Shown here piece after piece: positions 1 through 64,000 of a stretch of 64,000 nucleotides of DNA. The notes under the pieces were generated by a model that worked only from the letters and a program-made list of their open reading frames with translations, did no database searches and had not been told where the DNA came from. Source of the stretch: Tetmemena sp. SeJ-2015 (lineage: Eukaryota; Ciliophora; Spirotrichea; Sporadotrichida; Oxytrichidae); assembly GCA_027382625.1 (NCBI GenBank), contig JAJKFJ010020997.1:1-64000 (forward strand), in the 5' to 3' direction. A program made the translations under genes and the position numbers. Within the stretch, counting starts at the first letter, position 1. The number at the start of each line of letters is the position of its first letter.

Positions 1-3000
1 AAATTATCTTTTTATTAAATTCTCAATATATCTCTCTTTTATAAAATTTAACTAAATTTGGTTTAGTCTTAGAATTTATCTTTGTGTAATTTATATAAGT
101 ACGACACACATTATATTTGATTTTTTAAACTTTGAGTCTGGATGGACCTTTGCGTTTCTCTGAGTGTTGGGTTTACTTTTTTCTCTGCTTTTCTACTTCT
201 CTGATGAGTTCTTAATTGAATGCTCTTGCGTGCGTATCGTATCCTGAGGGTTCTTGACTTGCTTCTCCTTGCTCACTAGATCAGAGGTAGGGTTGCTTTC
301 AGATTAAAATATTAAAATGCTCAAAGTAATAATTAGTCTGACTTGAATCCTAAATCAGAGATCTCGTTATTTCTAGTCTTGAACGCGAAGAGATTCTCTA
401 TAATCTAAATTAAAATGAAATAGTAGGATTATTCTAGTCTTTGATTTGAAGCATATTTTGAGGAGTCTGAGAGCTCACTATCTCTTGCATGAGTTGTTCA
501 TCTTCTAGCATATTCTGCCCAATCATACTGCCATGATCAACAAGATGTGTCTCTGAATTGTAGTTCTTGTCATCTTGCTTGAACTTTAGTGAACTAACGC
601 CCTTTCTCTCTTCCTCCTCTTCTTCCTTTATAAACCTACTTGATAAAAAAATAAAGTCGAAGTTTTCTAAGTCTTGATCTCTGATCTGTTACAGAATTAT
701 CGTCTTCGGCGATTTGATCAAGTGCAAGTTAAACATAAAAGTTCTTATCTCAAATCCTAAATGGTTCCTCCTTGCTTTGTATTCCTGCTCTTTCTCAGCT
801 TCTGATAGGGCGTTTCAAAGTTAAATTAATTTACTTTTATAACTAACTATTCATCATCCATAAAGGAGAAACCCTTCTTAGTGTTATGTGAAGAGTTGGC
901 CTTGACTCTAATGATTTACAAGTCCTTCACGAAAGCATCACCAAGCGATTGCTTTATCCTATGCATGATCAGCTCTTCTTGGTAGCGCTTTCTCTCCTCC
1001 GTATCTAGCTATTGAAGTTCTTCCTCATCTAACTCGCTTAAAAGATTTAATTATACTACATTTACTTATTGATTGCTTTAAGGTTTGGATTTATGCCCAT
1101 TGGCTCTGCCCTTTTATTACACTGCTGTGAAATAATTATTTTTTAAAAGGGGCATTAATTGCTTAATAGCTAATAAGATCCTCTATCTAATGAGAGAGCG
1201 TCTCATCATCATAATTATTCACAACTTTATCCTCAAACAGCATGCCTTCTTACAAACTGTCCATTCCGCTCTCTACATGAGCAGATCCTCTTTTCTTCAA
1301 ACCTCTTTAAAATCTTATACAAATGAAGTGCGTTAGTTTAATTCTTTTGACTGGGTTGGGAATATTAAGAGTATCCATTTCTGGCTATGATTGAATGTTG
1401 TTCTTATCCTTCTCATCAAGTTCTTAGCTCATGATCTTAAGCACTTTGAATTTCCTAGCCTATAAAATTAATGCTAAAGAGAGAGATTAAAATATTTAGC
1501 GATTTGCTTTGACAAAGATTAGTTGGGCATTAAGTTATCAACAGCAACCGAGTGAGAGCCAGCCCTTTGATGCTGGTTCTTTATAAAGTGAGGCTTGATC
1601 TTCAAATCTTTCTTCAAGGTGAAAGAAGTTTCAAGCTCATAATTTGGCAACCTAGCTGAATCAAACAATCATGAAATTAATGAATCATCTATGTTAAGGG
1701 AAATGTTCTTGTTGTAGTCTTTCTCCGAATCACTCAAAGTTTCCATGTCTTCTCCTTTAATTAGAACCCGCTGTGAGTCTTTCAAAGAATATAATTCTAT
1801 GGTTATACTAGATTCCTAAAGTTGAGAGCTATCTTCTTCCTTGAGACTCTGTTTTTAACTAAGTTGCCTGCTGCGCTTGTGTCTTGATTTGTGAGCAAGT
1901 TGTCAGCTGGGTTGATACCAGCCGCAGCCAATACTTTCTCTTTTCCAAGGTAAAACTAGATGCGCTCGATGTTCTTCTAATTCAGGATTAGCTCTCCTCT
2001 ATCTAACATCATCTCCAGCACCCTAAGCGATTCTTGGAACTTCTCAATCTATTACAATAACACTTTCAAAAAGATCAAATTTATAGTTCTCTCTTAGGAT
2101 ATTGTTATCCTCAATCATTTCTATCTCTTGTAGAAGCAGCTTCATCCTGCTGTGGTCGCCACAGAAACACAAGTAGGTGTATAGCCTTGGCAGGGCTCGC
2201 ACAATTACGTTCTTAACTTGGAAGTACATCTTAAAAGCAAACACTGCGAAGAACACTATGTTGCTTATCAGAATCACCAAGAAGATAGAAAAATAGTGAG
2301 AATTAATTTGAATTGATTAAGAGTAAGAACTTGGTGTTTTCTGTGAGCGCAACTTAAGAAGAACTGGATGAGGAGCCAGTATCGACATCTGTAGTGTCTA
2401 CTGAAACGATAAAGAAAATACCGCAGAAAATAGTCAGGATAGAAGACACTATAGAGATTGACTCAAGCTGGTTTAAGGTCACTGTCACGAAAGGATTCTT
2501 AGTCAGGTTTACACTCATGAAGAAGATAAGCATCAGTAGTACCGTCAATGCTTAATCATAAGTATTTTACACCTCGATTAAATTTGTTTTGCTTGAGTGA
2601 TGACTCCATACTGCACCAAGAAAACTTAGATGAAGATGAGGAAGATCTTCCTGTACATGATAATTGACTCCCAGTAGTAGAATCTCTGTTTGTAGCCTCT
2701 GTACAAGAAGCCATACTTCTGTTTAACCTCCAAATTGTCCAACTTATCCTTAACTCCTGAAAGCAAAATGTAAGAGAAGAGTGGGATTCCTAAACCCCAA
2801 ACTACCAAAGCAGGAAGAGCAATTCCCAAAGCCCAAAAAGTATGTTGTCCTATGTAGCAGACGATTTCTAAATCGTTCTTCACTCTATCATCGCCATCTA
2901 TTGCGACACAACTAAAAGCAGAAGTTAAAGAGTACATTATATTACTTGAAAGCATTGAAAACGTATTTGACTATGTTTGGATGAACCAGGAAGAGCAAAA

Positions 3001-6000
3001 TAACTATTGAGGAAGTAGAACTTGCTACGAACTTTTGCCTATCAGAAGGCTTTCTGTAGATGATACCCCAAACTGAGTAGCTCACTGTTCCAAGTAAGAA
3101 AGGCAGTAAAGCAAAAAGAGCCAGCTTGAAGTAAAATATTCTAAAAGGAATAAGAGATTCATCATCCGTGGTTGTTGAAGAAGAGTTTGAACTCTCAGAA
3201 TCATATCTTTATAAAAAATACATATCCTTTATCGTTACTGAGGAAGCAATCAACTGAAAAGATTTGATTAGAGGCTTCTCCAACTGTATCATTTGCTTTG
3301 AAATAATCTAGGACTATCTAAGGCCAGCTGAAATCAAAAGATGCAGTTAGCACGATGAGTTGAATATGATTAAGGAGAATTTTCTAGAAGACACTCGTGA
3401 TATTCTTTATGTTAGCTGCTCCTTTAAGAGTAGAACGAATCATGAAACTTATCAATAGGATTGCACCTAAGAAAATCGCTATGATTCTCACAACGTTTGT
3501 ATTAAACTCAGGACACTTATCGCACTTGAATGAACTTGAGACTGAATAACCAGACTTGCAGTCTGCACAAAGTATACCCTAATAGCCTGTGTAGCAATCG
3601 CCCATGGGATTGTTTGCTGGTGCTATCATTCCACTATATTGTTTGAGATATGTGAAGTATACTTACAGACAGGCATCGGTATTGAAACACTTGATAAATG
3701 TCTTAGTGAGATTGTTCTTTCTCCAGTAAAAATAAGATTTAGAGCAACCTGGTTGAGGCCCAATATTTGCTCCACCGTTGCAAATTGCTTTGGTTGTGGG
3801 ACAAGTAAGGCAATTCCCTGGCTCTGTCATTTTCACCAAGGAATAAGAACTTCCTGAACTGCATTCTAATAATTTAATCCATTAAAATTCATTCCTCACA
3901 ACTATAGATATCTTAAAAAAGTAATTAAATTTTACGATCCAGAGCTTGTGAAACTCTCACCAATTATACATTCTCTGAGACTGACTGTGATTTGGAAGTC
4001 TATTTTGGTGGCATTTTTACCCAAACTCTATGTAAGATACTCTTGATTAGCCGGCTTTGTTGTGTCTATTCCTTCTGAGGTATAAGAAAGTTTGTATTCA
4101 CAGCCTGGGGCAGCAGTGAATGTTATATTCGAAAGTTTGTAAACTCCATTCTGTGAATAGAAAGTGGTAACTCCTGTGATGCCTGCCTCGTATCTAGTCG
4201 CATCCACAGTTTTACTTATGACAGCCTCCAAACTTATATCTAGCTTTTTGCTATTCTCTGTCCCTACTATTTGTCCGTATGGATCGACTAAAGCGATATA
4301 CATCTCTGGCAGATCACCTCCACTCCTCTAATCTGACGTTGAAGAACTGGTTTGATCAGCTGTCAGATCACTAGTGACTGTATCAGCAAGTCTTCTTCTT
4401 TATTCTCTCTGTTCTTAAAGCCTTCTCAAATTTTCTTTACTGCCTGATGAAGTGGGATTTGCTCTCAGTAGCTACTCTTGGTACTTCAAAAATTTTTAAG
4501 ATATATTGAAACTGAGTTGAGTTGATGAGAGCTATCTTTTAGGGATAGCTGCCCATGTTATCTGCATACACTCCTGCATAATTATTTGAGTAAGAGAACT
4601 TATTGGAGGAGAGAAGAGTAGGTTGAATATCACTCCAGTAAATTGCTCCCCCAGAGGTGTTTGCAACATTATCAGAGAAGCTATTTGTAGAAGAGAAGTT
4701 GAAGACGCAGCCATAAGGATCAGCACAAGATAAGTACATACCTCCTCCGTTTATGGCCCAATTATTTATAATATTTGTGAAAGTACTGCTTTGAATAAGA
4801 GTATTTATCATTAATAGATTTAACATAGCAATTGGAAAATATATTTATCACATTTTTGAGAAGTAAGACTCCTCCATTACCATTTGAGGCTATGCAGTTT
4901 GAGAAAGTTCCATTTACAACTTTTAATTTAAACGATAATTTCTTTTTAACTTTAACGTTGTAGTAAGCACTGTTCGTTTACTGCTCCTAAGTCTGTGTTG
5001 AGAATTCTAAATTAAGTGCTCCTCCCTCGTAAGCTGTAGAATTAGAGACTGAGAGATTATAAGTCCAAAACAAGGGGCAATCAAAGCTTAAATATATTAT
5101 CAAAGCAATAGATAGAGCCACCTTTGGCCGCATAGGAATCAAGAGTGAGCTTAGATTTCCCTATACGAGTAATTGAAGATTATTATTATTCTTACTTTTA
5201 ATAGTTAGTCCGTAAGAGAAGAAGTTAACTTGCTACAAGTATATGGAGCTTGGCGCTTGTAGATTGGTTATTTTACTGTTATTGAAAATAATAAATATCT
5301 AATATTGAAAATAATAAATATCTAATTATGAAAGCGATGTAGTTGAGGACATCAGTGGAGTATAAATCTGCTCCATAAAGCGTTGCGTAGTTGTCTTTGA
5401 ATGTTGATCCATTTATATTGAGAATACTGAAACTGGCGCTGTAGATGGCTCCACCTGATTGGTAAGCATAGCTGTTCTAGAACACTGAACTTACTATAGA
5501 GATCATTGACTCGCCCTGGATGTACAAAGCTCCTCCTAGTTTAGCATATCCATTCGCGAAGGTGCAACTCTCTATTGTGATGTTCGAGTTCATGATTATG
5601 TGAATGAAACTACCTTTGTTAAGTTATTTAAAAACCAAATTAATTCCTCTTTTATGCTAAATAATGAACATTTTTTTAATTACGTAGTTGATTTGTTGTT
5701 GTACTTGACAACTTCTATCTTCTGAGAAAGGATATTTCTAATAGATTCCATAAGAAAAAAGTTAATGAAAATTACTTAGTGTCATCTGTGAATTTGCTGT
5801 TAAAAGTTTATTAATTCTTCTATATACTTAATCTGTTATTAATGGTGAGATTAGGAGAAGCCAATAAAGATATTCTTTGAGAGTGACTGTGCCACATTCA
5901 TTTCAAAGGATGAGTTATTGATGGTGGCATTCTGCACATACATTAACTAGATCATGTTCTGTGTAGCCTCGTTAATGTAGAAAATAAAAACATCCACTAC

Positions 6001-9000
6001 ATAATTTACTTAAGAACCTTGAATTGTATATTTCGATTGGCTCAGTCTAAAGAATTAATCGAATTAAGTCTTAGAAGAACTTACTTCACTTGATTCTAGG
6101 CAATTCAAAACCAAAAATAAGCCGAAGTTTCTTGAGCGTGTTGCTTATAAAAAAATATAATCAAGTAAGCTATAGAAGATGCTGTTTAAGATTTTTAAGT
6201 AGGATTTAGTCACTAGATTGATCACTCCCGCTTTGTAGACAGCTATGTTTGAAGAAAAGGTTGAGTAGCTAGATTCAAGATACGCCTCGTTATCTTATAA
6301 AGAAAGATTCATATAAATTCAATAAATCTAATTGGACTACTCCTGCAGTATAAACTATTATCATAAAGTAAGTATAGGCATAGTTGTTTTTGAAGGTGGA
6401 ATACTAAAGGTAGAGCTTAGATTGAGTTACTTGGAAAACTCCTCCAGTCAGTGCTGAATTCACTAAATTATTAATGAAGGGAGAGTTTCTTTCTTACATT
6501 AAAAGAGTGAGGATTAGTCATACATCTTGGTGTTATAGATGTAGAACACTCCACCTGCCAGAGATAAGGAGCAATACTTGTACGAATTGCAATCAATCAA
6601 AATAATTTAGTATTATTTGCTAGTAGAGTTAACTAGCTTGGCGTTTGAAATGGTAAAGGCTGAGCTGTATACGGATTTCTTGGAATTTGTGTAGGTGATT
6701 ATGTCCACCAGCTCATAGTAGATCATACACTGGAACGTATTGCTTAATTATGAATTTATGATATCATTTACGATTAGCTTGTCAGTATGATCGTAGTATC
6801 AGAGCCAATAGATGAGATGATGGATCCTTCCTTGCTGAGTGAATCCTTAACCTTAACACTTGACAAGAGAATCGATTTCGCTGCGTTAGAATAGATGAAA
6901 CCTCCAGTCGAATCAGGATTAGTCAAGGAATTCTTTGAGTTTGTCACAGTTGAATCGGAAACTGTAAAAACCAGGTAAAAATATTAAGATGCAATTTATT
7001 ATTCTTTAAGTCAATTAAATATCTGATAGCGTTTGTAATAAAGGGACTTCAGCTCTATGTGATATCTTGAAATATTTTTTAATAAATGTTTTATATATAT
7101 AAGATAGAGATTCAATGTTTGAGAAGGTTACTGTATTGAAGTTGTATATGCCATCATCCATGGAGAAAATAACCCCCGCCTGAGTAAAATATAAGTAGCA
7201 TAGATCTTATTGAAGCTTAGGGATGTGAATTAGGTAGTTTTAATAGTAGAAGTAGAAAACACCCCTCCTATCAATGAATAGATGCTCTTATAAGCGGAGT
7301 TTTTGTCTTCGATATAAGTAGCAGACTTCAAGTAAAAGACACCGTTTTTTAATTTGAGTTAATGTAAATAATAGTTGGCTAAATAAGCTAGATTTTGAAC
7401 TTTATTTGAGTCTAGAAAGAGATTGGTAAAGCTTTCCGAATAATAAAAGCCTGCGAAATTGTTAACCTGCTATGTCCCCTCTCTTATGTCAAGTAGTTAC
7501 TTAGTTATATTTAAAATGAAATTTATTTGTGGAAGAGACTCCCTAAATTATTGAATTTGAGATTGTTGTGGTCAGCACAGAGGTCAAGTAGAATCCTAAA
7601 TAAAGCTATGGTAGGTTTTCAAAATTAGCTGAGTAGTATTGCTGAATGTTAATTGTGGTACTAGTGATAGCCACCGTCTGAAAATACTTTAAATCAAAGA
7701 GAGCTGCTCTTGTTTCCGACTCATACTTGGTCGCATAATCTACAATTTTTTTCCTAAATATAAATACTAACTTATAATTTTATCATAGTACGTTTTATAG
7801 GTATCTGCTTGTAGATTTATTGTGCAAGTGTCTATAGTAAGCGTACTTTTTTGGTTGGAAGACTGTCGTGCGTAAATTAACGAACCTGAATATAAAATTA
7901 AGAATATATTGCGATCACATTCACTAGTGTAGTTTGCACAGCAGTCATTCAAGATAACTGCACCTGTCTGTATAGACCCAGTCAAAGTTTTAATTAAAAA
8001 ATGATTAAGATAAATTGAGTTAGGTTGCAAGAAGAGCAGTAAACTACTGCACCTTAGATGGCAGAGATATTCTGATAGGTGCTATTTGTATCTGTCACAT
8101 TCATATTTCCTGAAAAATAGTAAACTCCGCCTCCAATTTATTTAACATATATTTATTTGTGTAGCTAGGGATTCTTAATTTCCACTTGAGTCCCTTGGAT
8201 ATAGGAATTGATCGACGCAGTTCTAAACAGTATTTGCGAGAAGAGTAATTGTTGAAAGTGCGCCGGCCTGCGGATTAGCAATTTTGAAATAAAATGCATG
8301 GTTTTGGCTTGGAGATGTTTAGTTATAAGCCTCAGAGAATAATGTCTCTTCATCCCATAAAGATTAGAATTACCTATATTGAATAAGTGAGCAAGTGTTT
8401 GAGATTATACAATAGTAGCTGTTATCGAGCCTTTGGTTGAGTAGGAATAAATTATGCCACCAGGTCCATTCACTGCTAAGTTGTCCTAGTAAAATGCATT
8501 TTAAATTTAATGCTAATGATGAAGAGAAATCAGTCGAGCTGCTAATATCCATCAAGAATACTCCTCCGTACCCCTCCGTGTATGTCTTCACGAAGTTAGT
8601 GTTGTTAATCGATACAACAACTTTTTAGCAAGATATGAAGAAGACACCACCTCCTGAAATGTCATTAAAGGTTGAAGAGTACCAGTCATAGCTATCACCA
8701 TTGAAGCCTTTGGTTCCAGAGCTGATTTTATAGAAGTCCGTATCTGAAATCTACAAAACGAATTTGGAGTAATACCCAGAGAAATACAGGAATCCTCCGT
8801 TGTCCATAGTGTGAATAATTAAAATTCACATAAATAACTTTACATGAATGTTTTCAATGGTAAAATTTTTTATCTCCATCGTCATGTCAGGTATAGAGTT
8901 GATTTAAAAAAGAGAGGATACATTAGTTTAAAAATATATGATGGCTGGCATTTCAAAGTAGAATACTCCACCTTAAAATGCCTAGATGTTCTCGAATGAT

Positions 9001-12000
9001 GGCTCTTCAAAGAGAAGACCAGTACATTTGTAGCAGTAAACGCTGCCTCCAAAGATTCCATAGTTATTTTCATAGACTGAAAATGACTCATTGAAAAACG
9101 ACAAATTTTGTGAGGAGATATAAAAGATTCCTCCTCTATAGGCGTATCGACATCCTTTGTAAAGAAATAAATTACTTAAACGTTTCCATAAGAATTTACA
9201 GCGACCATGCCAGAAGATATTTTAAATTATTACTTTAATTAAATAAAATTAAGATGTCTAAGTAACGAATGCACTCCCAAAATTATCATAATCAGCATAA
9301 TTATCTGAGACATCTGTGATCTCCTTAGCTAAGGCATTGACATAAGTTTCACTGTAATCATCATAATCTAAAAATACATTTAAGAGTAAAATATTTTTAG
9401 GATCTGCTGAAGTTTTGTTATTATCTGCTTGGATTATAGTGCTCCTTTCTATGAAGAGACTTATAAAATCTTTTTGGTTTATGAATGCTACGTAGCCTGA
9501 TGATGTCCAGTAATAGTGGTCCTACAGATACTCATTTGCGCTTAAAAAGGAATCCATGTAGTTGTCTTCAAAAATGCAATGAAGGACCCATAGCTCATAT
9601 ATGCTATTTTCTATGTCTGCTGAGGCAGTGGACCAAGTTGGATTTACAGAGAAGATTCCACCAAGTACTTAATTCAAATTAATATAATTAATTTTTGCAA
9701 AGCTGAGTAAATACTTGATAATTGCCTAGATTAAACTTAATCAGACCACCATTAATTGCATGAGCGTTGTCAACGCTAACATCATAGACCCATGCTATAA
9801 CTTAGCATAATTTCAATATTTTAAATGCTCCAGCATTTCCAACTATGTTAGACACTTCACTCTCTTAAAATATGATGAGATTTCGTCATCGTTAATTAAG
9901 TCATCTATTTAATAATTTGCCCGTAAGATCGGCATCATTAAATGAAGATGCATCTTTGTAGTTATATTGTTAAAATGGCTCATAGTCATAGTCTAAGCCA
10001 TTATTTATATTAGAGATGCTCATACTCCAAGTCTTCATTTAAAATCGAATTTATAATTTAGACTATGTTTAGATTGAAGAGTGAATGGTTTGTATTGCAA
10101 TAGCAGTTTATATCTTATAGAGTGAGTCCATCCACATAGAATAGCACAATATCTTTATCGATATAAAAATATTCCCTTTTATTCAAAAACCTATTAAAAT
10201 ATGTTGAAAGATGAATCCAGTTTTATTTTCAAGCTAATTCTAGAATGTCAAATTTGAATAGTAGATACGAGGTCCAATTCGAAAACTTAGGAACTAGAAT
10301 CAAACCCAAACAAAGGAAGTTTTTCATAGAGATAGTCAGATTGATATTCATAGCTAGCGTCAAAGAAAACCTCGTATTCTTCGAAATCGTAATTTTCCTT
10401 AATCTGATTGAAGATCCATGAATCTAAGAAGCAAATTTTAAATTAAGCCATTCTGGTCTTAAAATTAGGAATTTTGTATTTTAAGCGAGCCGTAATAGTT
10501 TTTAAAGGTGACTAGCAAGCCTTATGATCTATCATAAGATAAAAGCATAAATTATCTATTTAGAGTAGTAGAGAATGAAAATTGATTGATGGTTGTCATA
10601 TTATCGATATCCATATTAATTTTAAGATTTAATAAAGCGAATATACACCCTAACGACTTATTACCAGTAGTTTCTTTATAAAAATCTTCTCCATAATCAT
10701 TGAATTCTTAATCAGCGTAGCCAACCACTGAGTTATATAGCCAATACTCTTCTGATGAGGAAGTTTCTTATAGGAGAATGGTTTGACGCTCTGAGGCTGG
10801 AATGTGATCGCTAAGAGAGTAAAATTTGAATAAATCCAGCATTTCACCTACGTTTTCTCCATTGTCCATGAAATACTCGTCCTTTATACTAGTCCATAGA
10901 ACTCCCCTTAAATCTATCAAACCTTCATTTAAATAGGAGGCAAATTTATAATCATTGTTGGAGACGAAATTCTTCTCATAATAGTTTCCACTGATTTCAA
11001 TTTTCCTAGCATCAATTATCCCATCTTGGAGGGTTATTTCCATATTGCCTGAAAAGTCGTAAGGAGAACCACTACCTTAATATGATTGAGCTGCTATTCG
11101 AATGATAAATAAATTAAACATGCTATTGGAATCTCCATCAGTTAAGGTCTATCTAGAGTATCAGAGTCTGGGTAATCATAATAATTTTATCCTGGAAAAT
11201 AAATTAATCTTAGCAAGAGATGCTCAAATAATATTTAGTGCTCACGACTGATCCTCCGTACTTTGAGCATCCGAAATTCATCTCAAATTGATTATTGGAG
11301 ATGATTATTCCTCCGCATGGTTGAAGGGGGGGGGGGAAAATGCTATCGAAATAAGGATGTAATTTCAAATCTGTATCAATCCCTCTTTAATGCAATTTGA
11401 AATGAAGTTTCCAAAGAGAAATTCCCTAAATCGTTTAATATTATATTACTAATGATTGTGCATAATTGAAATCAAGTTCTTTGTCTAGAGATAGGATCTT
11501 TCAGATATGTTATTAAATTAACACTTTGATAATTTTTCCCAAGAATGATTTCTAAAGTTGAAAAAGCTAATTACGAAATATAACTTTCTGTAAAAAAATT
11601 TGAAGAAATAAAATAAAATTTTAGCAATAAATGAGGAATTAATCTTTAGAAGCGTCATATACAAATCCTTGGTCCTCATTAAAGATAAAGCATCCGTATT
11701 CGTACCCTAAGATATTCCCTTCAAACACAGAGTCTTAAATAAAAAAGCTAAAAAAATGTAAAAATAGTGATTGGACCCTAAAATGATTTGAGCTGGAGGA
11801 TCTTTCCATGATGTTGCATTCCAAAGCTTGGATTCACAAGCACTACTAAACTTTCTTTTTTCATCCAGTTTCCAAAGTTAATGAATTTGCTCTAAAACAA
11901 AGCCTTTTATATTTATATGCTGTTTGAAATCTCTAGACTGTAACAATCTGCTGTACAAGTGACAACTGAGCTGGAATCATCCTCTGCCGCATACATCTTC

Positions 12001-13760
12001 TCATAGATAGAATACTGCAAGTAGTTCAATCGGTATTGAAAATTTTGCTAAAAATTGGAGATATGAAATCTATCTTTATTTGCTGCGGCTTAGTTAAATT
12101 GCCTTCATCTGGCTGGAAGTTGAGATAATAGTTCCTCACTATAGACCCACAACTCGAAAACTTGTCAAATAGAATCAATTAATTTTACTATGAATTACTT
12201 AAAATACGGAGTCTTAGATTTTAATGTAACCTCCAAAAGTATTTGTCTCGATCAGAGAGTTGAAATCGAAAAGGTAGTTATTGAACGCGCAATTCTAGAA
12301 TAAGTGTTTCAAGATAAAGGGAATTGATTACTTAAATTAGAAGAGTGGGAGGCTCTGTAAGTTGAGTAGATAGAGAAATGTCAAACTTAAATTTTAAATT
12401 AATCCTTTTAATTTACTTGATGAAATAGCCACCGTCTGCTATGTTACATGCCTCACTCCTATATCAATAAATTAGAACTATAAAGTCTTTTATACGGTTA
12501 GTTTTCGTAAATATTGCAGGTTGATGCCGTAGTCAGTCCATAATCCACAATAAAAAAATAAGATAAGTCGCATATCTATTAAAAATTGAGAAGGTGTTGG
12601 GTATGATGTCGCAACACCTCTACGTCTTTTGAAGGCAGTCGGGTATATCATCCAAAGAAGAGCCTGAAGCAAAAGTTAAATTCTTTTTCTTGAAAAAAGA
12701 AATTATTACTTACTGACGATTGAATCTAGACTATCAAAAATAATGTTTGTATATTTATCAATTTAAAATTATGATGTTTTATTAATTTGAATTAATTGTA
12801 AGCGTTAGCCCTCCTCCTACAAATATAATTAAATAGCTTGAATTTGGCGCCTAGTTTGTTATATATCGTGAGCTAATCACCATCACTAACACAAGAAAAA
12901 TATATGAAAGAAGTGTCTGAGCTATCTATAGAGCAGAACATGGGTTGTATGGTCATCTATATATTCTGAGACTGAGAATCGAATTTCATGGGTCTATAAT
13001 TCTGCTTATAGGTCCTGAGTACATAGTGATCGCCATTAAGGAGATAGATTATCACTGTGCAGGTTGTCCTCACATTAGCGCACAATTCGTAAGATCTGGT
13101 CAAGGCATCGTTTAATTAATAAAAGTGTTGACTGAGCTAAATGGATTGCTTCTTGAGCCGTCCTAGTCTGAAGGGATGAAATTCTCATCTGGCGGTGCTT
13201 GTATTACTTAATAAGAAATACCAGTCATATAAAAGTACATAGATAGTAACAGAGTCAGTATCTTTCATTTTAGTGACGCAAGATCCATAAGAGACGTCAA
13301 CTGAAGTAAGGCTAAGATAGCTATCGGCGTAGCATTAAGTGCACATATCAGGCCCCTCACCCAAACACTCTCTGCAACTCCCATCGCAAGCTATTTAAAC
13401 ATAAGACTTCAAAACAATTTATCTTACTCTCGCAATATGACTTGTAAACTTTGCCTCTTGGGAGATACTCAGTGTAGCCATATTGGCCTGGTGGACAAAC
13501 TGAAACACAATACATGTATATTAATGTCGATGAATTTTAATCAATCTCCAGCATCATCCAAGAAGCCGTTTGAGCAGCCAAGACAGTTTTGCTCAGTAAT
13601 TAATCCATCGTCTGTTTCGCAGTTTGCACATTAAGGGTAAAAGTTAGTTGTGGATCCCAAGTTATTATCACAAGATTTAATTTTACATGTTAAAAAAATT
13701 GCAAGATTTATTAAGTTATTTTTAATACAGTCTAAGTGATAAATGATTTTAGTAAAGCTT
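1..13760 (-). CDS. Giant beta-helix repeat membrane protein, paralogue A (partial, interrupted by IESs)
   Basis: Minus-strand coding with TAA/TAG read as Gln, broken into many frames by insertions. From the N-terminal side it shows Cys-rich segments near 13.7-13.3 kb (SCDNN, CANCE, CVSVCPPGQYGY), then about 8 kb of repeats with glycine-rich turns such as GGGMYL and SGGAIYW (4.7 kb). These recall right-handed beta-helix / Pmp-type repeats. A Cys-rich region near 3.9-3.5 kb follows, then several hydrophobic membrane segments (3.4-2.0 kb) and a hydrophilic acidic tail (1.95 kb to about 0.1 kb) with stretches such as LLSELDEEELQQLDTEERK. It is clearly paralogous to the gene at 15.3-33 kb. The true start is not visible because the 5' end falls in aberrant sequence at 13.8-15.3 kb, and no in-frame TGA was found before the window edge. 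A surface receptor or adhesin-like role is inferred only. Exon borders are not resolved. Confidence 0.7.
2041..2086 (-). other. IES in paralogue A, pointer TTCTC (plus strand)
   Basis: A 46-bp insertion is flanked by TTCTC at 2041-2045 and 2087-2091. Read on the minus strand, the unspliced frame hits TGA. Removing one repeat copy plus the insertion gives ...NILREKFQESLR..., which aligns with ILLREKYSETLR in paralogue B. The ends are not GT-AG. Confidence 0.8.
5281..5326. repeat. Perfect 23-bp tandem duplication inside paralogue A
   Basis: The AT-rich unit starting ATTGAAAATAATAAATATCT is present twice head to tail (5281-5303 and 5304-5326) with no mismatch. It lies in an AT-rich stretch between coding blocks, so it may be inside an IES. 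Confidence 0.85.
11326..11336. repeat. Run of eleven G in an AT-rich coding region
   Basis: An uninterrupted G tract lies in the beta-helix region of paralogue A. The matching place in paralogue B (about 28.8 kb) has no such tract. It may be a sequencing or assembly error, or a real slippery tract. Confidence 0.8.
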
Positions 13761-13799
13761 ACCAAGGCAACTGTTCTCATATAGAAAATACTTCTCAGC

Positions 13800-15290
13800 G
13801 TAATAAAAAAATAAGCTCAAAAGTCGCAATACCTTTTTATTCCAATGGCTTTGGGGGGTCATTGGGAAAAAATTTAAAAATTTTCAGGGAAAAAAAATTA
13901 AGGCATGTTTTTATCCCTCCAGTTTAAAAGGGTGCCTTAGGGATCTAAAAATTTTTGAGAATTGCGCAGAAAATTTTCCTTGCGGGGGGTTTACCGTAAT
14001 AACTGCGAGGGGGGTTTTTAACAATTTAAAACTACAGTTTTTCGGGAAAGGGTGCTTCTCTACTTCGAGAAACCTTTTTGCGCTTCTAAAAATCGGTTAA
14101 AAATAAATTAAAATAGTCCGATTGTTCCTTTGGCGTCTTGAATCAAAACCTTGGAAATCAAAAATAATTTTTTTGTATTAAAAGTGATAAGTAAGTTTGA
14201 ATTTACCCAATAAATTTACCCTCTGGGGGAAAATTTTTGACCCTGTTTTTGCAAATGCGGGGTTTCCCACAAATTTTTTCCCCTGTATGTTTTTATTTTG
14301 CCACAAAAAATAAATTTTCTAGTTTAGAAAAGATTTAAAAAGTTTGGGGGGGCATGGGGCCAAAATTCTCAATATTTTTTTTAAGAAAAAAAGTAAATTT
14401 GGGGTAACTCTTAAAACTACCGTTTTAAAAAAGGGTGTCCACCAGTGTCTAAGAAGGAAGCCCCTTTGGCTTAAACTGGTCACCTTAGTACCGCAATTTT
14501 TAAAATAAACACCTTTACCCAAAATAAGCGCAACCCAAAAAATTCAATTGAAAATTTTTTTGTAGAATTCCGCTTTTTCCTGCATCCCTTAAAAAATAAA
14601 ATAACCATTCCCAAAAAAAAAAATCATCAAAATTATTACTAAAATCACCTTTTCTTTAAAACCATCCTCAAAATTTTTCAAGGACCCTAAAACCAGGGAA
14701 AACTTAAGTTTGATAGCTTGAGGCCTTTTTATAAAAAAGTGAATTTCTTTTTTAATGGGGAGAGCCCTAAAATAAGGATTTCATTTCGAAATTTAAAATT
14801 TTTTTTTCTTAGGGCGAAAAAAAAAATTCTAAAGTTTGAATTTTTAAAAGAAAAATTTTTTTCGTGTTTTTTTTTCAAATTTTTAGTTAGCTTTTGCTTT
14901 GGCCTGTTTAAAAAAGAAATTTTCCCAAAAAGAAAAAAAAAGGAAATTAAAATATTTTGGCTTTGGAATTACTCATTTTTAAATTTTTTTTTTAAGAAAA
15001 TTTTACTCAGGTTTCCTTTTCTAAAGGGGATTATGTTTTTTTTTTTTAGTTTGGGTGCTGGTATATTTTTAAAATTTTTTACATTTAAAACCCTTTTTAA
15101 AATCACTTTAAAAAAATTAAAAAGGCCTCCTTGTTTATGGTATTCCAAAATTTATAAACTTCTATTTAATTTTCAAAAATTCTATAAAACCCAAAATTTT
15201 CCCAAAACCCTTATTTTTATTTAAATTTAATTTTTGTTCCAAAACTTTTTTGAAATTTTAAAAAAAAAAATGTAAAATAAAATTTTTAAA
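13800..15290. other. Aberrant homopolymer-rich stretch, probably corrupted sequence
   Basis: Base composition and texture change sharply. Runs of 4-12 A, T or G dominate, no reading frame resembles a family, and the long stop-free plus-strand frame at 14718-15224 is almost only Phe, Lys, Leu and Ile. The stretch is about as long as the N-terminal part that paralogue A should have here by comparison with paralogue B (31.3-32.96 kb). Coding that makes sense stops on both edges. The simplest reading is low-quality or unpolished sequence. A genuinely degenerate germline-limited segment is the alternative. Confidence 0.65.
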
Positions 15291-18200
15291 CTTTTTTATC
15301 TTTGATAAGCTTAGGTTGAGTCTTCTATTAATCATTAATATCGTACTTGTGTACTAGCTAGTCAATTGTGTCTTCAAAAATTATTGGAGAGCTTTCTGGC
15401 TCTTCGATATCTCTATTCATCTCTCCAGATTCCAATTCGCTTCATTGAAATAATTATAAGAATAATATCCTCAATTATTAAAAGCTTCTGTGTTTGCTTT
15501 ATAGCTTGAGGGAACTTGTGCTTCTCAAGTCTAGCACTTGGAACTTATTCATATCCGAGGTGGGAGTTCTAATATCATCCTATGAAATAGTTACCATAGA
15601 GGTACTTGAGGAGTGATTTAACTTATTTTTGTCTCTCTTGCCCTTTTTAGAAATTATGCTACTCTCTTCATCAATCTCATCAAAAGCTAATTCTTGAATT
15701 TATATCTGACTCTCTAAACTCAACTCGTCGAACCGATCTAAACTAGATAGAGAAAAATAATATGATAATTTCAATACCAAAAATTTATCTTAGTGACTTA
15801 TTTGCTTGCTCTTTTACTGAACTGACTCTCCTTAGACTTGATAGGCGTCCTTATCTTCAACTTAGATCTATTTTGAGTGTTATTCTTCAAGTTTCTAATT
15901 TGAACTCTCGCCCTTCTGGCACTGCGCTTGATCTCTATTCTATTTGTCTCATTATACTTTTCTTCCTCCTCTTGGTCAATCATTCTCCTAATGCTATCGT
16001 ATGGCTTCAAATCTTTGCCTTGTCTGTAGGACACTGCAGATAAGAAATCTTATCCCAGGTTCAAATCGTTCTAGCTTTGCTCGAAAACATTGTGCTTGGA
16101 AAATACAAACGTAGGCATATACATTTAGCTTTTCATTTAATTTCAAAGGAAGAGTTTGTATCGAATTAAACTTGATCCAATTCTTGTTCAAAGCCATTTT
16201 CAGTGGTTTAATCTGCTTGCTATAGTTGTTCCACTCCTATTTTAGGAATCTATATTTGGTTTCTCCTCTTTTAATCTTTGAAGATTAAGTTTGCGCTAGA
16301 ATAAAATTAATGATATAATCATTAAGGATACTTTCTTGATCTTAAATTTAGAGAGCATTCTTTTCATCTCTTTGTGAAGGCGTATTAAGACCTCGCATCA
16401 AGAACTATTTCAGCTTATTTTGCTCATTGCCGTCATTTAAAAAAGAAAATAATTTTAGATACTAAAATTTGTGAGTATATCTTCTTAGAAGCTACTGCTC
16501 TAAAAGCGATCTCTGAATGCGCCCTTAGCCTTAAGGGCTTTGAATGCTCCATTTATGCTTGTTTAGCTGTTATCTTTTCTTTGTAAGGATTATTCCGCGA
16601 ACTTGCTGAGCTGAGTGTAGACATTAAGATTCACATGAGTCTTGCTCTTATTCATCCCTCTATGGTAAGGCTTTTCTATAGCATCATTATCCGCATCCAT
16701 ATTTTAAGTCCCAGTTTACTTTAGCCACTTTAAATAAGAAGAAAATATATAAAATTGAAATCATTAATACTTCTTTTGATGTTGTCTTTTCAGCTTTAAT
16801 TCTTCATCACTGATATATTGTGAGAGATCGATGCCTATCTCTTATTTCATGAAGTTTGGTGCATCTTCGTTCTCATCATCTATGTACTGAGTTTCCATAA
16901 CTAAAAATCTCTGTGACTAGCCATGAGGGTTAGTCACCGCACTTGTGTCTCGGAATAGTTCTCTGATTTTGTTCCTCGTTTTCCTCAGAACTATCTTTCC
17001 ATTTTAGGTGTTCTTTTAGAGAAAAATAGTGCACAATTTATTAATTCTCCCTACTCTTAGTTACTTCCTTTTAAATCTTGACTATCTGATTTTTCCTTAG
17101 AATGTTTTGCGTAATGCGGTCTAATCTTGACTACTCTTTCTTTCTCCTAAAAATAAATTTTTAATGTAAGAGTGAACCATAAAAGGATTTATTGCATATT
17201 TATAAATTTCCTCTCGTATTCAATGTTGGGATCAATTCCCGCTGCAATAAGAACTTTGTCATAAATTTCAAATAAATTGTCTGCGTTAAGGTAATACTAG
17301 AGTTTCTCAAGTGTTTTATTGTTGAGGATTAGTCTTCTCGTATCTTAGAGAAGCTATAGCTATCTCAGCGTTTCAGAATACTTCTCACGCAGCAGAATTA
17401 AAATCATTATTTTTTTCAAAAAAATAAATGTTGTCTTCCTCTGCGTTCACTTCATTTAGAAGTTCCTCATATTTAAGTGAGTTGCCGCACAGGCAGAAGA
17501 AAGTGTACACCTTAGAGAATTTCTTGATTATGAAATGCTGTAGCTCCTCGTATACTTTTATCACCCAAAACGCAAAGAAACAGATGTTACCCGACAGGAT
17601 TATTATGAAGAGGATCATCTTTGACTCCTCACTCAGTCTTACTTTATAAATACAAAAACAATTTTACTAAATAACAACTTCAACAGAGCTGCTGGAAGAA
17701 TTTAAAATAAATTGTCACTCGAGGTGCTTGTATCTGAGCTACTATTCACAGACACGATATAAAATACACCACAGAAGATTGTGAGTAAGGAAGTAACGAT
17801 CGATAGAGTCTCTAACTAGTTAAGGGCTACAGTTTAGAATGGATGCTGAGTCAGATTTATAGTCATGAATATCATCAGCAAAAGTAGCACTACCATAGCT
17901 TGAGTTATTGTGCCATAGTTCACAAGGAAGACTTAAATGAATATCAAGATGAAATAGTTTAATGATCTTGATTATTATTTTTCATAATCAAGAAGATCTT
18001 TCTGTACATAATCACAATCTCCCAATAGTAAAATCTCTGCTTATATCCTCTATACAAGAAACCATACTTCTGCTTTGTGGTCAAAGTTTCAAGTGAGTCA
18101 CTGGCTCTACTCAATAATACAAAGGCAAACAGAGGTATGCCTATTCCCCAAACTATGAGGGAGGGCAGAGCAATTCCATATGCCCAGAGTTTATGTTGAC

Positions 18201-21200
18201 CCTAATAGCAAGAAATCTCCAAATCATTCTTTACTCTTTGATCCCCATCGATATTGACGCAGCTAAAATAAGGTTTAAATGGAAATTATTATCCTTACTT
18301 GAACACATTGAATACAAATTTGACTATGTTGGGATGAACTAGGAAGAGCAAGATGACAACTCTATTTTATTAAACTGATGATGTAGATCTTGAGCGTAGA
18401 AGCAGCCTTTACTTAGGCCTTCTAAGAATGAGATTCCAACCGAAGTAGCAAACAGCAACTAGCATCACAGGAAGAATACTAAAAAGAGCCAACTTAAAGT
18501 AGAAGATTCGGATAGGCAAATTTTAAGGATTAGTATTTTCGTCTGATGAAGATGAGTCTTGCTCAGAAGAAGTAATGACTCCTGAATTACTTGTTGAGGT
18601 TTTTACAACGTTTGAATCTCCATTGAGGAAACAGTCAACAGAGAAAATCATAAAAAAATTGAAGTTTTTTAAAATTTGATTAGATGCTTCACCGACTGCC
18701 TGATTAGTTTAGAAGAATGCTTCGACTGACTTGGGCCATCTGAAATTGAAAGAAGCTGTGAGCATGATTAGCTAAATATGGTTCATAAGAATCTTCAAGA
18801 AAACTATTTTAAATTCTATAAAACACTTGACTTGTTCTTGACATCTGCTGCTCCTTTTAATGTAGTTCTAATCATGAAGACTATTGCCAATATTGCGACT
18901 GCTTTTAAAAAAATTGAAATGCTAAGATGCCAATTATTCTCACCACATTGACAGAGTATTATGGACAATTACTGCATTCGAATTTGGTAGTGCTTAATGA
19001 ATAACCTCTCTTGCAATTTATCTTTAAAAAGTAAAATGAATTTGAAAATTGGCGCATAAAATTCCTCGATAACCTGAGGCGCAAGTTCCCTAAGGATTAT
19101 AGTCTGGAGCAATTATACCTCTAAATATAGTTTAAGATTAGCTAAAGATAAGATATATTACAGGCAGGCACTTGGAAAAAGACATTCAACAAAGACTGAT
19201 GTGGTGTTGCTTTTTCTCCAATATCCAGGCTTTGGCCCTATGTTGGAACCACCAAGACAGATAGCAGAACTAGTTGGACAGCTTACACAGCTTCCTGGAG
19301 ATGTCATTTTAGTTTTAAAATTGAATTTAGTTAGTGCAAAACTTGTGCCATTTGGGCATCTTTCACATCTAAAAGATTTATCTAGTAATTTCTTCTTACG
19401 CTCCAGTCTCTAAAAATCGTTCTCCAACTTCGCATTCCCTAAGATTAATTGAGTAAGAAAAAGGCACTGTTGATTCATCGGTTTTTAAGCTCTATAGTTT
19501 AATGAAGAAGAGCATTAAATTACCTAAAGATAGGCTATATTACAAGGCTTGTCCATATCTATGCCTTCTGAAACGAAGCTGAGGGCATAACTTTCACCAG
19601 GGGCTGCTGTAAAAGTAATGCCAGACAGTTTATACACTCCATATTATGAGTAGAAAGTAGTAGAGCCCGTTATCAAAGGCTGGTAAAGTAAAGCTGCATT
19701 CCCATTACTAGCAAAAATAATAAGAGTAATTTAATATAGTGGTAGACTTGAAATTGACATCTAACTTCTAAGAAGAGGAGAGGCCTACTATTTATCCATA
19801 GGTATCTGCGAGTGCTAAATACATAGTAGGCAAAGTAGCTCCACTTTGAGCTCCAGATAAGGACCCTGATGTCGAATTTGAAGTTTGATCTTATTTAGTG
19901 GTTGCTTCTAGTTTTCTTAAATCATTGAGCATTCTTTGAGCGTCTTAACTTTTCTTCGCAGAACTAGGATTAGCTCTAAGAAGCTAAGCTTCATATTGCT
20001 TCGCATCAATCGCTACTATCTTCTAAGCGATAGTGGCTATGTCATCTCCATACACATCTGCAACATTGTCCTTGAATACTTGTCGAATTTAAATAAAATT
20101 CCAGGTTATAGCGAGGGTTGAATATCTCCCCAGAAATAAGCTCCACCAGAGCTTGAAGCATAATTTTAGGTGAATTCTTAAGCTCCAAACATTTAGAGAC
20201 TGCAGTTGTAGGGAGAGGCACAATAAACGTAAAACCCTCCTCCTCTCACGGCTCTGTTTAAAAACATTTAAACTTATTTCCTACATAATAGCAGTCTGCT
20301 AATGAAGCAGAGTATATGTTATCAACAATTTGAAATTTATAAATACATTTATCAAAGTAAATGGCTCCTCCGTAAGAAGAATTTGCTCTATTGTTGACGA
20401 AATTTGAGTTGCTTATTTTGTAGATTGTTTATGAAGTTGTGATTTTTTGTTTCTTGTGGTCTGACTACTCTAAGTAAAGCGCTCCTCCGTGGACGGCGCT
20501 GGAATTCTTTACCGATAGGTATGAAACCCAAAAGAAGTCGCAATCGATAAAATATTTTTAAAAAATTTTGATAGCGTAAATTGCGCCTCCTTTGTCAAAC
20601 TGACCAATGGTGTTATAAGATCCTATTTATAATTTATTCCTAAACTTTTTCTTACTTTGTATAGTCAAGTAGCTTGAGTAGAATTCCACAGAGTCGAGGT
20701 AAAATGAATTCACTGAAACGCTGTTAGAGACTGAAGCAAAAAAAAATTTCATATTTAGAAGTTGTATTGACCTCTACTGAGCCTAGTGAGTCTATGGAAT
20801 AAATATCACCTCCATAGAGATCTGCATAATTTTAGGAGAAAGAGCAATCGACTAGAATTAGTCTGCCAAAGCTCTCTGAGTAAATAGCTCCTCCAGATTC
20901 AGAAGCCATGTTCATTACAAAGTTTGTATTTGTAAAAGTAATATCAGAGTCTAGATTTAATTTTAAGCATTAAGAAATTACCTCCTGATAGATATAGTTG
21001 ATTATATAATTAATAATTAAAGTACAACTTTTTAATCCTTGGTTTTAGAGTAAGTTTTTTAAGCCTTATTAATCGATTTAGCATTAAAATATATTAGCAA
21101 ATTTTTTTCCTATTTATGACTTCGTCGTAGGATTTTTGGTGTGTGTGGAAAGATCTACCCCTGGCAGAAATTATTAAAACTTCTCCCATCTTTATGGAAG

Positions 21201-24200
21201 CCTGCCAAAATCATTTTATAATTTAATGAGCTACCAATCAAGCATTGAGGAACCTACTTCACATTACACAGTCAGCAATTTACAAATATTCATGTTTATT
21301 TTAATTCAGTTTTCCTTTTAAATTTTAAGTATAGATGGCTCCGCCCAGTGTTGAGTAGCCATTTTGAAATGTTGTATCAGTGATTGTAAGATTCACGTTC
21401 ATAATCACGTGTAGGAAACTTCCTCTGGTATCTATGTTGTATACCTCTCTGAATTAATCAAAATGACTATTCAATTTTAAATTATTGCAATAATTAAGAG
21501 ACAAGGGTTCTGTAAATTATTCATATTATTAAATTTACGATTGATCATCTTTGAATATAAAGAGAGAAAAAGGCATTTAAAATATTATTTGAAGCTGCTT
21601 TCTTCAATTGTGAGATTAGAAAATCCAACGAAAATATTTTTGGAAGAGTTTTCGCTACGTTGAAATCAAACGTCACATTACTGATTAGGAAATAAATTAT
21701 CATGTTTAATAATTAGCGCAAAGTGTGCATACATGTAGGATATAGTGTTGGATTCTGCCTTGTTCATATAAATCCTAGAATCTATAAGAGTCAAGTAGAT
21801 GTGCTATATTTGCATTAGGTTTCGCAAAAGTATTTACTGGTGAGGATTCTAGAACATTAATGACTGAAGTCTCTTATGCATAGTTATCGTAGAATGAGCA
21901 CCCCTCAATTTAAATTTAAATCTTAATTGATTATTTTTTTGGTAAAAATTTTTTTTAAATGTAAAAAGTAGATCTTGTGACAACATTGATAACACCAGCA
22001 GTTTTAATTGCTGTGTTCTTAGTGAATTTGACTTGATTTGCGTAGAGAGTTCCTTGATTCTCAATCTACATCACACCTCCGTAGAAAAGATAAATTAACT
22101 AATCTATGAGAACCCTATGTTCCCTTAAATAAAAATAAAAATACTGTCCTCTTATGAAACTTTAAGTAAGGTTGGCGTAGGAGTTCGAAAGATAGATTAC
22201 TCCTCCGTTGAGAGCGCTATTATCTGAAAGGTTATTGATTCAGGAAATTAAGCTTACATTAGAAAGTTGAAGCGTAGTCATAATACTTAGAATTGAAGAC
22301 AGTTATAATTCCACCCTAGATTGAGTCTACACAGTACTGAAATGTGCTTAAAAAATATTTTAGCTTTCGCTGGTGAGAATGTAGTCAATATTCTACACAT
22401 TTATAGGGCTCTCGTAATTTGATAGATACTAAGCCACCTCTTCCATCACGTCTAATTAGCTGGAAAATAAATATTAAAAGCATAAAGCTGAAGGAAGGGT
22501 TACATTAAAAGAAGCTGTCATATATCTTAATCTTGGTTGCTTTAGTAATTGCAGTTTAAATAAATAATTTTCTAGTTAGGATAGCTCCTTCATAGCAGGA
22601 TACTTGCTTTACAGTGTGGTATTGATTAAATATTAAAAATTTTGATCATTATAAGCTTTGAGGTGGCAATGTAAAGTACACCTCCTGATCCACTAGTTTC
22701 ACTACAAGCAGAGTTTATGATAGTGTTGTTGAAAAGTTAGAGTGTAAGCTTTGGGTCGTCTGCGTAAAATACCATTAAATATATTATAGGAGTTTAGAAT
22801 ACTCCACCCATGATGCAGCAGAGAAAAATAAGAGCTTAGTTTAAAAGTGGATCTTTCAATTAGAATAGACGAAGCCTTGGTGTTGGAATTTAACTTAATA
22901 TAAATTTTGACGTTTGATGTAAAAAACTCCACCCGAATCGTTTGCAAAGCTTCCAGTAAAAGTTGCGTTTAATTGCATATAAATAAAAATTGATTATGTT
23001 TCTGAAATAGAGGGTTGTTTTATCGATTAGTTCGAAAGTGCCTCCTGTTTAATTAGCAGTGTTATTTGAATATTGAGTGTTCCTTATTGTGCCATTGATG
23101 AGGTTTTAAATATTGAAGACTCCTCCTTGAATCGCATAGTTCAACTAATAATTAATAAAAGCTTGATTGAATATGTTAAATTAATAAGTGGAGGAGATAT
23201 CGTTAAACGCTGAGATGCTGTATAACTAAATAGTTGAAACGTCAAAGTAACCCAACCTTGTTATATTAACGCTTTGGAAGCTTACAGTCGTGGCTGTTCT
23301 GAATAAATTTATATCTAATGTTGATCAAGCTTTAAAATACTGTAGTGGTGGCATAGTCCATCACATTCATAATATTAGTTGAATTCACTTGAGCCAACAA
23401 ACTTAACGTTGGTCATATTTACGATTGCGCATCTCTCTGCATAAATTCCCATTTACATAGTACCAATTGAGCTCATTGATTGGTCGTAGAAGTTTCTGAA
23501 ACTAATCTCAGATTAAATATATAACTGCCTAAATTTTCAGCATATACCAGTAAAGCACTCGTTTAAGTAATCAAAACCCTAGATAATATGACGTTTTAAA
23601 CGATAGAAGAGCTACTTATAATTAAATATGAATGATCTTGTCTCAGTCTAAAGCTTTCTGGGTTTCACTGAAATCTAATCAGTCTATCTATTTATAGATT
23701 TAGTTAAATAGATTATAGAAAATCATATAACTATTATTTAAGTTTTGTGAGTATCAGAGATATTCATATCTTAAGATCCTGATTCAATTTATGGCGTTAA
23801 GTTATTAGCTTCATCATCAGTATCTACTTAACCTCCATCATTAAAATCATCTTCTTCTTCTTAGTATCACTATCATGAATTTAATTTCTTCTACTCTATT
23901 TAGAGATATTGCTTAAATAACGGCGCACAGATGTTTAATCTCCTTAAGTTGAATTTGTATCGGTTGAGTTTGTATCTGTGCTTGTAGTATTCGTAGTCGT
24001 ATCTGTTGAATTCGTATCTGTGTCTGTCGTATTAGTAGTCGTATCTGTGTCTGTAGTATTCGTAGTTGTATCTGTTGAATTAGTATCTGTAGAGTTCGAG
24101 TCTGTTGAATTTGTATTGGAGTCAGTTGAGTTTGTGCTATTATCAGTCGTGGCTATTATCTGTGGTATTTTAGTTTGTATCAGTAGAATTCGAATCTGTA

Positions 24201-27200
24201 GAATTAGTATCGGTGCCTGTCGTGTTAGTAGTATTTGTGTCAGTAGAGTTAGTATCAGTTTAATTTGATCCTCCATCAGTGGAATTTGTGGTTGTACTAT
24301 TTGTAGTTGTGCTATTACTTGTATCTGTGTTATTATTGTATCTGTGCTATTGTTGTATCTGTGTTATTGTTGTATCTGTGTTATTGCCAGTGTCTGTATG
24401 ATTACTAGTGTCTGTGTTATTACCTGTGTCGTATTATTCGTACTGGTGCTATTGTTAGAATCAGTTGTATTTGTGCTATCAGTAGTATTCGTAGTATTGT
24501 TATCTCCACTATCGGTTGAATTAGTGCCACCTGTGTCATATTAAAGTTAAAAAGACTTGATTGATTTCATCGTCCCCAACCTTCTCCATTATCAGATAGG
24601 CCAGTTTCATCTGTTGAATTACTACCTCCTGAAGAAGAATTAGTGCTGCTGTTTGTAGTTCCACCAGTGGTACTATTTGTTGTATTAGTAGTTGTTGAGT
24701 TAGTAGTTGTCGAATTAGTTTTAGTTCCATTCGTTGTAGTGTTGGTATGTGTGGTATTTCCAGTTGTGGTATTAGTCTTAGTACCTCCATTCCTTCTTTT
24801 ATATTCTGAACTGCTATGGGAAAATATTGAAACTTTTTATAATCAGTGTCGGATGTAGGGAGTTGCCCTTGGGAATAAGGATCGCTTATGGTGTTATCAG
24901 TACTGCTATCAGTGTCTATAAAGTCATCTAGGTTTGAGCTATCAGCTGTAATGTTTTGGTAAATACTCACATTTTTGTACTAATAATAGAGGACACGTCA
25001 ATAGTCCCAAGCAGATTAGATATGACAACTTATAATTATTTCTTATTCAATATACTTAGGAGGTTTTAGTTGTAGAAGTTGGGGTGGTGTAAACATAAGA
25101 GCCTGACATTAGGCCATAGTGTCTGTCACGTTATACTCTGGAGTCTTGCACCAACAAAGTCAGTGGAATAAAAGATGCAGCCATACCCACAAGTGTTATA
25201 ACGATAGGACACACTCATCTTAAATATTTCATTTTATCACTTTGAACGTTGAGAGTGCAGCCAATACAATTATATATTGCACCACTCCAAGCTGAGTTAA
25301 ATAAGTAGGTGCTATTCTGATCCAATTAAAAATATTTTTGATCCGTCAAGGCAATGTTCCCTGAAAGGTAGAAAACTTAAATAATAAACTCCTCCCCCGA
25401 TGAAGCCAGTGTAGCTCCCAGATGAAAGTAAAGTGTTTCTATATACTTTGCAATTCTGGACATAGTTGTTACTCATTTACAAAGTCCCTGAACAGAAATT
25501 TCAAAATTAATACTTGTGGGGAAGTTGATATTATTGTTGATTGAGTTTTGATAGAAGTCTGTATAGAAATCATCTACATAATCTAGCTGACTCTGGCCTA
25601 AATTGTTACTGGAGCAAAGCAAGCGCATATAAGAAATGCTTCCTGATATCGAGCCCGAGCCACTTTAAAATTAACTTAGATAGAACAACTGACCACTATC
25701 AAATGCAAACACATCTGAGAAGTTTGACTGCTGCACGATGAGTGTGATTCCTTAACTACTGTCTCCAAGCATCAAACTTCCCTTGAAGGCAGTTTGTAAT
25801 TTCAAATTATTTTATAATCATAAAACTTTGATGTTCTTGGCAGAGATCGAGAAAGCCCCTCCTCCGTTGAGATTGTTTTGAGTTGAGGAGTACCAACTCT
25901 CGTCAGTGAAAATAATTTATGATAGCTCCTTGTAGGCCACTTGCTATATCGGTAAGCTAACTATTTTGAATCCTCATGTTAAGAGTCATGTTGGAGCCTT
26001 TAAAGAAGAATATGCCTCCGTTTTAAAAAGATTGCTTAAATATTAAAATGTTATCAATTGTCTTGAGGCTTTTGATTATGAAAGTGTCGAAGTCTATATA
26101 GATTAGGGAGCTGAGTTGAATCAAGGTTCCATCATCGTCTTGAATTAAAAGCGTGTCTTGAATCTAGAAGTACTCAAAGTCAAAGTAGTAAGCTCCCCCT
26201 TAGAAAGCTTGACTATAAATATTCGTTTATTAAATTAAGTAAAACTATTAGAAAAGGTGGGGCTTGTTTGAACAAGCTGCAGGCAGTTAAAGCAGTAAAT
26301 GCTGCCACCAAAGTGAGCATAGTTGTTAATCAAAACAATTTAAAAGTTGTAGCTGTAAGAAGACTGTAGCTCCTGAAGATAGACGTAGAAGTTTGAGCGT
26401 ATGTGGAAAATAGAACCTCTATATCCATATCTGCACCCTGAAAACGTATTTCCCAGTGATAATACCCCCGTCTCCTTATCATTAGTTATTATCACAAAGG
26501 CTGTTCCATAGGTGTATCCTTGGGAATCAAGAGAGTTAAATTGCTTTATTCTAGCCAACTGTGCGTCATAAAATTCTTAAGTTATAGCAAAACTAAAAAA
26601 TATTTGTGCTCTTAAATGAACTTATATTTGTATAGAATATGACTGATGTCTTGTTGGCGCTGGAGTAAAGTTTTGAGTCGGACACATTTTGGATTACTTA
26701 GCTTTGACTAATCACTATCGAGAAGGGGCTAGTCTGTTAATTTATGAAAAAGAGGTAGCCAGCTGTTTGATAGTACCAGCTACTAGAAATAAATAATTAA
26801 TCAAGTTTAATATTAAAATTCAAAGAAGAAATCTATTTTTAGTGTTTGGCAGGAGCTTCCAATCTCCATTCATAGTCATATCCATTATAGCCATAAGTGT
26901 TTTTAAAAGTAGAATTATGCGAGATAGACATTTGCCCCCAGACCATCAGAGAAATAAAACATGCCACCTGCTATTGAATGAATGTTTGAGAATGAAGAAT
27001 TCTAGATTGTCAGATTTTGATATTCAGATAAGTATGACACGTTAAAAACTTATTGATAAATATTTTAACTGAGCCAGCATTTCCAATTATGTTGTCGAAT
27101 TTAGAATTTCGAATAGTGAAACTTGAGCCTGTTCTTGTGCTGAGTAGCATCTAGAAGATTTGATTATAATTAGTGAGCGACAATGTTGAGAAGTTAGTTT

Positions 27201-30200
27201 GATCATAAGAACCATCCTCGTCATCTGTTGTTGACAGATTTGAGTTAATGTAGGCAAAGTTCAAACTATCTAACAGAGCTTGATTGGTTTAGACCACAAA
27301 ATTAAATAATTCAACAAATAGCGCTTGCTTGTTATTGCATTGACAATTTTAAATTAAAGCAAAATTTAAACAGTCCACGCTTTAGATAGTCACATTTTTC
27401 ATTGCAAATATAGTCATAGGGAACGAACTATTAAAGTAAATATAGCAAATCTTACAATTAACTGAAGATAAATCCCGTTTAATTAAAAAAAGAGAATTTA
27501 ATTGGTGGTGCTACTTGTAAAGAACAAATTTTTGAAAGTGGTATTTGCTAGCCAGAGCCCATTAAGCCTGGATGTAAAATAAAACTAACTTTCACTTATA
27601 AAAATGTTGAGTCTTTGGCTATAAGAGGGATCTTCATATAGTCGTAGGTATCAGGCAATTCTATTTGTAACACGTCCTTGATAAAGCTGTTCTGTGTCAA
27701 TCCTTTAAGTTTTTAGTTCATAAACTTCTAACTTACCTAACTGATTTGCAATCAAAGTGTTAAAGTGATATAAATATTGCTTTACTATGATAAGTGTTGT
27801 TGATTTTGAGGACACCAAAAAAATCTTTCAAAGTTAGAACGGACCCTCTAGTTTGATTTTGAGTAGGATCGTAGGCGAAGTTGTCTTTGAAGCTCACTTT
27901 TAAAAATGTTAAACATTATCTCTAATTACTATATTAAAAATGTTAAACATTAACTCTAATTACTATATCACTTCGTCTACACTAAGGAATACTCCAGTTT
28001 AGTAGTAGATGCATAAATAATTATAATCCGCAGCCGAGAGAGAAATTTCCCTTGGCTTCTAGAAACTAGTTCTCATAGTCGAAGCCAAAAGATTAATAAA
28101 CCATACTCCAAAATAAGTCAAACTACAAAAGACTTTTAGATTTTTAAAGTCATCAAGAATCTAATTAAGCTTCATCATGTCGTATTATACATCTCTGTAA
28201 TACTCCAGGTCATCGTAGGTGAACAAAGATATGTTCTTGCCCTGAAGAGGAGATAAGGAACATCTGGTAATACCAGAAAGCTTAAAATATAACTTCGGCA
28301 ATATTTTCACCGTTGTTAATGAAAGTCTCATTCTTGAGATACATTCTAAAGGCTCCAATGAAAATAATTTACTTTGCATGATGTTGACGATGCCTTCGTT
28401 GCAAGATGCCAGGTTGCTATCGTAGGTATTTTTTGAAAGCACTGAGTAGTATCTATTGAATACGTACTTTCCTTTTAAATGCATCTCCCATCAATTGAGC
28501 ATCTGAAGGAGCCGTATTAGAGAAGTCCATTACCGATGTAGTAGTTAAAAAGAAAAGCAAATATAACACTTTAATTGACAGATCTTGATTTATTTGAGTG
28601 AGGTTCATAGCAGAGGTCTGTCCAGAATATCGTTTGCCCTTCCAAACGTGCTCCACTGAGCATTGTTGTTGATTGGTAAGCATTGAAAGCTAACCACACA
28701 TAAATATCATAATATTTAAGATTTATTTTTTACACTTCCTCCGTATTTAGGACAGCCGAAATTTCTTTAAAAGGTGTTATTAGTTATAACTACGCCCCCG
28801 CAAGGAGAGTAAGTAGATTTAAAATTCCAGGTCAACATTTATTGATCATAAAATTTAACCAGGAATATATTAATTTAAAATTGACTTTTGGAAATATTGC
28901 ATTTCATTTATTATTTCTTAATAAATTTGTAAAATTTTTTTTTATAAATCGTACCTTCTAATGAATATGGCTGTGGTGCCATAGTAAGCGAAGTTCTGTG
29001 TGAATCTGTTATTTTAAATTAGAATGAATGCTTATTCGTAGGCATTTTGATTAACTTGAACAGAATTTTCAATGTAAACATTTTTATTAATAATTTATAA
29101 ACGACTCCTTTAATGACCGCATTTAGTTAAAATATTATTTCCTTGAAAGGTGTTATTTGTTATAGTCACTGAGAAACCATGCTTTCTTATGGAAATCAGA
29201 TTCTTAATTTGCATGAATTATTATATATCCATAAACACATATATTTTAGGTATGTGTATTTTAAATAATTTTAATTATCTCTTAATCGTAGAAGTGCCAA
29301 AAAAGTCCTGCGACTAAAAGATTGGGTACTTGTCATTGTCATCACTGTATATAAACCCTTGGTCGTTTGAAAATATTTCACACCCGTTTTGATATCCGAG
29401 CAAATTTCCATCAAACGTGGAATCTTTCACTGTGACAGACCCATTGAAAGAAAAAATATATAGACATATTATATAGAATTTTAATTTAAAGATCTAAGGG
29501 TCAGCATTTTCCCGTGGTATTGCAAATCGTAATGTGGCGAGACAAGATTAACCGTATTTTCGTTTGAGAGGAGGAAACCGAAGTTAGTAAAAACACAGGC
29601 CTCAATCAGCAAGGAAATTAATAATAATAAATAGCATATAAAAAATTAAGGAGTAGCAGTTAGTGTCACATTTTACATTAGGGCTGTTTTAGTTTATATA
29701 TTGTCTTTAGATAACAGTGTTTTGGAGATTATTCTATCTGTAGAGTACATTTAATTTACAAATAATTATGATGCCTCTTCTATTTTGCTAAGGACCTTCA
29801 GTTGAGTCTATATTCGGAGAAAAGAAATTTCTGAAATTCCTCACAACAGACCCACAACTTGAGATGCGATCGAACAAGCTATTTCTTATCTTGATAAAAC
29901 AAATTTAAATGGAAAATGAATATAGATATGTCCACCATAGGAGTTAGTCTCAATTAAAGTGTTGAAGTCGTAAAAATAGTTCCTGAATTCACAGTTCTAG
30001 AAGTATGATTAGAGTTATTGAGAATGTGCTTCTTACTTCAATTAGCAGAGTTGGTGGTTCTGTGAGTTGAGAATATCTAGACACGTCGAACTTTATAAAT
30101 GTTTACAAGATATAAATAGTGTTTTATGAATGAGGGCCCATCTGCTATATTACATACTTCACTCCTACATATTTTTAAACTTTAATTCTTACTATAGAGT

Positions 30201-32959
30201 GGCCCCTATAAAATTTGAAAATTAAATTATTTGATTTCTATATTACAGACTTCATAGCTGATGGTCATATCGTAAACTGTGATGGTTTAAGAGCTTTCGT
30301 CCACTTTACAACAAGGTTTAAGTTATGACAGGCACTCGGGTATAGTTTTAAATTTAGCTCCATCTACAATTGAATCTAGACTGTCTATGATAATGTTCTA
30401 TAAAGTTAGTCCTGCTCCAACGTTCAACTAAAACCACTCCCCTTGCTTATTATAGATCCTAACCTTTTAGCTTTTATCTTGGGCGCAGCCTGTGTAGACT
30501 GGTCCTGTGAATATTCCAGAGCAGTAGAAAGGAGAGATCGTTACGCTAATTATCTAAGCCTGATCAATATTAAAAGTATAAGCATCTAATCATCAAAGAC
30601 GGTGGGCTAATAAAGTTTTCGATAGGACTTTAAAATATAGTGGTCCATCAAAGGGTCATAGATCAGCAAGATTTAATAAAAAATTTAAGATATATATCTG
30701 GCAAAGCGTCTCAACAGGTGCGCAAATCTCATAAGCTCTCAGCAAAGCATTTTATAATAATTTTATCTTACAAGTAGCTGAATGGGTTATCTAAGGTGCC
30801 TGCTTACAATTTAGGATCCACGTCATCTGTATTGTAAGGAGGTTTCACGAATAAGAAATCAGTCAAGCTTGAAATAGTCTTTACAATGCATGTCCCAAAA
30901 GATTCTCCTTGATTCATAACCTCAAAGTTATTTTTCAAACTACAGTAAAACTCTCATTTAGTTTACTGAGGTAAAAATTTTGACCACAAGAGGTACATTA
31001 ATCGTAAGAACTGCCCACGCACTCCACACAACTTTTGTCGCAAGTCAAGCAAGTTGAAGATTTAAGCTAACCTCTTATAGAAAACTCCCTTTCGCCATAG
31101 TAGCCAGTTGGGCAAACTGAGACACATATTTAAGGAGAGAAAGAGATGAAATAAATTTTTCCTTGAACTGGATCGTTATACTAAAAGCCGTTTATGCAAG
31201 CAGTGCAGCTATCAGTTCTGATTATCCCATTTGAAGTTTAGCAACTTGAACACTAAGGATAGTAATTTATTTCAGTAGCACTGCTGCTACTAAGGTCACT
31301 ATCTGCAGCAATATTGTTGCAGCCTAAATGCTATTAACTAAAAAATTAATTTGATTACTTAAGCACTCATTATAGTAGGCATTTTAATATTAAATCGGTG
31401 ATTGGTTAAAATAATAAATGGAAAGTTGCATTTTCGTGGAAGTTTAAATCATAGATTCATCCCTAATCTGCAGCTTGTTCGATTGATTATTACAAATTAA
31501 TACGAATTTATTCTTTAATCATCTTCAATGCATCTCTCAGTAGAGAAATATGATGTGCGCACTCATCATCATCCTCATAACCATCTTAATCAGAACTTGT
31601 GTCGCTTTTAACTCTTGACTGAGCGCTCCCACACACAAGTTACAAGGATGAAAAGTTCTTAGAATTTTATGATGAATCAAATGGTCTAATAGTTATTTAA
31701 ATCGGAAACATTTCAACCTCCTCTGATTTATTCCATTTTAATTTAATATCTAATTTAATTCTTATCTTTATTAAATTCTTAGCTATATTGTATAGAGTGT
31801 AGGATTCCTCGCATGTATTGCATTAGCTTCTTCCTTAGTCACAATAGAGGCAATTAGAATCTGAGCATTTGCTGCAATATTTAAATATATTTCTAAGGAT
31901 TCACAAAATAGCCATCATCACAAAGCTAGCACTTTTGATCTACATTTGAATTACCATCGCATTTTAATCACCTGTGTCAGTTTAAGTTTAGATGCAAGAA
32001 TCCAAATAGTCAACTTTAGGATTGGCCAGATTGCATTTGCTCTAGTCATTTGAGAATTAAAATTTTAAGATAATTGAGTATGAATTTTTTAAAAAGAACT
32101 GAGTTAAACAACTTTGGCAGTTGGACTTATCAGTTGGGTCGCAAGACAAGCAATAGGGATTCCCATCGCACTCTACATTAATTATCAGTAAACATCAGTC
32201 AGTCAATTTGCCACTGAAGTTGTAATTTTTTACCTTGGCATAAGTTGAAATCCCTGCCTTGATACTAGTCTTGGAAATTTACCCATCCTTGGTCCTTCCC
32301 TTCTGCATCGCACTTCTCGCATCCTGTAAGAAAACGAATTTAAAGTATTGAGGTTGCAAGAGACGCAATAGTCTCCACAAGATTTGCATACACCAAGGTT
32401 CGGGTCGTTAATGAATTGATATGCGGCTAGAGGGCAGTCAGGCACGCAAAATGTGAATTTTGGAGGGTAAGCTGTACTGTCAACCCCAGTGAGGTTCGAC
32501 AATTAGAAATAAGCCCTCGTTGCACTTAGAGCATTCACAAAAATTAATTGAAATATAGATTAAAAAAATTTCATTCTATATATTGGATAAAGTTCAAGCC
32601 TCCATAATTTTCTTTTGTGCATTTCTAGCAGCCATAGATTTTATAATAAAAATTTTAAGAGTTAACCAGAGCAACCTGAGAAATAATTAATTATTCCCAT
32701 ACCAAGATGGTGCTATAAACTTACGTATACAATTTAAATATGTCTCCACTAAACTATATATATTATTGAATAAATAAATTTCCATTATCGTCCATGAACT
32801 CATAGTCACTTTCACCTAAGATAAAAATTTGCTATTGAAAACTAGAACGTTAGTTAGCTTACAAATAGAGGAGGGTACGAAGCTTGCTCGAAGTAAGATG
32901 AAAAGAGTAAATAGAGTGAATGAGATGAATAAAAAAACAGCGTTTTTTGAAAGTGTCAT
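15290..32959 (-). CDS. Giant beta-helix repeat membrane protein, paralogue B (interrupted by IESs and introns)
   Basis: Starts at ATG 32957-32959 with a typical signal peptide (MTLSKNAVFLFISF, then more hydrophobic residues). A 47-bp GT-AG intron follows, then Cys-rich blocks (for example CVPDCPLAAY, CKSCGDYCVSC, CTSCGQNFY), long beta-helix-like repeats (31-25 kb and 23.9-19.5 kb) separated by a Ser/Thr/Asn/Asp repeat linker, a second Cys-rich region near 19 kb, several membrane segments (18.9-17.4 kb) and a charged cytoplasmic-looking tail (17.3-15.3 kb, with segments such as NPHGQSQRFLVMETQYIDDE and PYDSIRRMIDQEEEEKYNET). It aligns along its length with paralogue A. Four IESs near the 3' end are resolved by that alignment. 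The C-terminal end runs into aberrant sequence, so the stop is not seen. The function is unknown; a surface protein fits the architecture. Confidence 0.75.
17396..17426 (-). other. IES in paralogue B, pointer AAT (plus strand)
   Basis: A 31-bp AT-rich insertion lies between AAT at 17396-17398 and 17427-17429. Removal turns a frame that ends in TGA into EEDN-ILLREKYSETLR, matching IEDNNILREKF in paralogue A, whose own IES lies a few codons away. Confidence 0.7.
18644..18670 (-). other. IES in paralogue B, pointer AAAAT (plus strand)
   Basis: A 27-bp insertion with AAAAT at 18644-18648 and 18671-18675. Without removal the minus frame reads into TGA. With removal it reads LIKFSVDCFL, matching LIKSFQLIAS in paralogue A, which has no insertion here. 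Confidence 0.8.
18800..18819 (-). other. IES in paralogue B, pointer AAAAC (plus strand)
   Basis: A 20-bp insertion between AAAAC at 18800-18804 and 18820-18824. Removal restores SSVFLKIL, matching TSVFQKIL in paralogue A, and avoids a TGA. Confidence 0.8.
18900..18919 (-). other. IES in paralogue B, pointer TGCT (plus strand)
   Basis: A 20-bp insertion between TGCT at 18900-18903 and 18920-18923. Removal gives NVVRIIGILAVAILAIVFMIR, which lines up with NVVRIIAIFLGAILLISFMIR in paralogue A. Confidence 0.8.
23944..24900 (-). repeat. Ser/Thr/Asn/Asp-rich repeat linker in paralogue B
   Basis: Minus-strand reading gives long runs of NSTDTNSTDTTTNTTDTD-type repeats built from short, imperfect hexanucleotide-like units. 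It lies between two beta-helix blocks and has no counterpart recognised in paralogue A. The composition suits a heavily O/N-glycosylated extracellular stalk (inference). The frame changes at least once, so slippage or small IESs are likely. Confidence 0.75.
27901..27968. repeat. 34-bp tandem duplication (one mismatch) in paralogue B
   Basis: A unit beginning TAAAAATGTTAAACATTA occurs at 27901-27934 and 27935-27968 with a single T/A difference. Each copy contains the palindrome TGTTAAACA core. It lies in a break between coding blocks. Confidence 0.85.
32816..32862 (-). other. 47-bp GT-AG intron after the signal peptide of paralogue B
   Basis: On the minus strand it starts GTAAGC and ends ATCTTAG, with a CTAACTAAC branch-like motif. 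Splicing joins FVPSSI-C-ESDYEFMDDNG, carrying the signal peptide into the Cys-rich region in frame. Confidence 0.75.
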
Positions 32960-33446
32960 CCCTATAATTATTTATACTTATTATTCTAAATATAAATCAC
33001 TACTCAAATCAGATCAGACTTTTTTCACAATTAAATTTTGGGAAATTTAATACCTACACACTGTCGTAATGGGACTAAATTAATAATCTAATGATAGATA
33101 TGGAACATTATTTTAATTTTAGTAGTAACATTTTAATAATCCTCTTGAACCTTTAACATGAGTGAATGTTAATTTTAAACCTTAGAGACTGAAAGAGGAT
33201 CCAAAGAGATTAGGGGATGATTCATTTGGTTGAATTATTATATTTGGGAGAGAGTGACTCTATTCTTTCTCTTAATCTCAGGATTTGGATCTTCTTATTA
33301 AAAGCTGACCTCACTCATAAATATTTTCATTTATGAATCACACAGCATTTAATGTGTGTTCACTCTTAATGTAGAGGCTGTGATTTTAATATAATTACTA
33401 AGTAATTTTCACACAATAGATACACGTAAACCCACCAAGCAGCAAC
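32960..33446. promoter_or_regulatory. Divergent intergenic region between paralogue B and aldolase
   Basis: AT-rich spacer of about 490 bp between two genes reading outward. No coding of merit on either strand. It should hold both promoters, but no consensus element could be identified with confidence. Confidence 0.5.
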
Positions 33447-34517
33447 ATGGTAGAGAAGAAGAACTTCACAGAGGAACTCATTGAGACCGCAAGAAGAATC
33501 GTCAGACCCGGATACGGCATCCTCGCCGCCGACGAGTCCACCGGCACCATCGGCCAGCGTTTCGCCAAGATCGAGGTCGAGAACGTTGAGGCAAATAGAC
33601 AAGCCTACAGAGAGCTTCTTTTCACCACTGAGGGACTCGAGAACTACATCTCCGGAGTCATCCTCTTCGAGGAGACCCTCAACCAGAAGGCATCCAATGG
33701 TACCCCCTTCCCCGAGCTCCTCAAGAGCAAGGGCATCATCCCAGGCATCAAGGTCGACAAGGGACTCGTTGTCATCCCAGGCACCAATGATGAGAGCTCC
33801 ACCACCGGACTCGATGGCCTCGCCGACAGATGCAAGAACTACTACGAGAAGGGTGCTAGATTCGCCAAGTGGAGAGCAGTCGTTAAGATTGGACAGGGCA
33901 GACCCTCAGAGGCAGCAGTGCTCGAGACCGCACACACCCTCGCCAGATATGCAGCTATTTGCCAAGAGAATGGACTTGTGCCCATCGTTGAGCCAGAGAT
34001 TCTCACCGACGGAGATCACAACATCAGTGTCTGCGCTGAGATCTCTGAGAGAGTTTTCAGAAAGGTCGTCCAGGCCCTCCATGAGCAAAAGATCCTCCTC
34101 GAGGGTATCCTCCTCAAGCCTAACATGGTCACCCCAGGTGCCACCTCAACTGAGAGAGCAACCGCACAGGAGATCGCATGGCTCACTGTTAGAACTCTTT
34201 CCAGAGTTCTTCCCCCCGCAGTTCCAGGAGTCACCTTCCTCTCAGGCGGTCAAAGCGAGGAGGAGGCTTCCCTCAACTTGAACGAGATGAACAAGATTGA
34301 TGCTAGAATCAGACCCTGGGCCCTCACCTTCTCCTACGGTAGAGCTCTTCAGTCCTCCACCCTCAAGGCATGGGGAGGCAAGGTTGAGAACGTCAAGGCT
34401 GCTCAAGAAGCTCTCCTCGCCAGAGCTAAGGCCAACGGCGAGTCTGCTTTGGGCAAGTACGCTGGTGGTGCCGCTGGAGACACCTCAAGTCAATACGTTG
34501 CTAACTACTCCTACTGA
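33447..34517 (+). CDS. Class I fructose-bisphosphate aldolase
   Basis: 356 codons, ATG to TGA, uninterrupted. It cleaves fructose-1,6-bisphosphate to glyceraldehyde-3-phosphate and dihydroxyacetone phosphate in glycolysis. Family landmarks are clear: [15 protein letters not shown] near residue 24 (active-site Asp29), the AKWR motif (Lys141), VEPEIL (Glu182/Glu184), [13 protein letters not shown] with the Schiff-base Lys224, the [11 protein letters not shown] phosphate-binding region, and a C-terminal Tyr. The length matches animal and plant class I enzymes (about 360). Unlike its neighbours it has no IES, no intron and no TAA/TAG codon at all, and is rich in G/C-ending codons, as expected for a highly expressed gene. 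Confidence 0.97.
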
Positions 34518-35105
34518 GGAGTGTTGTTTGTTGAAGATCTGCAAAAGATCCGCAAGCAGAGGAAACATATGATGCATGTAAACCTAACATCTATTTATTT
34601 CTAAGGTTCTTAAGATTCATATCTTTTTTTTCTCTCGTTATGGTATTGATTCCTGCAGAGATTATCCTAATTAGATGAGAGTGAATCCTTATGTGCATTA
34701 CTCCAATTCAATTGAGGCATAATGAATCATCAATATTATCAAGATTGAATATGGGTGTGGATATATTAAGTTCATAGTAGTAGCTCCTGAAATTGAAAAC
34801 AATAACTCCTAATGAGCTTCAAAATTCAAAAAATAAGATTTTTGATAGTATGTAATTACGAATATGATTTTACTCTTGCACATTAGCTTTCATGAATAAC
34901 TAAATTTAGATTTTAAGAAGAAAAACTACTCAACCACTGATCTGAAGCTATGCCTAACATTAAATTCAAGATTTAATCCTCTTATCTGTCTTATTTATTT
35001 AATAATGATGAGTTAGATTGAATCCCAACTCAATACTTCGCAAGATAACATATTTTTTACTATAAAATAAGTTGCAAATTTTAACGAAATAATGCTTATT
35101 TTTCA
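34518..35105. other. Intergenic region downstream of aldolase
   Basis: AT-rich, about 590 bp, between convergent genes. It should contain both 3' ends. No gene, repeat or conserved RNA seen. Confidence 0.6.
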
Positions 35106-38100
35106 TCATAAATTAGAACGAGATGATTTAACTCTATTGAGTAGTTTTGAGGTAGTGTTGTAATTGCTGGCAATGGTTTATTGATTGATGGGGACTGAGA
35201 CTGTGCAGTATTGCTTGCTGCCCATTTCCAAGTATAGATATTTGACCTAGTTCTGTGTGAGATTAATTCCAAATACTTGTCCATCTTGAGTGGTGGCAAT
35301 TATTATATTAGTGGGCTCAAAGGTAACTGTGGTTAAGGGGCTAGTACACAGTTGAACTTGGTAAAGCCGCTCTAAATTGATATGCGATAAGACTATTAGT
35401 ATTCCATTGGTTAAACCTACCACCAGATACCCATTATCGTAGGGGCCGTATCCAACACATCGTATCTATGATTCAAATAAAATTAATAATCATTAAAGAT
35501 TCTATAAAGTAATTATAGGCTAGAGTCAACAGAAATGTTATATAGATAATGAATGCTGTTAAGATAAAGTATTTAATCCTTTATTAGACAAAGCACTTCG
35601 ATATAATAAATATAAACCAAATTACACTCAAATTATTTCGCTGATAATAAAGATATAAATGGTATTAACTCAGATTAAAAATGTATAAATATATATGCTT
35701 TGTAGTAAAGTTGTGGGTTTATAAAATAAAAAGTAATTAATTGTATAAGGATTAAAATAATTTTAAATTTAATTTAAATTGTAATATGATTTAGTTTGAA
35801 TAAGAGTGAATTGCCTGACAGTTTGTGTTTCATGGTCGTATTACGATATAACGACACTCTTTTTATAGGATTTAAATGGGTTTCTAGATGTCAAAGCCAT
35901 CTATTAATAATATAGAAAAGTTAGTATATCTTTTCAGGAACACCATTTAAAGTTGGCTTGGCTACTTGTGGGAAGTTGCCTGATTAAGACCTATACTGCG
36001 AATACTATTTGAGTTCAGTTTTATTTTCGAAGCTACAATAGCCTAGAATTAGAAAAGTTCGAGGGATACAGTTATTACTCTGCTGAATTATTCCCAAAAT
36101 TACAAAGATAAGTTAATTTTATCAGAATTTACATTACAAAAATTTTACATAAATAGCTACATAACTATAATTTGTTACCTAGGTCTTTATTTTAGAGGAG
36201 GGTACTAAAAAATATCTTTTAATGTGGTCATAAAGTAAGAGATAAGTTAAAAAATTTCTATATATTTATAAACTATAATGAAATAACTGTAGTAGAGTTA
36301 TTTACTTACATGTATTTTATGGTAACTTTATTTAAATAAGTTATGAGATTTTGATTTGATTCCTGCAATATATCTACATATCTGTCTGACCATTCGAGCC
36401 TTGGGATTAAAACCTAATCTATCTTTTAAAAGTCTAAGTCACATTAATATATTTTTGATTCAATTTCTATTTAAAAAGTCACTTCCTTAATCGGAAATGG
36501 TCACTTATTTATTTATAAAATTAAAATATATTTCCTGCCTAGTAGGACACCTGATTTCTTATAGAGATCAAAGAATGTCTCATCCTCATAAACTACAATT
36601 AAGTATTCAGCCAGGCAGCTTATTTTCTTAACTTGCCTCACCTTGAATTAGTTTTACTCCTCTATTTCATTCGAAGGCTTTCCCTTTTAAAGGAGTTATC
36701 TAAAGAAGAATTCCCTAGTGATTAAGAAATCACTCTGAAAAATGATTTCTCTGCATTTCTTCTAATAGAGTTGCAGTTTCCTCTCTTTCTTCTTTGTCTT
36801 TTTACTCTTTGCATCTTCTATGTCTTATTAATCATCCACACTTTCTTCTGGTTCTTCCTTGGTGGCGTCTAAGTCCTTGAAGTAAATCTATATCATCCTA
36901 TCCTCCTCATCTATTAGATACATGATCTTCCCAAAGATGTTATTGCTGCTGTAGAATACTTTATTGAATAGCTGATTTTTGTAGCTGAATATCTTTATCG
37001 CCTTCAGCTCAAAGTCGAATTGAACTGCGGATTACAGATTCATTCAGGTACTCGTTGAAATCCGACGCTTCGATATTATTTTTTGTGGGGTGGTGCTCTT
37101 GTCTAAGTCTATAGGCTTAGCATTCTACACATCCAGGTAATATTCCTCAAAAAAAAGAAACGTATCATCTTAGTTTTAAAATTAATATGACTTGGAGGAA
37201 TTCACTTTCTGGTTAAAGTTTGGGTTTAAATTGTTCCCCTGAATGAGATGCTTGAGCTTTTATTAAGTAACTTTGATTGTGATATTTTCATCATGGAATT
37301 GCTTTCTGATCTGGAAACCCTTGGTGGTCTATTTTAGCTGCGATCTGATGCTCTGCTTTAACTCTGAATCGTCCAAAGCAACTTAATCATTCCCCACATC
37401 TTCTTCGTCGCTCTCAAAAAGAAAATGTCTGTGGGTTGAAAAGTTAATATTGCCAAATAAAGAGAGGAAAAATAAATTAAGAATAGAAATCTTAATAAGG
37501 ATAGTCTTATTTCCGAATTTGGACAGTGTTTGACTTGATTTCATATCTTCTCCTCCTTATCCTTGCAACATTAAATTGCTTTAAATTAATCATATACGTA
37601 ACATTTAGGTTTGATTTAGATTTGCTTGGTCTGCAAAACTATTTCTTTAGATGTCTTAAATTAACTTCTAATAAAATGCTAACTTTTAAAAATATGCCAT
37701 CCTCTGCATTTAAATTCTGAAGTTATTGAATCTCAAGTATGTACAGCTTGGAGCTGTTGATGTCTAGATCCTTAGTGACTACAATCACAAAATCAGAATT
37801 AATGTCCTCCAAAAAGCTAGCGAAGATAATCTCCTCTCTGGTGGCTGTGTAAGGAATCTCCCATTCACATATCACTTTTGCTTATTCCTCAATTGATTAA
37901 ATTATAATCAGTTATCAACTTTTATTTTCTTAACAATAATTGGCTTGAAACTATTTCTGATAGACTTTTGAATTTCTAGTGCTGCTCAAAAGTTGCTTAT
38001 TGAGCTTGCTTCTTGAAGTTGAACTTGCAGGTTGAAAGGGTGTTTCCTCGATAACTGAAGAGCAGCATGAAAGCGGGTTGGTCATTGATAAATTTGAGTT

Positions 38101-38700
38101 AAATTATAATAAACATGATTAAATAAAAGAGTTCCTCTGTGATGTTGATGGTTACTTAGTAGGAGGAGATTGAAAGCTCTGCTTCACACTCAGAATTTAC
38201 ACCTTGATTTTAGAAGAGACCAGGAGTCGCTTATTGTCAAACTCAAATTGCTTTCTGAATCCTTCTTACCTTCTCTGAGAGAAGCTGCTCCAGTCTATCT
38301 CAAAAAGATTCTTCAAATTAATTATCAAGTTTATAAGATTGGCTTGAGTTGAGAACGCAATCTAAGCTGTCTTTGAAAATTTCATGTTCTGAATAAAAAT
38401 AAACACTCCCATCATATTTCTTTTAATAAAGGCGATGTCTTGAAGTCTTAAGATTTCTTCATCCTCTGAGGATTCTGAGTCATCGTCACAGTAGAGTCGT
38501 TGTACATCATCCTCGTCCGAAGAATGCCTCAACGGAGAACCAGGTCTTCTTATATAGCTCTTGCTTTTTCAAAAGCTCATGTCTGTGAGGCAGCCTGCGC
38601 GTATCGATTGGTTTAATTTGGGTTGCTGCTGTTGCTTATTATTACTGTCCAAATCAAAGTAGGATTCTCTATCGAGCTGTGTGCATAAACTACACCCCAT
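35106..38700 (-). CDS. Beta-propeller (WD40-like) protein with possible lipidated N-terminus
   Basis: ATG at 38698-38700 opens MGCSLCTQLDRESYFDLD, a Gly2/Cys3 start that suits N-myristoylation and palmitoylation. An acidic segment follows (SSDEDDVQRLYCDDDSESSE), then strands typical of propeller blades: IIFASFLEDINSDFVIVVTK (37.8 kb), KIFSYKNQLFNKVFYSSNNI (36.95 kb), KVRQVKKISCLAEYLIVVYE (36.6 kb) and IIIATTQDGQVFGINLTQ (35.25 kb). Stop TGA at 35106-35108. Coding is broken by several IESs or introns; one IES is resolved at 38556-38573. The 35.46-36.3 kb part is mostly AT-rich with one short plausible coding block (about 35.94-36.08 kb). No specific family was recognised. Confidence 0.55.
38556..38573 (-). 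other. 18-bp IES, pointer AGCTC (plus strand)
   Basis: AGCTC occurs at 38556-38560 and 38574-38578. The unprocessed minus frame reads DMSF-stop (TGA). Removal of 18 bp deletes the TGA and reads DMSYIRRPGSPLRHSSDEDD without changing the downstream frame. Confidence 0.8.
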
Positions 38701-38839
38701 TATGTATATAAATTTAAAAAGTAATTCAATATAAGCTCATATATTTTCAATTAAAAAGACCTTTACTAGTTAAATGATTAAGTGAAATTATTCATAAACA
38801 CCCCATATCAGTGTAGAAATTCACTAATCAAAAGTATGA

Positions 38840-39222
38840 TCAAAAATCAAAGAAAGGTCTCATTTCGCAGTTCTTGAGCCAATAATAGTCGAGCAGAGAG
38901 CCATCCTCGCCAACTCCAGATGCAGTAAGAGTGGCAAGGGTTCTTGAGTGTGAGACTATGGCATACTTCTCTTGGGTCTCAGAGTCTAATGGGTTAGCAA
39001 GGAGATATTCCCTCATGAAGGTCTTGATGATCTTAGCGCGCTCAAACAGATCGAAGTGGTCTTCATATCTTGGCTCATGAGTAGCTATCTTCTCCAAAAG
39101 CACTTCTAAGTTGTTGATTTCTCCGCTTTCATCTTTCTTCAGAGAGAGGATTAGATCCTTCTACTTGCTGAGGCTTGCAAGAGTGTAGATTTGCCAGAGG
39201 CGAGGGATTCCATACAGGTAGA
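38840..39222 (-). CDS. Scrambled histidine-phosphatase gene, MDS 4 (C-terminal part)
   Basis: Begins with the 11-bp pointer at 39212-39222 (minus-strand TCTACCTGTAT), identical to 48110-48120 on the plus strand. It then runs YGIPRLWQIYTLASLSKQKD to a TGA stop at 38840-38842. It contains KYAIVSHSRTLATLTASG, the second conserved His of the histidine-phosphatase (phosphoglycerate-mutase-like) superfamily, and ends WLKNCEMRPFFDF. The N-terminal catalytic RHG motif is not here but 8.4 kb away on the other strand. The joined protein would act as a cytosolic phosphatase; the substrate is unknown. Confidence 0.85.
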
Positions 39223-39324
39223 TAGATATCATTAGATAGAGAGTCAAAGGCTTGATTAATCAAATAAGGTTTCAACATCTGGTTGGAGATCATTTGAGGT
39301 CTCTAGAACTTATATTAAATAAAA
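39223..39324 (-). other. Germline-only segment between MDS 4 and MDS 2 of the histidine-phosphatase gene
   Basis: 102 bp bounded by the two long pointers (39212-39222 and 39325-39334). In the reconstructed order this DNA is skipped, because MDS 3 comes from the plus strand at 47.97-48.12 kb. Confidence 0.75.
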
Positions 39325-39372
39325 GTTGCTTTTGTTGGGATGCTTCTTAAACATGTGAATCGCAGTTTATAA
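39325..39372 (-). CDS. Scrambled histidine-phosphatase gene, MDS 2
   Basis: Minus strand reads LQTAIHMFKKHPNKSN, a segment expected just after the SP motif of this family. It ends in the 10-bp pointer at 39325-39334 (minus-strand CAAAAGCAAC), which recurs exactly at 47967-47976 on the plus strand. Joining there gives HPNKSN-IKFMILPIVREVL in frame. Its 5' border is uncertain: a 4-bp ATTC match (39357-39360 with 47963-47966) joins in frame to MDS 1 but would lose LQTA, so a short additional piece may be missing. Confidence 0.75.
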
Positions 39373-39502
39373 ATAAAATATTTATAAAAAAGTTAATGCT
39401 TTAATTATAGATGGCTCTTTGCATGGGAGACACACAATTTAAAAGTAGTTCCCATTAGTAAAATCCCAAGTGTAATGAATATAAAAATACTAAATAAACT
39501 CA

Positions 39503-40544
39503 ATGGAATATAAAAGGGAGAAGCAAGCGCAGATATAAACTATAGTAAATGAGTATAACACTGACTCAGCCAAACACCTAATAGATATTGGATCCTCCTC
39601 TCAGCCTAAAGCTAAACTCTATTAAAACTTTTCTCTGATTCAAGACTCTCACTCAGTGAGAATGCTGGAGAGACCATTACTTCAGTCCCTACCTTGGAGG
39701 AAAGCTTTGAACTTTGAAGATAACTAGTTCAAGAAGTCAAAGCTTAAAATTATAATGTTGTGAGAATGCTATAATTTTTTTTAAAGCTTGACGTGCACGA
39801 TATAAAATTATCTATATTTATATTTTTACTGACAGCATAGTTTGGTTCTACAAAAATTTTTGCAATTTTTCTATTTAATTATCAGAAAGAAGACAGCGAA
39901 GAAGAAGAAAACTCTGAAAAGAAATAAAATGAGAGATTATCAGAAGATCTAAATCTCAAACTAACTAAAGAAGAAATGCCTCTATTTCCGATATTCCTTT
40001 AATCCAATAATTAGTAGAGTCTTTCAAATTAAGGAGATGACTCGGATGAAGGGATTGATCTAAATCTAGAATGCCAAAATGGATTCATAGAGTAATAAAT
40101 TCATAAGCTCCAATGCACAGAGATAATGGTTTTGCCAGCGTGCTTTCTAATTTTATTTATGGAAGCGAGTTAAAAGACTTAGACTACTCCAATTTACCAT
40201 CTTACAACGTGCTGCAAGATCTTATTTAAGAGGAACAAAGAATCAATAAATTGTAGAAACATATCCAGAATTGCTTGAGCTTACACTGGATAAATAAAGA
40301 TGAATTCTTTGTAGCTTGGGTTTAAGGGAAGAATGGTGTCCGAGTCTCTAAAGTCAGACTTTCAAGTGACCATTCTAAAATTATAGAATATAGAGCTGTA
40401 ACTTAGTCGGAAAAGGTGATGTTCAATACCATTTCTTAGCTGGAATTCAAAGGACCAGAGCTCCTTATCTCCAAAGACTTTTATAATCTTCAAATCTCAA
40501 GCTTTAAGGGTGAATTAATCTCCAATACTCATAGTTTCAGCTCT
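39503..40544 (+). CDS. Scrambled WD40-like gene, first part (MDS block A)
   Basis: ATG 39503-39505 opens MEYKREKQAQIQTIVNEYNT. Further blocks include an acidic stretch (KEDSEEEENSEKK) and HWINKDEFFVAWVQGKNGVR, then LISKDFYNLQISSFKGELIS. It ends in the 13-bp pointer TAGTTTCAGCTCT at 40532-40544. Continuing along the plus strand loses the homologous sense; switching to the matching pointer at 53252-53264 on the minus strand continues in frame (NTHSFSSDSNIIQFN). One IES (39739-39782) is resolved, and another break lies near 40.15 kb. The domain style is beta-propeller. A role in Pol I initiation (Rrn6/TAF1C-like) is a weak guess. Confidence 0.75.
39739..39782 (+). other. 44-bp IES, pointer AAAGCTT
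   Basis: AAAGCTT at 39739-39745 and 39783-39789. The unremoved frame hits TGA inside. Removal gives KKSKLDVHDIKL and stays open into the KEDSEEEE block. Confidence 0.75.
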
Positions 40545-40577
40545 TTATAAATGCCATTGATGAATTATATATGTATG
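40545..40577 (+). other. 33-bp germline spacer where the inverted MDS of the WD40-like gene belongs
   Basis: Lies between the 13-bp pointer (40532-40544) and the 16-bp pointer (40578-40593). In the reconstructed gene it is replaced by the 306-bp segment 53264-52959 read on the minus strand. Confidence 0.8.
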
Positions 40578-41423
40578 TTCAAAGTTAAATTCACAAGGAG
40601 GATAACAGCTGTAACAAGATCTCTTGTTTGAAGAAGATAAGGAATGACGGTCACAAGCTTGCAATTGTAGATGAGGAAAACTTCTACATCTATGATGTTA
40701 GATAATCAGCATAACCTATGTACTCCATAAGGCACTACTCAAATGAAGTAGGAAAATTCAATTCAATAGTTCAAGAGTCTTAATATTAGTAGCATGAGGT
40801 TTCTCTGGAGATGATTGATGACTTATAGTCTCTCTAGTATGATTTTCAAATCCTAGATAATTAAAATGAGCATTAAATTATTTAAAGATAAGAAGCAAAA
40901 CCCTTTGAATAATTTCATGACTTATAGCGCGACTCATCCGAGCTTGATGCTGGGGTTAGTGACTTAGAATTATAAGCAACTTAGTAAGAAAGGAGTTATC
41001 GTGAATAGAATGTGTTAGCTAGCTCAGATAGACCTAAATATGCTTACCAAAGGTTTCAAGCCTAGTATCTTCTAATCATCACCTAGCTTCAATACTCTTT
41101 CAAAAATAAGAGGATGCCAATTCATCCTCCTTAATGATCTTTATTTTATCGCAGCCACAACCATTAGAAACAATAGAAGTTGGTTTTCAGTACTGATCAG
41201 TTTGGGGGTCTTTATCTTAGCACAGAAAGAAAAATAGATGAAGACTGGATGAAACAAATGGGGGAAGATCCTTTTTTAATTTATAAGCATTTTTACTTTG
41301 GATGACGAGGGGGTCTAAAAGCTTTTGAAAAAAGACATAAGAGAGGACAAATTGACTGCACAAGTTAATTATGAAAAGCAGTTTACTTTTGAGGAGGTTA
41401 ATTTTGTGAACTTAATAAAGTGA
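40578..41423 (+). CDS. Scrambled WD40-like gene, last part (MDS block C)
   Basis: Starts with the 16-bp pointer TTCAAAGTTAAATTCA, shared exactly with 52959-52974 (reverse strand). The join reads NLLIQSQIHKEDNSCNKISC in frame. It contains HKLAIVDEENFYIYDVRQS, a typical WD40 blade with the closing DVR, then Gln/Glu-rich sequence (LQRDSSELDAGVSDLELQ). After at least one further break come FGGLYLSTERKIDEDWMKQM and FTLDDEGVQKLLKKDIREDK, ending NFVNLIK and TGA at 41421-41423. Confidence 0.75.
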
Positions 41424-41580
41424 ATATTTTAAAAGAAAGATTTTTTACTAATTTTGCGCTTCTGACAACTTGATTTCTTGATTGAAAAGTAAAATTCATT
41501 AGGATTTTATATATGTGGCTGTTCACATGTACTTATTTTTATCAAATTCATAGTTATACCTATACTTGGAATTTATAAAC

Positions 41581-44435
41581 TCAATCAATTTATAAACTGT
41601 AATCCTATTTAAACGAATTGTTTATCAGGCAAAGCATCTGCACCTTTATCTCTAAATTCTACAGGGCTCTATTAAGGACTACTTTAATAGCCCTAACCCC
41701 TATCTTCGTATAAATAAAATGAGAATTTATTTTAAAGTAGCTTTCTTAACTTTCTCTCATTCTTTGAATCTAGAATTTCTTCCTCTGCCCCTTCTTAGTT
41801 TTGACTACAGTCTTCTTTTCTTCATCCTCTAGTTTAACAAACTCTTCAATCCCCAAAAGTGCCCCTGCCCTTTTGTTATTGAGCCAGTCAGCCTACTGGA
41901 AGATATTTTTGTAAGATGAATTTTCCATTTCCTGATTGAGCTATATATGAATAGTCTTCTCATCCAAAAGCTTGTACATCGCGTGAAGGAATGATTAAGG
42001 TACTGCAGTTTTTTACTCCTTGAGTTTCTCTAAAAAGTTTTCAGGAACGTCTGATTCCTTAAAAAGGACGTCCTTTCTCAAAGTTAACACCTTCCTTCGC
42101 ATGAGATACTTATCTTTGAGCATGTCGATTGAGGTATTGAAATGGATCTTTGGGTCTAGCGATTGCTAGGTAGGCAAGGGAAGTAGAAATTGCTTGGACA
42201 ACTCTTCTTGGACTCGTTTCTGCTCTTCCATCTTCTGATTGTAGATCTGCTCTATCTTCATCCTTCTCTTTCTCTCCTTTTCGAGTTCCCTTTCTAGAAA
42301 GATCATCTGCTTAGTTTCTTAGGCCTGCTTTAAAGCGATACTGCTCAGTTATGGATCCTCACTTATTATGATGCACTTGTCTGGGTCATACTCCTAGCAC
42401 TTCCAAGTCTTAACTACGATCTCGCGGAATGGTCTCGGATAGCCTCCTCCCCAATCCGCCACTCTAAAATCGTACTCCTTATCGAATAGACGCCTAGATT
42501 AGACTATTGGGTTAGCTGTGAGATACAAGCATCTGTAGTCTCTCATAACTGCAGCATCAAGCATCATTCTGTAGAGAGCATCTATGCCGAGGAGATCCTG
42601 GATTTATTACAGCTAAGTTTCAATCTTGTTAAGATCATCGATGTTAGTTCCCAGATTCAGAGTTGACTTGAGTAGCTCAATAGAGCTCTCTATCTCTTAA
42701 TTTCTGATTATATTCACTGAGGCATTGTAAAAGAGGAAGTAAGCGAAGGCTGAAATAAGCAAGGAAGTGTTCTTAGTGGAGCTGATATCCCCAGAGATCT
42801 CCACAAAGATAACTGAGATTCAAATATAGGCATATCATTTTAATTTTTAAGACTACCAGTACAATGAAATAGCAGAGTAGATTCTCAAGGAAGTAATCAA
42901 AAGGCGAGGTGTTGAAAATTAGCTTGTGTAGAAAATATGGTCTGAGAGCAAACAAAATAGAAAATACTGAAACTACTGCCACTGGCCCGTAGCTTTCTCC
43001 CATAGGGCCTACTATTTCTCCATGAAATAAATCTTGATAAGCTTCAGGCATCTCTCCTGCAAAGAACGAACCCAATAAAATAAGTGGAAAAGCTCCCAAA
43101 GCGCCTCCCAAAGCATGCAGCTCATAAGTTGAATAGTCATCAATTCCAACCATCTAGTCATCGTAAATAATCTGATCGAAAATTTAATCAAGTTTAGAAA
43201 GCAAAATGTCGTTTGTGCCAGCGAATAAGTGCATATGAAGTTACACATGATCATAATCGTCTATCATAGCTTCAAGTTCTAAGTTTTCAAAAAAATCGTT
43301 CTCTATCCTCATCTTTTCATCAGCCAAATAGCTTGAGGAAAAGTTGTTGAGGAGCAGTTCTATTTAATTATATAAACTAAAATTTTAATGGCTCTCCTTT
43401 TGTATCATTAAAGCCTTATGTATCTAATTTTGTTACTGATGTTGTATCCCTACTCTAGAGAAATCAAATACTTATTATAAATGAAATGCCTGTTTCGTTT
43501 TCAATAATCTATCTATACTAGATCTCTTCAGCCTTCTCAGATTCTCAAGTGCTCTTCTTTTATCCGGATTTGTGTCTTCACTAGTCCTTCTACTCCTCGT
43601 TTTTTCTGTGGTATTTTCAGTTTCCTCGGTCTTTGAACTCTCTTAAATAATCTTATTATTGAGTGCCTTGTAAAAATCCGCTCTCTTATAGATGACAGAT
43701 TGTTTAGAAACAAATCTGGGTTTTAAATTTCCTTACTCGTCCACATCCTCCTTGTGTATGGAAGTAGTTTCTTTTTAGTACCTTTTCTGCTGCATGCGAT
43801 CTTTTAAGCCCTTGAGTAGGAGCATTCTTTTAGATGTCACTCCACACAGAATGGAAAAGGCGCGAGACAAGACGCAAAACACAGGGCCTTGATAGTTTGA
43901 TTGGGCTGAAATCTTGAATGAAGACAAGGATTTCCCCTCATAGATTATTGTATCATAGAAGAAATAACCTATGATGGATAAAACTACAGCCACCCAGTGC
44001 TGTGCAGAGAGACTTCTTTTCAGAATTAAGGGAGAGAAGATGCATGTCCACAATAGATCTGCTCCTAGTGCTAATATGAGAAATCTACTAGTGTTCATAT
44101 CTGGCTAGAAAAGGGAATAGGCTTAGCACATCAGATAGCTTGCGTACAGAATACTCAGGAAGCAGTTTTACTTTAAGTCAAGGAAGCAGACTTGCTAATT
44201 CGGATTCTTATAAGTCAGAAGTTTTCGAATCATATAACCAAGCGATACTACAAACTAGCCAACTAAAATGTCATTTTTAAGTTTCCTGATTCTTACATAT
44301 AAGAAAACCACTCGAGTAGAGAGGGTAGTTCCACCCTCAATCGAAGAGCCAGCTATACATTCCAACGAAAAAGGTCTGATGAGTGAATAGTCCTCCTACG
44401 AGTCCTATGATTGAATAACCCTTTTTGTTTTACAT
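41581..44435 (-). CDS. Membrane transporter-like protein with long second module (possible fusion)
   Basis: ATG at 44433-44435 opens MQNKKGYSIIGLVGGLFTHQ. After one frame break come multiple hydrophobic helices including SAQHWVAVVLSIIGYFFYDT, suggesting a drug/metabolite-transporter (SLC35/EamA) type protein. A charged linker rich in Lys/Arg/Gln (43.8-43.4 kb) continues without an in-frame TGA into NDFFENLELEAMIDDYDH, a second membrane region (ALGGALGAFPLILLGSFFAG, 43.1 kb), and after a break near 42.8 kb a soluble domain (RVADWGGGYPRPFREIVVKT) with a strong coiled coil (LERELEKERKRRMKIEQIYN) and a basic end. The TGA stop is at 41581-41583. It could be one fused gene or two adjacent genes whose short spacer happens to lack TGA. 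The second module was not assigned to a family. Confidence 0.55.
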
Positions 44436-44640
44436 TTTTTGAAATTAACTTACAAAGAAGAAGAACAATAATTTACAATTTACTATACAAGTGTAATCAG
44501 AGGCTGAAATCGTTTATTATTTAGTTTATAATCAAAAATTATAAATAAAGCTTGTTTTAAGCGTCCTCTTCAAACCTACCTTTGCATATCTTGTTGAAAA
44601 GAGCCAAGCTTGGAAATTTAAGGTCCTCTCTCACAAACTT

Positions 44641-47150
44641 ATGGAAAATTCACAGAATCAGCAACACCAGTCTAACTAGGTAAGTTGCCCTTGATAATTA
44701 GGCGTCGCAGATGTAAGCAACCTATTAAATAGAACGAAGAAATGAAAGAAGAAAGAAATGAAGGTCACAATGGGAGCATGATCGGACATCGCGATCTCAT
44801 GGCAAACCTCCTCCAAATAGCTGTTATCAACAAAATGCTCCCAAAGGGCTACAGATTTGAGCACTATGACACAGTCAAGAGGTAAAATGAGAATCAGAAC
44901 AACCCTAAAACTGTTCCTCAGAAGCGTAGGAAGGTAAGTGCGCTCAAAATCATCAGAAAATACTGCATTAGTGCAAATGTATTGGTCTATATTTGAAATA
45001 TCTCACTTTCCTTTCATAGAACAATCAAGATACGGATTATGGAGAAGGAGGATCCACTATAGGTGGAGTTGCTTCACCCAAAGCTATTTATTTTTCTAAT
45101 GGTAAGAGATAAAGAAGGCCTAAAAATGAAGATTTAAATGAAAATAGCGCCACATCAAGCTTTTCAGATGATAACTAGAGTAATTACCGCAATCAACAGT
45201 CACTCATCTTTCTATAGAGTCATCTCACAATACTCTTAATTATATTTACCAATCAAATGGGAAAGCGAGTATCGCAGAGACAGAAGAAGCCAACGAACTT
45301 TGAGGATCTAGGATATGAGGAAAGAGGAGCCAAAAGATCGAAGCAGACTACCACAATTTGGAAAGAGACGCAAGGGAAATGCGAGCAGGTCATTCAGTTA
45401 CTTAAGAAGCGGCCAGGAGCAGAGCTATTTTCTAAGCCGCCAGAGCCAACACATAAGTATTACACAGAGATCATGCAGGACTATATGGACCTGAGTTTAG
45501 TTGAGAGCAAGTTTAGGAAGTGCGATTATTAAAGCTCAATCCAGTTTGTCTAGGATGTGAGGATGATCTGGGACAAAGCCTTTCGGTACATGAAGGATGA
45601 CCCAGAGTAGTTAAGAAAGGCTAAGGAGCTAAGAGATTTCTTTGAGCTGCAGGTTAAGGAAATAGAGGGAATCAGTTTCAAAGAGGTCCTCACTAAAAAC
45701 GCAGGTGATCCAAATTCTGCAGTTGCCGAACTTAAAACCACTTTAACTAAGTATCAAAAGGAGATGGAGCCCAAGTTTGCTAAGGAAGCCCCATAGCCAC
45801 AACCTTAGAAAGCAAGCAGAGAAGCAACCAGGAAAGCAGATCAAGGGAAAGACAGGGGGTCAGACGAGCAGATAAGTTTAGCAAGAGAACCCTCCTCCTA
45901 TAGCTGCCTAGCAATAATATTCTCAGCAACTTCCTTCGCAGCCACCTTAAGGATAATAACAAGAAGAGCACTCAATTAGAAACGATGCAAATCATTTGGA
46001 TATTGTACAGGAGGAGGACTTAAACACGCCTATGATGTTCTCAGAGAGGCAGACCCTGGGCCATAACATTCAGTTTTTGAATACTGAGCAGCTGCTTGGA
46101 ATTGTACCAATAATCTAAGACAGTAATCAACCTCCAAAGGAGATTTTAGAGTTCGATCTCAAAGAGCTATCACATCGAAAATGCAGAGAGCTTGAGCGAT
46201 ATGTTCTTAAATGCATCAAAGAAAACCAATAGAAGCAGAGAGAAGAGCAATAGAGGCAAGAAGAGCTTAAAATTCAGCAGTAGTAGTAAGAGGCTTAAAA
46301 GCAGCAAGCTCAGCTTCAGTAATAAAAGTAGCAAAACCTCATCCCTTCACAAGCGCTCTTAGATCCATCGAAACAATCTCCTATGCCTGGGGCATAGCCT
46401 GGTTTTCCAGAATCTCAACTAGCAGCTTAAAACGCAAATTTTATGGTCTCTCCTATCAATCAGCAGCCTTATGTGTATCAGTAAAATCTGTTAATGGGTC
46501 AGCCTAACATGGGTATGATGGACCCTCAGTACCAGATGTATCTATAACAATAACAATTTTAGAACTAGCAAGCTGCTTTGGCAGCTTAGCAATAGCTGCC
46601 TGTGGACGGCTTGAAACGTCCAGAATAGCAACAACCAGCTCAGTAGATGGCCTTCAACCAGTTTGGGCAACCTCAAATAGGTCAAGCCTAATAGCAGCAG
46701 CTTATGAATCAATATATGTATGCTCAGTATGGCTAGTAGATGCCAGAAGACTAGCAGCAGTTTCTCCAGCAGCAAAATCTAGCCGCATAAAACTTACTAG
46801 CAGGGCAATAATTTTATGCGGGGATGCCTATGAACGGTATCGACCCGTATCAACAAAATTACTAATAGATCAACCAGCAGCAGCATTTAAAGGAATAGAG
46901 CTTTTTATATTTACTAAAAATGTATTTGTTAATGATTGGGCTTAAGGTGCTGACTAGGGACAAGGCAATTTCAATGGTTGAGAGACCTCACTCAATTAAA
47001 TAGTAAAAGATAATAAGGATTGTATTAAGCAAAACTATATAAGCATTAAATTTTGTATATCAATTATTATACAGTCAAATATATTCTTCAAACCGTCCCG
47101 TAAATATGTATTTTTAGCAATATTAAAGGGTATCGTTTGTATTCACTTGA
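44641..47150 (+). CDS. BET-type bromodomain protein (bromodomain + ET domain, polyQ tail)
   Basis: ATG at 44641 (MENSQNQQHQSNQ), then two GT-AG introns. A bromodomain (45.36-45.65 kb) shows KYYTEIMQDYMDLSLVESKF and FVQDVRMIWDKAFRYMKDD. It is followed by a Lys-rich linker, a frame break near 45.86 kb, then an extra-terminal (NET) domain, LEFDLKELSHRKCRELERYV (46.15 kb), and a long Gln-rich tail in which most Gln are TAA/TAG/CAG. BET proteins read acetylated histones and recruit transcription machinery. The BRD-ET order supports the assignment. The usual acetyl-lysine-contacting Asn after the Tyr in the BC loop appears to be Met here. The conserved part ends about 46.86 kb; the first in-frame TGA is at 47148-47150. 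Confidence 0.85.
44680..44732 (+). other. Intron 1 of the BET gene (53 bp, GT-AG)
   Basis: GTAAGT ... AAATAG. Splicing joins HQSNQ-NEEMKEERNEGH in frame. Confidence 0.75.
44934..45019 (+). other. Intron 2 of the BET gene (86 bp, GT-AG)
   Basis: GTAAGT ... TTCATAG. Splicing joins TVPQKRRK-NNQDTDYGEGG in frame. Confidence 0.75.
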
Positions 47151-47169
47151 GTGATAAAAAGGGAATAAG

Positions 47170-47655
47170 AGTGGATATATTTCCTTTTATAAAAATGGTT
47201 TTCATCAAAGAAACAATTGGCCTAAGTTTTCAAGTTTTCATCTACATAACAATAATTATCTGCAACCTCTCCTTCTACTTCATAGTAGTAGCTTCTAATT
47301 CATTTATTTTATTTCACATGAAACATTATCAAACCAACTGGGAGATAGCACCCTTGCTTCAACACTTTGTGAAGAACTATTTTTATTTGAACCTATTGAA
47401 CTCCAAGCGAGACTCTCAGAACAAGTTAGGAAGCAATTTAGCGATTTATAGCAAGAGAATAAAAGTTAAAAATTAAAAAATAACAATTCCTGTAAAGATC
47501 ATAATAAATTAATTGATTCTGCTCCACGCGAGTAATAAGAGTAATAGATTAAAGCTCTGCCTTAGTCAGATAATCAATAATTATTGCCTAAAAATTATGA
47601 TTAACTCGTTCTTCATTATACTTCTATTTTGGATAGAACCATAAACTTAGTAAAC
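47170..47655 (+). CDS. Unassigned Gln-rich coding segment
   Basis: One plus-strand frame is open with Gln as TAA/TAG and reads LQARLSEQVRKQFSDLQQEN, then DSAPREQQEQQIKALPQSDN and LVLHYTSILDRTINLV, with coiled-coil character. It has no recognisable start and meets TGA right at the start of histidine-phosphatase MDS 1. A different frame of the same DNA is hydrophobic over 47.2-47.4 kb, so the true frame of the first half is uncertain. It may be an MDS of a scrambled gene (the end of the BET gene, or one of the neighbours). No partner pointer was found. Confidence 0.4.
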
Positions 47656-47659
47656 GTAA

Positions 47660-47966
47660 ATGGAAGACATTGACTCACAAATAGCAAGATTGAACATCAA
47701 GTTGAGACACGATCCCATCTCTCCAGAAGAGCTAAAAGCAGCCTCATTTATCATTATAAGGCATGGATACAGTGAGTATAACTACAGAGATTAGCAGATT
47801 ACTGAGTAATTCGGAGAATCTTCCCCAGAAGCTCAGAGATTAAAAACTGATGCCACTCTGGTAGATCCTGTCCTCCATCAGATTGGAGTGATTTAATGTG
47901 AGAGCAACCAGGAACTTGCAAACGTCATCAACTTTAAAGTCGTGTTTGTGTCTCCCATTGAAATTC
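47660..47966 (+). CDS. Scrambled histidine-phosphatase gene, MDS 1 (N-terminal catalytic part)
   Basis: ATG 47660-47662 opens MEDIDSQIARLNIKLRHDP. It contains the superfamily signature FIIIRHGYSEYNYR, whose His (about residue 35) is the phospho-acceptor, then LVDPVLHQIGVIQCESNQEL and KVVFVSP, all in the order expected for phosphoglycerate-mutase-like phosphatases. TAG/TAA codons are used as Gln. After VSPIEI the plus strand switches directly to MDS 3, so the LQTAIHM segment must be supplied from 39.37-39.33 kb on the minus strand. Confidence 0.85.
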
Positions 47967-48120
47967 CAAAAGCAACATCAAGTTTATGATTCTTCCCATC
48001 GTCAGAGAAGTTCTTTAAATAAGCTTAATCGCTTTAGTTGAAGCCATAGTGAGAAAGTATGCTCCAGGTGAACCAATTTGCGAGGGTCTAAACTTCAATT
48101 TCTCATTTGTCTACCTGTAT
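47967..48120 (+). CDS. Scrambled histidine-phosphatase gene, MDS 3
   Basis: Bounded by pointer CAAAAGCAAC (47967-47976; partner 39325-39334, inverted) and pointer TCTACCTGTAT (48110-48120; partner 39212-39222, inverted). It reads KFMILPIVREVLQISL, YAPGEPICEGLNFNFSFVYL, containing the conserved P-x-x-RE segment of the family. Both junctions are in frame with the minus-strand pieces, giving the odd/even alternation 1(+), 2(-), 3(+), 4(-). Confidence 0.85.
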
Positions 48121-48189
48121 TTTAAAAAAAATATTGATAAGATAAGAGTAAAATCCAAGCTCACTTACCTTTAAGGAAATTTATTTCAT

Positions 48190-51165
48190 TCACATTGAGT
48201 TCCACTCCTTCTCTATCTCTGAGACTTAGTTCTTGTCTGCTCGATATCTCATCAGTGGAATTGCTAGGTGATTTTTAATTTAGCTTATCATAGTTTCTTT
48301 TCTAAGACTCAACCCCCTTATAACTTTAAATAAATATTGCTGGAGTAAAGTTGATCTACTGTCATTTATAGTGGATCTAAAGGCTCTAATGACTCTTGGG
48401 TCTACTCTAGAGCCCTTTTGATCTTTATCAATTTGAAAATCTGTTGGAAATTTGGTGGTAGACTTTCATAGCTGTACTCTCTTAGCTCCTCAGGTACATA
48501 TCCAGGGGAAGAGGTCATTGTTTTTAAGTGACTCCAAATCATCAAAATAAGCAACAGCTCATAGGTTATCAATAGAGCAGTAGCTCATTAGATCAATCGC
48601 ATCATAATAAATTAGAAAGGATTCTAAGGATTCAATAAGAGAAATAAAAACATCGTCATTCTTTTGAGATCTTTACTTGCTGCTATGGCCTTATGAAGAC
48701 TCTTGCACTCTTTCTGATTAGTAGCCATAAAAATCAAACATGCTACTCTATGTGACCTGGGGAAGAATCAGGCTAGACCCTGAGCTCTGCTGCATTTTAC
48801 TAAGGCTCATATTTCTAGATGGCTTAATCTTAGGCACATGAAAAGCGGAGCTAGACTTCGCTTAGTTATCTGGGAAGTAGAGGAAGAGAGTCTCATTTTT
48901 TATCTCAAGATAATCGATTAACCTAAAGAGATTGAAGTTGAAAATCTTAGTCAACTTGTCCTTAAAGTCCATCCCTTGCTTTATGGTGTAGATCTAATTC
49001 TAATTTGAAGCCGTTATCTTAAGATGCTAATCCGATTACTTGATCTGAATCTTATAAACCTCATCTTGCTCTGCTACTTTGTCTAAATTCTTAAGCTATT
49101 TCATAGTGGAGAGCAGGATCTTATATTTTGAGGGTTACTGAGCTTAGCTAGCGTGGAGCAATTAAGACTGAGAAATTGATCTACTGGAAGAGAGACCCAG
49201 GTATTTTGAGAGGTTAGTGCTAAGTTTGCTGTGATCATAAATTGATTCTCTATCAGCAATTTCAGTGGTTTTCAAACTGCTTCTGTTTAGATCATGCAAG
49301 GTCTTTGGCTCATTGTGGATCATCGATAGCTTAGATAAACTTCGAGTCTTATTTATTTTCTCTAGGAATTATGAAAGATAGATATTACTAAAATTAAGGA
49401 TAAACTTATAGTTAGTCCTGTAAGGTCGCTGGCTGATTACCTCTTTCAATTTTTAGTTTGATTGAAAGTCTTTCTCCCAGCCATCTGTGTCATAATGAGA
49501 TCTAGCTGATTGGATTTTCTGAAGAATAGAAATATTTAGAAATCAATATGTGTATAAGATCGAGCAGAAATAAGTATAACTAATTTAAGCATCTTAAAAT
49601 ACGATTTAAATTTAGCAATATTAAAATAGCAGTATTCTCATGGGTAATTCTCTGGAAATCTCTTTTCCTTCTGAAAGAAAATATTTCAAAATTAAAAGAA
49701 AGATTTCTAGCCGTGGAGCTTGAGATGCTCCTCATTATCCTCAGTCTCCATTATCACTCTGGTCTCAGAGGGATGCTTAAGGATATTTTGCAATTTTTCT
49801 AGCAGCTTTACATTTTCATTCTTGATTTCATAAAGCTTTCCTAAATATTTTTGGTGAGTGGAATTTATTGTAATTTGAAATTCTTACTTGACTCTATGTG
49901 TTCTCTCTTCTTGTTAAACTACAAGAATCTAGGCTTTACTGGCAATAATATTTTATAACTCAAAATATAACTGGCTGCTAGATTTCAATAACCTTTTCGA
50001 CTTTCTTAAACCTTTCTCTCTCGATCTCATCTACCTTGTACTTCCATTTCTTATCTAAGAGCTTGCTGCCTATTGGCATCAAAACAGAATTGCTGTTTTT
50101 CATTTTGCGATTTATTTCTTAATTAAATAATACTACTCTATAAGTCTCAATCATGTTGAGTCTCTGTTTTGAGTTGAGATTGAGCCGTAAATCTGGTGAT
50201 GAGGTCAGTATATTTTCCGATGGCAGCCATCTCAGCAAACTTGCTATTCAATAGATCATAGTTTGAAAGAGTGACACCCATTAAAGTGCTCTCATTATCC
50301 TGAATGGGTTAAGACTAGCAATTTTGCAACTACTTATGATGGCTTGACTCTGGGGAGTGGGAAGATGACTCCTCATAACATTAGGGCGTCAGTCATATCG
50401 TTGCGTCTTCGCTTGAAGCTCTTAACAGTTTGCAGCTTCTGCCTTCTTGAGACTTTAAGATCCTTTTTCAAGCTTATATCTTTATGGAGTCGCTGTCCTC
50501 TGCTCTCTTACTTTCTCAGTAATGGCTTTAAGGGAAGCACGTGTTCTGCAACTTATTGCACAGAAGAGATAATAAGATAAACCTCAAGTTGAAGAGTCTT
50601 CTTAGGAAGTCTGCTCAGGATTTGGGTGAGATTTGAATTGATAGACAACTTGGGAAAGTTCTGAGTGGGATGACTTTCGAGAAGAATCTTGGTCGCACCT
50701 AATTTTCATCTCTAAGTCTATGACACCAAAGGATCTGTTAGACTCGGTCCTGACGAGATCCAATGGCAAAGTATCGCACTTAAGATAGCTCTCAACATCA
50801 TCTGCTCTCTCTTCATTCATTAGGACAGAGTAACTCTCTTGCATGAAGACTGAAGAGTGGTAGCTTTCAGTCAGAGGCTGCAGATTATGATAATGAGAAC
50901 TATTAACTTAAGATTCATTAAGAAAGTTAACTCCTCGTTAGTAGAGGGCGCGCTGATCGTCAAAGAAAGGCGCCGCCTCTTCGCAATCGTTCATTCCAGT
51001 CTAATCAGCGGTGCAGACCTGATCAATTTCGAAGCCAGAGTAACCGTGGAACTTTTGGGGTTCACAGTAAGGGGCCTGATCGAAAATCATGTCTCGAGAG
51101 TCTCCACTGATGAAATGGAATTACACGTTTTAGTGAAATGAGTTTGAGGAGTCTTATAAATTCAT
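48190..51165 (-). CDS. Protein of unknown function, partly coiled coil
   Basis: ATG at 51163-51165 opens MNLQDSSNSFHQNVQFHFIS. Long open stretches follow (VCTADQTGMNDCEEAAPFFD, SVLMNEERADDVESYLKCDT). The middle holds NYDLLNSKFAEMAAIGKYTD and a basic helix KLLDKKWKYKVDEIERERFK. Later parts are Ser/Lys-rich (ADRESIYDHSKLSTNLSKYL). It stops with EIEKEWNSM and TGA at 48190-48192. Several frame changes need removal of IESs or introns that were not all located. Overlapping plus-strand open frames (for example 50857-51141) are shadows of this gene. No family recognised. Confidence 0.6.
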
Positions 51166-51333
51166 TTATATCAACAAGCTATTTAAATTCCGGCTATTTA
51201 TAATTAAATCGATGAATGGCAATAGGCAGCTAATAAATATGCCACATTTGAAGAGAATTGTGGTAATGATTTTACTAAAGATAGTTATTAGGAAAGTATA
51301 GGGAGTAAAATATAAAAGTAGGTTAATATTCAA

Positions 51334-52958
51334 TCAATCCTCTCCAACCAAAGTATACTGCATGCTCTCATCAGCATCAAACTCTAGCTGTTAAGAGCGT
51401 TTTCTCTTGGGGTGAGTTACTTTAGACCTCGTCGCTTACAAGATAATGGATGATATATCTATAATGCCTTCCTGCTTTTTATCTTTGCAATCTTTCTGAG
51501 ATTGAAGACTTAAGCAAGCGTTATCATTCACATCCTGGAGAGATAAAGTCTAAAGATCAATATTATAAATATCGATTAATAATTAAGATCACCAACAAGG
51601 TCAATGCCTTAAGTAAAATGAGTTTATGAATCTGAGATGCACGCAAAGTTTAATTGCTTTCTTTATTAAACAAAACTGTTACTATGTCTGTAGATGATCT
51701 GGTGTTAACTTTAACACATAGAGTTATCTGCTGTTAACTCTAAAGCTTTATTGGGATACGACTCAAGATCCTGTTGCTGGATCTTTGGTGATGAGTCGTA
51801 CTTTATTGGTTCGAAGTTCTGGTTGAGAGCCACTGAGGATTCGTGGCTCTCGTTGACAGTTGAAGAAGGTTTTTGCATTGGAATATTTTGAGTATCCTAT
51901 ACAACTTATCTTCTTTCGATTTTGAATATAATATCAGGCTTTCATAGAAGTAAACCTCCTTAGAATTTTCCGTTATTGTCTCTCACTCTCTTCTTCGCCG
52001 CTTCCTGACGGTTTTTGTTCTTCATCTAATCTCGATCGATGGCCGCCTTTTTGCAATCTCGTCTCCTAGCTCTGAAACTCATAGATTTCTGAGCGCGAAT
52101 CAACCCTATGATCTCCTTTTATAAATTAATCTGACTTCCAGCCTCTGATTGAGTCTCTTACTGATCTCAAACCCTACACTTAAATATCAGTAAATTTCAG
52201 TAGGATTCATAATTCACAAATTCAGTTTCTATGGAGAGCTTTGCTTTCCCCTAGATAGGCAAAAGCCACAAGAGACTAAAACTCTTAGTCCCGCATATGT
52301 GATTTAAATTCTACATGCTACTTGGCTTAGCCTCTATTTCTTGTCTTAAATCATTTGATGCATCGTTTTCTGTGTCTTTCACGCTTTATGTGCTATTATC
52401 TTTGATTCTGGATTTCTCTATCTTTCGAAAATTCAAGTCTTAAATTTAGCTTATCTTCTTCTGCTTAATATCTATCGTAGAAGTATTTTCGAAGATCATC
52501 TTTAGTTAGTCGCAGAGCATAATTGAAACAAAAAGGAAAAATAGGCAGCTCATGATAACACTGTAGACACCCAAAACGACGCTATAAAGTCGATCATTGA
52601 AAGTCCTGCACTAAGAGTCTCTAGAGCACTTTATGCTTGCTATGGATATCGATAAAATGGTGTACGAGGTTGCCAAGAGCACATAGCATATGAAAAGCAG
52701 GAAATGTAACAACTACAATAATTATTTAGGTAGCTTTTAAAGATTTTAAATGCTTCAAATTATGGAGACCCACACAGTTATTCACCCAGGGGCAGTGATG
52801 GTCCATCCTAATCACACAGCGATCGCAGATGCTACAGTGGTGAGCACGGGGAGGCTTCAAAGTGTTACATTTAAAGCACATTTTAGAAAGGGCCTTCTCC
52901 ATCCTTTCTATGTTATCTTGCGATTAAAAATATTTCCATTACTTCTCTCTCTCTAAAA
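51334..52958 (-). CDS. DHHC-type protein S-acyltransferase, N-terminus missing
   Basis: Minus strand carries the complete Cys-rich DHHC domain at about 52.90-52.75 kb: [20 protein letters not shown], then [16 protein letters not shown]. The DHHC Cys is the acyl acceptor that transfers palmitate to proteins. Two further membrane helices follow ([38 protein letters not shown]), then a cytoplasmic tail ([36 protein letters not shown]) ending [10 protein letters not shown] and TGA at 51334-51336. The usual first two membrane helices and an N-terminal start are not upstream. Instead, the inverted MDS of the WD40-like gene abuts directly, so the 5' MDSs of this gene must lie elsewhere. Confidence 0.85.
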
Positions 52959-53264
52959 TGAATTTAACTTTGAATTAACAAATTGGCAGTGTTTGACCTT
53001 AAGTCGATGTTAAAGACATTTTAGAAGTTGCCACTGTAAATTATCTGCGGGTGAAATCCGAAATCAAAGTAAAGCAAATCTTGCCTAAATGTCAAGTTCG
53101 ATTACTTATCAATCCCATAGCTGAATACATCCTAAAGCCTTTTATCTCTCTAATGTGCTAGATTCACACGCTTCAGTTTGCTTTTCTCTGTGAGTACATA
53201 AATTTCATCATGACAAAAGGTAGACTAGTTAAACTGTATGATGTTAGAGTCAGAGCTGAAACTA
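52959..53264 (-). CDS. Scrambled WD40-like gene, inverted middle part (MDS block B)
   Basis: 306 bp on the minus strand reading DEIYVLTEKSKLKRVNLAHQ and DLLYFDFGFHPQIIYSGNFQ, with a VFNIDLRS blade end. It is bounded by a 13-bp pointer (53252-53264, shared with 40532-40544) and a 16-bp pointer (52959-52974, shared with 40578-40593). Both joins are in frame with blocks A and C at 39.5-41.4 kb. Without it, blocks A and C lack at least one propeller blade. Confidence 0.85.
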
Positions 53265-53329
53265 AATAAAGAAGCAGCAAGTAGATATTCTGGAGATGTA
53301 TTTAAATTTTAAATTCAAATTCTAAAGAA

Positions 53330-56300
53330 ATGTCTATCACTGAGAGGCAAGACCCTCAAATCACAATTTCATAGCTGCAGCGAGAAAGAAATTAAACTCA
53401 AAATTTGGAAAAGATTCTGCTCAGTTCCTCTAGCACAAGTTCGTAGAGGAAAATTGGATCTTTAGATGCTCATAAAATCATCCTCACTACGCAAGAGCTA
53501 GCAAGTAACGGAGGAGCTATTGATATAGTAAATTATTTTAAAACTGATTATATTTTTTAAAGATTAAAAATCAACTCAACTCTTATGAACGTGTTGAACT
53601 TGAAAATAAAACTATTATATTATATCTATACTTAGAGGACAGCAAGCAATAATGGGAATGGGAGGAATTTCAATAACACTGGAAGAAACTGGAGGAACTT
53701 AATCACTCCAGCTCAAGACTCCTTAAATAAACTGAAATAGCAGCAGCCAGACTATTCAGGTTATAACCCAGGCTCCAGAGTGACTACTCAGAACGATAAG
53801 AATGTTGGAGCTACAACAAACTCTGAAAACACTTCTATGGACACGAGCAATCTATCATTGAGTGTCAAGTAATTCACTCCCTCTTAGGATTTGAGACAAC
53901 TGAAGCTCACTCTAAGAGGAGGGAACTCTTAATTCTAAGACATTTCCAACCACTAGTCAAGCCTAATGGGAGAAAGCTAGAATGATAAGCAGCACTAAAA
54001 GTCCAAGTAGTCTTACCTCTTTGGCAAAAACCATCTAGACACGATTGAAGATGAGGAAGGCAAATCCATCAAGCAAAGTTACATGTTAAATGACTAGTTT
54101 GGAGCATCTTGCAGTCAACTCAAGTCACTTATGAAATCCTACAGCAACGGAAACTTTGAGTACTATGAAAATTTACAAAGAAAATACTTTGCTAATGCCA
54201 AGGAGAAGTCTCAAATTAGCTCAAAGCCACCTACAAGCAGTTAAAACAACCTCGATAAGTCTGAGAAGGACCTCTTTACTCTCACAAGTAAGACAAATAC
54301 CTAACTGGGCATAAGTCAATTTAAGAGCTCAATTTAATCCTTCGGCAAGTCTTAGATGAATGACAAGCCTAGTATCCTAAGGGCTTCATCTCTCAAAGAC
54401 AACAGATCTAAGACGAGAGAAAGCGATAAGGAGAATTAAGTTATCAAGAGTGCTATGTCGATTAATTTCAAGAACTCTCTATATAAGAAGATTAACCCCT
54501 CGAACAATATCCTTGATGACAATAGTTAAAGCTAACTTGATAATAAGAGTAAGCTGGGACATGATCGTAGTCTGCAGAGAAAGATCATGCAGTCATTCCA
54601 TTTGGATTCTTCATCGGATGAGTCTGAGGAAGAGAAGTAACATCCAATCAATTTGCAAAATCATATAAAGAATAATTAGATTCAAGTACTTGGAGAGTAC
54701 TCACAAAAGCTAAATAGGCTAAAGGATCATCATCGCTCAAAGGATAGTCTTGAAGATGCTATCTTTAAGTCTTTATATTTATAAATTAAATTAAAAGTAG
54801 AATTAAATTTGAAAAATTATAAGACTACCCTTTTTAATTCACATTATTTAAAAGCCTTAAAATATAATATTCTATACTATAAATTTAACTTAAGTCTGAA
54901 TTCAATGTGCTCTCTCGAAGAGACTTAAGCAGTAGACAAGACACAAAAAGCCCTTTGAGTATGGACCGCTCTTCAACTGAGAAGAGTCAAGAGAAGCAAG
55001 TTTAGTTCTACAGAAGAGACACTTAAAATATTTCAGAGTCTAAATAGAGAAGTAGAGATGGCTCCAAGTCTGGAAGTAGAAGACACTAATAAAAATCAAA
55101 CTAAAATATCGATGACTCCTCAAGCTCTCTCAATCTATTTCATCGACTTCTGAGTTCTGGTCCACCAGATTAGACCCACAAAAATAACTCTTAATTAAGT
55201 TCAGTGATGCTGAGTAATCCTGACTTTAATCTACAGAGCTAGCTTAGGCAAGATGATACTCATATCATTTTTGAACAGCCAACTAAGGAAGATGCTCTTG
55301 AAGAGAATATAAATATATTATTCCTATCATATATAAATGAAGAGACTTACAAAATGATGAGTGGAAAGCAAAGAGATTCAAGCTAAAATAGGCATCAGAA
55401 CTTTGCTCAATACATTGACTTGAAGCCAGAGGATTTAACTACCATAGTAGAAAATGGATTTATCAGTTAGAATGATGAGTCTTCTCTGCTTTCCTAGTAA
55501 GAAGAGGTGTTAAACACATTTAAAGAGCAGATGGCTAATGCTCGAAATCAAATCTTAGCATCTGAAGCTAGCTCCAATCCAAGAAACTAAATCAACTAGA
55601 AAATTATGACTCAAGGCATTCCAGTAATCTAGCACTCTCAGCTTTCTGAAAAGCACAATCATCTCATCGGGAAATCTACTAGAAACCATAGTTAAAAGGA
55701 ACTAGCCTTAAACAATCAGCAAATCGATTAGAAGTCTGACTTCACCTTTGTGCTTTCGAATCCAACAGATTTTTAGTGTGAATGCTGTGTAGGAGGTGCC
55801 TAAATCCCATAGCAAGAGAACCTAAACAATCAGTCATTTGTAACTAACAAGTTTAGAAAGCCATCAACAGCATAAAATAGTGACTTTAAGTAGCAGAATC
55901 TGTCATCCTACAGAAAGGGACCTTTCTAAACAATCAGCTAGCCTCTAGGTTGCAAGAATTTGCAGCATCTCCTATATACTCTGAAAGTGGTGGGCCTCCT
56001 GGAAACAAGTTTCATTTGAATATCCCAGTTGGAGTCTGCCAAAACTGTGGTGGCTGCAAGCCTTCTAATCTGCCTCATCCTCCACAAATCTTGAGAAAAC
56101 AGAGTAGCAACACTCATCATAAGATGAGTTGCAATAATAACAACAATAATTATCAAAGCATTAAAGAGGAAAGTCAAGATGAGGATGATGAGTACTATCA
56201 GCATCATAGTATTTAAGTTTAAGATTTTTTTCAAAACTTTGGCGAGTCTCAAATGGCTGACGAATCTTCCTCACTATAAATGCAAAATTAAGAGCAACTT

Positions 56301-59300
56301 ACATAAAATAAAAAGGTTTTCCCTTATTAGGATCATCAGTAAAACTCTCAGCAGCAGTCTAGACCTTAATAAGAAAGAATTGAAAAATATCAAGAATAAA
56401 ATCACTAACCAAATATGATGAGTTAACTTAATCCAATCTAAACCAATAAGTAATCCAATGATGAGGAGGTGGAGAGATTGACTAACATCATTTCATTTAA
56501 TTATTGGAATTATAATGCTATTTTATTTTTAATTATATTTTTCTCAAGTAACTTCGTATCTCAAAATTTCAATAACCTCAAACAAACAACAGCAAGTAAA
56601 TCCTCTGCTAACCAGGAGGGTCTTGATGTACAAAGCAAAAGCCTACTAGAGATTAATGATAGATTGACTAAGCAGATAGAGTAATTAATATTTTTACTCT
56701 GTTAAAAACTCAAAGAGAAATAGTAGGTAGTTAAAGAGAAGTTTGACAAGTTAAGTTAAGTCTATGCAAACATCACTTCAGTTTAAGATTAAAGATTCTA
56801 CGGAACTGAGAATTCTTCAAGCTCTTACATTTACTCCAAGTATCAGAATAGGCAGAGGAACAATTTATTTTGTGTTAATTAGCTAGACAAGAGCAGTGCT
56901 TTGAACTGCATCAATATTAGCTCTCCTCGAGCATCTTATGAAAACAATATGCTTCCTGCTTCTCACTCCAGCAACTCCTCACGAATTTAAGATGATGAAT
57001 TCAGCATTGGCCAAATTAGGAACAAGCATTCGATCGACACAGATATGGTTCCAGTTTCTTAAAGACAGATGCAAGAGCAGTTTGGCTCAATCAATACTGA
57101 TAAGGAAGTCAAAGAGATTTCACTTTAAAACAAACTAAATAAGAGAGTCAGTGATTACAAAGTAGATAAGCAATCCTAATCATTTTTAGAGAGAAATGAC
57201 TCTTCTTAAGTAGAAGAAGCCAGTGTTTTAGATATTGACCAGCTGAAAAGCTAAAATACAAGCTAGATCTAGTCTCGATAGAACCCTTAACTTAAAAGCA
57301 GACTTTAAAATTACCAAGATGAATCTACTTTGCTTAAGTACAGTGAAGATCAAACCAAATCTCTGATAAATACTCTGCATTTTTGACTGCTTCAAAACTT
57401 ATTTTGATTTAATAATTCTCTCTTATGAATTTGCCTATTCTTTAAGAATATCATTTCATCGTCCTAAGAGCTAATTAGTAGAATGATCCTCTAATAGGGA
57501 AATTCCATAGACTTGAATAATTTAGCTTAGCTGATGAGCACCCTCTCTACTGCATCCATGCCTATGAATTAATTTTCTCAGTAGAGATTCAGCATTCAAC
57601 CTAGCATTTATCTAAATAACTTGCGATCATAGATATCTCAAGTGCCAAGCTCCATCGACTAAGCTCATTTTCAAAATCATCTCTATTCGCAGCAGGCTTC
57701 ACTAATTCCTGGCATCTCTGTTGCTGATCATAATATGTCTATTGGTGAATTGTAGCAAATGCAGTAATAGCAATAGTAGCAAAGACTGCAAGACAAATTT
57801 AGAAATTAAAACTAGAACAACATTATTCATGAGGAGGTCTCAACCACTCATGAGGAGTCTCTTGAATAGTCACAGTAATAAGAATAAGAAAATAACCATC
57901 ACCACAATAACAATGATCTTCATCTTCAAACATAGTTTTAATAAACACAGGGCACTCTCAAGTAAACTGATCTCTAACTTATGTAGTAGCTAAATCCATT
58001 CTTGCAAAACGAGAGACAGACAAATCTAAAATAGCAAACAAAGAAAGGCAAGCAGTAAAATAAGAAGTTGACTTAAAATGATTACTAAAGCCTCCCTCAT
58101 AATTTGAAGAACAAGTATAGAAAGCTCAAGAACTCTTTGATAAGTTCTATATTTTAAGTTATTGTTTCTAATGGTGAGGGTGAGAAGTTTATTAACAAGC
58201 TCAAAGAGGAAACTGTTTATTCCTATGTTGATGCTGATGATTAATCGTTTGAAGAAGAGGAAGAGGAATAAGATTTTGAAGATGAGAGATATGATGAGGA
58301 GTTTGAAAGAATTTCAGAGAACAAGAAGCTAAGAATTAGAAGTCTAAAGGAGTGAATAACAATCATTTTTAAAATCCGTTGAGATAGAGCGATTTCATGA
58401 GCAACAGAAGTCACTATCATCAGAGCTCTCACTATGGCAGAAGCTCTATGAGGAAACTGCGTCAATCCTAGCATGGCTAGGTAGCTATGCTTTCTTACAT
58501 CAAAGCTAATGAGATAATACTACTTATACCTTATTTTTCTTTTCTTTAAGATAAAAATGTCACTTAAGAAAACTAAAAGAAGTCTGCTATCAACTAAGCT
58601 CAAACTTAGAAAAGAGTAATATAAAAATCAAGAGAGGGAAGACATCTTGAAAAAGATGCAAGCTGAAATAGAGGCACTTCACGAGAGATAGAAGATGACT
58701 GAAGATAAGATTCAATCGAAGGAAAATATAATCCAAGTGCTCCAAAGAATCAACAGCTAAAATGTTTCTCAAATAAGCCCTTACTCAACCAATTTAAAAG
58801 TTAAGAGTGACCAAAATAGATCTTTGACATTTTAGCACAATTAAAGCTAGATAATTGGGACTAGTGTTAATGAAAGCAATCAGCAGGCTATTTAAAACTC
58901 TTTCTAATTTCAGAAAGGCAGAGATGCATCCCCTCACCTGGAGAACTATTCTTCCACTCTATAGAACAACTGTAATATATCTTCCTCAAGTAACAATAAA
59001 TAAATTTATCAATGTGTTTAATTGAAGATGCGAATAGGAAGAATGAATAATAAATTAAAAATGAGAGTAATCGTAACAGAGAAAGGCCAGGACTTGCGCA
59101 AGGAGTTGTTCTTTGATAAGATAAATCATCAAAGCACGGCCAACTTAGCTGAGGAAAGATCTACTTTTGGTGCTGGAGGTTTGGGATCAGCTAGAAAAAA
59201 GACTCACCGAGGCCAAAGCATAGGCTCAGATAGAGATCCAAATTATAACAGCCTCCTAATTAATTCTGGAACGCCAGGTTATGGTAATGGTGGTGGCAGC

Positions 59301-60554
59301 GCCCTCCATCAAAACGATCTTATGGATTCACAGTAGTTACGCCAGTCACTCAAGCTCAAGAACTTAGAAACTCATAGAAAATCTGCTCTCTAGACCTAAT
59401 ACTCTTCCCAGCAGAGAGCTTAGACTTAACACCCTGAAATGATTGAGATGTAGATCCACATCCCCAAGATAAAGATATCCAAGTATTTCAAGGCAAAGTA
59501 TCAAGGTGCGTATATTCCTCCATCATAAATCAAAGAAATGAATAACAGAAAGGGTGGACTAGTCTTCAGTTAAAGTGAAAAGCAGTTGGACAAGTCTCTG
59601 ATGAACAAGGCTCAATAGTACAAGTATGAAATGCAGTAGAAGACTGCAAATTCGAATTAGCAGACCTCTCTCTTCCCTCAAATCCAGTCAATGAAGCAAC
59701 TTCACATCCCTAGACAAGAAAAGCTAGAGCTGAAGGTTGACTAGAAGGAGCCAGTCATTATTAAATAGAGGCAGGCAACTTACAAAGAAAACTTGAAACT
59801 CTGGAATGGATAGAAGTCTACGGCATACTCAAGAGAGCATTTGCTTTCGCCAGCTTTCAAAAAAGACTCTTCATAACCTTCCATTTGGATATCTCGCTTC
59901 AAATCGATCCAGTGTTGGTTTTTAGAGACGCAGCAATTTCCAATCAACTATGCAGAATTTTTCTTCTCAGTTAACGGCTGGCTAAACTCTTGCTACTTAT
60001 AACTTCCGCTCTAATGTAGGCTCTTAGGAAGGAATTCAGAGCTTAACAACTCCAAGAGTGACTCTCTTATTGATGAAGAAGAGCAGGAGAGGATGAGAAA
60101 GGACAAAATAAAGTGGAAGCACTTGAAGGATGAGCAGTAGAGAGCTAAGATGCTGATTAGACTGAGAGAGAAGCTCGAGATCCCAGAGTAACCGCCTGAG
60201 CTCTATGATCCCAGAAGAGTTGCAGAAGAGAGGGAAATGATTGACAACGCAATGAAAAGAAGCGTCCAAGGGGAGAGATCCAAAGACAAGCTGGAGAAGG
60301 AGCATCATCAGAAGTATGGAAAGTATTGGGAGAACGACCACGCAGCTAAGCTTTCAACAATGAAGTATGACTTTTCTTATGCCAGATTCAAGGACATCAA
60401 TCGCAACCCACAAAACATCTTAGTCTTCAATGGGAAGTTGCTTGAATATCTGCAAAGAAACGGAGGTTCAAATGGAGGCACCGGTAAATTCTCAAGTAAC
60501 CTCTCTAAAGCAGGAGACAACAAGAATGCTAACACCATGAGAGATGCTCTTTGA
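53330..60554 (+). CDS. Large Ser/Gln/Asn-rich protein with coiled-coil stretches
   Basis: ATG 53330-53332 opens MSITERQDPQITISQLQRER, soon entering low-complexity Ser/Asn/Gln/Lys sequence. Recognisable blocks: MLNDQFGASCSQLKSLMKSY (54.1 kb), Cys pairs CECCVGG (55.78 kb) and VCQNCGGCKPSN (56.04 kb), coiled coil SKSLLEINDRLTKQIEQ (56.65 kb), acidic EEEEEEQDFEDERYDEEFER (58.26 kb), helix EDILKKMQAEIEALHERQKM (58.65 kb), and a better-conserved-looking end RMRKDKIKWKHLKDEQQRAK to ANTMRDAL with TGA at 60552-60554. Frame changes near 54.8, 55.95, 56.45, 57.4, 58.1, 58.35 and 59.0 kb point to IESs or introns. It could be more than one gene. A scaffold or basal-body-type role is only a guess. Confidence 0.5.
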
Positions 60555-60708
60555 TGATGTTGATTTTATGCAAGAATGTTTCTTAATTGTACTCTGATAT
60601 ATCCTTGTAAATGCAAATGTGAATTTATTTCGAGATTAAACTAAATAAAATATTGAATTTTAGTGACAGCTACAATTCCACTTGAAGAAATATCTGCAAA
60701 TCGATTTC

Positions 60709-62326
60709 ATGAAAACTTCAAAAGCTTACCCACAGAAAAGTAAAACTCCATTAGACATTATAAAGTTTACTGTAGGCTTGAATTAGAAACTTGCTCTTGA
60801 AATAGGAAGAACTAATTTATTTCAATAATTTAATTCAGGGATGAAGAGTTTGAAAGCAGCTTAGTCAACAAGAGCAGCAGGTTAGAAGAACACCCATCAA
60901 GTGGAGTTTACCTAAAATGGAGGTGATTAATCCAGATCCTCTATTGCCCGCAATAACACCACATCTACTAATAATCCACCAGCTGGCGGCTCTTCCATTA
61001 AGCCTAGTTACTAATCTACATCCTAGAACTTAAAAACCAGATACAATCAAAAATGAAAAAATTGAAGTATTACTCATTCTTCTTCTTTTGAATGCTTTGA
61101 TGACATCTTGCTGAAAAATTTAATTTTTACTTTCTTATCTTCAAAGAACTAGCTGAATACATCTAGACAAAGCAGCCGAACACCAAGAGCTTCTGAGGGT
61201 AAGTTCATTACTATCATCATAACTTACAATTCTCTTCAATAAACTTAGAAGTGAGAAAATTATTTTTAAGAATTCAACTCCACTTTAAAAAGGAAACTTT
61301 AAGTGCATCAATCAATCTAACCATTGTTTAGGTTCAAGACTTTTCTTCTCTTCTCAAAACTAGAGCAAGTATTCAGTAAACTCTCAGAAGATTTTGCATG
61401 AGCAGAGATTTCCAGCAGCTGGAAGACTGAGCAGAGGTCAGTCGCCTATGGGTGCGCGCAATTCCTACTGGTATAACAGTCCCCAAATCCAGCCGAATGA
61501 AAGTTTCAACTTCTGGCATGATATCAACCACAACGTGAAGGCTCGAATTCATTGGGAGGAAACTAATCCCAATGAGAGCTACAGATCAACTAGTGGCAGG
61601 AATTCTCTGAAGCCAAGTCAATCCGCAAAGGGTTTGAACGCATTTGGCATGAGGTCAACTTCTCCTGCTCATGATACTCAATCTGTGCTCAGTGGAAGAG
61701 GAAGCACCACAAGCAAAGCCGTTAATCCAGCTGCTAAATACGCAGCTCGTTTGCTCTATAGCCAAGTAGACTTAGGAAGTGATGATGAAGATGCTAGGAG
61801 CAGCATTAGCAGATAATCTATCCACCGTCAAAGCATCTAGGCCAAGGATAATAAAAGACAGAGTTCCCAACAGAGAATACAGTATGAGTAGGGTGATCAA
61901 AACTAACTCAATACTTTCTCACAAGGAAAGTTGAATCAAACGAGGTCCAATCAGGCCAAGGAGGCTCAAAAGAATGGAGTGGACATAACTACGCAAAGAA
62001 GAATGGATTCTAAGAATAAGTGGTTCACTTCTTAGATAACTGATCTGCCGGGGCCAAAGTCAGAGGTGAAACATAATCTACACTAAGAGTATAAAAGAGA
62101 GAGCTAAACTTCCAACAAGTTAGAGGATGAGAAGAACATTTTGAAAAATAGAATCCTACAGGGCAGTTATTATCAAGATAGCAAGTACGTAGAGGATTAC
62201 AAACCTTCGAGAGCTTATAAGACCTATGTAAAGAGTGTGAAGTCGGAGTGGCATCGCAATCCAAACAACGAAAACTCAGTCGTTATGAGAAATAATCAGC
62301 TTTACAAATAAACCAATCTCTATTGA
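60709..62326 (+). CDS. Ser/Arg-rich protein of unknown function
   Basis: In-frame ATGs at 60709 and 60841; the first opens MKTSKAYPQKSKTPLDIIKF. Sequence continues with SSIARNNTTSTNNPPAGGSS, SRQSSRTPRASEG, then a long clean block HEQRFPAAGRLSRGQSPMGA and ESFNFWHDINHNVKARIHWE, TSKAVNPAAKYAARLLYSQV, ending VKSEWHRNPNNENSVVMRNN with TGA at 62324-62326. A GT-AG intron (GTAAGTTC ... ACTTAG, about 61199-61250) and at least one IES (about 61.07-61.15 kb) interrupt it. Disordered, with many SP/RS motifs. No family recognised. Confidence 0.6.
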
Positions 62327-62834
62327 GGAGATTGAGTATTCAACATCTTAGGTATAAATGAATAGATCAAGTAATTAATCCAGTATGCAAGTAAGAGGAC
62401 GCAAAGAGCAAGAGCTCAAATAAGGTTCAATATAACTAAGCTCAAAGGGTGAATAGGATGCGGCATGCACTTCTACTTATGTTGGTATTATGATTATGAT
62501 GATGATAGTATTGACTTTGATTAAGATATAAGTTTAAATGATAATAGTTGTGGTATGTGAAAAGTTTAAATACTCAATAAATGCTCTTATATATTTTGAA
62601 TCTTTAAATGAATCGTTATTATAGAAGGAATTAAAAATTTACTTGAAATTATAGTTAAACTTTAATCTTATGATTTTAAAATTTTGAAATTTTTTTTTAT
62701 CCTTATAAAATTTAAAGATGGTTTTAAATAAAGAGAAGTATATTTTCCATTCATAAGAGGCCTTTTGATATCATTTAAGTTTTCAATTTAAGTTGTGGGT
62801 TAATAAATATATAGTAAGCCAACTCAAAGGGAAG
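62327..62834. other. AT-rich intergenic region before NAC-beta
   Basis: About 500 bp, very AT-rich between 62.55 and 62.82 kb. No coding or repeat recognised; it should include the NAC-beta promoter. Confidence 0.5.
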
Positions 62835-63590
62835 ATGGATTAAGAAGTTTTAGACGCCAGAGCTAAGCTCGCTGCTCGTTTCAACAACAACGCCACTCAA
62901 ATTGGAGGCAAAGGTAGGTCCCCTGCTCGTCCCTCATAATTTTTGCGTAGGTACCCAGAGAAGAAAGAAGAAGCATGTCAATGTGCAAAACGTGAATGAG
63001 GACAAGAAGTTGATGTCAGCCATCAAGAAGTTCGGTAAGTTCTCTCCTCAGCCATTTTCGCTCAATAACATTATTAAATAGGCGTTCAGCCACTTTCCGA
63101 CATCGATGAGGTCAATATGTTCAAGGACGACAACACTCACGCATATATAAACTCACTATCAATCAAATATTAGAAACTATTTTGACTGTTGTTCACTTCA
63201 AGAAGCCCCTTAGTAAGTACTTTATCAGAATTTGAGCTCATTTTTGAGGGATTCTCGGCATTTTCCTCAGCAGCGAAAGAGAGAACTTTCTCGCCACTGA
63301 GGAAGAGCTGAGATCCTCGCCACCACCGCTATTGCTATAGCTAACCGTTCGTTTTAGTCCAATTCTCGGTGCGCGAGAACTTGTTGGTGGTGACTGGAAA
63401 CCCCGAGACCAAGGAGCTGAAGGACCTGATGCCCGAGATTCTCAAGCAAGTGGGCGTCCAGCAGTACAACTACCTCAAGAACATCATCGGCAACATGGAT
63501 ACAGTCAAAGAAAGCAAAGCTGGAGAGGAGGACGAGGACGACGTGCCCGACCTTGTTGGAACCAACTTCGAGGAGGCCTCAAGAAAGTGA
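62835..63590 (+). CDS. Nascent polypeptide-associated complex subunit beta (BTF3), three introns and one IES
   Basis: ATG 62835 opens MDQEVLDARAKLAARFNNNA, with the KLAARF and GGKGT-RRKKKH ribosome-binding signatures of NAC-beta. Then come LSDIDEVNMFKDDNT-VVHFKKPLIQFSVRENLLVV (the NAC beta-barrel) and PETKELKDLMPEILKQVG, with an acidic C-terminus DVPDLVGTNF. TGA at 63588-63590. The processed protein is about 160 residues, the normal size. With NAC-alpha it binds nascent chains at the ribosome exit. Introns: 62914-62950, 63035-63081, 63213-63357. A 50-bp IES sits at 63135-63184. High GC and few TAA/TAG codons suggest strong expression. Confidence 0.93.
62914..62950 (+). other. NAC-beta intron 1 (37 bp)
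   Basis: GTAGGT ... GCGTAG. Splicing joins GGKG-TQRRKKKH in frame. Confidence 0.85.
63035..63081 (+). other. NAC-beta intron 2 (47 bp)
   Basis: GTAAGT ... AAATAG. Splicing joins AIKKF-GVQPLSDIDEV in frame. Confidence 0.85.
63135..63184 (+). other. IES in NAC-beta, pointer ACT
   Basis: ACT at 63135-63137 and 63185-63187 bounds a 50-bp AT-rich insertion without GT-AG ends. Read through, the frame hits TGA. Removed, it gives KDDNTVVHFKKP, the family consensus. Confidence 0.85.
63213..63357 (+). other. NAC-beta intron 3 (145 bp)
   Basis: GTAAGT ... TTTTAG. Splicing joins HFKKPL-IQFSVREN in frame. Confidence 0.85.
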
Positions 63591-63849
63591 GTGTGCTCGC
63601 GAGCTGCGTGCAGCAGTCAGCTGTGACCGCGGGAGTGCCAACCAATACTCAAGCTATCTCTTGTTTCTCTCAAAATATAAATGCAGCTAATATTATTCTA
63701 TATATTACATATCTCTCCCCTCCTTAAACTCCCTTCAGCACCTCCTACTCCGATATCTATTCTATCTCCACAATCTTCTCTTTTCCTCGCTCTTAAATCA
63801 AAGATTGTATCTTATATAGAGCAATCTTGAATCACTAATTTCCATTTGG
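63591..63849. other. Spacer between NAC-beta and the DPH1 piece
   Basis: Contains the NAC-beta 3' end and a pyrimidine-rich stretch (63.70-63.80 kb). No coding recognised. The 5' part of DPH1 is not here. Confidence 0.5.
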
Positions 63850-64000
63850 GTTAAGAAAAACGGGAAGAAGTTCTTTGTGATATTTTTGTCAGAAATATCG
63901 GTGGATAAGCTGAAGAAGTTCCCTCAGGTGGAGGCGTGGATATAAATAGCATGCCCTCGTTTGTCAGTGGACTGGGGTCACTTCTTTGAAAAGCCGCTGC
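63850..64000 (+). CDS. DPH1: DPH1 (2-(3-amino-3-carboxypropyl)histidine synthase subunit), internal piece
   Basis: About 50 codons reading KKNGKKFFVIFLSEISVDKL, then [20 protein letters not shown] and HFFEKPL, running off the window. This is the highly conserved segment of Dph1 around one of the Fe-S cluster cysteines (ACPRLS-DWG). Dph1/Dph2 transfer the 3-amino-3-carboxypropyl group of S-adenosylmethionine to a His of elongation factor 2, the first step of diphthamide. One TAA is read as Gln. The N-terminal two thirds are absent upstream, so this looks like one MDS of a split or scrambled gene, or a 3' exon after a long intron. Confidence 0.8.

What the first reader, a model, noticed from the sequence alone, without database searches (positions are those of the whole stretch)
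38840..48120. Scrambled, inverted histidine-phosphatase gene: MDS order 1(+) 2(-) 3(+) 4(-) across 9.3 kb
The RHGYS-containing N-terminus and the LP-x-x-RE segment lie on the plus strand at 47.66-48.12 kb, while LQTAIHM and the VSHS-containing C-terminus lie on the minus strand at 39.37-38.84 kb. Two exact inverted pointers tie them: CAAAAGCAAC (47967-47976 / 39325-39334) and TCTACCTGTAT (48110-48120 / 39212-39222). Switching strands at each pointer gives one in-frame protein in canonical family order. Staying on either strand does not. This is the odd/even pattern known from scrambled hypotrich genes, with other genes nested in between. The MDS 1-2 join is not settled; a short piece may be missing.
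Basis: partly seen in the sequence, partly recalled or inferred. Interest (0 to 1): 0.95.

Follow-up and report, generated by a model that had tools for sequence, protein, structure and literature searches.

The report
Scrambled, inverted ciliate germline phosphatase gene
In this ciliate's germline DNA, one enzyme gene is cut into seven pieces that alternate between two places and two strands, with other genes in between; it is a clear new example of gene scrambling already known from this group.

Summary
The locus is a scrambled germline gene of a hypotrich-type ciliate (TAA/TAG = Gln) that encodes a histidine-phosphatase family protein. Seven pieces fit. Three plus-strand pieces (47660-47958, 47967-48014, 48037-48120) alternate with minus-strand pieces (39434-39408 plus 39369-39325, 39311-39271, 39222-38840). 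Five exact inverted pointers of 12, 10, 7, 6 and 11 bases tie them; one ordinary 40-base TA-flanked insert splits the first minus piece. Joined, they give one 292-residue open frame. It aligns without gaps to two 292-residue relatives: 222 of 292 residues identical to P0001 (probably Oxytricha) and 209 of 292 to a Stylonychia lemnae protein. At all six junctions, switching fits the relatives and staying does not. Searches of the 146 Mb assembly showed no other complete copy. At least two other genes lie between the clusters. This is a new member of a known kind: an odd/even, inverted, gene-enclosing locus. No macronuclear molecule of this species was available.

The parts
47660..47958 (+). MDS1 (coding part): start codon to pointer 1; residues 1-100, RHG motif (R34, H35). 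MDS numbers 1-7 here are 1, 2a, 2b, 3, 4, 5, 6
   Evidence: 72 of 100 residues identical to P0001
47947..47958 (+). pointer 1 TGTGTCTCCCAT, copy at end of MDS1
39423..39434 (-). pointer 1, inverted copy at start of MDS2
39408..39434 (-). MDS2 (inverted), residues about 96-104, ends in TA pointer; holds R102 of SPMQR
   Evidence: new residues 101-104, 4 of 4 identical to P0001
39370..39409 (-). conventional IES, 40 nt including one TA, 7.5% G+C, flanked by TA
39325..39369 (-). MDS3 (inverted), residues 105-119 QTAIHMFKKHPNKSN
   Evidence: 14 of 15 identical to P0001
39325..39334 (-). pointer 2 CAAAAGCAAC, copy at end of MDS3
47967..47976 (+). pointer 2, copy at start of MDS4
47959..47966 (+). 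IES between MDS1 and MDS4, 8 nt, 25% G+C
47967..48014 (+). MDS4, new residues 120-132 IKFMILPIVREVL; holds E130
   Evidence: 10 of 13 identical to P0001; E130 invariant in 7 of 7
48008..48014 (+). pointer 3 AAGTTCT, copy at end of MDS4
39305..39311 (-). pointer 3, copy at start of MDS5
39312..39324 (-). IES between MDS3 and MDS5, 13 nt, 0% G+C
39271..39311 (-).
   Evidence: 10 of 11 identical to P0001
39271..39276 (-). pointer 4 GTTGAA, copy at end of MDS5
48037..48042 (+). pointer 4, copy at start of MDS6
48015..48036 (+). IES between MDS4 and MDS6, 22 nt, 23% G+C
48037..48120 (+). MDS6, new residues 144-169
   Evidence: 21 of 26 identical to P0001
48110..48120 (+). pointer 5 TCTACCTGTAT, copy at end of MDS6
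39212..39222 (-). pointer 5, copy at start of MDS7
39223..39270 (-). IES between MDS5 and MDS7, 48 nt, 29% G+C
38840..39222 (-). MDS7 (inverted), new residues 170-292 and TGA stop; VSHSR motif with H257
   Evidence: 91 of 123 identical to P0001
41740..44411 (-). other gene lying between the two clusters, matching blocks in linear order on one strand, with breaks near 44261-44300 and 42820-42850; Stylonychia lemnae relative P0016
45380..46205 (+). second gene lying between the clusters: Bromodomain then BET domain, in different frames (taken as one gene; inference)

Best explanation
This is the germline (micronuclear) form of a working histidine-phosphatase family gene. It is scrambled as seven segments in the contig order 7(-) 5(-) 3(-) 2(-), about 8.2 kb holding other genes, then 1(+) 4(+) 6(+). 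During development of the new somatic nucleus the TA-flanked insert is cut out. The two opposed clusters are then interleaved by recombination at five inverted pointer pairs, one copy of each pointer and the AT-rich spacers are lost, and the intervening genes go to chromosomes of their own. The product encodes a continuous 292-residue protein. Shown here: segment layout, pointers, open frame, match to continuous relatives, no other complete copy found in the assembly. Inferred from work on Oxytricha and Stylonychia: that the joining happens in DNA, that conventional inserts go first, that template RNAs guide it, and that the enclosed genes are released separately.
For: Ungapped 292-residue match to P0001 (222 of 292) and to the S. 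lemnae protein P0002 (209 of 292), with each of the seven segments matching. At all 6 junctions, switching matches P0001 in 11-15 of the next 15 residues and staying matches 1-2; for P0002 the figures are 10-14 and 1-3. Pointer runs on the fixed frame are rare. Coding G+C is 42%, against 0-29% in the four spacers and 7.5% in the TA insert. The joined protein passes Pfam His_Phos_1 (32.5 bits, cutoff 21.7). Own-genome searches showed no other complete copy. The window lies on a 107,864-base contig of a genome with 5213 contigs. A telomere-repeat pattern has 67 matches there, several of them overlapping. That does not look like a macronuclear assembly, which in three relatives has 22,426-35,099 contigs (PMC9797194, passage).
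Against: No macronuclear sequence or RNA of this species was available, so no rearranged molecule was seen. The TA pointer is only 2 bases and carries no statistical weight (193,243 of 200,000 random stretches do as well); its place rests on the protein alignment. Exact repeats without the homology are near chance. The genome search scores only its best candidates and the assembly may be incomplete.
Confidence: 0.96

Rival explanations
1. An old inverted duplication of the gene in which both copies have decayed in complementary parts, with no product; the working gene lies elsewhere.
For: Odd/even loci are thought to arise from duplication and complementary decay (PMC9797194, section 8 read).
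Against: Joined frame is open and conserved in every segment, with the motif residues present. No other complete copy was found; the other matches are 26-54% identical, 28-47% and 29-53%, over parts of the protein. Flanks outside the pointers match only 8-16 of 50 bases at the five scrambled junctions, about chance, so there is no sign of a duplicate.
Confidence: 0.02
2. Assembly artefact: pieces of one gene placed on two strands by misassembly.
For: No reads could be inspected.
Against: Five strand switches with an exact shared pointer at each, short AT-rich spacers in place of coding sequence, and another gene in linear order between the clusters are not what a chimeric join gives.
Confidence: 0.01
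3. The pieces are joined at the RNA level by trans-splicing rather than in DNA.
For: Nothing specific.
Against: Repeated pointers are the mark of DNA joining (recalled, and as in PMC9797194). By my inspection of the sequences, none of the six junctions can be slid within its pointer to give GT...AG ends. A Stylonychia lemnae source record encodes the protein as one continuous product on a 1060-base contig.
Confidence: 0.01

Closest known systems
Odd/even scrambled loci of Oxytricha trifallax and Tetmemena (PMC9797194: passages, sections 8 and 11; PMC5940158: passages, section 10)
   Same: Alternating segments in two clusters, a pointer shared by the ends to be joined, longer scrambled than conventional pointers. 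The pointer order 5 4 3 2 1 1 2 3 4 5 is the 'return word' pattern of PMC5940158.
   Different: Different gene and an unnamed species; the map here comes from protein homology, not from the species' own macronuclear genome.
Nested 'Russian doll' loci of Oxytricha (PMC5940158: 1301 of its 15,811 MAC contigs enclose segments of others; section 10 read)
   Same: Other genes lie between segments of this gene.
   Different: Only one layer is shown; depth was not mapped.
Stylonychia lemnae actin I (PMC2394655, passages seen)
   Same: Scrambled with an inverted part plus conventional inserts.
   Different: In actin I three of nine junctions are scrambled; here five of six are, and all five change strand.
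Oxytricha Contig1679.0, histidine phosphatase superfamily branch 2 (Table 3 of PMC5940158, passage seen)
   Same: Same superfamily name, scrambled, eight segments.
   Different: Branch 2, not branch 1; listed among patterns that do not reduce to odd/even.

Membership tests
Scrambled ciliate germline gene | Segments in non-linear order or orientation relative to the somatic gene | tested here: met
   against continuous proteins of relatives; the species' own somatic gene was not available
Scrambled ciliate germline gene | Pointer repeat shared by the two ends to be joined | tested here: met
   12, 10, 7, 6, 11 bases, and TA for the conventional insert
Scrambled ciliate germline gene | Rearranged macronuclear molecule in the same species | not testable with these tools
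   no joined contig of this gene in the assembly
Odd/even inverted ('return word') pattern | Alternate segments in two clusters, pointer order mirrored | tested here: met
   pointers 5 4 3 2 1 then 1 2 3 4 5 along the contig
Odd/even by duplication and decay | Spacer between n-1 and n+1 resembles segment n | tested here: inconclusive
   three spacers at shuffle level; the MDS1-MDS4 spacer exceeded its shuffles, but that test included pointer 1 itself; flanks 8-16 of 50
Nested (gene-enclosing) locus | Other genes' coding sequence between segments | tested here: met
   two genes between 41.7 and 46.2 kb
Histidine phosphatase branch 1 (PF00300) | Pfam His_Phos_1 above curated cutoff | tested here: met
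   joined protein 32.5 bits against cutoff 21.7, residues 31-114; P0001 34.9, P0002 35.1
Histidine phosphatase branch 1 (PF00300) | Catalytic RHG, Glu and distal His (roles recalled) | tested here: met
   R34, H35, R102, E130 and H257 invariant in 7 of 7 aligned proteins; activity not tested

The most novel reading that the evidence does not exclude
The scrambling is specific to this gene and perhaps this lineage. The germline paralogs on contig C1880 read straight through the stretch where pointers 1-3 lie, so the locus could show how an interleaved inverted pattern arose. Pointers as short as 6-7 bases bridge about 8.7 kb with inversion, which would need guidance from outside the pointers.
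Probability: 0.3. Interest if true: 0.45.

Novelty: new member of a known kind. Interest (0 to 1): 0.33.

Why it matters
It shows that a scrambled, inverted gene can be recognised and mapped to the base from germline DNA alone, using proteins of related species. It adds a compact test locus with paralogs in linear order in the same genome. The biology itself (odd/even scrambling, inversion, enclosed genes) is established.

Tried and rejected
It gives QISLIALVEA where the relatives have ETSND..PDVE and was replaced. For the frame break in the MDS2-MDS3 stretch a 34-base insert with a TAAA pointer was tried first; it adds two residues that none of the six aligned relatives has and was replaced by the TA-flanked 40-base insert.

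Duplication remnants: three spacers against the segments they replace, and the flanks beyond MDS6 and before MDS2, gave nothing above 300 shuffles each; the fourth spacer test exceeded them because it included a pointer. A homology-blind scan for chained repeats did not single the locus out. IMG/VR scan for relatives: 135 stretches matched a pattern, none confirmed. No solved structure matched the profile of A1 at E <= 0.001. NCBIfam gave only matches far below cutoffs for P0001 and P0002. Species not identified: none of the germline genome sizes seen in passages of PMC9797194 and PMC10901763 is 146 Mb. Literature searches: none of the rows shown is about this gene; only part of the hits was listed.

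Full report
Observation. The window is C2076:1-64000 of an unnamed 146 Mb genome in 5213 contigs; the contig is 107,864 bases. Long frames appear when TAA and TAG are read as Gln. By count alone this is weak (mean 0.70 in 2000 shuffles, 3.8% reach three).

Corrected map. A search with a first join found 13 proteins at E <= 0.001 among 1019 candidates. Among them are P0001 (292 aa; a source gives only a number, which I take from recall to be Oxytricha), P0002 (Stylonychia lemnae, 292 aa) and P0003 (Halteria grandinella, 293 aa). The alignment with six of the 13 showed two faults in that join: two extra residues after MQRAI, and a wrong stretch after REVL. Two further inverted pointers, AAGTTCT and GTTGAA, and a 40-base insert flanked by TA resolve both. 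The final joined frame is 292 residues, ungapped against P0001 and P0002: 222 of 292 and 209 of 292 identical. Segment by segment against P0001 the counts are 72 of 100, 4 of 4, 14 of 15, 10 of 13, 10 of 11, 21 of 26 and 91 of 123. Identity to the six relatives is 57-76%.

Controls. At each of the six junctions, staying on the strand matches P0001 in 1-2 of the next 15 residues; switching matches 11-15 (P0002: 1-3 against 10-14). With the frame fixed by the protein, exact runs as long as pointers 1 to 5 occur in 4, 23, 1123, 3541 and 19 of 200,000 random window stretches; the TA run is uninformative (193,243 of 200,000). Coding G+C is 42%; the four spacers have 25, 23, 0 and 29% and the TA insert 7.5%. 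Against this, a homology-blind scan for chained repeats of 9 bases or more gave this locus 36.6. Another chain in the window reached 39.5, and the best inverted chains of six simulated windows were 32.9-40.0, one of them above 36.6. Pointers without homology would not have found it.

Copies. DNA and protein searches of the own genome found the complete set of pieces only here. More distant relatives lie on C1880 (two, in tandem) and C3189; with the Stylonychia query there were also short matches on C3080 and C454, not followed. The two on C1880 read without interruption through about residues 64-137, which include the places of pointers 1, 2 and 3 and the TA insert. So the scrambling was probably acquired by this gene after they diverged (inference).

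Between the clusters. A minus-strand gene at 44411-41740 matches P0014, P0015 and the S. lemnae protein P0016 in linear order with small breaks. A plus-strand gene carries Bromodomain and BET domains, in two frames. A third stretch, 39.9-41.1 kb, had no family match.

Mechanism. In contig order the gene is 7(-) 5(-) 3(-) 2(-) ... 1 4 6, pointer order 5 4 3 2 1 1 2 3 4 5. This is the mirrored odd/even 'return' pattern described for Oxytricha (PMC5940158, passages and section 10). In Stylonychia actin I most conventional inserts leave before inversions and reordering, and RNA templates are proposed to guide the latter (PMC2394655, passages; PMC9797194, section 8). I infer the same here. Pointers of 6 and 7 bases cannot by themselves specify partners in a 146 Mb genome, which agrees with guidance from outside the pointers.

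Origin. The duplication-and-decay model predicts that a spacer resembles the segment it replaces. Three spacers and both outer flanks showed nothing above shuffles; the fourth spacer test included pointer 1 and so does not count. Flanks outside the five scrambled pointers match 8-16 of 50 bases. This leaves the origin open; an old event would look like this.

Family. The joined protein passes Pfam His_Phos_1 (32.5 bits, cutoff 21.7), as do P0001 and P0002. The MDS1 and MDS7 pieces scanned alone did not match it. R34 and H35 lie in MDS1, R102 in MDS2, E130 in MDS4 and H257 in MDS7; all five are invariant in 7 of 7 aligned proteins. The presumed active site (roles recalled) is therefore spread over both clusters and both strands. 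Substrate is unknown.

Novelty. Scrambled genes number in the thousands in Oxytricha (2,021 of 15,811 contigs, PMC5940158 Table 1), and enclosed genes are well described. This is a new, cleanly resolved member.

Noticed in passing
G000:C1880:86898-89332 (L010:1399-3833): Two tandem histidine-phosphatase paralogs in linear order, with apparent conventional breaks.
   Followed up: partly
G000:C3189:42107-43009 (L011:1108-2010): A further distant paralog, in linear order, with an apparent insert near the position of pointer 3.
   Followed up: partly
window 23832-24760, plus strand: Dense direct-repeat stretch (GTATCTGTGT, GTAGTATTCGTAGT and similar), chain score 72.1 against at most 36.6 in six simulated windows; looks like a low-complexity repeat.
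   Followed up: no
G000, 67 matches, e.g. C2828:3805-4156: Telomere-type C4A4 repeats, many inside contigs, some at contig starts; some could be ends of telomere-bearing transposons (recalled).
   Followed up: no
window 42820-42850 and 44261-44300, minus strand: Breaks between matching blocks of the enclosed gene, probably conventional inserts.
   Followed up: partly
window 45626-46028, plus strand: The Bromodomain and BET matches lie in different frames, so an insert, intron or frame change lies between them.
   Followed up: no
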